From Strigamia acuminata (lineage: Eukaryota; Arthropoda; Chilopoda; Geophilomorpha; Linotaeniidae), in the NCBI GenBank assembly GCA_949358305.1, contig OX442315.1, forward strand, positions 11,620,427-11,684,426: a stretch of DNA of 64,000 bases. The letters are read 5' to 3'. The translations under genes were made by a program, and so were the position numbers. Each line of letters opens with the position of its first letter. The first letter of the stretch is position 1. Shown piece by piece: positions 1-64,000 of this stretch. The notes under the pieces are model-generated. The model saw only the letters and a program-made list of their open reading frames with translations. It was not told where the DNA came from and searched no databases.

Positions 1-20
1 CCCAAAATGTTTGTCGCCAT
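1..20 (-). CDS. LRAT-like paralogue, first codons only (cut by window edge)
   Basis: The minus-strand ATG lies at 18-20 and only about six codons fall in the window. They match the start of the intact gene whose ATG is near 1883 (Met-Ala-Thr-Asn-Ile against Met-Ala-Ala-Asn-Ile). The upstream DNA at 20-720 also matches the DNA upstream of that gene, so this is the next member of a tandem array. Whether the rest is intact cannot be seen. Confidence 0.5.
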
Positions 21-722
21 TTAGTAGAAGCTTGAGCAGAAAATAAAATTGTATGACAGTAAATAAGAGAGTAAATAAAACTAAAATTAATGTTACGGCC
101 ATTTTAAATAGTTCATACATACATCGATGCAAAATATAGAAACGTGAACTTGAACTCAATCTTGGGTCACCAATAAATACTCCGTGATGAGTACATTGAT
201 AACTAAATAGCGGATACGAAAATCGAAGAATATCGCCTCGTTTGACACGCGAATAAAAGTGTCTCAGTTGGTTTCTTCCACGGAATGAGTCTTCCGGGAA
301 AATACTCCGCCATTTTGTTAGCTGCAATACAATTTTTTATTTTAGAAATAAAATTGGGCTTACAAATAAAAATAATGATAGTAATAGTTGGTTTCTTATC
401 TCGTGTACTTACTTGAGAAAAAAATCCAGATTTACGGGATTTACGAAAGAAAATAAAAAGTCGCGTTGAAATAAGAACTGGATGAAATCGAAGCGGAAAT
501 GATCCGCTAGGATTGGGCACGAGCGATCATGTGACAACTGTTACGCCTTCTTGTAGCATTTATTAAATTAATTGAATTAATTTTCATTTCAAAACGGCGG
601 TTTGTTTTTAATCGAAAAGCAAAGACCGTTAAATTAAATTTTAAATTTCCACTCGGTGCAACAGAACCACCATTAGTGGAACCAAAAAATCATTATTTTT
701 CAAAATAAATTCTACTTCTAAA
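1..722. repeat. Tandem duplicate of the 1863-2450 promoter/gene-start segment
   Basis: Blocks around 1-70, 380-530 and 640-722 match 1863-1950, 2050-2300 and 2373-2447 with scattered substitutions and indels. Examples are the block starting GGTGCAACAGAACC and the shared run CATTATTTTTCAAAATAAAT. The unit carries the gene start and its upstream region, so it marks a segmental tandem duplication. Confidence 0.7.
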
Positions 723-790
723 ACTCCTTTTTTGCTTGAAGATGCTTTCCCATTCTTGGCACCTTTTGTATTGTTGTTTTGAAACAATAG
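722..790 (-). pseudogene. C-terminal fragment of an LRAT-like paralogue
   Basis: Read on the minus strand, about 20 codons match the C-terminal end of the gene at 1353-1883 (Cys-Gln-Glu-Trp-Glu-Ser-Ile, then Lys-Gln-Lys). The frame is lost after that and no upstream coding is attached. I read it as the remnant of another copy of the same tandem gene, with its body deleted. Confidence 0.5.
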
Positions 791-1352
791 TGCACTTTCA
801 AATGCATCAAAAAATTAATATAATACATCAAAAGATGGAGAATAAAACGGCCTTCCTTTTTTTTAAAAAAAAGAACGTATTTCCAGTCCTAATGGTTTGT
901 GAAATATGAACGGAAATGCGTTTTGGTCGTTTCGATAGAGTAGAAATAGATCGTGCACTTTCGTTTCGGTCCCAAAATTTTCAACTTTTAATGTGGAAAG
1001 AAAATTAAAAAAATATGTCGGTTTACTAAACTGGCATCCCTCTTTCTTTTAAAAAAAAGTAGAAGTTTCTATCTTTAATAGATCATTAGCTACAAGTAGA
1101 AATGCAAACCCCTACCAATCTGACACTTGTACAAAACTTTCCTTAAGTGTAAACAATTGATTTCAGATTTGTAGAACTTAGACTTGTAGAAAATGATAAG
1201 TTCTAGAAAAGTGGTTTAAGTGTGAACATAGCATTAGTGCGACAGTTAGAATAAGAATAAGAACGATCTCGACTACTGTACTAGTTTTTACAAATTCTCT
1301 CTCTTGGAAAATTAGTTTTAAGCTTTATTTAAACTGTCGTAAATGATTGTTA
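791..1352. other. No gene seen
   Basis: AT-rich sequence with homopolymer runs and no ORF, RNA gene or repeat that I can support. Confidence 0.5.
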
Positions 1353-1883
1353 TCATTTTCCCAACTCCTGTTTTTGCTTTATGATGCTCTCCCATTCTTG
1401 GCACGTTTTGTAATCTTCTTTTACAATAATGCTGCATGGTGTAAATTTTCCGATGTCCCAGAAAGAATCCAAATCGTTTAAAATTTCAACACGCCCAGCA
1501 GGATCTAATGCGTTGAAAATGTCTTCGGCGGAACTGACAGCGAATGGCTTCACATCGTAGTGACGTAATGCAGAGAAAATGCCCAATTTGTCTGCTTTAT
1601 CTTCTGCAAATTTACTCACATCGACCAAGAAACTTCTCTCTACACGATTTGGAGTCGGAGGAAAGTGAACAATACTCTCGTACGACGTCGAATACAACCC
1701 AGGTTCGCCAAAGAACACTCCAAAATGAAAATGACAGTTATCAATGGTTTTCTGAAAGAAGGAGTATTTGGTAATCCAACACGGATATCGGAGAAAGTCC
1801 CCACGTTTGACATTCAAATAAAACGATTTCACATCTTTGGGACCAAACGTTGAGTCTCCGCCTCCCGAAATGTTTGCCGCCAT
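1353..1883 (-). CDS. LRAT-like (NlpC/P60-type) domain protein, single exon
   Basis: An uninterrupted 176-codon ORF starts at the ATG ending at 1883. It begins with a Gly-Gly-Gly linker, then has Arg-Gly-Asp-Phe, His-Phe-His-Phe-Gly-Val-Phe-Phe-Gly and Val-His-Phe-Pro-Pro. This order resembles the LRAT/HRASLS family (RGD-L, then H-x-G-I-Y-x-G, then V-x-H). A late Phe-Thr-Pro...Thr-Cys-Gln-Glu-Trp could stand for the family's F-T-P...N-C-E-H-F cysteine motif. LRAT proteins are thiol acyltransferases or phospholipases. The assignment rests on motif spacing only, and the Cys motif is diverged. There is no signal peptide or membrane segment. The gene belongs to a tandem family and shares an upstream region of about 640 bp with the divergent BSDC1 gene. 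Confidence 0.5.
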   Translation of the reverse strand: MAANISGGGDSTFGPKDVKSFYLNVKRGDFLRYPCWITKYSFFQKTIDNCHFHFGVFFGEPGLYSTSYESIVHFPPTPNRVERSFLVDVSKFAEDKADKLGIFSALRHYDVKPFAVSSAEDIFNALDPAGRVEILNDLDSFWDIGKFTPCSIIVKEDYKTCQEWESIIKQKQELGK

Positions 1884-2390
1884 TTAGCAGAAACTTCAGC
1901 AGAAAAGAAAAAAAATAGTTTGATTACATGACAGTAAATAAGCAAATTAATAAAATGAAACCAAAACTAAAACTAACGTTAAACGTCGTAGTCTGCTCAT
2001 GCAAATTGTTTAAAAAATAATAATCTTCGGTATTTTAAACAGATTCTACGTCGATACACTTACTCAGATTGTTTTTCTTTTAAAGAAATCCAGGTTCCTT
2101 GAACTCACTGATCAAAATATCCGTAGACAAAGCAGTTAGATGATACGACTCTTTTTGTGGAAATCAAATCATAACATAATTATCGCCATAGCCACTGTGC
2201 CATTGCCATAGCTACGCAAACCATATACAAACGAATGATTTTCTAGGATTGGTTCGTTCGTTCCTTGGTTCGGTTGGGAGTAACCGATCATGTAACAAAT
2301 TTAAAACGAAGGAATTCCGACAATTTCCTCATTCCTAAACTCAAAAATAAATAAATTCCATTTATTATTTCCATTCGGTGCAACAGAACC

Positions 2391-2504
2391 GCCATCTAGT
2401 GGCACAAAAAACCATTATTTTTCAAAATAAATTCTACTTCTAAAAACCACCACCAGATAGAAACTCCGACACCATCAATGCTAACATTTACCACCAGATG
2501 GCAC
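2391..2504. promoter_or_regulatory. Two CTCF-like motifs in the divergent promoter
   Basis: 2391-2403 reads GCCATCTAGTGGC (reverse complement GCCACTAGATGGC) and 2491-2504 reads CCACCAGATGGCAC. Both fit the CTCF core (CCAC-N-AG-R-NGGC) and point in opposite directions. They sit between the minus-strand gene starting at 1883 and the plus-strand BSDC1 gene starting at 2526. A degenerate copy of the first site is at about 671-683 in the tandem duplicate. Binding is inferred from motif match alone. Confidence 0.4.
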
Positions 2505-2525
2505 TTGCAATAAAAACATGACAAC

Positions 2526-5517
2526 ATGGCAGACGGGTAAGATGTCCTTTTCCACGATTCTCTCTATTTTTCTCCACTTTTAACTCAAATCAATGCTATT
2601 ATTCCTTTTAGAGGTGCTACCTGGTGGACTAATCTACTCACCTCAGCTAAAGAAAAGGTAACCAAGCCCCCAAATCACCAAAAAACACATAAAAATGACG
2701 CAACCTTTACAGAGTACAAATGTTTTGGAGTTTATGAAGAGAGATTTGGACGAATTCACTCAAGTTGTTTCATACGAGACCAAATCATACGTGAGCACAG
2801 CAGCTGAAGCTCTCAAGGGGACACTGAATGCAAGAAGTGACGACAAACAGGTGCAAAAAATAAAATAAAAAATACAACCTTTACCAATCAACAACAATTA
2901 TTCAAACATTTCTAGGATGATGAGTCAGCATCAACTGTCAACAAAGTGAAAAGAAGTGTTTCCTCTTTTCTTGGATCAGTTTCCAATGCTCTGTCTTCTG
3001 AAATCGAGAACGAAGAATCAGAAATGTGTGTCATCCAAAATTCAGAACCGGTTATTATGGACAGAGTCCAGGTAAAATAATTCCCGGTGGCCCGTGGCCG
3101 CTGTGGCCTGTCGCGGCCCGCTGTGGCCTGTCCCGACTTCATTAATTGTGGCCCAGACATCCAGATTTCCCGGCAATAAATTTGTTCCCAGTCCAGCCCT
3201 GAATAATTACCGTATTTTACCGATTAAGAGTCGCCTTCGAATAGTAGCCGCGGCTGAGACACCAAGAATAGCGTATTTTTGCAAAAGTACGGTATTGTTT
3301 CCGTATTTAACCTCACGAACGATGAACGTACGCTTCGTTCGTGACGTTCAGACTCCGTTTGTTACATTAAACGAACGTAATAAACGAAAAAAATGTAATT
3401 GCTGACAAAAATGGCAGTTTTGAATAAGAGCCGCGTCTGTTAATCGATAAAATACGAGGAACGATGCGCCAACTGATTGAAATTGTTGTTTATTTCTAAA
3501 AAGGTGCAATTGTACTCGCTGCAAGCCAATCCAAAGACTTATTTGGAGGACCCCGAAGATAATTTGAAGGAGTACGAAGAATGGTTGTCTAAATTTGATT
3601 TGGAGGTTAAGCAGGATGAATTGTGCGATTTGATGGCTAATAATGTTCAAGTGCAGAAGTTGTATACCAAAGTGGTAAGAAGTTGGTTGGAAATTGTTTT
3701 GTTTTTGGTTTTTGATTTGTTTGGTTTGATGGTTTGTTTGCAGGTACCAAGTTCCGTTTCCCACGTTGTATTCTGGCATAGGTATTTTTATAAACTCAAT
3801 CAAATGCTCAAAGCTGAAGAAAGGAAAAAGGAAATTGTTCAACGGGCCGTTGAACCGGGCGATGAAATTGCTTGGGATGAAGGTGAAAAACAAAAAGGGT
3901 GTTTCGGTCAACCGGACCTTGTGTTGTAGTTGCACTTCCTGGGCAGTGAGCTCGTGTCGCCTGCACACTAGGATTGCTGGACTGCTGTTTATGTTCGAAC
4001 GGTTTAATGTTGTTGATGTGTATGGGTTCGAAATTGTCGGGCAAATAATTATAGTCACGATTAAGCACACTTGAAAAGCGAAATCACAGCGAAATAATGA
4101 CCGATGGAAAAGTGGATAAAAATGTTTTTTTTTTTACAAAAATTGGTTTTTATTATAAAAATTGGTTTTTATTATAAAAATTGGTTTTTATTATAAAAAT
4201 TGGTTTTTATTATAAAAATTGGTTTTTATTATAAAAATTGGTTTTTATTATAAAAATTGGTTTTTATTATAAAAATTGGTTTTTATTATAAAAATTGGTT
4301 TTTATTATAAAAATTGGTTTTTATTATAAAAATTGGTTTTTATTATAAAAATTGGTTTTTATTATAAAAATTGGTTTTTTTATTTATTAAAAAATTGATT
4401 TTTTATTTAAAAAAATTGGTTTTTTATTTAAAAAAATTGGTTTTTTATTTAAAAAAATTGGTTTTTTATTTTAAAAAAATGGTTTTTTATTTTAAAAAAT
4501 TGGTTTTTTATTTTAAAAATTGGTTTTTTATATTACAAAAATTGGTTTTTTATTTAAAAAAATTAGTTTTTTATTACAAAAATTGGTTTTTTATTTAAAA
4601 AAAATTAGTTTTTTATTACAAAAATTGGTTTTTTATTTAAAAAATTGGTTTTTTTATTTAAAAAATTGGTTTTTTATTTAAAAAATTGGTTTTTTATTAC
4701 AAAAATGGGTTTTTTATTAAAAAAATTGGTTTTTATTAAAAAAAATTGGTTTTTTATTACAAAAAATAGTTTTTTGTTAAAAAAATTGGTTTTTTATTTA
4801 AAAAATCTGTTTTTTTACTAAAATAATTTATTGCAGAATTGCAAAATTCGTTAAAACAGTGCATCTTTACCTGTGAACCTATCCAAAACCCGTCTAATCT
4901 TAAAAATCATTTAAAAATAACTTTCAGACGAAGATTTTGCCGGTACTCAGGACCTCTCCGAAGCTACGGCCAACGAAGTATTAGCCGCCTACGAAAAGGA
5001 ATGCGAAGTGAAAAACACATCCAGGCAAAGACTCAGCCTTTCCAAGTTGCCCGCTTCGAGCGAACCGCACAAGGCCGCCGTTTGCTCCGTCAAATCCAGC
5101 AGTGAAAGCTTCGTCATGGTCGACGAAGCGTCGCCAGTCTCTTCCAATGAACTCTTAACGAGCACATCCACAGAGAACACCTTCACCACCAAAGAAAAAG
5201 GTGATTTGATCGTCGTGGGCAAGTGTACCAGCATCGGGACTTCGCCCGCATCCAGCAACAAAGGCAGGATTTGCTGTTTTATATTCGTTGGCTTTGATGT
5301 AATCGTTTAAATTTGTTTTTCGTGGATACAGAAGGAAGTAACGACGAGGAATGGGAGAAGGAATTTGAGTTGGAGGTCAGCGAAGATGATGTGCGAAACA
5401 TGAAAGCCGAGCGAGAAGTAAAAGCCGAGGTTAATTGGTAGTTTTGGTTGAAATGTTGTTTAGTGTTACTAACTGTTGCTTTTTTAGGTGGAGGAAGAAT
5501 GGGAAAAATGGGAATAA
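2526..5517 (+). CDS. BSDC1: BSD domain-containing protein 1 homologue (nine exons)
   Basis: Exons: 2526-2536, 2612-2657, 2713-2850, 2916-3071, 3504-3674, 3744-3882, 4928-5263, 5332-5429, 5488-5517. They join without a phase break into 374 aa. Landmarks match animal BSDC1: an N-terminal Trp-Trp pair, the FMKRDLDEFTQVV helix, LYSLQ before a short acidic linker, LYTKV, then the BSD hallmark FWHRYFYK near residue 184, and an acidic Trp-rich tail ending WEKWE. Molecular function is poorly known in any animal. Intron 7 uses a GC donor (AAAG|GCAGGA) with a normal AG acceptor. Intron 6 is 1045 bp and is filled by a minisatellite. A polyadenylation signal AATAAA lies at 5728-5733. A second, reduced copy lies at 7136-17016. 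Confidence 0.9.
4130..4825. repeat. Intronic minisatellite, 19-bp unit
   Basis: From about 4138 to 4375 the 19-bp unit TTGGTTTTTATTATAAAAA repeats almost perfectly about 13 times. It then drifts into 19-21-bp variants (TTGGTTTTTTATTTAAAAAA) until about 4825. It lies inside intron 6 of BSDC1. The open frames across it are repeat translation, not genes. Confidence 0.95.
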
Positions 5518-5733
5518 CATTGTATTGTAAGGAAATTTTAGTGCAAATTATTGTTTTATTTTGTTTTTTTGTTTCGGATGATGATGTTTGGGCACTTATC
5601 TTGTGTATATAAAATTTGAAAAATTTATATTGATATTTTCTTCTCCACATTGTGTTGTTTAGAGTGTTTTATTGAGTTGACGCGAAATTGTGCTGGTGGT
5701 TTTCGAGTTTTTTCCGAGAAATCGTGGAATAAA

Positions 5734-6049
5734 ATGAATAACTTTGTAGATTTTGTAAAGTTTTACAACGGCTATTTGTGTCGGTGCTTGTCTGTTTTTT
5801 TTTTATTTATTTAATATTTAAATTACACGCAATATTCGATTACTCGGCGGATGTTCACAGTGGCCATTTTTATTTGATTGAGAGAGAACTAGACGGACAC
5901 ATGTCAGGTTTGATTGATTTACAAAATAAAGATTACGGAGTGTGGAGTAACAAAACTCAAACTGATCATAAAGATTTTTCCAAGTGTGATTTTACATCAC
6001 TGCCGGTTGCTGCCAATAGAGTGGGCATGTGTAAAAGACACCACATCAT
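5734..6049. other. No confident gene
   Basis: A 91-codon open frame ends at about 6051, but I see no recognised motif, splice context or paralogue, so I do not call it. The rest is AT-rich. Confidence 0.4.
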
Positions 6050-6059
6050 GTGACACTTG

Positions 6060-6420
6060 TTATGCTCTGGACGTGACTTCAAATTGGGCGTTTCTGCCAT
6101 TGGCCGTGCCTCATTACTCCTACTGTGCTGCCACCAGGAAAAGTAATTTTTGTTATTTTTGTTATTTTTTGGATTATTCGAATGATTAAAATGATGAAAT
6201 TTTATTTGTATTTTATAATAAAATGTTTTTTCAATTCATAAAATAATGTTTTATGCTGTTTTTATTTCAAAATTCATGTTTGTTCAGTTTATTGGTTGCT
6301 TTGTCAAGAAAGCAAACAGATTTTGAATTTTTTTTTCTCGATTACAATGTCTGTACATGGAGTGCTAGGTCTACTTTTATGTATAACTACACAAGTAAAA
6401 TGGCTCGGCCAATGGGAGAG
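6060..6420. mobile_element. Foldback MITE, 'ATTGGCCGAGCC' family, copy 1
   Basis: The left arm near 6098-6150 carries GCCATTGGCCGTGCC. The right arm near 6365-6416 carries its reverse complement GGCTCGGCCAATGG. The interior matches the interior of the copy at 38.6-38.9 kb (a shared run reading GTTCAGTTTATTGGTTGCT with small changes). No transposase is present, so it is non-autonomous. Ends are approximate. Confidence 0.6.
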
Positions 6421-6505
6421 CACAGATTAGGGGATTTCCCCTAATCTGTGAGCGAGAGTATATACTCTATCTAACCAAGGACGACTACTCCAAGTAGTCG
6501 TCCTT
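6421..6505. repeat. Two adjacent perfect hairpins
   Basis: 6421-6450 is a perfect inverted repeat: CACAGATTAGGGGA, a 2-nt loop, then the exact reverse complement. Only 26 bp later, 6477-6505 is a second one: AAGGACGACTACT, a 3-nt loop, then the exact reverse complement. They lie at the junction of two foldback elements and may be their terminal structures. Confidence 0.9.
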
Positions 6506-6507
6506 GA

Positions 6508-6892
6508 TCTAACCGAACTCAAATTGAAGCAACAGTCCCATTGTTCGAGCCAGTTTACTGTTGTAGTAATCCGGAAAAGTAGACCCAAACACCAGAATTG
6601 CAAGCAATGTACAGACATTGTAATCGATTGCCTAGACAACTGCCAGGCGATGTAAGCATTAAACATAACAAACATGAGTTTGACATTTTTATGTGTGTAA
6701 AACTTCATTTAAATGATGGAAATAACATTTTATAATAAGAAAAATCAAAATTACATTAATTGTAGTAGTCATAACCATCACAAAGATAAATAAAAATCAA
6801 AACTACTTCTCTTAGTAGTAGTATACAGTCTGGAGTTAGTAGTAAACTGGCTCGACCAATGGGACTGTTGCTTCAATTTGAGTTCGGTTAGA
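6508..6892. mobile_element. Foldback element with 52-bp inverted arms
   Basis: The arm 6508-6559 is the reverse complement of 6841-6892 with one mismatch. Both contain the Y-ATTG-KTCGAGCC block of the foldback family seen at 38.6 and 49.8 kb. A further inverted pair (ATGTACAGACATTGTAATCG near 6607 and its complement near 6340) links it to the neighbouring copy, so the two elements partly interlock. No coding capacity is seen. Confidence 0.6.
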
Positions 6893-7524
6893 GTATAGCT
6901 GTCTTGGACAATTGTGTTTGTGACCGCGTGCCAATTCAGTCAAAATTTGAGTAGAAACGAGAGAAATTTGTGTAAGTAAATTGCACGTAAGCTCAGAAAC
7001 AATGTCAACCGCTTTTTTGTTTAGGAAAAAAATTATAATCTTGCCAGTAAATTGACACTATAACAGGGAAACTTTCAGTTTCAGTTTACTGAAAGTCCAG
7101 TTGACGAACAAATTTTTACTTTCAGTTTCAGCTAGATGGCGGAAAAAATGTCAAATTTCAGCAAATGTGAAGCGGAAAATGAAGAACTGTTTATTGCGGA
7201 GTATTATAAGGACAGAGTTCAGGTAAAATAATTAAATCGAAATCGCGGTACAGTTCGTGATTCGTGAATTGACGCGCCAACTAATTGAAAATTATTATTT
7301 ATTTCTAAAAAGAGGCAATTGAACTCGCTGCAATCCGATCCAAAGACTTATTTAGAGGACCCCGAAGATAACTTGAAGGAATACGAAGAATGGTTGTCTA
7401 AATTTATGGCTAACAATGTCCAAGTGCAGGAGTTTTATACCAAAGTGGTAAGAAGTTGGTTGGAAATTGTTTTGTTTTTGTTTTTTTATTTATTTGGTTT
7501 GATGGTTTGTTTGCAGGTACCAAG

Positions 7525-8676
7525 TGTAGTGACCCTAGTGATCACTAGTGGAAGAAGTATCAGAAATAAAGTCTGAAAATATTATTTTATTTTAGTTTAT
7601 TTGGTTTTTTATATTTCCTGTCCCCAGACAAGGAAGTTAAGCAGAGTGGGAGGAAATGTGGGTGGTTGCCAGGGTAACCAGCCCACAAGCCTCCAAACAG
7701 GAAATACATCCTGTGAAGAGTGAGAACTCTTCAGTTTTATGTTCATGTTCACCAAGTCAAGTCACACCAAATCTACTCCAGAAATACCAGAATTCTTCAT
7801 TAGATTTGTGACATTTGGAAACACCATGGAACTCATAATCTTGCTGTGAAGAATCCAGCTAGATTCATCTTGTGCCACCACAACTAGTGACACGGGAAGC
7901 CACATTCTTGCTGAGAGGGATCCAGCTAGAGTTCATTCTTGCAATTGTACGAATACAATTGTGAGATTTCATCTTGTCTCAACGACATTGTTGAGAAGGG
8001 ATATTTGTGTGGAAATAGCCACAAGTTGGAGTCGCAACGGATGAGTTGCGAGAGAACGTCGGAGGAACGGAAATTAGTCCGAATTCATCACCGAGTCGGA
8101 ATTAGTCCGTGTCGCCGAGATTCGAGAGTCGAGTCGCGAAGATTCGTATGAGAAGCGAGAGAGAAGTTGCACGGAAATTTGTCCGTTTCGTCGAGAAAAT
8201 CTTCGAGAACGGAATTGAGTCCGGCTACGAGTCATCATTAGTCGGAAATTTGTCCGTGTCGTCGGGAACGAACGCCGGGAGTAGAAAACGAAGATCGGAC
8301 GTCGCGAACGATTTGTGAACGTTGCCGTAACGTCGCCGTAACGTCGCCGTAACGTTGCCGTAACGTCGCCGCGAGATTCACCGCGAACGTCGCCATTTTG
8401 TATTATTTCATCTTTCATTTCTTATTTAATTTTATCATTTAGTCAAATATGTATGATTTTATCACGTATTCCTATTATTTGTATTTCCTTTAAAGCATAG
8501 TTTAAGTTAAGAATAAATCATCTTAGAATTTATTTGAGGAATAACTTGTGTTTATTTTCCCACCATTTTGAGTAAGTTTTATATTAGAGAGTAGTTTTTA
8601 TGATAAGTCTTGTCAAAGCATCAATAAGCTTGGAATTATTCTTTATTAATTTAAGGAGTAATTCAGGCTCATTACA
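7525..8676 (+). repeat. 5' LTR of the pol-less element
   Basis: This 1152-bp repeat is identical to 14935-16086 except at two positions I could find. It contains a short tandem of the unit CGTCGCCGTAA near 8320-8380. A candidate polyadenylation signal, AATAAA, lies at about 8512. Confidence 0.95.
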
Positions 8677-8678
8677 CC

Positions 8679-8700
8679 TGGGGGCCCGTTAAAATTTGAA
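8679..8700 (+). promoter_or_regulatory. Candidate primer binding site
   Basis: TGGGGGCCCG starts two bases after the LTR end, the expected place for a tRNA primer site. The first nine bases match a CCA-ended tRNA acceptor, but I cannot name the tRNA from the following bases. Confidence 0.5.
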
Positions 8701-8925
8701 CCTTAACAACTTTTATTTAGTTGAGGGACCTAATTTGTTTTGAAAATTATTTTGTGAGAGTTAGTTGGATTGAGGAACTTCTTATTTGGAGTTGTAGTAA
8801 AAATAGGTGTGGAATTTTTGTTTTTGTTTGAAAACAAAAAAGGGGGGAAAGGATAACAGAGTTTAGAAGTAATTTCTCTAACTTAAGCTGTTTCTTTCTT
8901 CACTATCCTATCTAATATTAACATC

Positions 8926-11900
8926 ATGTCTGATCATCATAAGAAACAACTACAAGGACCATCGATGGAAGTTCAACAATCATCATTGAGATTGAAAAGA
9001 TATAGTCTGCCACCACATTTGGGATTGTTACGCCACTCAGAAGATATGTCGTCTCCGATTGCCATTAAGAACACAGATGACAGAAAACATTCTAAGATTG
9101 TTCAACGAGATCAAGAAAAATTTTTCCAAGATTACACAATCAAGACGGCTGACCACCAACTACAAGCCAGCCAGATTAGGAGTGGCACATCAACAATCCA
9201 TAAGACATGGCAATCAAGAGATCAAAATGAAATGCATCATTATTCTTCACCACAGAACTATGGAGGAAGATACGATCAACAAGATCAGGAAGTACCGAAA
9301 TACGACATTCGTCATGATAACCGAAATGAGTCGGGACGTGATTGTCGGAACAAAGATAATTCAGAAAGGAGAAACGACTACAGTTCTGCTCGATATGGAA
9401 ATTCAGACAAGAATGAGTTACATCACAGAAATGTAGTAGACATTAATACGACCTTGATAACGAAATATCACTATTCGTACAGCAGTCCGAGGAACGAACA
9501 TCGTTCAACAGGACAAGGAAGTGCATACGCTGATGATCCACGTCGTAGAGATGCTTCACACCATGAAGACAATTTAAGTCAACAGGACTGGCAGAACCAA
9601 CGCGCAAGTCCTTTACCTGGATACGCATATCGTGAAGAATCAGACCGAAAATATTCGGATTCCAAACACTTAAGTCGAAGTGCACCGAGTCATTCAAGAT
9701 ATGACAGAGATGAGCAACGTCAAGAAGAAATGGATTATGATTCTTCAAGAAGTAAACGTGACAACGAAAGACGACACGATAATCACAGAAAAGAAGAACA
9801 TGGTCCTTCTACGTCACGAGAACATTCGTACAAAGACGATTTCTGCCAATACGAGGACTTCCAGTCGCGAAATGAGTCGCACTACCGTGACAAAGAAAGT
9901 CAACGCGAAAACTCAAATTTGCGAAATGAGTCGCACTACCGTGACAAAGAGCGTCAACAAGAGGGCTCACATTCGCGAAACGAGTCACGTTATTGTGGCA
10001 AATCAAGTCACCACGATGATCATCATGTGACTGGACATGGGAATCCGTATGAGAACTCGGATCCGCGAAATGAGTCGCGTCACAGAAGTGAATTACGTTT
10101 TAAGAACAACTCACGTCCATACGAGGACTCAAATCAGCGAAATGAGTCGCGTTGTCAGGACGAAACCCGCCAGAAAAGTGAATCATGTTTTAAAAAAGAA
10201 ACACGTCAACAAAACGCGTATGGTTACTCTAATCAAAATGAGTCGTATCAACGGGAAACTCCTCATCAACGAGACAATTTTCATCAGCAAGACGATTCTC
10301 ACCATCAATTTGAATCTCAGAGGCAAGAGGGATGCCGTTCTAACGATCGAGAACGCCCACAAAGAGATGAGTTACGCCATAGCAATGAGTCGCATCACGG
10401 ATACGAGTTGTGCTCGCGAGGAGAGTCGGATCAACGGCAGGATGATTCATATCAAAATGAGCGACAGAGACGTGCGAGTTCACCACCGCCACGTGCTTGT
10501 GACAATGAGGTCAACCAAAAATATTTGGATTTTGGACATTTGAGGCAGAATAAATCTAGCACTCCAAAACCGCAAGAAAGCCGACAAGAAAAATTCGACT
10601 TTCACTTGGAGGAAAAAGTTTCACCTCCCGGAAATAAACTTGGTTCGCCAGAAAACACAATAAAAGAGCAAGAATTTGTCTTGAAACAAACGGATGATCA
10701 TCTAGCAAAATCTTCATCGAGATCCCAGGAATCAGTGGATTTAACAATGCAAACAGGGCAGTCACCAAAACAATACGTACCACGTGCCACATGTCAAAAG
10801 TGTTCATTGCTAAATCGTACGACATCCTCACCCAGTTACAGGATTGACTTGACACAGTTAGAAGGAATAATTTCGCCAACACATCTCAAGTTAAAAGAAG
10901 TACACAACCGGATGCTAGACTTCATACAGGAAGGGCGTGACAGAAGATGTTATTGCCACATAAGTGAACCAAACTCCCGCGAGGAATATGCTGCATCGAT
11001 AGCCGCGGCGAATGATCGAGTGCAGCGGATAAAACAGATCCGATTAGAAGAGCAACAACTGTGGGAACAATTACGTGTGGAAAAGCGCAAGGAACGTGAA
11101 ACGAAATTGGACAATAAACTCGCGCAAATAAGAATGGAGTCTCAAATAAGCGAAGAACAAAATAAATTAGAAGCTAACAAAGTGCAGTCACAACAACACC
11201 ACGTATCGCACACCACATCTTCACTATGTTCATTATCTGAAAGTGCAAAATCCATTCCACGAAGCGAAATTGATCTCACAAAATTGTCGGGAAGCAAGAG
11301 GTCCACTCCGCGCCGTGAAATCGATCTAACATCGAACATTGAATTAATTTCAATAGCAAAAGGAAGAAGTCGCTGGTTAAGAGAGTTTATGACAACCCCA
11401 TCTATAGAACCAAGTGATAGCATGACAGCAACAATGGAATGCTCGCCAACACAACTTAAATTGCAAAGAGTAAGGCAACGCATGCAGAATATAATACAAG
11501 AAGCAGACGATAGTCTTGAAGACAGACGACATCGCTATCAAATTGGCAGACCAGTCTCTACTAAAGAATTTGTTGCATCGTTAACTGCAGATTACGACCG
11601 CGAACGACGGATGAGTCTAGACAAGCTAGAGGAACAAGAATTGTTAAGTCAACTACGTCGAGAAGAAAGAGATTGTTTGATAAAGGCGGATAAGACGGCT
11701 TCATCCAAAATATCAGTTGACAGCCCGGCATTATCAACAGTACCTTCGCCAACCCGACTTAAGTTGCAAGAAGTACGTCGCCGTCTACAGACTGAAACTA
11801 GAGACAGTCCTGCAGAGACAAAACGTCAATCCAGAGCTGACCAGAAAACTTTAAGATATTTGACCAGTATTGAGGTAACCTCAAGGAGGAGGAAAAGACA

Positions 11901-14898
11901 TAGCTCAACAGTGGACTTAGGAATTTCTGAAGTTACCAAAAGATTGTCATCACCAGTAGCAATGGATGCAGTCAAGAAGGCATTAAAAATGTTATCTACA
12001 TCTGATCAAGGAACAGAAACAATGTCTGAAATGAAGAAAAGCCCAATTCCAGAAACAAAAACATTTTTGATTGATGTTGCAAAAGAGACCCCTTCTGAAA
12101 AAATGAAGAAGACTGACAGCCTGAACCAAGCACTTGTCGTGGAAGGGAAGACAACGAAACCATCATCGCATGTTGAAAACGAAAATTGTCGTAAAGCATC
12201 TCCACCAGCTCAGAAAGACGCGAAGAAGGCAAAACAAGATTTACAAGAGCTGCGGTACATGGCACAGTCGCAGTGTCCACCAGTTAGGAATACAGCAAGT
12301 GTCATGCATCAGCCGGAAGTTGAACAGACCACTACAGATTCAGCGAGAAATTCAGAAAAGCGAGGAAATGACGATACAGAAGATCGTAGAGAGAATAAAC
12401 AAACAGTAACGTCACCTACGCAAAAGAAAATGTTATTTGATGTCATGGACCAGCAGAACCTCCAACATGAGTCAGACAATCAAGTTCAATTGGGTCATGA
12501 CCAACCTGCAACAGGCGACACCATTCTAGAACCAAATGACATCAGAATGTCCACAGCAAGCAAAGAACTTGGCCAAACACAAGTTGACACATGCAGAGAA
12601 GACTGGCCAAACGAAAGAACAATTGCTTTCGAAAATTTGAGTGGTCAAAGAACGAAAATAGATGGTAGACAACAAGAGGAAAAAAGTGTGCAAAGTGCAG
12701 ACGACTCACAACGTGCAGAAGACACACCGGTTGTTGAAAGTGCTGAAATTATGCAAAGTGCGTCAGAATTGGACAAAGAGCAAGCTCAGGAATGTGCGCA
12801 ACCTCTTGATGATGCGAAAAATTTTAATGACACAAAGAACCAAGAGGACACACAGATTGCAGAAAAAATTATCGAATCGGACACAGAAAATTCTATTGTT
12901 AAAAACTTAGAAGAAAATCCATTGCTTTTTCCAAAAAGTGTAGATTTTGAAACTGATGAACAAATTCAACCATTTTCAAAAAAGGGGGGAAGAGTAGTGG
13001 AAAAAGAAAAAGAAAATGAAATTTTGTCATTAAAGAAGCAAGACTTAAACTGCCAAACGGATTCGTCATTTGTCAACCTGAAATCATTGGTAGATCAAGT
13101 AAAGATTCATCATGTGAAACAGCAAACTTCAGTCAACTTTTCATCACCAGCGTTATCCATACCTGATGAAGAAAAACCCACTCAAGATGCAGCAGAATCT
13201 CCGCCACAGTACATTGTCCAGCCGACACTAGCATCAAATGATTTGAATTCTACGGAAACTTCGTCAATTTTACAAAGTCAGAGCACTGTCAACAACATTA
13301 CGTCATCCGTCAAGTTGAAAAATGTGGACATGCGATCACAAGGGAGTCAGACTAATGCAACAGATTTGTCACTGCTTGATGTAACCAGCATGGCGGATAA
13401 GTCATTTCAACATCAACGAAATATTTTGCCAACTGAAGAGTCGAAGTATTCAGTTCAAGTCCAACGAAAAGAAAATTCCAGGAAATCAGAAAATAAATGT
13501 CTGGTTCGAGAAATGAAAATTATTCGAAAACAATTTCGAAAAGTGATCAAAAGTCTAACACATAATATGATGTTACAAGATTCCACGTCTTCACCGAAAT
13601 CATGTAGTCAGCAGAATCCAGAGTGGCCCTCCAAATATTTCATCGAGGCTCTGAAGAACATACTGGAAAACATAACTTCCGAGGACCTACAGGAAGTAAA
13701 AATTTTGATCAAAGAATGTTATCAGCGACTGGATTTGGCAAAGGAAGTTCTACACACCAAAGAAAAATTGGAAGAGCAACCAAATCAAATAATCCAAGTT
13801 GATCAACACTTCAGGGAGTCCAGTGAAGTTAAAAATGCAATGAGGCATAGTCACACAGACCAACCCTACACCGAATCAACTGATCGGCAGAAACATATTG
13901 TCAGTGTGGTTGAAATTGGAAATGGGTCCAAAATTGATTTATCAGATGATTGCAAGATGCTTTGCAGTGTACAGCACACAAGTACAGGATTGAAAAGACA
14001 ACCAGAAAATCAAGATTGCCAAGTATTGACATCAATTGGTCAAATTGAAAAACAAGGTCTACAATCAACAGAAAAAGGAAACAAAATTTTGGAAAAAACT
14101 TTACAGAGAATTGACTTAAAGCAACACAGCACTCAATCAATTGAGTTACCGAAATGTGCTTCCGGCTCAATTACAACTGAAAACATTTCCAAAATTAATT
14201 TATTGGACGCGACCAAAAAATCTGATTGTGGCAATTCAGACAGCAAAGCTACAGTGCCCACTAAAATTACAATTAAGGACACACCTGAAGGAAAACAGCC
14301 AGTTGAAAGTTTTTCATTGTCCAAGTTTGGAATTCAACAGGAATATTTGTCCAACAGTCAACTAGAAATCCAGAAGCAATGGCTCGGAATTGAGAAAATT
14401 GCAGTGAATGAAATCACAACAATGGAAAGCCAAAAGCCATTGAAATTTGAAGCCACAAATGCATCTGCTGTGCAACAGCAATCAGCAGTGACAACGCAAG
14501 TGATGAATCTTGCAACCCAGAATGACCAAGATGACCCCGGCAAAATTTTGCAAGATGCCTGCTCCGGATTGGTAGAACACACAACTGAAGATCAATTGCC
14601 TGTTCGAGCCAACTGGACTGGTCAACTGAAAGAAGCTGCCGGAAGAAGCGGTTGGCAGGATTTTAGTCCTGGGAGCAGGACACCATCTGCAATCACTGGA
14701 CAGAATCAATCGGTTACGACAAGGAATGATCCAACGAAATCCCAGGACAAACTAATGCAGAACAAAAAACCAGCTCAATCAATTAGTCGGTTATCCAGAG
14801 CAAAGATTGACCCGACAAGAGATTTACTGAAGTTTTCGGTCTCCGAGTCTGAAATCCTCATCAAGGACTTCACCTCGAGGATCGATGATGAGGTTTAA
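8926..14898 (+). CDS. 1990-aa ORF of unknown function in the pol-less LTR element
   Basis: One uninterrupted ORF from ATG 8926 to TAA 14896-14898 fills the interior of the element. Residues about 90-540 are hydrophilic, rich in Arg, Asp, Glu, Ser, His and Asn. They contain many imperfect repeats of about 20 residues with the core RNESxxRxxxR. Residues about 620-980 hold three copies of a helical module beginning SPTxLKLxxVxxRM. Next to them are IDLT motifs (xSxxIDLTxL), with a further related IDPT near the C-terminus. A Glu/Lys-rich region and a Gln/Ser/Thr-rich tail follow. I see no zinc knuckle, DSG or DTG protease, YxDD or integrase motif, signal peptide or membrane helix. It could be a highly modified Gag, a captured host gene, or a new trans-acting protein. 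An intact 6-kb frame implies recent selection or very recent birth. Confidence 0.85.
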   Translation: MSDHHKKQLQGPSMEVQQSSLRLKRYSLPPHLGLLRHSEDMSSPIAIKNTDDRKHSKIVQRDQEKFFQDYTIKTADHQLQASQIRSGTSTIHKTWQSRDQNEMHHYSSPQNYGGRYDQQDQEVPKYDIRHDNRNESGRDCRNKDNSERRNDYSSARYGNSDKNELHHRNVVDINTTLITKYHYSYSSPRNEHRSTGQGSAYADDPRRRDASHHEDNLSQQDWQNQRASPLPGYAYREESDRKYSDSKHLSRSAPSHSRYDRDEQRQEEMDYDSSRSKRDNERRHDNHRKEEHGPSTSREHSYKDDFCQYEDFQSRNESHYRDKESQRENSNLRNESHYRDKERQQEGSHSRNESRYCGKSSHHDDHHVTGHGNPYENSDPRNESRHRSELRFKNNSRPYEDSNQRNESRCQDETRQKSESCFKKETRQQNAYGYSNQNESYQRETPHQRDNFHQQDDSHHQFESQRQEGCRSNDRERPQRDELRHSNESHHGYELCSRGESDQRQDDSYQNERQRRASSPPPRACDNEVNQKYLDFGHLRQNKSSTPKPQESRQEKFDFHLEEKVSPPGNKLGSPENTIKEQEFVLKQTDDHLAKSSSRSQESVDLTMQTGQSPKQYVPRATCQKCSLLNRTTSSPSYRIDLTQLEGIISPTHLKLKEVHNRMLDFIQEGRDRRCYCHISEPNSREEYAASIAAANDRVQRIKQIRLEEQQLWEQLRVEKRKERETKLDNKLAQIRMESQISEEQNKLEANKVQSQQHHVSHTTSSLCSLSESAKSIPRSEIDLTKLSGSKRSTPRREIDLTSNIELISIAKGRSRWLREFMTTPSIEPSDSMTATMECSPTQLKLQRVRQRMQNIIQEADDSLEDRRHRYQIGRPVSTKEFVASLTADYDRERRMSLDKLEEQELLSQLRREERDCLIKADKTASSKISVDSPALSTVPSPTRLKLQEVRRRLQTETRDSPAETKRQSRADQKTLRYLTSIEVTSRRRKRHSSTVDLGISEVTKRLSSPVAMDAVKKALKMLSTSDQGTETMSEMKKSPIPETKTFLIDVAKETPSEKMKKTDSLNQALVVEGKTTKPSSHVENENCRKASPPAQKDAKKAKQDLQELRYMAQSQCPPVRNTASVMHQPEVEQTTTDSARNSEKRGNDDTEDRRENKQTVTSPTQKKMLFDVMDQQNLQHESDNQVQLGHDQPATGDTILEPNDIRMSTASKELGQTQVDTCREDWPNERTIAFENLSGQRTKIDGRQQEEKSVQSADDSQRAEDTPVVESAEIMQSASELDKEQAQECAQPLDDAKNFNDTKNQEDTQIAEKIIESDTENSIVKNLEENPLLFPKSVDFETDEQIQPFSKKGGRVVEKEKENEILSLKKQDLNCQTDSSFVNLKSLVDQVKIHHVKQQTSVNFSSPALSIPDEEKPTQDAAESPPQYIVQPTLASNDLNSTETSSILQSQSTVNNITSSVKLKNVDMRSQGSQTNATDLSLLDVTSMADKSFQHQRNILPTEESKYSVQVQRKENSRKSENKCLVREMKIIRKQFRKVIKSLTHNMMLQDSTSSPKSCSQQNPEWPSKYFIEALKNILENITSEDLQEVKILIKECYQRLDLAKEVLHTKEKLEEQPNQIIQVDQHFRESSEVKNAMRHSHTDQPYTESTDRQKHIVSVVEIGNGSKIDLSDDCKMLCSVQHTSTGLKRQPENQDCQVLTSIGQIEKQGLQSTEKGNKILEKTLQRIDLKQHSTQSIELPKCASGSITTENISKINLLDATKKSDCGNSDSKATVPTKITIKDTPEGKQPVESFSLSKFGIQQEYLSNSQLEIQKQWLGIEKIAVNEITTMESQKPLKFEATNASAVQQQSAVTTQVMNLATQNDQDDPGKILQDACSGLVEHTTEDQLPVRANWTGQLKEAAGRSGWQDFSPGSRTPSAITGQNQSVTTRNDPTKSQDKLMQNKKPAQSISRLSRAKIDPTRDLLKFSVSESEILIKDFTSRIDDEV

Positions 14899-14920
14899 AG
14901 AAGTTAGGAACTAACTTCCT

Positions 14921-14934
14921 AAAAAGGGGGGAGG
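14921..14934 (+). promoter_or_regulatory. Polypurine tract of the pol-less element
   Basis: AAAAAGGGGGGAGG directly abuts the TG start of the 3' LTR. This is the standard plus-strand primer position and shows that the element uses normal LTR reverse transcription. Confidence 0.85.
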
Positions 14935-16086
14935 TGTAGTGACCCTAGTGGTCACTAGTGGAAGAAGTATCAGAAATAAAGTCTGAAAATATTATTTTAT
15001 TTTAGTTTATTTGGTTTTTTATATTTCCTGTCCCCAGACAAGGAAGTTAAGCAGAGTGGGAGGAAATGTGGGTGGTTGCCAGGGTAACCAGCCCACAAGC
15101 CTCCAAACAGGAAATACATCCTGTGAAGAGTGAGAACTCTTCAGTTTTATGTTCATGTTCACCAAGTCAAGTCACACCAAATCTACTCCAGAAATACCAG
15201 AATTCTTCATTAGATTTGTGACATTTGGAAACACCATGGAACTCATAATCTTGCTGTGAAGAATCCAGCTAGATTCATCTTGTGCCACCACAACTAGTGA
15301 CACGGGAAGCCACATTCTTGCTGAGAGGGATCCAGCTAGAGTTCATTCTTGCAATTGTACGAATACAATTGTGAGATTTCATCTTGTCTCAACGACATTG
15401 TTGAGAAGGGATATTTGTGTGGAAATAGCCACAAGTTGGAGTCGCAACGGATGAGTTGCGAGAGAACGTCGGAGGAACGGAAATTAGTCCGAATTCATCA
15501 CCGAGTCGGAATTAGTCCGTGTCGCCGAAATTCGAGAGTCGAGTCGCGAAGATTCGTATGAGAAGCGAGAGAGAAGTTGCACGGAAATTTGTCCGTTTCG
15601 TCGAGAAAATCTTCGAGAACGGAATTGAGTCCGGCTACGAGTCATCATTAGTCGGAAATTTGTCCGTGTCGTCGGGAACGAACGCCGGGAGTAGAAAACG
15701 AAGATCGGACGTCGCGAACGATTTGTGAACGTTGCCGTAACGTCGCCGTAACGTCGCCGTAACGTTGCCGTAACGTCGCCGCGAGATTCACCGCGAACGT
15801 CGCCATTTTGTATTATTTCATCTTTCATTTCTTATTTAATTTTATCATTTAGTCAAATATGTATGATTTTATCACGTATTCCTATTATTTGTATTTCCTT
15901 TAAAGCATAGTTTAAGTTAAGAATAAATCATCTTAGAATTTATTTGAGGAATAACTTGTGTTTATTTTCCCACCATTTTGAGTAAGTTTTATATTAGAGA
16001 GTAGTTTTTATGATAAGTCTTGTCAAAGCATCAATAAGCTTGGAATTATTCTTTATTAATTTAAGGAGTAATTCAGGCTCATTACA
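14935..16086 (+). repeat. 3' LTR of the pol-less element
   Basis: Partner of 7525-8676, with the same length and termini. It is followed by CAAG, the second copy of the target duplication, and then by the rest of the broken BSD exon. Confidence 0.95.
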
Positions 16087-16429
16087 CAAGTTCCGTTTCC
16101 CACGTTGTATTCTGGAATAGGTATTTTTACAAACTCAATCGAATGCTCAAAGCTGAGGAATCAGGTGATGAAATTGCTTGGGATGAAGGTGAAAAACAAA
16201 AAGGGTGTTTTGGTCAACCGGTCTTTGTGTTGTAATTGCACTTCCTGGGCAGTGAGCTCGTGTCGCCTGCGCACTAAGATTGCTAGACTGCTGTTTATGT
16301 CGAAACAGTTTAATATTATTGATGTCTATGGGTCCAAAATTGTCAAGAGAAAAATTAGTGTCACGATTAAGCACAATTAATGAAATAATGACCAATGGAA
16401 AAGCGGACAAAAATGGGTCTTTTTTTTTT

Positions 16430-16872
16430 ACAAAAATTGGTTTTTTATTTATAAAATTGGTTTTTTATTTATAAAATTGGTTTTTTATTTATAAAATTGG
16501 TTTTTTATTTATAAAATTGGTTTTTTATTTATAAAATTGGTTTATTATTTATAAAATTGGTTTTTTATTTATAAAATTGGTTTTTTATTTATAAAATTGG
16601 TTTTTTATTTATAAAATTGGTTTTTTATTTATAAAATTGGTTTTTTATTTATAAAATTGGTTTTTTATTTATAAAATTGGTTTTTTATTTATAAAATTGG
16701 TTTTTTATTTATAAAATTGGTTTTTTATTTATAAAATTGGTTTTTTATTTATAAAATTGGTTTTTTATTTATAAAATTGGTTTAATAATGTTTTTTTATT
16801 TATAAAATTGGTTTAATAATGTTTTTTTATTTATAAAATTGGTTTAATAATGTTTTTTTATTTATAAAATGA
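16430..16872. repeat. Intronic minisatellite, 20-bp unit (BSDC1 paralogue)
   Basis: About 20 copies of TTGGTTTTTTATTTATAAAA, with the last few expanded by an inserted TTTAATAATG. It occupies the same intron as the 19-bp array of BSDC1. The shared start TTGGTTTTT suggests the two arrays descend from one seed but expanded separately. Confidence 0.95.
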
Positions 16873-17016
16873 TTATTTATTTGCACAGAAAGACGTCGTG
16901 TTGCGGAATGGGGGAAGAGATTTGATTTGTGGTGGAGCGAATATGAGAAGCAACAACTGGAAGACGCTATGCGAGAAGTAGAATTTTTTCTTCGTGAGCC
17001 TCCTAACTATTGGTAG

Positions 17017-17433
17017 TTTTGGCTTAGAAATAAAAAAAATGGCGGACCCGCTGGTATTACTGCGATTTTCGATGTGAAGAAGCAGTAAATATCAATGTTG
17101 TTATTTTAACCGAATAGTAATATAATAATAATAAGACTAAGAAAGACTAATAAAACATTAAAAAATCTATCAAACAATGCAAAAACATTTGGCAAAAAAA
17201 ATAAAACTATACAATATAATAAAATCAATGAATTTTCCGAGGATTTCAAGGGAAATAGCACACAGACTCTTTCTTCTGAAATATCAGTGGAAATATATCA
17301 GTGGAAATAGCCTGTGCGCTGTAAATACTTCCCAGGAGTGCTTGATATGAAATAAATAGTCTGTGTGCTGTTTCCACTGAAATGTCAGTGGGAATAGCCT
17401 CATCGAAAATTCGTTATATCGCAATTCGATTAC
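17017..17433. other. No gene; short internal direct repeats
   Basis: AT-rich. Around 17225-17400 the phrase ATCAGTGGAAATA recurs beside repeats of CACACAGACT or CTGTGTGCTG. This looks like a small degenerate repeat. Confidence 0.4.
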
Positions 17434-17676
17434 ATGGCGGACGTACCTCAATAACATATTCATCGGTCCGACCTCTGGGTACCAAAATATTTTTGTTTAT
17501 TTACCGCATTATTCGGCCTAATAACAACTGGAATTAGAAAATCCTCTGCGCAGAATGGGATGCGCAGTGCGATTTTAGCATCAAGATACCGGGCTGAAAC
17601 TGTAGATGAGGACTCCGAAGATGAATCTAAAGCACCAGTAACCGGTGAATTTATGAGAATAGTGATCTTGTTGTGA
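17434..17676 (+). pseudogene. 80-codon frame with one internal stop, one membrane segment
   Basis: ATG 17434 opens a frame (MADVPQ) that meets TAA at 17452-17454 and then stays open to TGA at 17674-17676. After the internal stop there is a hydrophobic stretch of about 15 residues (FCLFTALFGLITTGI), then an acidic tail with DEDSEDES. I do not recognise the family. The first codons could instead be a short exon, because GT follows GAC. Coding status is uncertain. Confidence 0.3.
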
Positions 17677-17698
17677 AGAAATATTTAATTTTTTATCT

Positions 17699-19048
17699 CT
17701 AGAAAAAATATTCAAATTCTAAAATAATGTTGACCGTAACCTCCAAATCCAAGTTGTTGCTTTTCACGAACCTTTTAATTTCTTCGTGAGCCGAATCGCC
17801 GATATTCAGACAATTTTTGCAGCTCAGCGTATTCAACGGATTCCGCATTTCCAACAACTTCAAGATCGATCTCAAACTAACCGAATCGCAACGAATCAAA
17901 TCGAAAACTTTAAGACAACCAAACGCATTCGACTCGACAAGATCCAAAACCAAATCATCGGTCAACGCATCACACTTCACAAGACGTAGTGTTTCCAAAA
18001 ACCGACACTGCACCAAAAACCTTTGCAATTGCAACCCGCAAGCATCATTCCCATCGAAAAGGAGAACGTGCAGTTCCCGTAAATTCCCGAATCCAGCATC
18101 GGTATTACCCTCACTAGAAATACGACAACCATACAGTCTTAATTTCTCCAACATTGGACAACAGCGACCGACGACCGAAACATTAACCGTTCCAAAATTG
18201 AGCGGATGTAAATGCAGACAGGTTATACGTTGCAGTATATCGTGTTCAGACATCTGTAGAGCTGTAAAAAAATTTAAATTCGTAATAAACAAGCAAGATA
18301 AATTTGGAAAACAGCTTTTCAGAAATACGATGTCGTCTTCCCCCATAATTTTCGACATTTTCGTCATTTTAATTAAAGAATATGTGCATAAACAGCTTTG
18401 TGATCTGAATTTTCGTTTTAGGTGTTCGTACAACTTGCTCCAGTGGCAATTATCGAACACTTTCAAAACCGGCAATTGGTGCAGAAGATAAAAACACACA
18501 TAGTGCGTGACACCAACGCGAGAGGATACATTCAAATACTCGAGTTTCTTACAGCGCTGCAGCGCAGCGAGCCCGACGTCCGTAACGCAACGGCATTTAA
18601 TCAGATCGAGATGCGTCAACTGGCGGCAATTTTCGGCGATTGCAAAAACGACTCGATCGCTACATTCCGGTCGCTCCTCGAGCTTAAGACGTCGAAGTTG
18701 CGGTAGATGTGCCATCAATTCGATCAGCGATCTCGAAGGAATTTCGTCCGTAGTTTTCTGTAGGTTAAAATCAACGAGGTTGCCACAAACTCGTGCAATT
18801 CTGACCAATAAAGGCTCGATAAGCAGATCAAACACGTGCAAATGGTGTAACGCTTTACTGCGGTAATGAACGAAGATATTTGACGGCAAACGTCGATCGC
18901 CGGGTTTTAACCGACAAAATCGTTGATAGATTCGGTCGATACATACGTAAGGTTGAGTCATTAATTCGGCTTTCAGATCGTCGAAATTAGTCGTCACGGT
19001 TGCCAAACACAATTCTTGCAGACTCGGAACTGGTTTCGTGTACGGCAT
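17699..19048 (-). CDS. Leucine-rich repeat protein, AMN1/F-box-LRR type
   Basis: One exon, about 449 codons from the ATG ending at 19048. The longer open frame above it has no ATG. The start (PVPSLQELCLATVTTNF) resembles the helical head found before LRRs in adaptor proteins such as ZYG-11 or AMN1-like factors. From about residue 110 cysteine-type LRRs follow, for example LTHLDLIKCRCVTDVGLAAL and LKVFDLIRCDSVSLRSILKL. These proteins usually present substrates to cullin ubiquitin ligases, and that role is inference here. No clear F-box is visible. The upstream region shares a repeat and a CCGGAAGTG motif with the LicD gene at 33.4 kb. Confidence 0.7.
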   Translation of the reverse strand: MPYTKPVPSLQELCLATVTTNFDDLKAELMTQPYVCIDRIYQRFCRLKPGDRRLPSNIFVHYRSKALHHLHVFDLLIEPLLVRIARVCGNLVDFNLQKTTDEIPSRSLIELMAHLPQLRRLKLEERPECSDRVVFAIAENCRQLTHLDLIKCRCVTDVGLAALQRCKKLEYLNVSSRVGVTHYVCFYLLHQLPVLKVFDNCHWSKLYEHLKRKFRSQSCLCTYSLIKMTKMSKIMGEDDIVFLKSCFPNLSCLFITNLNFFTALQMSEHDILQRITCLHLHPLNFGTVNVSVVGRCCPMLEKLRLYGCRISSEGNTDAGFGNLRELHVLLFDGNDACGLQLQRFLVQCRFLETLRLVKCDALTDDLVLDLVESNAFGCLKVFDLIRCDSVSLRSILKLLEMRNPLNTLSCKNCLNIGDSAHEEIKRFVKSNNLDLEVTVNIILEFEYFF

Positions 19049-19106
19049 GTCGAAAAACACGCAAATGTATGGCCAAAGTCTTTTATATTGGATGAAAACG
19101 TATGTC

Positions 19107-19290
19107 AAACAGAAGAAACGTTTGGCATACGAAATAATGATTGAATATCATTGTTTTTGGGGCGTGGAATATCAACAAAGGCGAAGTTGTGTATCGCCAT
19201 TCGAATATTCTTTGTCTCCGAATCGTGGGGAACAGGAACAATAAAAACATTGGACACTTCCGGTCAACTGGCACTTGTCGGAAAAAATTC
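19107..19290. repeat. Dispersed promoter-like repeat upstream of the LRR gene
   Basis: 19110-19215 matches 35615-35720 (AACAGAAGAAACGTTTGGCA, then a shared segment ending ATTCTTTGTC). 19226-19284 matches 33526-33612 around ACACTTCCGGTCAACTGGCA. Two of the three sites lie just upstream of minus-strand genes. Minus-strand CCGGAAGTG fits an ETS-family site. Confidence 0.6.
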
Positions 19291-19420
19291 CTAAAATAGC
19301 CTCAATTAAATTCTAGAAGAATTTGTTACTTGAAAGATACGTACACTTGTCTTAAACCCACACAAAAAAAAAATAAACAAGTAAATATAAAAAACCAAGT
19401 TTTTTAAGTTTTTTAAGTTC

Positions 19421-19930
19421 GGCCGATCAGATCGGTCTGAAAGTTGGAAATTCGTTAGATTCGAGGTTTATTTACCCTATGCACCAAGAATGGTGCCAGC
19501 CCACCGAATATTTATTTGTCGGGGACACTTTTAAACATTTTCGAATAGTCTGCTGGCTGAAAAACACCGATATCTCGAAACTGGCCAATCAGATCGGTCT
19601 GTAAGTTGGAAATTCGTTAGATTCGAGGTTTATTTACCCTATGCACCACGAATGGTGCTGTGCCAGCGAATATTTATTTGTCAGTGACACTTTTAGGCAT
19701 TTTTTGAATAGTCTGTTGGCCTAAATATGACAATATCTCAAAACTGGCCGATCAGATCGATCTGAAACTTGGAAATTCGGTAGATTTGGGGGTGATTGAC
19801 CCTATGCACCATGAATGGTGCTGTGCTAGTGAATATTTTACGTTTGGGAAATATTTTAAGTTTTAACATTGGGTATCGTCCTGCCCCTAGATGGGCGAAT
19901 CAAATGGTCTGCCAACTTCAGCCCGGTTCA
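19421..19930. repeat. Three tandem copies of a ~163-bp satellite-like unit
   Basis: Units begin GGCCGATCAGATCG at 19421, 19583 and 19746, with a diverged fourth start near 19892. Each holds TTTACCCTATGCACCA or a close variant and GAATATTT. Copies differ by about 10-20 percent, so the array is old. Confidence 0.85.
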
Positions 19931-20122
19931 CCTTTGCTAATATATATAAACATGATGAATTCAAGTAACAATTAACAAAATGAACATCTATAAATTTATT
20001 TTTGAAAAACTTACAATGTCTTTTACATTAAATCTATTTCAGCGATTGCTGGAAGAAAATTTACAATTTCACAAATTATGTTTCGAAGTCCGAAACACAG
20101 AAAATGTAATGAACGAATAAAA

Positions 20123-20163
20123 TTACAAAATAATCCGATTTTTTGCATCAGGAATTTTAAACT
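20123..20163 (-). pseudogene. Displaced 3' end of the LicD-family gene
   Basis: Read on the minus strand and joined to 31578 after removing the gypsy element and one AACT repeat, this segment continues the LicD frame exactly. It adds KIPDAKNRIIL and a TAA stop at 20123-20125. A minus-strand AATAAA lies at 19995-20000. These 11 codons are now 11.4 kb away from the rest of the gene. Confidence 0.85.
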
Positions 20164-20773
20164 TGTGGTGACCACGAGGTCACAAAAGTGTTTTAATTAA
20201 TCATAACCTAATAAATAGTAATTTTAATATTGATAGTAAAATGATTGTCAGATTATTGCGGGAAAATTAGCTATACTAGTTTTACCGTTTCTGCGAGACT
20301 GACGTGACAACGTCATAGATTTGCATAATTCCCCGAATTTATGCAAATACGTCATTTCCGGTCCAGCCACTATTTAAACCCGTGTCTGACCGGAAACCCC
20401 CACTTTATAGATACCAGAGCAACATTAGCATCACCACCTCACCGTCAGGCCGTTTTACCGGATTGATAGAGGATCGATGCCCGTTGCCAATTACATCTAT
20501 AAATCAGAGTCACAGATATTATCGTAGCAATACTACGATCGTAATATCTCCCGAAGCGAAGCGTTTGCGAACACGTGTTTCGCCAGACGCCATTACCCTA
20601 GACAACAGTAGAAGCCACGTGTAAGACTGCCGTGCAGCAACAAATCGTATCCGCCAGCAAGGATCCGAGACCACATTGTTAAGTATCATTATTGTATTAT
20701 TACAAGTGTGAAATAAAGGGTGTTATTAGTAAGATATTGTGTAAGTTTATTTACCGGAATCAAGGTTACGACA
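20164..20773 (+). repeat. 5' LTR of the gypsy element
   Basis: TGTGGTGACC to ACGACA, 610 bp. A TATA-like TATTTAAA lies near 20371. AATAAA at 20712-20717 is the likely polyadenylation signal. It opens with a 7-bp inverted repeat, GTGACCACGAGGTCAC. Confidence 0.95.
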
Positions 20774-20775
20774 CG

Positions 20776-20793
20776 TGGGGGCCTGTCCGGGAT
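20776..20793 (+). promoter_or_regulatory. Primer binding site, tRNA-Pro type
   Basis: TGGGGGCCTGTCCGGGAT matches the complement of tRNA-Pro 3' ends (TGGGGGCTCGTCCGGGAT) at 16 of 18 positions. It starts two bases after the LTR. Confidence 0.8.
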
Positions 20794-20858
20794 AGTTTGA
20801 CTAATCAGACTATTTTAAATAAACGTATCTTACGGTTTGACATTTGCAAACTATCGAA

Positions 20859-23402
20859 ATGACGAAAAGCGGGAAAAATCGAAACCCTTCAACCGCAAGC
20901 GCCCGAAGAAAAGCCATGGAATCCGCCAAGGCAAGGGCCGAAGCATTAGCTAGTCCAGCGTTAGAAAAGCAGCCACCGGAGCCGACGAGGGAAAAGACGA
21001 CTGGAAAGACACCAGTCAACGAAAACCACGCGGAAAAACCACCCGAGAAAGTACCGACCGATAAAACGCCGGCTAGTAAAGTACCCGCTAGCAAAGCCCC
21101 AACGAATAAAACGCCAATAAACCAGCGAATCGAAGGAGAAGTCGAAGAAGAGGAAGAAGAAGAATCCGAACAAAGTCAGAACGGGTATAACCTATTCGAC
21201 AATCAGGATAATCGCCAGAGTAATCGTGTCACGATCACACACGGTTATAATTCGAAGAAATCCCAAATCGATAGCTGTAAAGAAGCGTACGAACTCGCTC
21301 GACTGGAGGGAATCCCTTACGATGAAGAAGGGGACCCGCTAGCACAGATGAACATGATCATTCGTCTTGCCAAAGAGCGAGCGGAAAAACGAGCCCTTAG
21401 AAGGGGTCGAAAAAGCGTAAAACGTCAAAAAACGAATAACCAAACGACGGACTCCTACGATTCCACCCGAACATCCGACGCCGACGACGAAAGCGAGGCC
21501 GATTCCCTCAGCTCGAAAGGAATCAACGTTCAAGGATGGGATAGTATAGTGAACGAGCCAGTCGAAATCCAGAGCGAATTTCTGGAAGCCTTCCAACAGG
21601 ACCGTCGAAATAATAAGGGTCAACAGTCGTGGGCAATCGCCCAATCCTTCGCTACGAGGGCTGGCCACACCAGTCAAACACCAAAGGATCCTAACGCAGA
21701 GATGATTAGACTGATAAATCAGCGAAACCACCTCAGAAACCAGCAAGGACGGAACAGGTTGGCAATGCCAAGCCTCGAGGATATCCAGACGGTACAAGCC
21801 AATGTCGACGCCGCGAATGAGGCGGAGAGAATAAAAATACAAGCCGCCAACGAAGCCGACCGAGAAGCCGCAAGACAAAAAGCACAACTTTACGGCGGGA
21901 GAAAGTCGACCATTTTGATCGGACAGAAGAACGGGGTCCTAACTGGAACAGCCATAAACGGAATTTTCCCCCCCGGAACACAACTGACCGAGTCGCAGCT
22001 AAACTCGACAACACCGACCTTGACCGACCCGAACTCGACCAACGACAATTTCCAACGATTTGCGCCACAAAATGGAGCTACGTCCCCGAACAGTGGGAAT
22101 CAATACCAAGCCGATCCCATAATGGAAGCTAGATTAAGAGCACTCGAGGAACGAGCACGCGCCGACTCCCAGGTCAACCAAAATCGAAATCTGAGAAATC
22201 GCCCAAGACAAAACGAGAGCCTTCTTCGAAAATATTCCGCCGATCAATGGGCCTTAGAACAAAAGGACCGAAACATAAAATGGTCACAGTTGCGACTGAT
22301 GAGATTCGACGGAACTTGGAGGGCCGGCAATAAATTCTTAGACGAAGTGGCACTCACCATTTCACGACTCGGAGCCGAACCCGACGAGATGGTGGCAAAA
22401 GGGCTACCCGAAATGTTAGTAGGGGAAGCCAGAGCCTGGTATGTGGAAGCAAAATTAAAAACTTGGGAACAGTTTGTCGTCGCTTTCAACAGTCAGTACG
22501 GCGAGACACAAAAAGAAATTAGACAGAGAGTCAGTCTCATGCTACAAGCCTCAGGAGAAGAATTACGAGCCTATTTCCGACGAGCGAAAAGTTTGTTCAA
22601 CGAGTTGGATACGCCACTCGACGAATATGCGCAAAACGTGATTTTCGAAAAGGGGTTAAACGACACCTCGAAGAAAGTACTGAGAGATATGAACGCTCCC
22701 ACAGCAGATAGTTTCGAACAGCTGCTAAAATTTGTAAATGACTATCACGAAGAAGTAGACGATCGTTATACGGAAGCCCTGACGCCCGAACAAAGGACAC
22801 AAACACAACTCCGCATACAGCGTATCCATGCTAAAAATCATGACGCAGGGAGACTGATCCAGTCGCGTAGCTTCCTGAACGGAGAAATCGAGGCCGCACC
22901 GCCGAAAAAGGCGAACGATAAAGCCACCTCGAACCCGATACCGGCTCCAAAAGCTTACAGAGCCAGTACGAACTCCGACGCAACTAATCTCGAAGAAGGG
23001 AGGGAAAGTGAAGACAATAACTCCGAGCAGAACTCAGGAGGGGATACCAGCGATAGCCAACAAGAAGAAGAGATTCTCCACGCTAACATGGGGAAAGAAA
23101 TCGCCCCAAGCTACCGACCCCGAATGAAGACCGCGAATAAAACGGAGCACCACAATCCAAAAAGCGATAAACCCTACGAGAAAAAAGAGTTCGTGAGACG
23201 ACCATACCCGAAAACAGATAACTCCACCACAAAACCTTGTAATTACTGTAACGAGATGGGACACTGGAGAAGAGATTGTCCAAAACGAAAGAAGAGGAAA
23301 GAAGAGAAGGAAGCCGCCAAAAACGACGCATTGTTAGAAAAGCTAACAGCTAAATTCGAAGAACTGACAAAAAACTGGTTAAAGCAGACAGAGAAAAAAT
23401 AA
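20859..23402 (+). CDS. gag: Gag of the gypsy element
   Basis: 847 codons from the first ATG at 20859. The frame is open upstream, but only from a TTG. The N-terminal third is Ala/Glu/Lys-rich and probably disordered. A retrotransposon Gag core lies around residues 470-620 (containing MRFDGTWRAGNKFLDEVALT and LRAYFRRAKSLFNEL). Near residue 795 is a CCHC zinc knuckle with spacing C-x2-C-x4-H-x4-C (CNYCNEMGHWRRDCPK). It forms the particle and packages RNA. It ends in two consecutive stops, TAA TAA, at 23400-23405, and the pol frame continues directly in the same frame. Confidence 0.9.
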   Translation: MTKSGKNRNPSTASARRKAMESAKARAEALASPALEKQPPEPTREKTTGKTPVNENHAEKPPEKVPTDKTPASKVPASKAPTNKTPINQRIEGEVEEEEEEESEQSQNGYNLFDNQDNRQSNRVTITHGYNSKKSQIDSCKEAYELARLEGIPYDEEGDPLAQMNMIIRLAKERAEKRALRRGRKSVKRQKTNNQTTDSYDSTRTSDADDESEADSLSSKGINVQGWDSIVNEPVEIQSEFLEAFQQDRRNNKGQQSWAIAQSFATRAGHTSQTPKDPNAEMIRLINQRNHLRNQQGRNRLAMPSLEDIQTVQANVDAANEAERIKIQAANEADREAARQKAQLYGGRKSTILIGQKNGVLTGTAINGIFPPGTQLTESQLNSTTPTLTDPNSTNDNFQRFAPQNGATSPNSGNQYQADPIMEARLRALEERARADSQVNQNRNLRNRPRQNESLLRKYSADQWALEQKDRNIKWSQLRLMRFDGTWRAGNKFLDEVALTISRLGAEPDEMVAKGLPEMLVGEARAWYVEAKLKTWEQFVVAFNSQYGETQKEIRQRVSLMLQASGEELRAYFRRAKSLFNELDTPLDEYAQNVIFEKGLNDTSKKVLRDMNAPTADSFEQLLKFVNDYHEEVDDRYTEALTPEQRTQTQLRIQRIHAKNHDAGRLIQSRSFLNGEIEAAPPKKANDKATSNPIPAPKAYRASTNSDATNLEEGRESEDNNSEQNSGGDTSDSQQEEEILHANMGKEIAPSYRPRMKTANKTEHHNPKSDKPYEKKEFVRRPYPKTDNSTTKPCNYCNEMGHWRRDCPKRKKRKEEKEAAKNDALLEKLTAKFEELTKNWLKQTEKK

Positions 23403-23405
23403 TAA

Positions 23406-26400
23406 ATCTGTCTGCACGCCCGGAAGACCAAACCCCAAAAATTTACCACGAATACGACAATTAACCAAGCAATTAACGAAGTAATTACGGAAGAAGTAGT
23501 CAAATTAAAACTCGAATTAAAAGAGAAAAAATCGAAAGAAATTGAAACAAATAATAAAGAAATTAGCGACTCAAGTTCGGAAGACGAATTAAAAGCCAAA
23601 TGGATAAACACCAATTGGTTAGAAAAACAAATAAAAGAATTACAGAGAAAGGTCGTTTATTTCACTACGGCTTACTTCACCACAGAAAAACGCGAATATA
23701 GTGGCCCAACCACTAATACGGCGGACGGCGAAAAAATAGCCGAAATATTCCAAGAATTACCTCACGCCTACGAGGAGGCCCCACCTCGAAAGAAACGCAT
23801 TTTACATTGTAATTTAGCTAAAGAGAGGAAGGATTCACTCGCGATGTTAACAATCAAGTTCAATGACAAAAAATTCATCGGTTTATTGGATTCGGGAGCC
23901 GACCGGTCCTTCATCTCTTCGGATCTATACGAGTCTTTGGACAAAAAGCAACGCGACAAACTACGGGGAATAAGCGAAAATGTGGCCGTAAAAACCGCTG
24001 CTGGAGAAGTACGTCCAGTAGGGGTACTAACAACAAAAGTCATATGGGAGGGCGGCGTAATAACCCATCCTTTCATCGTTTTACCAACCTACGACACGGT
24101 CCTACTCTTGGGTATGGACATCATGGCCATAATGGAGATCCAGCCCAACCCCATAACGAGGTCCTGGAACTATATCGACCAACGCGAGGACCCCCGACTA
24201 ATGACGGTACCTACCGAACTCCTGGATTCAAACGACGAAGAGGACGAATGGAAAGGCGGAAATTTGAAGCAATTCGTACAAGATTACGATTTCAAATCTT
24301 TTAACGCCCGACTCCAAGAAGGAAATTTGGCTCACAATTTGGCCATGGACGCGAACCTAGGAGAAACCCAGACTAAATTACTTGAAGAAATGCTACAAAA
24401 ACATCGAAAAATCCTGACTAAAGAACCGGGAAAGACAAATTACGTAAAACACGAAATAGAATTAAGTACGGATAAGCCAGTACGAGTTCCATTCAAGGGC
24501 ATGAACCCCCAAAAACGCGAAATCGTCAAGACGATCTGTCAAGACTTACTGGACAAGGGGATAGTGTCCGAGGCACTAGGAGAATACGCGATGAGAATCG
24601 TGCTCGTCATGCGTGCAGGATCGGAACCCAGACTGTGTATCGATTATCGACCTCTAAACGCCATTACCGTTATCGACCCCGTCCAGATGCCATCAATCGA
24701 AGCTATTCTTCGAGAATTAGCCCCATTTAATTGGGTAACAACGATGGATCTGTCGAAAGGATATTGGCAGGTCGAACTCCGTGCCGAAGACAAAGAAAAA
24801 ACCGCTTTCTGGTCCCCGATGGGCAGATTAATGTTTAATGTCATGCCATTTGGCCTAGTGAATGCCCCGGCAACTTTTCAACGATTAATCGAGAAAGTCT
24901 TGGGCGACGCGCTACATAAATACGCCTGGGCTTATCTGGACGATATTATTATTGTTTCCCAAACTTTTGACGAACACCTCGGACATATCGACGAAGTAAT
25001 ACGTCGTTTAGCAAAAGCCGGACTCCACGTACACCCCGGAAAGAGCCAGTTTTGCCGAAAAGAACTTGCGTTTCTTGGATACAAAGTTGGAGTCAATGGC
25101 TTATCCATAGATCCAAAGAAAGTACGAGCAATCACCGAATTTCCAGCACCTACGGACGTGAAAGGGGTACAACGTTTTTTAGGAATGGTAAATTTCTTCG
25201 GCCGACTCCTGCCACATTTAGCGGAAGTCGCGGCCCCAATCACTGATCTTTTAAAGACTGTCCAGAAAATAAATCCAAAAGAGGACCCGCCGAAAGACCC
25301 CGAAATCAAATTTAACTGGACCAGCCATTGCGAAGCAGCGTTTGACAAAATCAAACAAATGCTAATCGACACCAAAACCATCCCTCTTCCAGACTTGAAT
25401 CGCGAATTTATCTTACATACGGATGCAAGTAAAATCGGATTGGGGGCTGCGTTAATGCAGATGCACGAAATCGACGGTACCCAACAAGAAGTACCCACAA
25501 TCTTCATCAGCCGGAAGATTCAAGCCGCCGAGAAAAATTACTCAGCAACCGAGCTCGAATGCTTAGCAATCGTATGGGCAGTCCGAAAATTCAGGCCTTA
25601 CCTCGAATTCACAAAATTTACCGTCCAGACTGACCATCAAGCACTGAGGTGGTTCATGGGCCTTAAAGAACCGTCGGGTCGAATGGCTCGATGGCAATTA
25701 GAACTCATGGCTTACGACTTACAAATCGAATATAAACCAGGGAAATACAACACAGTCGCCGACGCACTCTCTAGAGCTCCCGCCTCAGAACCCGACGAGC
25801 CAGACGACGACGGTGACGACGATTCTCGGATAGCTTACTGTCCCACCCCGATCAGGAAGTGGGAATTCAGAAAACAGAATGAACTGCCAAAAGAAAAGTT
25901 AGAATCTTCCGATGAAAAATACGTCGGATATTGGATGAGGGCATATCAATCGGCAAAAGATGCCAGACCAAATTACGACTTATCCATCGAACCCAGAATC
26001 TCGGATAAATTTGTGCGAGCTTTCGTTGCACACGTGAGTAAAGGCACGAACTGTGTCCCACCTACTCGCGAGGAACTCATCGAAGCTCAGAAGAACGACA
26101 CCGCCTTCTGTAAAAGGTTCTATGACTACTTGACCAACGAGACTTTCCCCAGCGACGTCTACAGCGAAGAATCCAGAGAAGAATTCAAAATTAAGGCATC
26201 CGCTTATCTGATAGACGATGGCCTACTTTTAAAGTACCATCCAAACTTTCGGGACGACTTGACAGAGTCAGGGAGTTCAATTAAAGTCGTAATTCCGAGA
26301 AAGGTTCGAACACAAATTCTGTGGATGGTACACGGCCACCCTCTAGCCGGACATGCCGGCGTGGCCAGGACTCTCTATCGAGCCAGTCAACTGTACTATT

Positions 26401-27704
26401 GGCCCGAAATGAGAAGGGACATCGTTCGATTTATACGACACTGTCCACGATGCCAAGCCTGCAAGCCTCGAAATAAGGCTAACTACGAGAATTTATCACT
26501 TGGACCGTTCGCCCCCTTTGATTGTTGGAGCGTAGACCTTATGGGTCCTAAGATAACAAGTGCAAATAGCCACAAATACATACTCGTGATCATGGATGTC
26601 GCAACTGGATGGCCAGAATTGTATCCGATGGCCCACCCGACTAAGCAGAAAATAATCCAATGTCTTTACGAAGTCGCGTTACATTTTGGTTTCCCGCGGA
26701 AATTAATTTCCGATAATGGCCCACAGTTCGCATCAAGGTTGTACAAGGACTTCTGCAATCAATTCGACATTCAACCATCATTTACTTCAACGTATAACCC
26801 ACGGGCTAATCCCGTGGAGCGCCTCAACCGTGACATAAAATATGCGCTTGCTATTTTCACAGACGTACATTCCAAGTGGGACGAATTCCTTAAAGAAATA
26901 GCATTTAGCATCCGAACGACCATTTCGAGAAACCGCGGCTTTTCCCCGGCTTATCTCAACTTCGCTCGAGAGCTACGAGTGCCCTGGGATCCACGCATCC
27001 CAGAAGGAATTCGAAAAGTCGATCCAAAAAATCCTCACATCTACGTACATCAACTAGAACAAGCGATTTCGGCAACCTACCAACATATGATGTCACATGT
27101 GTTTGACATGCGCGAACGAGTGAAAAAGTCTGAAAAGAACACACAATTTTGTAATTTTAAAATCAACGATCTCGTATGGAAGGACACTCACATTTTATCC
27201 AGTGCAGATAAAGGGATTCATGCCGGCTTAGCCGACAAACGAGACGGCCCATACGTAATTACCAAAGCCCACGGCGGGAACGCATTTTCTCTGCAACGTT
27301 TGGCCGATAATGTAAATTTTCGATCAATCCACGCTCGGGAACTGACGCCTTACTTGCCGGAATTTCCACAAGAAGAATGGGCCGAGGACCAAACGCAGCC
27401 ATCTCCATCGCCCACAATACGAGATATGTTCGACGACATCGCCACTGTTTCAGACTTGAACGAAAATACGACTCACGTAACTCCAGACAGCGCCGAACTA
27501 ACTAGCGCCCCAGATGGAAATTTAGGAGGGGAGGAAGCAGCAGTTAACGAAGAAACTCCTAAAACTCCTGAAAAAGAAAAAGAGATTACTAAAAAATCCA
27601 CACGATCGAGAAGTAAAATACCGAAACCTATAATACGACAAAGTACAAGAAAAAAGGTACCAAACCCGTTTATAAAGGACGGTAAAATCGCCGGGAGGAC
27701 ATGA
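23406..27704 (+). CDS. pol: Pol polyprotein of the gypsy element
   Basis: Open from the codon after the double stop to 27704 (1432 codons), and the first ATG is at 23844 (1286 aa). Domains in order: aspartic protease (LLDSGADRSF); reverse transcriptase (MDLSKGYWQV, PFGLVNAPATFQ, active site YLDD); RNase H (LHTDASKIGLGAAL); integrase with an H-H-C-C zinc domain (HPLAGHAGV, then CPRCQAC); catalytic Asp (WSVDLMGP), Asp (SDNGPQF) and Glu (NPVERLNRD); and a GPY-type C-terminal module (DGPYVI). No chromodomain is visible. Because the ATG lies just before the protease, an initiation there would give Pol without Gag. Confidence 0.92.
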   Translation: MCLHARKTKPQKFTTNTTINQAINEVITEEVVKLKLELKEKKSKEIETNNKEISDSSSEDELKAKWINTNWLEKQIKELQRKVVYFTTAYFTTEKREYSGPTTNTADGEKIAEIFQELPHAYEEAPPRKKRILHCNLAKERKDSLAMLTIKFNDKKFIGLLDSGADRSFISSDLYESLDKKQRDKLRGISENVAVKTAAGEVRPVGVLTTKVIWEGGVITHPFIVLPTYDTVLLLGMDIMAIMEIQPNPITRSWNYIDQREDPRLMTVPTELLDSNDEEDEWKGGNLKQFVQDYDFKSFNARLQEGNLAHNLAMDANLGETQTKLLEEMLQKHRKILTKEPGKTNYVKHEIELSTDKPVRVPFKGMNPQKREIVKTICQDLLDKGIVSEALGEYAMRIVLVMRAGSEPRLCIDYRPLNAITVIDPVQMPSIEAILRELAPFNWVTTMDLSKGYWQVELRAEDKEKTAFWSPMGRLMFNVMPFGLVNAPATFQRLIEKVLGDALHKYAWAYLDDIIIVSQTFDEHLGHIDEVIRRLAKAGLHVHPGKSQFCRKELAFLGYKVGVNGLSIDPKKVRAITEFPAPTDVKGVQRFLGMVNFFGRLLPHLAEVAAPITDLLKTVQKINPKEDPPKDPEIKFNWTSHCEAAFDKIKQMLIDTKTIPLPDLNREFILHTDASKIGLGAALMQMHEIDGTQQEVPTIFISRKIQAAEKNYSATELECLAIVWAVRKFRPYLEFTKFTVQTDHQALRWFMGLKEPSGRMARWQLELMAYDLQIEYKPGKYNTVADALSRAPASEPDEPDDDGDDDSRIAYCPTPIRKWEFRKQNELPKEKLESSDEKYVGYWMRAYQSAKDARPNYDLSIEPRISDKFVRAFVAHVSKGTNCVPPTREELIEAQKNDTAFCKRFYDYLTNETFPSDVYSEESREEFKIKASAYLIDDGLLLKYHPNFRDDLTESGSSIKVVIPRKVRTQILWMVHGHPLAGHAGVARTLYRASQLYYWPEMRRDIVRFIRHCPRCQACKPRNKANYENLSLGPFAPFDCWSVDLMGPKITSANSHKYILVIMDVATGWPELYPMAHPTKQKIIQCLYEVALHFGFPRKLISDNGPQFASRLYKDFCNQFDIQPSFTSTYNPRANPVERLNRDIKYALAIFTDVHSKWDEFLKEIAFSIRTTISRNRGFSPAYLNFARELRVPWDPRIPEGIRKVDPKNPHIYVHQLEQAISATYQHMMSHVFDMRERVKKSEKNTQFCNFKINDLVWKDTHILSSADKGIHAGLADKRDGPYVITKAHGGNAFSLQRLADNVNFRSIHARELTPYLPEFPQEEWAEDQTQPSPSPTIRDMFDDIATVSDLNENTTHVTPDSAELTSAPDGNLGGEEAAVNEETPKTPEKEKEITKKSTRSRSKIPKPIIRQSTRKKVPNPFIKDGKIAGRT

Positions 27705-27953
27705 TAAAGCAACAAAATCCAAAATGGTTGGCATAACCAATCAAAAGCGACAAAACAATATGACGTAATTACCCCGACCTCCTAGGGACAAAAACAATCA
27801 CAAGGAGACTCCAACAATCAACTACGTATTACAGACGAAAGCCAATCAAGATACTTAACCTCGACTACCCTTTCAACTTTGCACTCCGCGTTCTGTCACG
27901 ACGACAACAGGTACTTGACAAGAAAAAATCGCAACCAACAAATTAAAATCAAA

Positions 27954-28133
27954 ATGCGAAGAAACTGGAAGCAATCACCCGACAACGAAGAGGAAGAAAT
28001 GGATCGAGACCCAAGCGAAGACGAATGGAACGATCCCGCAAGATGGGACGAGGTCGAACCGGAAGAAAATCGGGAAAAGCCCGATGGTAACGAAAAGGTA
28101 AAAAATTTAACAAAGAATTTAATTCGCGGCTAA
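27954..28133 (+). CDS. Small acidic ORF between pol and ORF3
   Basis: 59 codons from ATG 27954, rich in Glu, Asp and Trp. A good donor (AAG|GTAAAA) lies at 28097/28098. An acceptor-like CAG at 28494-28496 would join it in frame to ORF3, because the ORF3 frame stays open from about 28432 to its ATG. It may therefore be the first exon of a spliced ORF3. This is inference from frame and motif only. Confidence 0.35.
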   Translation: MRRNWKQSPDNEEEEMDRDPSEDEWNDPARWDEVEPEENREKPDGNEKVKNLTKNLIRG

Positions 28134-28526
28134 ACCACGAAAAACACGTGAAACAATATTCATAAAAGAAAACATCTTTATGTCAACAAACGAAAAATTA
28201 CACGAGCCATTATTTAAAATTTCAACACGTGTAAAAAGCACATGGTCGACCATGGCGCCATCTTGAATCCAAATTCGGAATTTAACAAAAATCTAATTTT
28301 TATGTATTCATTCCTCAGCCGGAACACCAACTTACGTGGGGACCCATCGATCCGCAAAACGTGTCTTCGGGTACACTCTGGAGAAGCGAAATTCCGACCC
28401 CATTTCGAAGAGCGTTAGAGGACGACGTAGACACCGGACCATGGAAAATTCGGCTCACTTCAATCCCGAGCCCGATCGCGATTTTGGGCAAGTCAGGAGA
28501 CTTTAATACACTACTTCCCAGAAAAG

Positions 28527-30890
28527 ATGCGTGACGCACTGAGGACGGAAATTCCAGAACGCGACGACGCACCAGCACCACTCCCAAACAAGTTTTTGGA
28601 AAAGGACTATCCAAGCGAACCCGAAGAGTGGGCTGTCCTCGAGAAGTGGCAAAACGCCGCCACAGACGAAGAGCGCCGACAAATACACAGAGACTATTAC
28701 AACGAAGTCAGACGGACGGCGTATCGAGATCTCTTCAAAATACTGAAACCCGCAGGGTATTCGACAGACGAGATAAAAACTTGGTTAAGCCAGGTTCGAG
28801 GAGAAAGACCAGACGTTCCCAACTGGCGACCCGAACACGGATTCATCACCTCACAGAAAGCAATGCACCAGCTCCACTACCTGGGCATCTTTGGGCGCAA
28901 GCGACAAAAAGCGGAGAAGCGACTCTCGAGCGAGTTGTTAAATAACGCACACGACAACAAACGACGACGCCTGGATCAGCCAAGCACGTCGTACAACACG
29001 CAAGATCGATCGCAGTCACATCCTCGAGTTTATTACCGACACGCTCGAGAACCCTCACCGCGACGAGAACCCAGAGTCGAGAGACCACGAGCAGTTGAGA
29101 CATGCCGCTACTCCAGAAACCGACCGAACCAACGCGGATGCCTCAGATTGTCAAGGCCACGAGCGGAAACATGGGGACGCTTTGAGAGATCGCGAGAAGT
29201 CGATGAGGTAGAGACTTTGCAAGTGGAAGTTCGACAAGAAGTGCCGATAACGATCGAACACGAACAATCGGTAGAGCCGATGATCGTACCCGAACAAGAA
29301 AAACTTTACACCGAAGCCGATATGGTAGCAGCCGTCCTGAAAGTCAAGAACGAACAGGCGAAACCCGTCTATCGGCCGACCAAATCAATCGAGATGAGTG
29401 TAACGTCGGTACCAAGCGCATTCATCAAGGCGCCAGCCAAACCAGTTAGTAGCGTACCTTCTAGTCTGCCCAGCGCCTTCCGAAAGACTGTGATTATCGG
29501 AACCCCAGCATCGCTGAGTCCCTTTGAGCAACTCAAACGACGACAAGATCGTTTTGGACCCATTTTCCCGGCCGTACCAGAAGAAACGCGAAGCGAAATT
29601 TCCACGTCGAGAACACCGATTGTTTGGGATGAGCCCGAACCCGACATTCAACGAGTTTTAATTAATTCAAAGCAAGTAGCCGTAGCTCAAGCCGAAAAGA
29701 ACGACCAAACGCCTTCAAAACCAACTTCCAGTAGCCAGTCGTCGGAGGTTCGAGCCACAATCCAGTTCGACCCAACGCCATACGATTTACAGTCGTTTCT
29801 CGACACAACCACGATCGAGCAAGCGAAAGAGATGGTGTCCGACATTGACGAATATCAAGCCAGGACCATGCAGATTGCGATAACGAACATCCAAAGTGCG
29901 GCCATCGAGTTCATCAAGAGCCCCGGACGAGATCATCCGTCACGAACAGCGCGCACAACAGTCGTGCTCACAGACATGATGTCGCTCGTATTGGCCGCGT
30001 CCACATTTAGAAACGCCCGTGTAGCATTGGCAGCCTGGGCAGTCGTCGCTCATGAAAGCTTTCTGTTGCCTCCCGCTCTCATCGAGCGATGGCTAAAGTT
30101 AGTCCCTTCCTGTATCCAGGTTCGCGCGCAGTTAGTTGCAGAGGACGTCGACCCGGAACAATCATATCAAGCGGTCCGAACTGTGGCTTTACCACAACGC
30201 GAACCAGCCGCATTAATCAACGAACCTCTTCCCGAGACTGCGGCGAGCCAGACAGCCCCGACGGCCACTCCAGAGGAGACGATAAAGTTCCCCGAAGGAC
30301 TGGTTCCGATCGAAGGCGTGAAAGTAGTCGTCCGAAAGACGAAAACAAAACCGAAGATCCTGCGGCCCAAGAAAAAATTAGAGCCGAAACCTTTGCCTCC
30401 GATCGACGCACAACTCAAACACTACTACCCGAGTTTGACGATGACCCAGAAGACGAAGAACCAGATCAAGCGATCGAGCGACCACGGCCACTCGCTCTAC
30501 TTATGGATGGAGCGAACTCTAGAGGCGGGTCCAGGCGTCGATTTCATTCAGCACCAACGTCTGCTGCGAGCACACCGCGCCCCGACGAATCCGGCCGAGG
30601 CCCAGAAGATCCACCATACCAATCAAGGCCTGGCCCCCTTCCTCTCGCGTATCTGGGTACATGAACGAGTCGGCGCCCCCTACGAACCAGTTGGCGGCCA
30701 CGATCGATACTTCATCGGGGAGTTCGAAGACCCGAGCGATCGTTCATCACGTCTCACCTCGATTTTGCCGATCGCCGAACCAACGATTCCAGCAACTCCG
30801 GAGATGGCTAAACCACCTGTAACCGAAGAATTACCTCCACCTCCGCCTCCGGACGTTCCTCAGGGATCATCTGAAAAGGAAGCGAACTAA
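28527..30890 (+). CDS. ORF3 of the gypsy element, unknown function (787 aa)
   Basis: An intact ORF downstream of pol, where env lies in errantiviruses. I see no signal peptide, furin site or membrane helix, so it is not a recognisable envelope. The first ~130 residues are globular-looking (YRDLFKILKPAGYSTDEIKT). An Arg-rich stretch follows (KRRRLD and RRE repeats), then a Pro/Ser linker, a predicted helical domain near residues 430-570, and a Pro-rich tail (PPPPPP). The Arg-rich part could bind nucleic acid. Codon use and GC content match gag and pol, so it evolved with the element. Confidence 0.75.
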   Translation: MRDALRTEIPERDDAPAPLPNKFLEKDYPSEPEEWAVLEKWQNAATDEERRQIHRDYYNEVRRTAYRDLFKILKPAGYSTDEIKTWLSQVRGERPDVPNWRPEHGFITSQKAMHQLHYLGIFGRKRQKAEKRLSSELLNNAHDNKRRRLDQPSTSYNTQDRSQSHPRVYYRHAREPSPRREPRVERPRAVETCRYSRNRPNQRGCLRLSRPRAETWGRFERSREVDEVETLQVEVRQEVPITIEHEQSVEPMIVPEQEKLYTEADMVAAVLKVKNEQAKPVYRPTKSIEMSVTSVPSAFIKAPAKPVSSVPSSLPSAFRKTVIIGTPASLSPFEQLKRRQDRFGPIFPAVPEETRSEISTSRTPIVWDEPEPDIQRVLINSKQVAVAQAEKNDQTPSKPTSSSQSSEVRATIQFDPTPYDLQSFLDTTTIEQAKEMVSDIDEYQARTMQIAITNIQSAAIEFIKSPGRDHPSRTARTTVVLTDMMSLVLAASTFRNARVALAAWAVVAHESFLLPPALIERWLKLVPSCIQVRAQLVAEDVDPEQSYQAVRTVALPQREPAALINEPLPETAASQTAPTATPEETIKFPEGLVPIEGVKVVVRKTKTKPKILRPKKKLEPKPLPPIDAQLKHYYPSLTMTQKTKNQIKRSSDHGHSLYLWMERTLEAGPGVDFIQHQRLLRAHRAPTNPAEAQKIHHTNQGLAPFLSRIWVHERVGAPYEPVGGHDRYFIGEFEDPSDRSSRLTSILPIAEPTIPATPEMAKPPVTEELPPPPPPDVPQGSSEKEAN

Positions 30891-30951
30891 ATCTAACTTT
30901 GAGTCTTCGCAATGTTTGTTGTTTTATTGTAAATCCCCCAACAACATTGCT

Positions 30952-30961
30952 GAGGAGGGGA
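30952..30961 (+). promoter_or_regulatory. Polypurine tract of the gypsy element
   Basis: GAGGAGGGGA lies two bases before the TG start of the 3' LTR, the expected plus-strand primer site. Confidence 0.8.
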
Positions 30962-30963
30962 CG

Positions 30964-31573
30964 TGTGGTGACCACGAGGTCACAAAAGTGTTTTAATTAA
31001 TCATAACCTAATAAATAGTAATTTTAATATTGATAGTAAAATGATTGTCAGATTATTGCGGGAAAATTAGCTATACTAGTTTTACCGTTTCTGCGAGACT
31101 GACGTGACAACGTCATAGATTTGCATAATTCCCCGAATTTATGCAAATACGTCATTTCCGGTCCAGCCACTATTTAAACCCGTGTCTGACCGGAAACCCC
31201 CACTTTATAGATACCAGAGCAACATTAGCATCACCACCTCACCGTCAGGCCGTTTTACCGGATTGATAGAGGATCGATGCCCGTTGCCAATTACATCTAT
31301 AAATCAGAGTCACAGATATTATCGTAGCAATACTACGATCGTAATATCTCCCGAAGCGAAGCGTTTGCGAACACGTGTTTCGCCAGACGCCATTACCCTA
31401 GACAACAGTAGAAGCCACGTGTAAGACTGCCGTGCAGCAACAAATCGTATCCGCCAGCAAGGATCCGAGACCACATTGTTAAGTATCATTATTGTATTAT
31501 TACAAGTGTGAAATAAAGGGTGTTATTAGTAAGATATTGTGTAAGTTTATTTACCGGAATCAAGGTTACGACA
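30964..31573 (+). repeat. 3' LTR of the gypsy element
   Basis: I saw no difference from the 5' LTR over 610 bp. It is followed by AACT and then by coding sequence of the LicD gene on the other strand. Confidence 0.95.
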
Positions 31574-33414
31574 AACTGAATACTCCCATCTTGCGAAAAT
31601 TGATCCAAACATGAGTGATGCTTAATCCCATGCTTAACTTTACACCTTAGAAATGGTTGAGATACGTTGTATGGCGAATACGAATGCTTTCTACCCAAAT
31701 GAACCCAACTATTAGAATGACGCAATATTTCTTTTCCGTAAAAATTCCGAACGAACAATCCGGGACTAGGAGGTCCATAAACCCAAGCATCTCCTATTCG
31801 AACTAATGTGGGCTTTTTGCGGTATATTTTAGTTGAGTTCGACATATTGGCCGATAACTTTGACTCGGCCCAAAATTCAATAAAAGCATCTGGTGTCGAT
31901 ACAAAAAAAAAACCATCAGCCTTGTGGTTTATATGATCCACGTACACTTCACCCTCTGAATTAGTCCAGTTCATCTCTTTGGAAAACAGTGTCTTCTTAT
32001 CTTCAAGGTAACCTCCATCACCATCGAAATCCCAAGGAATTACATCATTTAATTTGACAGCTCCCAACAACGAACCGCATTCGATCTGATACACAACTTT
32101 ATTTTTAACACAAAACTTGTGAAACACTTTATATCCATTGATCAACGCATCTCTGCAACAAACTGGCATCATCTTCGCACCGACTTTTCCACCTAGGGAT
32201 TTACAATTCAGTTTGCTTTCTTCACACGAGAATTTGTGTGTGATGCCATCGGGAAGAACAATTCTATTCAAAGCCCATTTTGCACTTAATGAAAACCATG
32301 TTTCACGTTCATTTATCTTCAGTTGGATCCCTGGATCAGTTGAATGGTACATGACATCTGGACAGGCTAAAATAGATCCCGCGTTGGACTGCTTAACGGT
32401 TAAAAAGAAATCTTCAAACACTACATCGTCCTCTAGCTTTTCGTCAAATTTATGAGCACGTAAAAAACTCGATTTGGCAATGAAGGGGCCAATTAAATGT
32501 TCACAGTACATGCATTCGTGTCTTGATTTGTAGTAACCCTCAATATATTCCAATATATACCGCATTAGTTGTGTCTGGTAGCATCCAACTTGCCAATGTC
32601 CCGTTTTATTACGAATTGATCCGCCTACAATAACAGCGCTAGGCTCGGCGGAAAAAACACGTAACTGTCGCTCCAATCGTGCTAGCCAATTGAAGGCATC
32701 CATACGACGTGTAATTAAAGTCAATGGAGTTTTTACTGCATTAATGAGAACGTTTAGTTTACCGCCGAGGTTCGTCTCGTTCGAATACGTCACTATTGAA
32801 ATGGGATGTATGTATGAAAAACATTTGGAATTTTCAGGCGCTCCGATTATAATGGACAAATTATGATAGTCTTTTACAATTTGTTCCAACAATTTGTTCT
32901 CAGCCGAACACGGGTTATCTTTGGATGATACAAAAACAACGGTTAGGATTTTGGAGATGTGTTCAACGTATCCACAATCTTTGGTGACCCAGCTACCGTT
33001 CATGAAATAATAAGGACGGCTGTATTTAGCATGGAGAAATTCTTCAGGACATGCGTATGGCCGAGTTTTTGCGATTAGCGAAGAAGGTTTATCCGAGGAG
33101 AGTTCTTCCGAAGAATTATTGGATTCTGGAGCGCTGCTAAATTCTGAAGACAACATTCGAATTGTTTCGGATAATTTTGATGTTATTTCTTTCTTGTACT
33201 GAGTTGGATTTTTTTCCATGACGGATAAAATGTGTTTTAAGTTCAAGATAGCGTTGTTGTGAAGAGCAGACAGTTGTCGACAGTAACTAAGTGAGACAAT
33301 GAAAGAGCTTCTTCCAGTGCCGGATATGTAAACGTACAAACAAAACGTGATGAGGGTACAGGATATGCATGGAATCACAATGTTCCGGTTTAATTTCATC
33401 TTGTTACTTTTCAT
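31489..33414 (-). CDS. LicD/fukutin-related type II glycosyltransferase, C-terminus replaced by LTR sequence
   Basis: 641 codons from the ATG ending at 33414. Residues about 9-31 form a signal anchor, so a Golgi type II protein is expected. The middle resembles a family-2 glycosyltransferase fold (LTLITRRMDAFNWLARLE and EDDVVFEDFFLTVKQS). From about residue 440 a LicD domain follows: IECGSLLGAVKLNDVIPWDFDGDGG, in which the WDxDxD-type acidic motif binds metal in FKRP and fukutin. This two-domain layout is like C. elegans W02B3.4. The native frame ends at 31578. The last ~27 codons (VVTLIPVNK onward) are antisense LTR sequence, and the original 11-codon end is at 20123-20163. An acceptor TTGTTGCAG just upstream of the ATG and a donor-like GGAAGTAAGT near 33755 suggest a 5' UTR intron. 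Confidence 0.8.
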   Translation of the reverse strand: MKSNKMKLNRNIVIPCISCTLITFCLYVYISGTGRSSFIVSLSYCRQLSALHNNAILNLKHILSVMEKNPTQYKKEITSKLSETIRMLSSEFSSAPESNNSSEELSSDKPSSLIAKTRPYACPEEFLHAKYSRPYYFMNGSWVTKDCGYVEHISKILTVVFVSSKDNPCSAENKLLEQIVKDYHNLSIIIGAPENSKCFSYIHPISIVTYSNETNLGGKLNVLINAVKTPLTLITRRMDAFNWLARLERQLRVFSAEPSAVIVGGSIRNKTGHWQVGCYQTQLMRYILEYIEGYYKSRHECMYCEHLIGPFIAKSSFLRAHKFDEKLEDDVVFEDFFLTVKQSNAGSILACPDVMYHSTDPGIQLKINERETWFSLSAKWALNRIVLPDGITHKFSCEESKLNCKSLGGKVGAKMMPVCCRDALINGYKVFHKFCVKNKVVYQIECGSLLGAVKLNDVIPWDFDGDGGYLEDKKTLFSKEMNWTNSEGEVYVDHINHKADGFFFVSTPDAFIEFWAESKLSANMSNSTKIYRKKPTLVRIGDAWVYGPPSPGLFVRNFYGKEILRHSNSWVHLGRKHSYSPYNVSQPFLRCKVKHGIKHHSCLDQFSQDGSIQFVVTLIPVNKLTQYLTNNTLYFTLVIIQ

Positions 33415-34330
33415 CTATTAACCTGCAACAACAAAATGAAATAAAAGAATTAAAAATTGATCAATAAATGAAGGAAAAAATAATAAATAAACATGTGTGG
33501 AAATAGATTTGTGGCAGTAATAAATGCCACAGGAACAATAAAAACCAAAATAAATTCCCAAAAAAAGAAAAGTTCTAACATTGGACACTTCCGGTCAACT
33601 GGCACGTCGGGAAAGCAAGTGTGCTTTTTTTTAAACAAAATTGTGGTTTTGTTTTACCTTAAAATATTTCTGCCAAAATATTTACAAGGAAACAGGTTGT
33701 AAAATTTCACAGTTTAATTTTCAACAGAAAAATAAACCTAAAAAAAACTTACTTCCGAAATGTGTGGAATTCTTTTTGTTGCGTCTACCGACTCGCCATA
33801 TCTTGTATCATACTTTCTAAACAATCACTTACTTGCACAAATTGTTGCTAGGAGCTGGCCTCCTAGCAACTGCGCTCTGTTGAATAAAATAGACTACAGT
33901 CGACATGTGGCGAGTTAACCTTCCTTTTTCCACAAGTGAAGACTATAATAACGGTTGCACTGCTGCACAACAAGATACTTCACACTTTTAATACTTCAAA
34001 AATATTAAATTAACCATTTTTGTAGAAATTCCAAATTTCTTAGTTAGATTTGTTGCACAAAAAATAACTTAGAAAATATGTGTCCTTCTTTAAAGCAATT
34101 GTAACATATCCTCGTTTTCATACAAGCGGTTTTACGCTCAGCAACAGTCAATGGACAATCCGGACTCGAGTGATCATCCTTTTGGCAAAACGTGCATTTG
34201 TATATGCTAGTATTTATATGTGTTTTGAGTTTAGTTAAGTCTTAAGAAGACTATAAACGCTTTCTCTGGTTGCATTACACTTGCAACAACAAATCGCTAT
34301 ACTCAAAACCACCCCAAAGTTGATCTACAA
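33415..34330. other. LicD upstream region; repeat copy and a foldback remnant
   Basis: 33526-33612 matches the promoter-like repeat at 19226-19284 (ACACTTCCGGTCAACTGGCA). 34298-34328 (ACTCAAAACCACCCCAAAGT) matches the arm of the foldback element at 49794-49822. No gene is seen. Confidence 0.5.
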
Positions 34331-34957
34331 CAGCGGTCGGCAACTGGCGGCCTGCGGTCCGGATCCGGCCCGCGGATGGTCGAATCTTGGACCGCCAATA
34401 TTGTCAAAAAAAAAAATTAATCTAATAGTGTGAAAAGGAAGCGTACTGGCGGGCATATTTCGACACATTATCAGTTTTAAAGTAGTTGTGTTGTGATCTT
34501 GTGAGAAGCATTCGTTCATTTGTGTTAGAATTTGTACCTACATCAATATGGATTCTAAAAAGCTAAAAATTGACGGTGAAAAATAAGAAGTTTCTGACTG
34601 AGTGGACTGAACAATATTGTTTTACGCTGCCTGATAGGCCTAATCCGGTTCCAGTTTGCCTCATATGCAACAAAACTGTCGCTGTTGTTAAAAGTACCAA
34701 TTTAAAGCGACACTACGAAACAACTCATCAGCAGTTCCACAAAAACTTTCCTCTTGGCAGTGAAGCTCGTAAAGAAAAACTCCAAGCATTTTTAACTTCT
34801 TACAAAAAAAGCACGGCATTACTAGTTCGCTGCATGAGCGAGCAAGAAAAATCCGCAGAAGCAGGATTGCGTGTGTGCTGGACGCTTAATAAACACCAGA
34901 AGCCATTTTCAGACTCTGAGATAGTAAAAGAATGCATGTTGGAAGTGACTACGGCAC

Positions 34958-35542
34958 TTTTAGACTTCTAAACCTGATGTTTAGAAGGTCTCATGAAACG
35001 GTTCTGTCTGTCTGTCTGTACGCATCCATATCTCAAAATCTATAGTAGGTGGAGACAAACGGACAACGGCATTAAATCGAGCATACTTATATTAGTATCC
35101 TAAGGTATTTTCAGATTTCTCCGACCTCCGGTTGAATTAATAAACCGGTTTTAGTGCATTTTTAGCGGTGTATTCCATGAAAATTACGGAAATGACGTCA
35201 TCATGACGACGTCATTTCCGTAATTTTCATGGAAGACGGTTCACACTTGCGGATACGCCGCGGATACGTTGCATCCGGGGTTTGCTGCAAATGAGCTGGG
35301 GGCTGCGAAATAAAATCGAATTATTTAGAAATATTTTCTAGTTTCTCGCGCGATTTATTTCCCGATTGTAGCAAACCCCGGATGCAACAATTCTGCAGCA
35401 TATCATATCAAATTTTGGTGGGATTTTGTTTGTTGTTGCTTTATATTGGCAAAAAAAAATTCTTATTTTTTTAATTACTTTATTTTCTATTATTTCGGTG
35501 TTTTATTTAGGGACAAAAGGACAGGGTTTAGAAGTCTAATGT
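34958..35542. mobile_element. MITE nested inside the hAT gene
   Basis: TAGACTTCTAAACC at 34962 and GGTTTAGAAGTCTA at about 35525-35538 form terminal inverted repeats. Transposase-like coding stops on one side and resumes on the other. The interior holds a 27-bp perfect palindrome and another inverted pair (GTTGCATCCGGGGTTTGC near 35268 and its complement near 35370). Confidence 0.6.
35173..35234. repeat. Perfect 27-bp-arm hairpin
   Basis: 35173-35199 is the exact reverse complement of 35208-35234, with an 8-nt loop ATCATGAC. Each arm ends at the loop in TGACGTC, a CRE-like palindrome. Confidence 0.95.
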
Positions 35543-35839
35543 GTAATGCTTCCCTGCATTACAAATCCCAGCTTGTTTGAAGAGAAAAAGGATATTGTCG
35601 CTGCAATTCAAGGTAAACAGAAGAAACGTTTGGCATACGAAACAATGATTGAATATCATTGTTTTTGGAGCGTGGAATATCAACGATGTGTCTCGCCATT
35701 CGACTATTCTTTGTCGTTTCATTTATTGTTTGTTTTATTCTAAAAAAGGCGGTTTTTAAAAGCCTTAAAAAAAAAATTCTAAAAAAAACTTGTCTCGATG
35801 AGTTTTTAAAAATTTAGCGGTCAATCCTGAGCTAAATTG

Positions 35840-36142
35840 ATGCCAAAATCAAAGTGTCCGCAGCAGGAGGAAGAAGAAGATGAAGAAGAGGTTGTTATAA
35901 TGTATTGTGTCACATGCAGGATGAAAACCGCCAGTAAAGACGTCATTACGTGCATGACGAGAAATCAAAGGCCGATTATGAAAGGGACTTGTTGCTGTTG
36001 CAACAAGCGGAAATCGATGTTTCTGAAGTATACGATGATTTGGTTTGTAAAATTGGGTTTTTTGAATTTTATTTTTGTTTGTTTTTGTTTAGGCCATGTT
36101 GTTGAGTTGGAAATTCGAGTGTTGAAGAACGATGTTGTGTGA
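35840..36142 (+). CDS. Cys-rich zinc-ribbon ORF, DUF5679-like (possible virus-derived)
   Basis: 100 codons from ATG 35840. After an acidic start (EEEEDEEE) comes a small four-cysteine module, Y-C-V-x-C-R-x-K-T, then T-R-N-x-R-P-x-x-K-G-T-C-x-x-C-N-K-R-K-S-x-F. This pattern occurs in DUF5679-type proteins of large DNA viruses and in adintovirus or Polinton-like elements, where its role is unknown. Residues after about 62 run into AT-rich sequence, and a GTTTGT...TTTAG intron may follow. It is probably a fragment or small remnant of an integrated element. No capsid, polymerase or integrase lies nearby. Confidence 0.4.
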   Translation: MPKSKCPQQEEEEDEEEVVIMYCVTCRMKTASKDVITCMTRNQRPIMKGTCCCCNKRKSMFLKYTMIWFVKLGFLNFIFVCFCLGHVVELEIRVLKNDVV

Positions 36143-36427
36143 AATTGTTAGGAGTTTGAGTGATTTTAAGTTGAATTGAATTGATTAAATTTTTGTGTTT
36201 CAGATGACGGGTTGACTGCAAATTAAAATAGAAGTGTCTACTACAAAAGAGGAAAAAAAAAGATATAAACGGAATTTTTTTGTTTGAAGGATTTTTATTT
36301 GGTGTATTGAGAAATTGACGTGTATTTTTATTTATTTATTTATTTTTTTTTTCATAAATATCGGAAAAAAAATTGAAAATGGAAAAAAAATAAAGAAAAA
36401 AATAGTAAATATGGTTGTGGATTTGAT

Positions 36428-38193
36428 TTAGCGACGTGTTTTTCGAGTTTTAAGCGAGGGTTTGATTTTCTGGATCGTTTTGAAGGTTTGCGTAATAAAA
36501 TCGACTATACTGATCATCGAGATACCGAGGAAAAAGCCGACGTTGCTGAGCACTTCGGCCGCCAGGGAGGAAAACGGGTACGAATAAAACTCGACCACGA
36601 CTGTTTTCGGGACTGCGATCAACACTGTTGCTACTTTTGTTCCATGTTTTGCATCAGTCAGACTCTTTATAACTGTCGAATGAATCACTGATCTGCAAGG
36701 TCGTCTGCATTTACATAAACCTCGTTTCATGTATGCCTTATTTAAATATTTATCCACGTAGCTGGCCATTTCTTTTACCGTTGAACAAGGCGGAATCGTC
36801 GCGACGTTTGTTTCATGAAATGGTAACTGCCAAAATCATACAATATTAATAGTAATATTTATTTTTAATTATTGTATACTTTAATTTTCATATTGTATAC
36901 CTTGCAGGTGACATTTGTTTCAAGTAGCAATTTATCCATGCACGAATTCATGCAATTAATGACATTATCTTCGGACCAACATGGATTGCGCAAAGAATTG
37001 ATATTCTGAAACTAAAGAACAAAATAGTGTTGAAATCAGTGGTTTATATTGTGACCGGCTGCCCCTTTCCACTTTCCTGCGTGACAAAATCAGACACTCA
37101 AAGGCACGTCACTTGTTATTTGTTAATTTGTGACACTGCCTTTCTGCAGCGCCACCTATATGTTACTTTGAATAAACTAGTCAGTTATGTAAATCTCAAC
37201 TACACCAACGGTCACGTTATTTGCATGCTCCATTACAGTTTCAAATACTTCGTCAAGACAGACTATGTTTGATGCGTGCTGTGCTGCAGTGAAGCTAAAG
37301 GAGGAGTTTTTACCTCGGTCACTGTGAAATAAACGTAATTCAATGGCTTATGGCTGAGTTTATCGTGTTGCAGATTATATTTATACACTGTTCTGGGTGA
37401 AAGGAATATCTGAAGTAAAGAAAATCAAAATATTTCGATTGATAACAGCCAAAATGTCGATGTCAATGCAATTTATGTACAAGAAAGCGAATGGACAACA
37501 ACCTGAGCCGACGAGTCGTTCATCATTCTAGGGAAAAATATGATCACCTGTCCAGAATCCGTGCCAGTAAAGCGATAAACATTATCTAAATTAAATCAAA
37601 TTCTATCAAAATTTTTTTAAATTTTTTTTTAAATATTATACTATTAATAAATTTGTAGCAGTGTCCCTGAACCGTATCTACTGGGATCCCTGGAACTCGG
37701 CGGGCTCTAACACAATCGCGATTAATTGCTTCGTCGCACTGGAAATAAACGACGAGAACGGTGCAATGTTTGTCAATCCACGTTTCAAATGTATAAAACC
37801 TACCGATTGCAACATCATGGAATCATTTAAATCGTTTCTTTCCCACAAGGCAGTGTCCAAAGAAACTTTTAAACGTGCCATCTCTAGCGGCAACACAATT
37901 TGTAGAAATTGATTCGGACATGCGATGATCGTTGGGAAAGTGTAATTGTCGAAATGACTTTCCACGGCAACACTGGTGCTGATTGACTCAGTGACAAACC
38001 GGCCAAAGCAGACCGACACTTGCCAAATGCATGTAAAAAGAGAGAGGACAATTAAGACAAAACGAAATGCATAAAAACCAACTTTTAACTCTTTTTTCAT
38101 TCTTCCGGGCCCATATATTCGTTTAGGTCTCATTCGAGGCGTTATTTTGTTTCCTCGCAACGTGTAAATACGCGTGTGAGGTTTACGGTTCAT
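36428..38193 (-). CDS. DEG/ENaC (pickpocket-type) channel, copy 1
   Basis: Exons I can support, 5' to 3': about 37678-38193, about 37540-37585, 37314-37409, 36901-37005, 36428-36826. The N-terminus has TM1 (FRFVLIVLSLFTCIWQVSVC) and then FPTIIACPN, the family's post-TM1 motif. Middle exons carry SPRTVYKYN and a Cys-rich CMNSCMDKL. The last exon has CKCRRPC and TM2 (LSNVGFFLGISMISIVDFI), where G-I-S fits the G/S-x-S selectivity filter. These are amiloride-type sodium channels of nerve and epithelium. Donors of the first and second exons are unclear and the cysteine-rich domain looks short. A second copy lies 12 kb away in the same orientation. Confidence 0.75.
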
Positions 38194-38329
38194 TTTAGAT
38201 ATTGGGTATTTGGCGGAACGGAGGAACCTGGTGGAACCGATGGTGATTCCAATCACCAATGCTGCGGAGACGGCTGAACAGCGGAACAAGTTGAACTATT
38301 GTGAAGCTGAACTATCAGACAAAATAAAT

Positions 38330-38500
38330 ATAAAAATAGATACAAAAAATAAATATAAAAAATAAATATAAAAAATAAATATAAAAAATAAATATACAAT
38401 ATAAATATACAAAATAAATATACAAAATAAATATAAAAAATAAATATAAAAAATAAATATTAAAAATCAATATCAAAAATCAATATCAAAAATAAATATT
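38330..38500. repeat. 12-bp AT microsatellite
   Basis: AAATAAATATAA-type units repeat about 13 times with small changes just upstream of DEG/ENaC copy 1. Confidence 0.9.
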
Positions 38501-38574
38501 ATGTTGGTTTTGAGTGTTTGTAAACTACATGTATATACTGTATAAGTTAGATATAAATATAGATATACCGTATA

Positions 38575-38970
38575 CTCTGGCTCATCGTAAGAAGCACACC
38601 AGTTCCTATTGGCCGAGCCTGTTTACTCCTAACTGTTGCCTGTATACTTCCACCAGAAAAAGTAGGTTTGTTGTGATTTTAATTAGTTTAATTATTTTAG
38701 GTGTTTGAAATGATGTAAATTTTTTTATATTTAATAATATAATGTTTTAAAAAGTCTGGAAGCAATGTTTTATGCTGTTACTTTTTCAAAATACATGATT
38801 GTTCAGTTTGTTGAGTTTATTGGTTGCTATGTCAAGCGGTTTTTGAATGTTATGATTGATTGTTTAGTCTGGACACAAAATGGCTTCCCGTATTTCTGGT
38901 ATTTTGGCCTACTTTTATGTAGCCTTACACCAGTGAATAGGCTCGGCCAATAGGAACGCTTAGAATCCAA
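38575..38970. mobile_element. Foldback MITE, 'ATTGGCCGAGCC' family, copy 2
   Basis: GTTCCTATTGGCCGAGCC near 38603 and GGCTCGGCCAATAGGAAC near 38940 are exact reverse complements. Interior sequence (TTTATTGGTTGCTATGTCAA) is shared with 6280-6310. No transposase is present. Confidence 0.7.
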
Positions 38971-39392
38971 TATGGATGTGTGGATAAAACAACTTGCAGC
39001 GTGTATTCTCTAAGAAAATAAGAATGGTGGAATTGTAAAGTTTATTCAGTAGTAAATTCTTAATTTTGGAAATTGTACTCACCCAAATACATTCTTTTGG
39101 TTTGTGCACCGACGCTGAAATAAAAAAATAAAAATAATAATGGCAGAATTTATAGATTTATTCAGTTTGTAAATTTGGAGTAGAAGAGAACTCTGGTCAC
39201 CTACCCAAAATGGATGATTTCTATATAACACTATAATAGCAACTGCTTTAAAAAATGTGATTACGGTAGTTCTATTACGGATTATACAGATACTCGTACT
39301 GTAGCAAAATAAAATTGTTAAAGTGAAGTTTCTGTGCAAAATAACATAAATAATTTGGTTAGAAAAAAGTTTAATGGTTACTAGTACATAAA
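38971..39392. other. No gene seen
   Basis: AT-rich spacer between a foldback element and the TFIIB-like gene. Only short, uninformative open frames. Confidence 0.5.
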
Positions 39393-40097
39393 TTATTTTG
39401 CGGGTAGCTTAGAGACTGGGATGGCGAACACGAAACCACCTGGAAACATTTGCGCTGCTTTGGGGTAGATGAGCTTATAAACTTTTGCGATGGTTGCCTC
39501 ACTTACTCCGACCACTTCCCCGATCTCCTTCCCGCTCTTTTTCTCCCCCGAAGCCAGGCACGCCAAGTAAAGAGCTGCCCCCGCGATCGAAAGCGGACTT
39601 CTCCCGCCTACACCGTCCAAAACAGCCGCTCTTTCGGCAATGCAGATGGCTGCTCGTCGCACCGTGACGTCCACACCCAATTTGCCGCAAAATCTGGCCA
39701 TAAAATCCACACCCTTTCCCGCTTCACTCCCAACATCCTCGACGGTCGTCTCAAGCGACCTCACGATCAACTTGAAACACCGTCCAATGATTTTGACAGA
39801 AACTTTGGAAACGGCGCAGATTTCCTTCAGGGACCTCGGGACTTTTTCCTGCTTGCACGCGAGGTATAGACAGGAAGTAGCAATGGCTTGGTGGGTCCCT
39901 TTAACCTTTTTCGTTTCCAGGACCTTCTTGAACAGATTGTTCGCCCTGTCCACGATGGTCTGTGGCAAGTGGATCCGTTCGGCCATCGTGCTTACAGTAT
40001 ATCTCGAAATGCCGTGATCAGCACGCGGTCGGCGCTCCAATTGCTGCAACGAGGATTGTGACGAGGGCGTCTCGTAACCGGCGAAGAAGAGTTCCAT
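39393..40097 (-). CDS. TFIIB-like protein without zinc ribbon, intronless
   Basis: 234 codons from the ATG ending at 40097. It aligns with the TFIIB core. The first cyclin repeat runs from about residue 38 (TMAERIHLPQTIVDRANNLF, SCLYLACKQEKVPR, LKEICAVSKVS, IGRCFKLI). The second follows (GRSPLSIAGAALYLA, KEIGEVVGVSEATI, YKLIYPKA). The end FAIPVSKLPAK matches the conserved TFIIB C-terminus. Animal TFIIB has about 315 residues; here the ~100 N-terminal residues with the zinc ribbon and B-finger are missing. The cyclin core binds TBP and DNA, while the ribbon recruits RNA polymerase II, so this product could bind without recruiting. Single exon and truncation suggest a retrocopy, but the frame is intact. 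The sequence is more GC-rich than its surroundings. Confidence 0.85.
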   Translation of the reverse strand: MELFFAGYETPSSQSSLQQLERRPRADHGISRYTVSTMAERIHLPQTIVDRANNLFKKVLETKKVKGTHQAIATSCLYLACKQEKVPRSLKEICAVSKVSVKIIGRCFKLIVRSLETTVEDVGSEAGKGVDFMARFCGKLGVDVTVRRAAICIAERAAVLDGVGGRSPLSIAGAALYLACLASGEKKSGKEIGEVVGVSEATIAKVYKLIYPKAAQMFPGGFVFAIPVSKLPAK

Positions 40098-40489
40098 GTG
40101 CTGCAGACCCCTTGAGCTTCACTGCCTTTCTTTAGTGAAGTTTTAAATGGTTGATCTTTTTGACTTCAATTTAGTAAATGTGGTTGTATTGGGTTGTTGA
40201 AATGCGTAGGAGAGTTTAAATTGTTTTTCTTCAATTTTATTCAAATTTCAAATGTTTTCCTTTAATTTTATTCAAATTCAATTGTTTTCTTTCAACGTTT
40301 GTTAAAATTTAATTAAATTCCCCTCAATTTTATTTCAATTCCAATCGTTTTCCTTTAAATTTTATTCAAATTCAATCATCTTTCACAAAAAAAACTACCA
40401 ACTTCCTCAAACACAACCGACTAAACCCACATGTAAAACCCAAACAAATCAACTCAAAAACAAAACCAAAACCAAAACCAACAAACGTT
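40098..40489. other. No gene; AT-rich internal repeats
   Basis: Degenerate repeats of AATTTTATTCAAATTCAAT around 40235-40380. Nothing else supported. Confidence 0.4.
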
Positions 40490-41925
40490 GTAGTGTACAT
40501 AAAACGTGTGAAGTGATTTGTTCCTAGGCATCAAAATTAATATTGCAAATATATCAATTTGTGCACCAATAGCTAAATTTAATCATCTTGAACATTTGAA
40601 ATTGCTCGTTTTCAAGTTATAAAATTTAATTCAGAACATAGAAAAACGTGAAAGTGAAAGAAATTTCAACATTCCATTTACAATACAAGAACGTGTTTTA
40701 AAATTGAAAATGAACTGAGGAAAAAATATACAATTCTACTTGTCAAGAACTCAAAGAAATAAGTATGTTACTTTAAAAAATGAAATGCACAAACAAAACA
40801 AAAAATTAGCGTTTGAATTTAAGAATTATAAACAGAATGAACGAAACAAATGGTTTTGAATTTCTATTCCTGCTTTTCTCCTGAATGGGTTAAATGATGT
40901 CTTCTTAAATTCCCACTTTTAATGCAGGAATAAGCACACAAATGACACTTGAACGGTTTTTTGCCAGTATGGGTTAAAAGATGCGTTTTTAAGGTCTCAT
41001 TTCGATTACTAGAATAATCACACAAATGACATTTGAATGGTTTTTCTCCTGAGTGGGTTAATAGATGTCTCTTTAAATGCCCACTTTCACTGCAGGAATA
41101 ATCACACAAATGGCACTTGAATGGTTTTTCTCCTGTATGGGTTAATAGATGACTTTTTAAATTCCAATTTTTACTCGAACAATAATCACACAAATGGCAC
41201 TTGAACGGTTTTTCTCCAGTGTGAATTCGCATGTGGACAGTCATGTAAGTTTTAAGTCGAAATGAAAGTGAACACATTTGACATTGGAAAGGCTTTTCAC
41301 CAGTGTGTTTAAGCATGTGATAGTTCATTTAATAAATGTACCAACACGAATAATCACACAGATTGCAATTGAAATCCTGTCGTGTCCTCTTCATTTTTTT
41401 TTACTTCAACAATAATGACACTGAAATGAACGTAGTCTGAAATGAAAAGAAAATAATAATAATAAATTTCGAAAACGATTAACTTAATTGGACACACATT
41501 AAATAATATTTGTATGTACGGTATATACTCTGAACAGAAAAGGCGCGGCGTGGGAAGGTCGGGGCATCGCCGCTAATAGTTCGAATTCAGTTAAATTCAC
41601 GTCAGTTAGGCGAGTTAGGCCTAACGTTCGATGCACGATTGCGCCGAACTTTATAAACCCGAAAAAATTCCAATAACACCCAAAAAAAATGTGATTTATC
41701 TATTCTCGTATGTTTACCTTAATCTGCTTACACTTTGGAACCTTTCAAACGTAATAAACATGCACTTAATCGAGGATGAACGAAAAAGTGCGATACATCA
41801 GAATACAATAAGATAAAGCAAACGGCCGTTGCCATAAAAACTACAAGTACATATCAGCGCCGACTATTGACAATAATTTAACTAAACACAATACAACAAA
41901 GGCACAAACATGACAAATTGAATGC
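40490..41925. repeat. Left arm of a large inverted duplication
   Basis: 40560-41790 is the reverse complement of about 43890-45115, and 41811-41925 is the reverse complement of about 42495-42600, at roughly 90 percent by eye. The arm includes a zinc-finger gene and its flanks. The 42.60-43.88 kb gap in the other arm is a later insertion. Confidence 0.85.
40864..41394 (-). pseudogene. C2H2 zinc-finger gene, left copy, one nonsense codon
   Basis: ATG ending at 41394 opens MKRTRQ and the first finger (CNLCDYSC). TAA at 41329-41331 stops it after 21 codons. The same frame then stays open for 154 codons to 40864, with five more C2H2 fingers, the middle three of the type C-x2-C-x12-H-x3-H joined by TGEKPFKCHLC linkers, a DNA-binding array. 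Translation from ATG 41328 would still give five fingers. The right copy at 44210 lacks this stop but has a different one. Confidence 0.75.
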
Positions 41926-41962
41926 CAGGGCCGGATGTTGTAACGCTCCACCTAAAACTCTA

Positions 41963-42130
41963 TTAAAAGTATTTGAAATACTCCCATTAGAGATTTTGTC
42001 TCTAGTTCAGTTGTGTATTGAATATGATGCTGTTTTCAGATTCCATTAGACTTGTGCTGTTTTGTTGCAATGCATTTATACTGGTGTTATGAATCTCCCA
42101 ACCAATGGGAGTATTTCAAATACTTTTTGG
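41963..42130. mobile_element. Short foldback element at the centre of the inverted duplication
   Basis: AAGTATTTGAAATACTCCCATT (about 41967) and its reverse complement AATGGGAGTATTTCAAATAC.. (about 42103) face each other around about 110 bp. It lies in the spacer between the two arms. Confidence 0.55.
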
Positions 42131-42623
42131 AATAGAGTTTAGTTGCCTAGAAGAAACCACAAGAATTTGCGATTTTGGAAGGCTCTACCTGTTGTCAAGT
42201 GGTTTATCCAAAACGCTGGAATTCGCTCGTTTTACAAGCTTTAAGTTAATCTTTTCAACTTTATTTCAAAGCTAATAAAAATAATCCTTGCTTCGCTGCA
42301 ATGCTTCGAAATAATTGCTCGTTCTAAAACTAGAAATTTCAATTTCATGTTCACAAATAAACAAACCTGAAAATAAATGACATTTGATTCATGAAATAAA
42401 AATTGTTTGAAAACTGACTCTTTTTAGGCTTGTTTTTATCGATGTTTAATTAAATTAAAGCATTTGCAATGTGCATTCAATTTGTAGTGTAATAGTGTTT
42501 GTGTCTTTGTTGTATTGTGTTTAGTTCAAATATTGTCACTAGTCGGCGCTATTATGCACTTATAGTTTCTATGGCAACCACCGTTTGATCTTTATTATTG
42601 TATTTTGTTATATCACTTTTTCG

Positions 42624-43877
42624 GACGGGGTTCATTTCCGCCAGAACCAATTCCACCGGTCCCAAAACCGCCCCTCTCGGTAAAGAAGGTTGCAATTCTG
42701 CCTTGATGCAATCCAAATCCGCTCGTCCCAATTCCGCCCCTCACAATTCCGCCCCTGTCCCAATTCCGCCGCGTCCCAATTCCACTCCAGTCCCAATTCT
42801 GCCCCAGTCCCAATTCCGCCGCGTCCCAATTCCGCCCAGTCCCAATTCCGCCCAGTCCCAATTCCACTCCAAAATATTAGATATCTGAAATTTGTTTTAT
42901 TTCTGTTATTTAATAAACAATACATACATCCATTTCGAGGCCTGCTTTTAAAACACAAAGATTTTTGCTTCAACATCCACAGATCATTTGGGCCGTGTGA
43001 AGCATTCGTTTGCCTCTCGAATAGCCCGTGTTTGAATCTGGTCGCGTTTTTGCCGGAATTACAGAGATAAATTTCAGCATATTTATGATGAATTTTCACT
43101 AATTTTAGCCAAATCTGGCAATTTACTATCAATTTCAGCACATTATAAAACATTTAAACTTATTATCAACCAATTACTGCATACTCAACATCAATTTAGT
43201 ATACAAAATTGCAACCAAAACAATATCCAACTAAAATCAAATTGGCAACAAGATTAACATTATGGCTGCATTGCACCAGAACCACCAACACCCAAAAACA
43301 CACCTAAAGTGTATTCGATCATGGACTAGAACCCCGGAACCACAAATCTACAGCTCGATACTGCACTACAAAAAAAAACAAATAAAAACAAAAACAAAAA
43401 TTAAAAACAAATTCCTCTCGCACAATTCACCACTCGTACCCAAAACACGATTCCATTGAGACCGAAACAGAACAAAATCTGATAAAAGAAAGACGATTCC
43501 CTCAACAAAAAACAAAGGAACAAAAAGAAAAATTACTAAAACAAAACTGTTAATAAAAATAAAAATCTATGTAAAAACCGCAATGTATTTAGGCGGAATT
43601 GGGCTCTGCCTTGATGCAATCCAAATCCGCTCGTCCCAATTCCGCCCCAGTCCTATTTTCGCCCCAGTCCCAATTCAGCCCAGTCCCAATTCCGCCCCAG
43701 TCCCAATTCCACTACGCAATGTATTTAGGCGGAATTGGGCTCTGCAAAATTTTATAAAATTTTATTTTTATTTAAATAATTTTTATTTAATTTAAATAGG
43801 AAAATTCGCCGCGGAATTGGGATGGGGCGGAAATGGACGAAGGGGCGGTTTTGGGCCGGGCGGAATAGGTCCAACTC
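42624..43877. mobile_element. Unclassified element with CCCAATTCCG repeats and a 10-bp target duplication
   Basis: CACTTTTTCG occurs directly before (42614-42623) and after (43878-43887) the insert and only once in the left arm, which shows the empty site. Near the ends, CCGGTCCCAAAACCGCCCCT (42656-42675) and AGGGGCGGTTTTGGGCCGG (43841-43859) are inverted. The interior holds GC-rich tandem units of about 16-17 bp with the core CCCAATTCCGCC (42719-42868; 43629-43715) and a 43-bp direct repeat starting CTGCCTTGATGCAATCC at 42697 and about 43604. No coding capacity is seen. Confidence 0.7.
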
Positions 43878-44209
43878 CACTTTTTCGTTCTTCCTCGATT
43901 AAATGCATGTTTATTACGTTTGAAGGTTCCAAAGTGTAAGCAGATTAAGGTAAATATAGGAGAATAGATAAATCACATTTTTTGGGGTTGTTTTATTGGA
44001 TTTTTTTTCCGGTTTATAAAATTCGTCACAATCGTGCATCGAACGTTAGACGTTAGGCCTAACTCGCCGAACTGAATGCGAACCATTAGCGGTGATGCCT
44101 GATCATCCCCCACTGAGTTTATACATACAAATATTATTTACAGTGTGTCCAATTTAGTTAATCGTTTTCGAGCTTAATTATTATTATTTTTTTAATTTCA
44201 AGTAAAAAA

Positions 44210-44824
44210 ATGAAGAGAAAACGTGAGGATTACGAATGCAATCTGTGTGATTATTCGTGTTTACGCTATTCATGTTTGGAACAGCACATGCTCAAACACA
44301 CTGGTGAAAAACCGTTCAAATGTCAAATGTGTTCACTTTCATTTCGACTTAAACAATGCATGACTGTCCACATGTGAATTCACACAGGAGAAAGACCGTT
44401 CAAGTGTCATTTGTGTGATTATTCTTGCAAGCAAAGTGGGGATTTAAGAAGACCTCTATTAACCCACACAGGAGAAAAACCATTCAAGTGCCATTTGTGT
44501 GATTATTCTTGCAATCATAGTGGGAATTTAAAAGACCATCTACTAAGCCACACAGGAGAAAACCCATTCAAGTGTCATCTGTGTGCTTATTCTTGCAATG
44601 GCAGTGGGAATTTAAGAAGTCATCTATTAACCCACACAGGAGAAAAACCATTCAAGTGCCATTTGTGCGATTACTCTTCGGCTCAAAATGGGACCTTAAA
44701 AACACATCTTTTAACCCATACTGGCGAAAAACCGTTCAAGTGTCATTTGTGTGCTTATTCCTGCATTAAAAGTGGGAATTTAAGAAGACACCATTTAATC
44801 CATACAGGAGAAAAGCAGGAATAG
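44210..44824 (+). pseudogene. C2H2 zinc-finger gene, right copy, one nonsense codon
   Basis: ATG 44210 opens MKRKREDYECNLCDYSC and two fingers. TGA at 44375-44377 stands where the left copy has CGA (Arg in His-Met-Arg-Ile-His). The same frame then continues open to TAG at 44822-44824 through five more C2H2 fingers with TGEKPFKCHLC linkers. One substitution therefore separates it from an intact seven-finger gene. Confidence 0.75.
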
Positions 44825-45936
44825 AAATTCAAAAACATTTGTTTCGTTCATTCTGTTTATAATTCTTGAATTCAAACGCTAATTTTTTGTTTTGTTTGTG
44901 CATTTCACTTTTTAAAGTAACATACTTATTTCTTTGAGTTCTTGACAAGTAGAATTGTATATTTTTTCCTCGGTTCATTTTCACTTTTAAAACACGTTCT
45001 TGCATTGTAATTAAAATGTTAAAATTTCTTTCACTTTCACGTTTTTCTATGTTCTGAATTAAATTTTATAACTTGAACACGAGCAATTTCAAATGTTCAA
45101 GATGATTACATTTAGTCATAAGAAAACAGATGTTTTTCAGAGAAAAGTCACATGATCAGAAAAGCTTTAGGATTCTGCACAGGATGTGCATCCTGTGCAG
45201 ATGATGCAAGTTCAGTTCAAGTCTTCTTTTCAGTCCAGACAATCATGACAAATTCACTCCAATTTATCCAAACACCAAATTTGATTGTGATTTAAACCTG
45301 ATCAGCATTTGTGCTCATTTCTAGAGGTAATTTTATATTACCTTCAGATCTTATTCATGCAACTAGCATTTAGTTGTGTGATTTCTATAGTCTTCCCACT
45401 GAACATTTACAGTGGAGAGATTACATTTCTTGCTCAAGCAGCCAGCTTGAGAGAGGAATCATTTTGAGAAAGAAAGCCATTTTTGGAACCCATTTTGGAA
45501 AGCTTCAGCCTTGGGCTTCAAACAAGAAGAGAATTTGGTTTTGTTGTATGCTGTGTTTCACTAAAACTTCCAACTAATTCTACTGGTGAAGAAGGATGAG
45601 AAGCGACATCGTTTGTGGCCTACGGAACTCATCGAGGTCCCAAATCACGACGACATCGCCGGACGAGAACGACGCTCATCACTGGCCTACAGAGTCGGTC
45701 AAACCGGGTCCCGAATCACTTGGACGCCGTAGAGAGAGCAAAGGAGAACGAGTGGTAACATTTGCGGCATACGGAGTTCCAGCAACGGAGGTCCCGAATC
45801 GTAGTGCCATCGCCAAGAGAAGCAGATTTTACGACGACCAACCGTCTACGGAATTTCCCGAGCCACGGAAAATTACCTGAATAGCCAGCCGTCGCGAGGA
45901 GAGCGGAATCGTGAGTAAAGTCGAAATTGTGAGCAA

Positions 45937-47131
45937 TAAGGTGCGGCACAAAAAATTATGAACACGTGAAATTTGTTTGTTTTGAATTGATCTCGTCATT
46001 TTATGGTTTTCTAACCTATTCCAATCGTTTTTTCACATGAAAATAAGCAAGAAACCTTGTTTTTTAACATGGAAACTTTTATTTTTCTCTCGTAATCAAC
46101 TAAAATGAAAAAACACCCTGGTTCAAAAAATTATGAACAGTTGGTTAACAATGATTTATGACAATGTAGGCAATGATTTAGTACCATTTAATACCAAATA
46201 AAGTTACCCTACTTTAGTATAACTATGTACACCCTGTCTAACATGGAATTAATTAGTGATTTTAATGTGGTGTTAACATGGTCTCCGACGCATTTTCCAT
46301 TTGACTGTAAATAAAAATCAGTCTGCTCGAAAAATTGCTAATGAATTGAGTGTAAATGTATAAAATACCACATTTACTTGAGTTTTGAAGAAGAATGACA
46401 GTAGTAAGTAGATGAAAAAGAAGGCAAAACCCCTCCTAAAAAAGAAGCACAAAGAAGACAGATTAAAGTGGGCAAAAAAATATCAAACCTGGGATGCAGA
46501 ATGGAGAAAAATAATTTTCTGTGATGAAAAAAGTTCAACCTTAATGACCCAGATGGCAATAAATACTATTGGCATAATTTAAATAAAGAAGAGGAGTATT
46601 TTTCAAAGGTCTTCTTTGTGCTTCTTTTTTAGGAAGGGTTTTGCCTTCTTTTTCATCTACTTACTACTGTCATTCTTCTTCAAAACTCAAGTAAATGTGG
46701 TATTTTATATATTTACACTCAATTCATTAGCAATTTTTCGAGCAGACTGATTTTTATTTACAGTCAAATGAAAAATGCGTCGGAGACCATGTTAACACCA
46801 CATTAAAATCACTAATTAATTCCATGTTAGACAGGGTGTACATAGTTATACTAAAGTAAGGTAACTTTATTTGGTATTAAATGGTACTAAATCATTGCCT
46901 ACATTGTCATAAATCATTGTTAACCAACTGTTCATAATTTTATGAACCAGGGTGTTTTTTCATTTTAGTTGACTGCGAGAGAAAAATAAAAGTTTCCATG
47001 TTAAAAAACAAGGTTTCTTGCTTATTTTGATGTGAAAAAACGATTGGAATAGGTTAGAAAACCATAAAATGACGAGATCAATTCAAAACAAACAAATTTC
47101 ACGTGTTCATAATTTTTTGTGCCGCACCTTA
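45937..47131. mobile_element. Foldback Tc1/mariner element, 523-bp inverted arms
   Basis: 45937-46459 and 46609-47131 are near-perfect reverse complements of equal length around a 149-bp spacer. Ends read TAAGGTGCGGCACAAAAAAT, and the terminal TA is the usual Tc1 target duplication. The end of the left arm and the spacer hold transposase remnants. It appears to be a transposon copy whose 5' half was duplicated in inverse orientation. Confidence 0.85.
46408..46608 (+). pseudogene. Tc1 transposase fragment with frameshift
   Basis: KPLLKKKHKEDRLKWAKKYQ, then EWRKIIFCDEK, matches the middle of Tc1 transposases, including the second catalytic Asp (FCDE, usually FSDE). A one-base loss in the A run after GATG shifts the frame. 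The following bases in the other frame match the next family motif. There is no N- or C-terminal domain. Confidence 0.7.
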
Positions 47132-47613
47132 TTTACTATTTCCAAACAATTTCGGGTTTTCTCGCCATTTTGTGAGCAAGTATTATTTCGTTGTTTTGCC
47201 ACCATTGTTGAAACAGAACGAAGTGCAACGTCGCCAAGCCAGCCACGTCGGCCACGTCGCGTTGTTTTATTTCACACATTTTCATTATTACTAACATTTC
47301 ATTTAAAATTAGCAATTATACTGTATAATATAACGATTTTCTGTATCACTAATATAATTAATTTGTCCCCGAATAAATTAATTATTCATTTTAAGTACTG
47401 TACATTAAGTGTATTTATTTCAACATTAAGCTATTTTGGAATTAGTAAGTTCAGTTTATTGAAGTTAGTGTAAATTAGTCTTGGAGAGGAATATTAATAT
47501 TCATTATTAACATTTCTTCCTAGTTTATTTAAATAGATAGAATTGATAAGTCTCGCGGAGCAACAAGTTGTGATTTTGAATTTATTTAAGAGAGTAAGTT
47601 CAGGCTCACAACA

Positions 47614-48071
47614 AAGTGTGGCTTAAAATGAAAAATAGCAATAAACTTTATTCGTGGATTTTACAAATGATTGAGAATAAATACGAGAAATTAATATTAA
47701 ATTAGTAGCTCTCGGTGGCTTAAAGTCAACGACGATGGTTCACGGCAAACGTGGGTGCTACGACAGCAAGGGTAAGTCCTGGACAAGTCGACGGAACTTA
47801 ACACGCCAACATGAAACAAGCGACTAAGGACAGCATTCCTGTCGCTCTCCCATTGGCCCAGATGCGATTTAGTCGAAATATCATCCAATTCGAAAATAAA
47901 TATCGAAAATTAAAAATTGCAAAAATTACAATGTTATTAATTTTTATTGTGTACATTAGTGAAGAGTTGTGGACCTTGCCACTAAGAAATATGGAATGTA
48001 TTTACTTTGTTTTTTATTTTTATCGGAGAAAATAAAAATAACTAAAAAAAAAAAATGGTTCTAGATTTGGT
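47614..48071. other. No gene seen
   Basis: Spacer between the LTR-like remnant and the end of DEG/ENaC copy 2. No repeat partner or ORF that I can support. Confidence 0.4.
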
Positions 48072-51000
48072 TTAACGACGTGTTTTTCGAGTTTTAAGCG
48101 AGAGTTTAATTTTCTGGATGGTTGCGGTTATCGGTTTGAAGGTTTGCGTAATAAAATCGAGTATGGTGATCATCGAGATGCCGAGGAAAAAGCCGACGTT
48201 GCTGAGTACTTCGGCCGCCAGTGAGGAAAATGGATACGAATAAGACTCGACCACAACTGTTTTCGGGACTGCGATCAACACTGTTGCTACTTTTGTTCCA
48301 TGTTTTGCATCGGTCAGACTCTTTATAACTGTCGAATAAATCACTGATTTGCAAGGTCGTCTGCATTTACATAAACCTCGTTTCATGTATGCCTTATTTA
48401 AATATTCAGACACGTAGCTGGCAATTTCTTTTTCTGTTGAACAAGGCGGAATCGTCGCGACGTCTGCTTCATGAAATGGTAACTGCCAAAATCATACAAT
48501 ATTAATAGTAATATCTATTTTTAATTATTTATTTAATTATTTAACTATTTTCATAATTAGACCCCGGATAAATGCATAAATGCATACAATATATTTATAT
48601 TCAATAAAAAGCCGAAATTGGCTTTTATTGCATATTTCCCGAAAATTGTTTTTTTTTGCATAAATCAGCTTTTTTTATGATACGAACATGAGACGTAGCC
48701 CGTCTATGTTAAGTTTTGCTTACGTATCACTTAACAAAAGGCCTTTGCTGTATTTAAATACATGTATTGTTTATCAACATATCATTTTCATTGCATTTCT
48801 TTTACAACAATGTCGAAAGTTGTCAATTCGAGATCGACGCAGGAACAATTAAAAGCTTACGTGAATGAAATTGATAAAATCACATTACGAGTTGGGTGTG
48901 ATTTCATTTTCTGTGTTGTCTGTTCCGCCCCAATTGGTGCAAGTGGTAAACCACAACAGAAGTCTTCTGCAAAATTTACATATGCCCCTATCATCAGTTG
49001 CGATGTTGAACGGTTTTTTTCCCAATTTAAGTCTGTGCTTACTGACAAGCAACACGGTTTTACCACACAGCACTTAGAAATGGCACTGATTTGTTATTGC
49101 AACAAATGATTTTAACTGAAATAAATTTTTTTATTTTGCATATTTCAATTTTTTATTTTGCATAAAATGGGATTTTTAGCGCATATTTTATGTGCATAAA
49201 ACGAAATTCGTGAAATGGTAACTGCCAAAATCATACAATATTAATAGTAATATTTATTTTTAATTATTGTATACTTTAATTTTCATATTGTATACCTTGC
49301 AGGTGACATTTGTTTCGAGTAGCAGTTTATCCATGCACGAATTCATGCAATTAATAACATTGTTTTCCGGCCAACATGGATTGCGCAATGAATTGATATT
49401 CTGAAACTAAAAAACAAAATAGTGTGAAATTAGTGGCTTATACAGGGTGAACAAAAAGTCTATCACTATAGTAAATATTTCCGTAAGTGCTGACAATTCA
49501 TCTGATCTAATGATGGTAAAGTATTAAAGTTGGGTGGGGCAATCTTTTGGTGACCCGAAATTTGACCTTGGGATGTTCCTTCAAGGTCATTGAGAAATGA
49601 TCTCGGAAACCGTTAGAGATAGACAGAATTTTCCAATTGTAAACTTGTAGGGCAACATTTGTTTAGTCTAAAAATGACTACTCCTCAAATCTTTTGTACT
49701 AAAATATTTTAAGAAAATCGCACTTTTCTAAAGTAGACACAAGCCAAAGGCTAACATGCCCCAAATTGAAAAAGTGCCAAAAACTTGCTGATTATACTCA
49801 AAACCACCACAACGTTGATGTATTTCCCTATTGGTCGAGCCGTATCACTGGTGTAGTGGCACAAAAAAAGTAGCTCGTAACACCAGAATTGTATTCTTAC
49901 TAGGCATAAACAACCAATAAAAAACAAAACCTTTGTTTACCTGTCAAAAGAAACCAACAAACTATACTTACATTAATTGATTGATTAAAAAGGGGAAAAG
50001 GTTATTTAGCAATTAAAATAAACATTTTATTACCAATTAATTAAAATCCATCAATCTAATCACTTTTTATACATAAACTCATTGAAAATAAACAGAACTA
50101 CTTTTCCACGTAGCAGAACACAGTACACAGTTTGGCGTAAACAGGCTAAATAAGCTTACATCAACGTTGTGGTGGTTTTAAGTATAGACGTAAAATGACC
50201 CAAAAAAATCGATTCCCCTGGTTGGAATTTGCATATGGGCAAAAAACAGTTTTTGAAAAGAAAAAGTTTTCAAAAAACTCAGTTTTTTGCCCATATCTCT
50301 GCAACGGTGCCAGGAATGCAAATTCCAACCAGGGAAATCGATTTTTTGGGTCATTTTACTTCTAATCAGCAAGTTTTTGACACTTTTTAAATTTTTGGCA
50401 TTTTTCCTTTGACTTTATAAAATAGCATTTTTCTTTAAAAAATTTAGTACAAAAGATTTGAGGAGTAATCATTTTTAGACTAAACAAATGTTGCCCTACA
50501 AGTTTACAATTCGAAATTTCTGTCTATCTCTAACAGTTTCCGAGATAATTTCTCAATGACCTTGAAGGAACATCCCAAGGTCAAATTTTGGGTCACCAAA
50601 AGATTGTCCCACCCAACTTTAATACTTTACCATCATTAGATCAGATGAATTGTCAGCACTTTCAGAAATATTTACTATAGTGATAGACTTTTTGTACACC
50701 CTGTATTGTGACCGGCTACCCCTGCGCCGATCACTTTCCTGCATGACAAAATGAACTGCATTGGGAAATGCACATAAGACACTCAAATTCCCTAGACAAC
50801 TGTATAACAATAAACCTCGTGTCCTGCACATTTCATGGGTAATTCTTAAGGTTGGTTCACACTTGTGTTCACACTAGGAAGTAACGTAACGCAATGTTGC
50901 TGCGCATTGCATTATTGGATTGTTTTAGCAGTAAAGTAAGCAAAAAGCTACTTCAAATTTGTTTTGAAGTAGGAAGTAACGCAATGCAGCAAGCTTACTT

Positions 51001-52618
51001 CCAGCCAATCAGGAACAATCTTAATCTCGTGAGAAGGTTAAACTAAACGAGACTGAACGAGACTAAATTCGCCGCCATTATTAGCAACGTTTTTCTTCGT
51101 TATTTGCGACGGTTTTGCAATGTTTTCGCGAAATATTCGCGATGTATCTTTATTCGTTATTCACGACGTGTTCGCGACGTTTTCGCGAGGTATTTTCATT
51201 CATTATTCGCCACGTTTTCGCGACGTTTTCGCGAAATGTTCCCCAAACATCGTCCGTATTCGATTGCACATGTTCGCCCGTATTCAATCGCTCAAATGCA
51301 GCCGAACATCGGCTGCATTCGATCGCGGAAATGTGGCGGAACATCGGCCGCATTTGTGCAATTGAATGCGGCCAAACATCGCTTTGACGAGGCGCGCAGT
51401 GAGATAGAAAAAAAACACAAACACCCACACAAGAAATAAAAATTTAAAAACACTTTAAGTTTTTATATGTAAAAGTTTTTTTAAAAAGTGCAATCGCAAA
51501 ATTGTATAATCCTTACTTCTACTTCAAACAAGTGTGAACATACATGCATTACCTTACTTCTACTTCTCCATTGTTTACTTTACTTTACCTTACTTTACTT
51601 CCAAGTGTGAACCAACCTTTATAGTGTGTGTTGCGTCCAGTGCCTCGTGGCACTCCCCTGACCACGTGGCGTCAGTCCGAACACTCACAATATTGTGTTT
51701 GATGCGTGCTGCGCTGCAGTGAAACTCAAGGAGGAGTTCTTACCTCGGTCACTGTGAAATAAACGTAATTCAATGGCTTATGGCTGAGTTTATCGTGTTG
51801 CAGATTATATTTATACACTGTTCTGGGTGAAAGGAATATCTGAAGTAAAGAAAATCACAAGATTACGATTGATAACAGCCAAAATATCAAGTCAATGCAA
51901 TTTATGTACAAGAAAGCGTATGGACAACAACCTGAGCCGACGAGTCGTTCATCATTCTAGGGAAAAATATCATCACCTGTCCAGAATCCGTGCCAGTAAA
52001 GCGATAAACATTATCTAAATCAAATCAAATTCTGTCAACGTTCTTTTTAATTTTGTTTTAATATTATACCATTAATAAATTTGTAGCAGTGTCCCTGAAC
52101 CGTATCTACGGGGATCCCTGGAACTCGGGCTCTAACACAATCACGATTAATCGCTTCGTCGCACTGGAAATAAACGACGAAAACGGTGCAATGTTTGTCA
52201 ATCCACGTTTCAAATTTGTAAAACCTACCGATTGCAACATCATGGAATCATTTAAATCGTTTCTTTCCCACAAGGCAGTGTCCAAAGAAACTTTTAAACG
52301 TGCCATCTCTAGCGGCAACACAATTTGTAGAAATTGATTCGGACATGCGATGATCGTTGGGAAAGTGTAATTGTCGAAATGACTTTCCACGGCAACACTG
52401 GTGCTGATTGGCTCAGTGGCAAATCGGCCAAAGCAGACCGACACTTGCCAAATGCATATAAAAAGAGAGAGAACAATTAAGACAAAACGAAATGCATAAA
52501 AACCAACTTTCAGGTCTTTTTTCATTCTTCCGGGCGCGAATCTTCGTTTAGGTCTCATTCGAGGCGCCATTTTGTTTCCTCGCGTCGTGTAAATATGCTT
52601 GCCAGGTTTACGATTCAT
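48072..52618 (-). CDS. DEG/ENaC (pickpocket-type) channel, copy 2
   Basis: Same exon set as copy 1 at 36.4-38.2 kb: about 52100-52618, about 51965-52014, 51744-51839, 49296-49400, 48072-48482. Coding identity to copy 1 is high. TM1, FPTIIACPN, the SPRTVYKYN exon, the Cys exon and TM2 with G-I-S are all open. Introns hold a hAT derivative (48.56-49.20 kb), a mariner-type foldback (49441-50705) and a MITE (about 50848-51620), which explain the longer locus. The 3' splice region of the last exon is duplicated (48473-48514 and 49212-49253). Donors of the first two exons are unresolved, as in copy 1. Confidence 0.75.
48560..49200 (+). mobile_element. Internally deleted hAT element in the last intron of copy 2
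   Basis: It lies between two copies of an ~80-bp piece of host intron. Its ends are rich in ATGCATAA and TTGCATAAA. It carries a short transposase-derived ORF. Copy 1 lacks it. Exact termini are not resolved. Confidence 0.5.
48810..49109 (+). CDS. Short hAT transposase-derived ORF (N-terminal finger fused to C-terminal dimerisation motif)
   Basis: 99 codons from ATG 48810. The N-terminal half has a partial BED-type pair (F-C-V-V-C). The C-terminal half has SCDVERFFSQFKSVLTDKQH, the hAT C-terminal dimerisation motif. The catalytic core between them is missing, as in internally deleted copies. Such proteins could act as dimerisation inhibitors, which is inference. Confidence 0.55.
   Translation: MSKVVNSRSTQEQLKAYVNEIDKITLRVGCDFIFCVVCSAPIGASGKPQQKSSAKFTYAPIISCDVERFFSQFKSVLTDKQHGFTTQHLEMALICYCNK
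49794..50185. mobile_element. Nested foldback of the 'TATTGGTCGAGCC' family
   Basis: ACTCAAAACCACCACAACGT near 49797 and its complement near 50160 form the ends. The TATTGGTCGAGCC block links it to the elements at 6.1, 6.5 and 38.6 kb. It sits within the mariner-type foldback. Confidence 0.6.
50190..50360. repeat. Long imperfect hairpin
   Basis: TAAAATGACCCAAAAAAATC near 50190 is complementary to GATTTTTTGGGTCATTTTA near 50340, and the pairing continues inward through TTGGAATTTGCAT and GCCCATAT. Confidence 0.8.
50848..51620. mobile_element. MITE with AAGGTTGGTTCACACTTG ends
   Basis: AAGGTTGGTTCACACTTG (about 50849) and CAAGTGTGAACCAACCTT (about 51602) are exact reverse complements. The inner region 51100-51330 repeats CGACGTTTTCGCGA-type words. 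No transposase. The superfamily is not clear and I could not settle the target duplication. Confidence 0.65.
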
Positions 52619-54714
52619 TTTACAATTACTTTCATATACATACTCTGCGACTGCTCGCATCTGCTTACTACAGTATACTCTAGTTAGCAATGGATAGATT
52701 GAAATGAAATATAAATAATATTAATGCGAATAAACTTTTGCACTCAAACTAATGTTTTGTTTACATATTTAATCACGTCGATTTGCAAATTCAAGTACGA
52801 CATTATTCATTGAAGTAGAATATTTTTTTTTTGCAATTTTGTAATTGATGTTTCTATCCATATTTCCCATGAGCACAATTTATTATTCAATGAATAACCA
52901 TGTTTACATATACTTAGTTTTCCAGATAAGTTTGTTTTGATAAGTTTGTTTCCAGATAAGGTTTTGACAGCAGAAATTTTGAAAATTTTGTGTGCATTCT
53001 GCACTTTTTCTTTTTATTTTGTCCCATTTTGATTAGGAATTGTTTTAATTTCTTCAAATTATTTTATTTTCTTTAAATCCTAATTTTATCATTTTTTTTT
53101 ATTTTTTTTTTTTGCCATTTATCATTAATTTTGCCCGGTTTTGTTTAGCTTTCCAAGCATTCATGAGAATTCTACCACCTAAATTAATACATTCGCGCTT
53201 TGCTCATTTGAATATCTCCCTCTGACCACCTGTTTTTGACCAATTCTCCTTGGGAATAGACTTGGCCGGAGACATGTGACTTGTTTAACCAAATCACTAA
53301 AAACACTCAGAATACCTTTTGCCCTTTGAAGCAGTCACAACTCCTGTCTCAATTGGGGGTTTTCAAATTGTAAATTTATGGTGCGTCGCAACGCATTGGG
53401 CCATTACGCAGCCCAATTTCTCATGGTTGGCTATCAAACCAGCGCCTTAATCATTCCCCCTTATTTTGCGTACATTTTGTTGAAGAAACGGCATGTTGAG
53501 CGATCTTAATTCGCCAACACTTTTTAGCCACAACTGTGACTTCATTCTCATTCTAGACATTTTGAATTTATTTCCGGTCTCAATTGCGCATTTATTTCAT
53601 TATCAACGGTTTGAAGACGCGGTTCGCTGTCCGACACCTGTCTGCGCGTACACCCAACGAGGAGAAGAAATATTATTTTCATAAGAGCGCTTAGCGAGTG
53701 ACGACGTTTTCATTAAGTGAGGCACAGTATTTTGGTGGCAATTCGGATGCCATTGTTCGCCATTTTGCGCGGCGCCCGGGCTGATATTCTGCATCCAAAA
53801 TTTTTAGATTTCACGAACAGACGCTGTCTTTACGAAGCTACCCCATGGTGACTTATTAAGAGTTGAGGCGCCTGTGGACCCACAATCTTTTGGTTACTAC
53901 AATCTAGAAAACTTAATTTTTCGAAAACATTGTTTAAAGCCAATATACGACGTGACAAGTTAAAATTCGGATTTTATTTATCCGGATAACTGTGCATGTT
54001 TACATGGCATTAGTTTTCTCGTAAACATGAATTCACATGTGAATTACCTATAATGCATTTTGATTATCTGGAACAACAAAATGGTTGTCGGTCTATTTCA
54101 GCCCTTAAACAAATTCCGACCCTGGAAATCGTGTTTTAGCTCATTTCATATCGTTTTCGGTACTAAGTGTCGTTTGTGATCGGTCTCAAGACCGGATTTA
54201 GGTATTGCGAGGCCCAAACAAAAATCTTTTTGCCCCACTCCATAAAAGAAGTTTAATTATAAAAAGTCTAAAAAATACACTTATAAATTATCTCTTTTTA
54301 TTTCATAAATCCGTAAACATATATGCAGCATCTTTTCGTGGAAAATGCAGATCTTTTGCAGATTGTTTTCACAAAAATATGGATTTTATTTTGGATTTTT
54401 TTTCCGGTGGATGAGGGCCATAAGCAACTGCTTATTTTGCTTATTTTGCATAACAAATTTTGAAAACCCCCCCCCCCCCTTGGTGCGTTACATAATTTAT
54501 GTACGGCCCCTTTTTCGGATTTTCACTTATCTGGATAACTGACTACATGTAAACATGGTAACGATCAAACCGTGCGAAGATAATCCAGCAGCATTGCAAA
54601 AGGGCGTGAAAAAGAATGGCACGTTCCTCCATTCCTAGACTGCTAAATTCAATTTTATTAATCAATTAGTATAAAAATCGGTACACAAATTACAATAAAC
54701 TCGTCAGAATTAAC
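52619..54714. other. No gene seen
   Basis: AT-rich intergenic DNA with a T run near 53090-53110 and a C10 run near 54469. Near 53978 and 54525 the phrase TTATCYGGATAACTG recurs beside ATGTTTACATGG-like words, probably ends of an old element. No ORF, RNA gene or paralogue that I can support. Confidence 0.5.
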
Positions 54715-57700
54715 TTAAATCAAACGGCCGCGACATTCGCTCGATCCACAATGACAATACAAACACTTGTCGGCCACGGCTCCCACGTCGTAACTATAAT
54801 CCCACGTCAACTCGGTGCCGGCGCGAATGTAACTGCAACAAACGTCCGCAAAATCAATTTTCCCGCTCGGTTAACAACATGGCTGCCAATATACTCACTC
54901 GGTGGCGAAAAAAGAGACCCAGGGGAAGCGGATGTCGTGCGTGTCGACAAAAACGTTCTGGACGAATAGATTAGGACTGCAACTATGCTGTGGAAGCGGA
55001 GAAAGGGATTAATTAAATTCGGGACGAGTGAAATGTGGGTTTGGGTTTTTACGTTAAAATAACGTCCGATGTTGCCTATGGTTTTGGCGTCCATGATGTA
55101 GCAGTATTCGTCGCCGAAGTACTTTCGGGTGCTGACTTGCGACGTGCCGGTTTGTTTGATCACGCTCGTGTTGAGTTTGGGGTCGGGTAAAGCTTTGAAG
55201 CGCGAAGGTTTGGCTGCAAATTGTTTTTCCTGTTCCTCTAGGTCGGGTTCGGTCTCTGAAAGTGACAAATATGTTAATATTTCTTTAATTTCGGTTAATT
55301 TGAAGGTCAATTCCAACGTAAAAACGACGAATTTCAATGAAAGACAACGAATTTCAACGAAAGACGACGAATTTCAACGAAAGACGACGAATTTCAATGA
55401 AAGACGACGAATTTCAACGAAAAACAACAAATTTCAATGAAAAACGACGAATTTCAATATAAAACGACGAATTTCAATATAAAACGACGTATTTCAATAT
55501 AAAACGACGTATTTCAATGAAAAACAACGAATTTCAATGAATAACGACCAATTTCAATATAAAACGACGTACTTGAATGAAAAACAACGAATTTCAATGA
55601 AAAACGACAAAATTCAATACAAAAACGACAAATTTCAATGAAAAACGACAAAATTCAATACAAAAACGACAAATTTCAATGAAAAACGACAAAATTCAAT
55701 ACAAAAACGACAAATTTCAATGAAAAACGACAAAATTCAATACAAAAACGACAAATTTCAATGAAAAACGACAAAATTCAATACAAAAACGACAAATTTC
55801 AATTAAAAAACGACGAATTTCAATGATAAACGACGAATTTCAATGAAAAACGACGAATTTCAATGAAAAACGACGAATTTCAATGAAAAACGACGAATTT
55901 CAATGAAAAACGACGAATTTCAATGAAAAACGACGAATTTCAATGAAAAACGACGAATTTTTTAATTTTTACATGAATTTCAATGTTAAAATGATGAATT
56001 TCATAATTTCTTACATGAATTTCTATGTACATAAGAGGAATTTCTTAATATATAAGTGAATTCCAATGTATTTCATAATATTTATGTTAATTACGACGTA
56101 ATTATTACAGATAACGTCATTTTACTTTGAATTATAGTGCTCTTGTTACCTATTTCCTTTAGTTTTTGAGCGTTATCTTCGGTATTTGGTTGCACGATGG
56201 TTTTCTTTTCAGTCCTATTCGGATTAAACGCACAATTATTTCTTTTATTTTTAGTTTTAAACGTTTCGAAGGGAAAAAGAAGACAAACTCGGAGGTTTTT
56301 CTTCGGGATGATTTTTTACGCGGTTCGACTAGTTCGTACAAATTGGCTTCGAATTCAGATTCGGATGAGTTCACATTGGCAGGGTCACTAGAAATGGATT
56401 GAGTGGGAAATGGAATTGTGGTCGTTTAAATCGAATGAATTAAATTCACCTGTGGCGCTGAGGTTGATATTCGTCGCCGGATTCTGCTGAATCACGTTCG
56501 CCGCCTTTTTCGAAGTCAGGTTCGATGACGTCGGATTCGTAACCCTCTTTGACCCTCTCGCATACCTCAATGTGATCTAACTCCGCCAGATATTCATCTC
56601 CAAATTGGGCCCCATCCTAACAAAAATAAGAAAGAAAATCAGAAGTAATAAAACGGATCAGAAAATTATCAGAAATAACCAAGAAAGTCAAAAATAATAA
56701 AATAAATTTGAAAAAATCAGAAATCAGAAAATAAATTTGAAGAAATCAGAAATCAGAAAATAAATTTGAAAAAATCAGAAATCAGAAATAAATTTGAAAA
56801 AATCAAAACTCAGAAAATAAATTTGAAAAAATCAGAAATCAGAAAATAAATTTGAAAAAATCAAAAATCAGAAAAAAAATTTGAAAAAAATTAGAAGAAA
56901 TCAAAAAAATCAGAAATCAGAAGAAAAAAATCAGAAAAAATCAGAAAGAAAAAAAAAATCAGAAAGAAAATCAGAAGAAATCAGAAAACAGAAAAGAAAA
57001 TCAGAAGAAATCAGAAAACAGAAAAGAAATTAGAAGAAATCAGAAAACAGAAAAGAAATCAGAAGAAAAAAATCAGAAGAAATAAAAAATCAGAAGAAAA
57101 AAATCAGAAGAAATCAAAAAAAAAAAAAAATCAGAAAGAAAATCAGAAGAAATCAGAAAACAGAAACGAAATCAGAAGAAATCAGAAAATAGAAAAGAAA
57201 TCAGAAGAAATCAGAAAACAGAAAAGAAATCAGAAGAAATCAAAAATCGGAAGAAAAAAATCAGAAAAAATAAAAAATAAAAAAAAAATCAGAAAGAAAA
57301 TCAGAAGAAATCAGAAAACAAAAACGAAATCAGAAGAAGTCAGAAAAAATCAGAAATCAGAAGAAAAAAATCAGAAGAAATCAAAAATCGGAAGAAAAAA
57401 ATCAGCAGAAATCAAAAATAAAAAAAAAATTAGAAAGCAAATCAGAAGAAATCAGAAAACAGAAACGAAATCAGAAGAAATCAGAAAATAGAAAAGAAAC
57501 CAGAAGAAATCAGAAAACAGAAACGAAATCAGAAGAAATCAAAAAACAGAAAAGAAATCAGAAGAAATCAAAAAACAGAACAAAAATTAGAAAAAAATAA
57601 TAAAATAAATTTAAAATAACAAAAAAAAATGAGAAAAAAAATCACAAGTCAGAAAAATAAAAAAAATAAAATCTGAAATCAGAAAAGAAATCAGAAACAA

Positions 57701-60700
57701 AACAAATAATAAAATAAATTTAAAATGACAAAATAAATCAGAAAAAAAACAAAGAAATCAGAAAAATGACAAAAAATCAAACGAAATTAAATAATTCACT
57801 TCATTCGCTTCCTGTTCGGTCAACAATTGCCCAGCGTAAATGCACACAAAGCATCCTTTAGGCAGGTCGTCCAGACACCGCAAGCCCCAACCACATTTGT
57901 CCGTCTTAAACACCTGCAGCCGCAGTTGCAGCCCGTTTTGAACCACCCGGTTGACGCATCGCTTCGAGCAACTGCATTTCGAGTTGCACTCGTAGATCCC
58001 CGAGATGACGTGTTCGTTCAACCGCCGATACTTGTACCCGGGCGGCCAGTCGCGGATCCCTCCTCCCTTCGGATAAATCCGACGAAAAATGTCCACCGTC
58101 AGCTGTTGACACGCGCACTTCCGAGAATCCTAAATTAACAAAATATGAATTAAAATTTTGAATTTTTTCGAATTTAATTAAATTTAATTGAATTTTTTCG
58201 AATTTTTAAATTCAATTTTACGAAATTTAAAATTCAATTTTTTAAAATTCAAAATTCAATTTTTCGAAATTCAAAATTCAATTTTTCAAAATTCAAAATT
58301 CAATTTTTCAAAATTCAAAATTCAATTTTTCAATATTCAAAATTCAATTTTTCAAAATTCAAAATTCTATTTTTCGAAATTTTACACTGCAGTCGTCGCC
58401 ACATTCGCAGCCGACAAGGAAATCGGGATCCAGGTTGATTTTGACGCCTTTCGCGGGCAGACGTTCGGTCGAGTATTCGACGTACTCCGGGTATTGTCTG
58501 TTTAGACTGTTGATGCAGGACACGGGAATGTTTTCTTTTCCGTATGATATGTCTAGGATGACGCAGAAACTCTAAAAAATATATATTAGGCAAGAAATTA
58601 TTATTTTTTTTTTAATTTAAATTTTTTTAAATATTTGTATCTATAGTAACATTGCTATCAATAATAATATTTGTAAAAGTTTCGGTTAAAATGGCAAATT
58701 TCGAATTTCGATTTTCGAAAAGCGACAAGATTGTTGCGATGTATTTCCAACGGTAGTGTTTGATACAATTAGATGTGCTTCAACGATTATTTGCACACTT
58801 TAAATGAACAAGTAAACATTTTTTATGGTCCAAATGAATAAAATAAACATTTTTTTATGGTTAAAATGTACATTTCGTTGGTAAAATGCACATTGTTGTT
58901 GGTAAAATCCACATTTTCTTGGTAAAATCCACATTTTCATGGTTAAAATGCACATTTTCAACGTTAAAATGCACATTTTCAACGTTAAAATGCACATTTT
59001 CAACGTTAAAATGCACATTTTCAACGTTAAAATGCACATTTTCAACGTTAAAATGCACATTTTCAACGTAAAAACGCATATTTACACGTATAAAAGCATA
59101 TTTATACGTATAAACGAATATTTACACACAAATTGAAAATGTACAAACGATAACACTAAATCCGACCAATTAAACAAATTTTCAATTCCCGCCACTCCCG
59201 CACTCACCCTTGCCGGAACAAACTCCCCGTAACAATGAACTTGCACGTCAAAACAAAATAAATCGACAGTAAACGGACACTTGGTGAGTGCCAAATACAA
59301 GCGAAGTTCCCTCATCTCCCGCAAACGTCGACCGCAAGGCGTCCGGTAAAACAGCACGCGCTTACCACTCGTCTGATATTTCCCAATTTGCCTGAAAAAC
59401 AAATACATCAATTGATTATAACCAAAAACGAATTATAAAATCAAAAACCAACCGTTCCCATCCACATAACATGGGGATCATGAGCGGATTGCTTCCTTTG
59501 TGTTTTTTCAGATCGTGGGAGCCATCGGGCAGGCAGGCGGGCCCGCATTTGTGATACGTGTACGCCTGACGTCGGTCGAGTCTCTGCATTAACTTGGCCT
59601 GGTAAGTGCCGTCGCACTCCGTTCTATGCACTTTAAAAGAAAATTAAACGTGCATTTAACATCTAGATGATGTTATTCACTAATAATGCATTTTTGCACA
59701 CAAATAATGCATTTTTGCACACAAATAATGCATTTTTGCACACAAGTAATGCATTTTTGCACACAAATAATGCATTTTTGCACACAAATAATGCATTTTT
59801 GCAAACAAATAATGCATTTTTGCACACAAATAATGCATTTTTGCACACAAATTATGCATTTTTGCACACAAATAATGCATTTTTAATGCATTTTTGACCC
59901 TAATATTGCGTTTTTATTGCATTTTAGTCATTAAAAGTGCTTTTCCAACTCAAAAATGCATATCTAACACCAATAATGCACTTTTCAACAATGTAAAAGC
60001 ATTTACAAACACTAAAATGCATTATTAACAAACAAAATTAACTTTTCGGATCTAGAAATGCACTCTTGAATGTGAAAACTGCATTTTTCTACATAAAAAT
60101 TGATTTCTGCATCACAAATTTGACTTTTCCCAGATATTAAACTCATCAACTGACCAACATCCCTTTTGGCGGCGACAGGACTTGACGCAGTAGTGCTCTT
60201 CTTGGCAACATTTACTCTCGGAGCAGTATGCTTTCTAGCAATTTGTCTCTTTTCGTGCGTATCGCCGTGCGTATTGCCTTCCACGTCGGCATCACCACCA
60301 GCAACACTCGCTATTGTACAAAAAAATAACAAAAAATTCGATCAAACTCTGTGCAAACTTCAACAATATCAATTCGCACGTTCATCGGTCGCAGCGGGCG
60401 TGGGTTCTTCGCTTTCCACTCGCGGATCGTCCAATCCGCGCGTATATTCGACGTACGGCTCGTTCCGCTTGTTCAACCGGAACACTCCTCCGAATCTATT
60501 GAATTTCGGTAACTTGCCGTGCATAGCCGCCTTGTTCGCTTCAGCTTTCGACTGTTTATAAAAAGTTATTTTATTAAACCAAATTGATCGAATTTTATCA
60601 AATTTTATTCGAATTTTATCAAATTTTATTCGCATTTTATCAAATTTCATTCGAATTTTATCAAATTTCATTCGAATTTTATCAAATTTCATTCGAATTT

Positions 60701-63700
60701 TATCAAATTTTATTCGAATTTTATCAAATTTCATTCGAATTTTATCAAATTTCATTCGCATTTTATCAAATTTCATTTGAATTTTATTGAGATTTGATGA
60801 AAATTACTCGAATTTCATCACAATTTAGTGTAAATTATTTAATTTTAATCGAATTTAAACGAATTCTAATCTGATTTAATCAAATGTAATGTAAATTAAT
60901 TGATTTTAATCGAAATTTAATCCATTTAATAGCATTTTAATCGGGGTTAATCGAACTTTAACAAATTTAATCGGATTTAATCGAATTTAATGTAAATTAA
61001 TTGATTTTAATCGAAATTTAATCCATTTAATAGCATTTTAATCGGGGTTAATCGAACTTTAACAAATTTAATCGGATTTAATCGAATTTAATGTAAATTA
61101 ATTGATTTTAATCGAAATTTAATCCATTTAATAGCATTTTAATCGGGGTTAATCGAACTTTAACAAATTTAATCGGATTTAATCGAATTTAATCGGATTT
61201 TAATCAAATTTAATCGAATTTTAATCAAATTTAATCGGATTTTAATCAAATTTAATGAAAATAATTTTATTTTAATCGATTTTAATAAAAAAATTAATCG
61301 AATTTAATCAAACTTAATCAAATTTTAATCAAATTTAACCGGTTTTAATCGAATTTAACCGGTTTTAATTGAATTTAACCGGATTTAATTGAATTTAACC
61401 GGATATGATTGAATTTAATCAGATTTAATCGAAATAACCAGTGAAAACAGCGCACCAATTCGTTATAAAGTGGCCGAAGTCGCGTCGAACCGCGATAAAT
61501 CCACTCGGTCCGTTTATCCGCATCAAAATACATCTTCACCAAACTGGCATCAACGTCTGAGACCCGCGCGACCCACCATTTGCCGTTCCACTCAGTAAAT
61601 ATCACTTGTTTGCGCTGTAATTTCACCATTGGACGCTGGAAAACAACACAAATGAATCAACAAAAACAATCGATCAACTTATTCCACGATGTCTCACTTC
61701 CGGGTATTGTTTCAGATAACTGCGGATGAAATCCTTCGAATCCGGATGTATGTCGTCGGCGACATCTTTACTTTCTTCGCAAACCAGATAAATGTGTTCG
61801 TGGCTCGTGTACTGCGCAAAACCGTCATCGAAAAAAATTAAATACCTGCAACAAATTACGATGACAATTTAATTTAATTTTTGTGTGAATTTTCATTTTT
61901 ACCTATATTTGTTCATTATTTTCGGGGGTTCGGCAATTATACCTGCGTACATTGAATTTTGCTGGTACCAATTTTCGTCTTTGTATTTTGCTGTTTGGGA
62001 ATTTTTATTTTTATTGTTTTTCTTGTTTTTGTTTTGTTTTTTTATTACCGATGATTCTGGTTCCGACAGGGAGGATGACCTCGGATGGTTGCATGTAAGC
62101 GAGGTGTTTTGCCGGTAAAACCATAGCTAGTCCCGAGTTTCTGCCTTTCATTTCGATGCGAACTCTGTATTGGCGGCCCTTTGGAGGATTGGAATGCAAA
62201 ATTGAGTGGTTCGGATTTAGAAATTATTGTTTCGTGTTTAATGCTTTTTGGGTTTAATTGGATTTTGTTGAATTCGGTTTTTGGTGGAAAAAATTATCGA
62301 TTTATATTTTTTGAATGAAAATTTCAATTTTTTGGATGAAAATTTCAATTTTTTTAATGAAAATTTCAATTTTTTGAATGAAAATTTCAATTTTTGGCAT
62401 GGAAATTTCAATTCTATATTGAAAATTTCAATTTTTTGGATGAAAACTTCAATTTTATGCATGAAAATTTCAATTTTTTGCATGGAAATTTCAATTTTTT
62501 TCATGGAAGTTTCAATTTTTGAAATGGAAATTTTGTCGTTTTAATGAAAAATTCGATTTTTTAATAAAAACTTCGATTTTTTTAAATAAAAAATTAGATT
62601 TCTTTCACAAATATCTATTAAAAAAATTCAATTTTTAACCAAAAAGCACATTGCACAACACCCAAATCCAACCAAAACTCAAACCCACCTCAGGAGTATC
62701 TAAAATTTCAAAAATCTTCGCCTTATACCAAATACTCAGAACAGACCGCATGGCATACACAATCATATTCACGCATAATTCCCTAAAAAAAAATTTGAAA
62801 AAAATAACATTAATTTCAATCAAATCAACCAAAACTCATCAACCAACCTCCGTTTTACAGCTCCAATAGGCGGTAAAACGGGTGCTTGAACCTTAACTTT
62901 CCCCATAGGAATAATTTCCCTCGAATCTAATACAAAACAAACATTAAAAACATCAAAAAACATACAAATTATTTTTAAAACACACATGAAAATCATCAAA
63001 AAACATCAAAAAACATCAAAAACTATCAAAAAAAATAATAAAAAATCACATGAAAATCATCAAAAAAAATCAAAAATCATCAAAATCATCAAAAAACATC
63101 AAAAACTATCATAAAACATTAAAAACATTTAAAAAATCACATAAAAATCATCCAAAAACATCAAAAATCATCAAAAAACATCCAAAAATCATCAAAAAAC
63201 ATCAAAAATCATCAAAAAACATCAAAAAACATCAAAAAACATCATAAATTATCAAAAACCATAAAAAAAAACATAAAATAATCACATAAAAATCATCAAA
63301 AAACACAAAAAAAACATCAAAAAATAAATTAAATGTAAACCTAGTTTTGTTTGACTTGTACACGGGTTATACACGGCTTGGCTGAATCCGACATGCGTTG
63401 ACGCTGGAATCGTATCAATAATTTCCAACGGTTCCAGCTCTTCTCCTCTCTCGACGTTAGTGAACAATTTCATCTCAGGTTTCAGCAGCGCCATTTGTTC
63501 CTGCATTTTCACGCACGTTTGTTCAATCGTCCACATATCATCTAAAAAACAAAACAAAAAACAAAACAAAAAATTCAAAACCACAACAAAATTCAATGCA
63601 ACAAATTCTCCATCCATTTCACCTGCGACGACATTCAATTTCGTCCGCATTTCGTCACATTCGGCTTTAACCATCGACTCGTAATTCAATTTTTGAAGCG

Positions 63701-64000
63701 CTTCGCAAATTATTTCCTCCAAATCAACATCGCTGTCCAACTCATATATCTCATCTTCGCTCTCAGTTAATTCGTCCTTTTCATCTTTTTCCTCGTTTTC
63801 GGCATTTTCGGCGTCTAAAATTTGAATTTCGTCCTCGTCCTCGGCTTTTTTCTCATCAATGGCGTCGTCCATTTCGTTCCCACTTCCGTTAGACTAGAAA
63901 AAAATTGAGTTAGTTTTGTGTTTTATTTGTGGGTTTTTGGTTTGGGCATTTTGTTGATTTACTTCGGATATTTTTTCGTAGTTATTCAGGCAGTTTTCGC
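54715..64000 (-). CDS. SETDB1: SETDB1/eggless histone H3K9 methyltransferase, 5' end beyond window
   Basis: Exons, 5' to 3': 63963-64000 (continues), 63623-63893, 63341-63541, 62848-62926, 62689-62782, 62049-62178, 61903-61990, 61698-61845, 61456-61635, 60380-60551, 60155-60310, 59453-59630, 59208-59391, 58386-58571, 57800-58129, 56450-56616, about 56240-56387, 55053-55255, 54899-54987, 54715-54832. Apart from the donor near 56240, phases agree, giving about 1050 residues. Domains: acidic N-terminus, Tudor repeats ([25 protein letters not shown]), MBD ([30 protein letters not shown]), pre-SET ([18 protein letters not shown]), bifurcated SET ([12 protein letters not shown] on one side, [12 protein letters not shown] with the catalytic NHSC motif and ELTWDY on the other) and post-SET ([15 protein letters not shown]). 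It trimethylates H3K9 and silences transposons in animals. Confidence 0.93.
55320..55970. repeat. SETDB1 intronic minisatellite, 20-bp unit
   Basis: CGACGAATTTCAATGAAAAA repeats about 30 times with variants (CGACGTATTTCAATATAAAA; CGACAAAATTCAATACAAAA). It lies between the exons at 55053-55255 and 56240-56387. Confidence 0.95.
56617..57790. repeat. SETDB1 intronic purine-rich repeat (AATCAGAAG family)
   Basis: About 1.17 kb of A/G-rich DNA built from AATCAGAAGAAATCAGAAAA and shorter relatives in irregular order. One strand is nearly free of pyrimidines except in the TC of ATCAG. It fills the intron inside the bifurcated SET domain. Confidence 0.9.
58160..58383. repeat. SETDB1 intronic minisatellite, 22-bp unit
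   Basis: AATTTTTCAAAATTCAAAAT-type units (period 22) fill nearly all of the 256-bp intron 58130-58385. Confidence 0.9.
58860..59115. repeat. SETDB1 intronic minisatellite, 21-bp unit
   Basis: Core GTTAAAATGCACATTTTCAA, period 21, about 10 copies and almost perfect in 58941-59070. The unit is itself partly palindromic (AAAATGCACATTTT). Confidence 0.95.
59670..59895. repeat. SETDB1 intronic minisatellite, 21-bp unit
   Basis: AATAATGCATTTTTGCACAC, period 21, about 10 copies. All six frames are open through it, which creates false ORFs. Confidence 0.95.
60585..60790. repeat. SETDB1 intronic minisatellite, 21-bp unit
   Basis: ATTCGAATTTTATCAAATTT, period 21, about 10 copies, at the start of the intron 60552-61455. 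Confidence 0.95.
60885..61200. repeat. SETDB1 intronic ~99-bp tandem repeat
   Basis: Three near-identical copies of a ~99-bp unit containing TTAATCGGGGTTAATCGAAC start about 60885, 60984 and 61083. The unit is built from TTTAATCGA-like words, so it is a higher-order repeat of the same type. Confidence 0.9.
62290..62530. repeat. SETDB1 intronic minisatellite, 21-bp unit
   Basis: GAAAATTTCAATTTTTTGAA with period about 21, roughly 11 copies with more variation than its neighbours, in the intron 62179-62688. Confidence 0.9.
62940..63335. repeat. SETDB1 intronic CATCAAAAA repeat
   Basis: Runs of AAACATCAAAAATCATCAAA in irregular order fill the intron 62927-63340. The basic word is 9-10 bp, often paired to about 20 bp. 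Confidence 0.9.

Follow-up and report, generated by a model that had tools for sequence, protein, structure and literature searches.

The DNA analyzed was a window of 64,000 nt from Strigamia acuminata (GCA_949358305.1, contig OX442315.1, positions 11,620,427–11,684,426 of the forward strand). Positions 7525–16086 of this window are occupied by a young LTR retrotransposon, referred to here as element A, with paired LTRs bearing TG...CA ends, a target duplication, a primer binding site, and a polypurine tract. An earlier note on this DNA had described 1152-bp LTRs with two differences, a CAAG duplication, a primer site, and a purine tract, and all of these were confirmed in the sequence. The two LTR differences lie at 7541 (A) versus 14951 (G) and at 8119 (G) versus 15529 (A). 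The features of the element are listed in Table 1.

By self-alignment, both flanks of A aligned to an uninterrupted paralogue within positions 3640–3860, where a single CAAG was present. The translation of the insertion site matched the BSD domain with an E-value of 0.00019, although the match fell short of Pfam's own cut-off.

The motif AAAAAGGGGGG was found at three sites in the window, every one of them within A (8837 in the leader, 12979 in the ORF, and 14921 in the 3' tract), against an expected count of 0.04. Palindromes of the form CGGA-N5/6-TCCG were similarly concentrated, with ten of the window's eleven falling in the two LTRs of A. A role of these palindromes as RNA hairpins was unsupported (RNA fold z −1.0), and DNA sites are therefore the more likely interpretation.

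Table 1. Features of element A and their positions in the window.
Feature	Position	Strand	Basis or remark
5' target-site duplication CAAG	7521–7524	.	Flank alignment to paralogous empty site
5' LTR, 1152 bp	7525–8676	+	LTR pair; end identity to C LTR
CGGA-N5/6-TCCG palindromes (n = 5) in 5' LTR	8068–8256	+	Pattern count
Primer binding site, first eight bases TGGGGGCC (at 8679)	8679–8702	+	Matches Cer1 primer site
Leader purine tract A6G6	8836–8847	+	Pattern count
1990-codon ORF, putative Gag-extension/Pol-tail fusion	8926–14898	+	ORF list and profile search
RNES-rich low-hydrophobicity region, residues 60–560	9103–10605	+	Part (profile 195–519) resembles C Gag 561–869
Three SPTxLKLxxVxxR[ML] motifs, residues 650, 840, and 941, predicted helices	10873–11787	+	Resembles C Gag 73–214
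Pol-tail homology, residues 1250–1372	12673–13041	+	DNA stretch 12925–13016, 77% to C
Internal purine tract A6G6 within ORF, candidate central polypurine tract	12978–12989	+	Also in C and L041
About 570 residues (approximately 1385–1960) without significant match in C or B ORFs	13081–14805	+	ORF comparison
FSVSESE by C terminus, as at C ORF3 end; weak, position-consistent	14833–14853	+	Profile, alignment
3' polypurine tract AAAAAGGGGGGAGG, abutting 3' LTR	14921–14934	+	Sequence reading
3' LTR, 1152 bp	14935–16086	+	LTR pair
3' target-site duplication CAAG, in exon of BSD-like gene copy	16087–16090	.	Flank alignment, domain match

The protein encoded by element A

The longest stop-free run in A comprised 2003 codons, whereas none of 200 dinucleotide shuffles exceeded 233. 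The single intact frame of 1990 codons, which the earlier note had reported as devoid of protease, reverse transcriptase, RNase H, and integrase, was again found as such, with no family match in Pfam or NCBIfam. None of the CCHC, protease, and integrase patterns tried was present in the ORF, and its two bare YxDD matches both lay in low-complexity stretches. The protein contains several IDLT-like motifs and few hydrophobic residues; no membrane segment was found, the highest 19-residue hydropathy value being 0.51.

Two modules of the protein (residues ≈640–760 and 830–935) aligned to each other with a score of 140, compared with at most 60 in 500 shuffles. The differences between them at codon positions 1, 2, and 3 amounted to 28, 23, and 40, respectively, over 72 codons (third position versus the others, Fisher p 0.006). 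Together, the alignment and the excess at third positions indicate that an old duplication, preserved at the protein level, is already visible in a single copy of A. In AlphaFold2 models made without an alignment, residues 600–1010 formed helices and a long coiled coil (mean pLDDT 60), while residues 1480–1990 gave no reliable structure (pLDDT 39).

Database searches with the A ORF returned no relatives. Foldseek with the model of residues 600–1010 gave no match at E ≤ 0.001 in the PDB or viral sets, the best hit among PDB sequences reached only about E 0.28, and no relatives were found in viral_contigs or genome_contigs. In a set of 5.8 billion proteins, the module pair yielded no relative among candidates restricted to proteins of similar length, and for residues 560–1060 none of the 7978 candidates scored reached E 0.1. 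The control query for the same set was the pol of element B, an adjacent element of 11.4 kb (20164–31573); it returned 2788 proteins, the top one by E-value being from Cordylochernes scorpioides (38% identity), which indicates that the set contains animal retroelements, but probably no close species.

Element C and the origin of A

In a genome search with the LTR of A, in which only pairs spaced 14–18.5 kb apart were counted, eight LTR pairs were found. They were 79–83% identical to the query over its first 477–583 bases, and most also matched its last ≈100 bases. The pair at C1:48985600–49000628, read as stretches L039 and L040, delimits an element referred to as C. This element opens with the primer site of A, followed by three long ORFs (gag, pol, and ORF3). 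The autonomous element with similar LTR ends that the earlier note had proposed to look for was thus found.

The Gag of C comprises 1298 residues from the first ATG and carries a zinc knuckle. No Pfam capsid was reported in it; its capsid region was recognized through its match to the B Gag (30%, E 2e-41), in which the Pfam gag domain is found. The Pol of C (1651 residues from the first listed start) gave matches to reverse transcriptase, RNase H, and integrase, and a protease match below the cut-off, while ORF3 is at least 1016 codons long. The pol genes of C and B were 52% identical, and the C lineage belongs to Ty3/Gypsy, with reverse transcriptase, RNase H, and integrase of the Ty3 type in both elements. 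No such Ty3-type enzymes were found in A, and A was therefore classified only as a non-autonomous derivative.

A genome search with the pol of C yielded 7112 candidates, of which 28 were scored. Twenty-six of these were free of stops; 20 places showed 95–100% identity and eight showed 82–83%. Seven of the eight LTR pairs contained a C-like pol place. Five C-type elements (C included) were examined at their edges; each began with the C gag and finished with the C ORF3, and three of the five had LTR pairs without a difference.

Between A and C, the LTRs were 82% identical at their start (LTR positions 1–485, 496 columns) and 86% at their end (1038–1152, 115 columns), and the region of the LTR end and primer site was 86% identical over 93 columns. 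The two elements share the LTR ends, the primer site, the internal and 3' purine tracts, the Gag extension modules, and the Pol tail. In contrast to A, C is ≈15 kb long and keeps the capsid, zinc knuckle, protease, reverse transcriptase, RNase H, integrase, and long ORF3, and its RNES and SPT domains stand in another order.

The protein homology was determined with a profile of six A-type ORFs, some of them partial, against 126 sequences, of which 120 were block-shuffled controls and six were the ORFs of C and B. The Gag of C was matched at E 8e-39 in three blocks, namely profile 694–833 to Gag 73–214 (the SPT module), 983–1131 to 333–478, and 195–519 to 561–869 (the RNES part). The score of 126 bits came with a large bias term of 85, which is usual for sequence of low complexity. 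BLASTP, run with masking and a correction for composition, still recovered gag at 1.6e-14, 4e-7, and 3e-4. The best of the shuffled controls reached E 0.99 (one of 120), the others being higher, and no match to the ORFs of B was obtained.

The match to the C Pol (E 3.7e-7) lies in the tail that follows the integrase, where A and C also have a 92-nt stretch in common (77% DNA identity) that includes the internal purine tract. The link to ORF3 of C was weak, with a whole-sequence E-value of 0.0016 that carried a large composition bias and best domains at 0.026 (the last 27 residues) and 0.87; a related small derivative matched the end of ORF3 over 19 residues at 68% (E 5e-6).

By tblastn against seven A-type loci, some of them partial, the Gag extension of C was present in all seven, while its capsid/zinc-knuckle region and pol core were detected in none. 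With single-sequence tblastn, the pol tail was found in one of the seven and ORF3 in none. Identity between A and C in the matched protein stretches was ≈24–39%.

The ORF is thus recognizable, contrary to the earlier note, which had taken its repeats for unfamiliar ones and had named Gag or Pol homology as the result that would speak against its reading; such homology is present in the ORF, and pol is present in the related element C. The suggestion of a fast-evolving Gag held in part: the RNES and SPT repeats have their counterpart in the N-terminal extension of the C Gag, but A lacks its capsid and zinc knuckle. The RNES block precedes the SPT modules in A and follows them in C, which implies a change in domain order. 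Given the Gag-extension and Pol-tail matches and the absence of the core, A is best read as a rearranged internal-deletion derivative, in which a reordered Gag extension was apparently joined to a Pol tail and to ≈570 residues without a match, with loss of the replication core. The origin of A from the C lineage is well supported by the shared LTR ends, primer site, polypurine tract, and remnants of the partner's ORFs, that of ORF3 being weak.

For copies of A-type ORFs, the best 24 of 1659 first-look candidates were scored, so that the copy count is a lower bound. Three frames were 2003 codons long, three had 1716–1965 codons, and 18 had 1446–1491; the two other copies of 2003 codons were 98% identical to A in protein. 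At least 17 of the 24 places were flanked by paired LTRs (five in one listing and at least 12 in another). Three subfamilies were distinguished: five copies whose LTRs start like that of A, copy C135 (LTR 75–84% to that of A), and the 18 shorter copies of subfamily 3 (LTR 71% to that of A over 298 columns, from locus L041). The LTR block of L041 comprises 1161 identical bases, and all 40 scored matches to this LTR (40 of 283 candidates) showed 96–100% identity, which indicates that subfamily 3 is young.

Target duplications of 4 bp matched in seven of ten elements, the last base differing in the other three. This count was based on 12 LTR-locus pairs, from which two were left out: C1:9294180/9306467, with no primer site or ORF behind the upstream LTR, and C6:15020312, a tandem-like derivative. 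The duplication of L041, listed as CGAT/GATG, would be CGAT/CGAT if the LTR ended at ACA.

C-like gag of ≈520 nt (73–74% DNA identity) was observed within the ORF region of the copies at C1:41231355 and C1:39221356; a 290-nt part of it, read in L014, showed 76% identity. Since both copies share the stretch, it was counted as one event. Exchange of gag would be expected if the RNAs of A and C travelled in one particle. The stretch in these two copies also forms an exception to the reading, given below, that constraint on the ORF followed the origin of the A-type structure.

Locus L041 carried similar purine tracts at all three places corresponding to those in A, the leader tract (A6G5) being one base shorter; C carried the internal tract (end of pol, L039:8933) and the 3' tract, and none was found in its leader. 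The internal tract sits in DNA that is still alignable between A and C, which would fit a cis-acting role, e.g., as an internal start of the plus strand. That the repeated tract primes additional plus-strand starts is conceivable, if rather doubtful.

Propagation of A and the role of its protein

Taken together, A is probably (at roughly 0.8) a non-autonomous element of the Ty3/Gypsy type that arose from the C lineage by deletion and rearrangement and is copied and inserted in trans by reverse transcriptase and integrase of the C type. These enzymes would be supplied to A by C-type elements. The proposal of a trans-mobilised element was thereby supported as probable, through the presence in the genome of an autonomous C family with similar LTR ends, primer site, polypurine tract, and 4-bp duplications.

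The role of the A protein can be outlined tentatively. Its coiled-coil modules may co-assemble with the matching N-terminal extension of the C Gag, and its arginine-rich RNES region may bind A RNA, which would thereby be loaded into C particles. Such an adaptor between RNA and Gag is a tentative proposal, at about one chance in three. In broader terms, and at odds slightly better though still short of even, A may exemplify a class of retrotransposon satellites that need a free-standing protein derived from a capsid-less Gag extension with shuffled domains; this protein would direct the satellite RNA into particles made by the autonomous partner. The lineages of partner and satellite would then evolve and recombine side by side, with a conserved internal purine tract retained within the coding sequence.

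The main rival for the role of the A protein is interference, in which a capsid-less Gag-derived protein would poison or regulate the particles of the partner and be kept for copy-number control or competition between elements. The retained Gag extension, which may mediate Gag–Gag contacts, the predicted helical modules, and the lack of a detectable capsid are all compatible with this. However, shutting down its own helper would not be a way for an element to spread, and subfamily 3 has recently spread to many near-identical copies. Interference was regarded as unlikely.

A second rival is that A is a passive deletion derivative with an inert protein, whose frame is open merely because the A-type copies are young. 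This was addressed by a codon comparison of eight A-type copies, four of them partial, in 28 pairs with Nei–Gojobori counting. For each pair, 60 neutral simulations were run in which stops were disallowed and substitutions followed the LTR spectrum (648 differences in 8980 aligned bases).

In 27 of the 28 pairs, dN/dS was 0.46–0.68, compared with neutral means of 0.82–0.95. The observed values were reached by 0–7 of the 60 neutral runs, by two or fewer in 25 of the 27 pairs and by four and seven in the other two. The codon filter removed columns in poorly aligned stretches, which could lower dN/dS; the pairs share history, and stops were omitted in three copies.

A passive origin would agree with the remaining pair, L002–L003 (eight differences, dN/dS 1.84), and with the single stop in a matched stretch in six of the 24 scored copies, the other 18 having none. 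Against it, 24 of the 28 pairs had a dS of 0.089–0.191 and all of these showed dN/dS of 0.46–0.68, below most neutral simulations; ≈3.5 stops would be expected in the A ORF per 1% of neutral divergence; and between the old internal modules, the third codon position shows the most differences.

The codon comparison thus points to purifying selection on the A ORF, and for this reason the ORF is not considered passive debris; the passive reading was judged improbable. The checks proposed earlier, namely a search for other copies and their dN/dS, were in this way carried through, with 24 copies scored and eight compared by codon. Because the A-type structure is common to the copies and their identity to C is so low, the constraint was taken to act after the A-type structure arose.

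Element B was considered as a helper on account of the shared LTR start, and this was dropped in favor of C. The first ten LTR bases of A and B are alike with one change, and the eight-base primer site and the 4-bp duplication are shared, but no further LTR or protein similarity was seen. By tblastn, the gag, pol, and ORF3 of B gave nothing against A better than E 2.9, while C shows much greater similarity to A in LTR, leader, and gag, so that B is a very improbable source of the enzymes. A −1 frameshift at the internal A6G6 was likewise rejected, as none of the frames of A matched the pol of B significantly.

A captured host gene, as also suggested in the earlier note, gave way to the Gag and Pol homology and was considered the least probable explanation of all, despite no source being found for residues 1385–1960 and a codon usage nearer to one host gene than to B (correlation 0.67 with this gene and 0.28 with the other of the two measured), given the retroelement-like excess of A over T at four-fold sites (+0.31 in the A ORF versus −0.25 and −0.01 in two host genes), the paired LTRs around most scored places, and the fact that among these 24 places, no single-copy relative interrupted by introns was noticed.

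Comparison with described elements

Plant TR-GAG elements are non-autonomous LTR elements that encode a Gag domain (capsid) and no pol. In element A, whose host is animal-like, a Gag extension is present but neither capsid nor zinc knuckle was found, and A does not belong among them. The Ty1 protein p22 is Gag-derived, is without part of Gag, and restricts Ty1 by acting on the particles of the full element; it and the A protein are alike in being Gag-derived and missing part of Gag. Elements with an Env of the errantivirus type also differ from A, in which no membrane-spanning Env was found in third position.

LARD and TRIM elements are described as LTR elements without pol that are thought to be moved by others and have no internal coding capacity (PMC3532108). 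In contrast, A carries an ORF of 1990 codons with dN/dS below neutral. A constrained Gag-derived frame without a capsid sets A apart from both TR-GAG and LARD/TRIM. In TelKA2n of bdelloid rotifers, variation in ORF3 was described without a significant excess of synonymous change (PMC5408684); the ORF kept there is env-like, unlike that of A. In the open-licence literature searched, no paper was recognized as describing a non-autonomous LTR family that retains a Gag-derived ORF lacking the capsid.

Non-autonomous LTR elements are usually regarded either as passengers without coding capacity or as elements that carry a capsid Gag. The genome studied here contains several groups that have lost the capsid and all enzymes but retain frames of 1446–2003 codons with dN/dS near 0.5, and an intact partner family is present alongside them. 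With A and C, it becomes possible to test how a parasite of a retrotransposon ensures its own packaging, and which role the very long N-terminal extensions play in some Gypsy Gags. It also calls for caution, as an LTR element without pol and with a giant ORF of 'unknown' type may be recognizable only within its own genome, the database searches with the A ORF having been empty.

The primer site of A has a counterpart in Cer1 of C. elegans, a Ty3/Gypsy-related element whose primer site, TGGGGGCC..., was reported as complementary to tRNA-Pro (PMC3315495). The first eight bases of the primer site are equal in Cer1 and A, while Cer1, as described there, encodes its own GAG and POL.

Autonomous families and their possible partners

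Besides element C, the autonomous Ty3/Gypsy element of this genome, a second autonomous family was observed, represented by L043, with a pol that was 82-83% identical to that of C. When its LTR was compared with that of subfamily 3, the group of shorter copies related to the non-autonomous element A, about 350 bases aligned at 74% and a further 88 bases at 80%. Subfamily 3 may have this second family as its partner. ORF3 of element C, exceeding 1000 codons and containing arginine/serine-rich stretches, gave no Pfam match at E 0.01.

LTRs and copies of element A, and target duplications

Each LTR of element A contains five CGGA-N5/6-TCCG palindromes, located in the part of the LTR that has no counterpart in the C LTR; they are possibly a paired transcription-factor site. 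The last base of the target duplication was mismatched in three of ten elements, with G on the left and T on the right. A fragment of a host gene that includes a BSD-like exon is present in two copies, one interrupted by A and the other representing the empty site.

Two other related loci were noted. The first, a tandem-like derivative far smaller than A, carries parts of the A LTR, and its matches to the A ORF are confined to the end part of that ORF. In the second, an A-like copy of unusual arrangement, the upstream LTR lies about 5 kb away from the ORF, and no primer site follows this LTR.

Element B and the gene around its insertion

Element B is a second young LTR element besides A, with two 610-bp LTRs showing 0 differences, an AACT target duplication, gag, a Ty3-type pol and a third ORF of 787 codons weakly similar to ORF3 of C. 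It is inserted within the 3' part of a gene, the reading frame of which now continues into the B LTR. The protein encoded by this gene is similar to fukutin-related/LicD proteins: a PDB sequence matched at E 5.4e-5, and the Pfam LicD match was below cut-off.

Coordinates of the features described
Feature	Location	Strand
Palindromes, A LTRs	window 8068-8256; 15478-15666	
Duplicated host gene piece	window 3463-4614; 7271-16882	
Element B	window 20164-31573	
LicD-like gene	window 31489-33414	-
C ORF3	L040:6-3050	
Second autonomous family	L043; G000:C6:14484799 + seven others	
Tandem-like derivative	G000:C6:15020312-15024109 (L015, L016)	
Unusually arranged A-like copy	G000:C1:9294180-9307601 (L011, L012)	
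Mismatched duplications	C135; C1:47630860; C1:48985600
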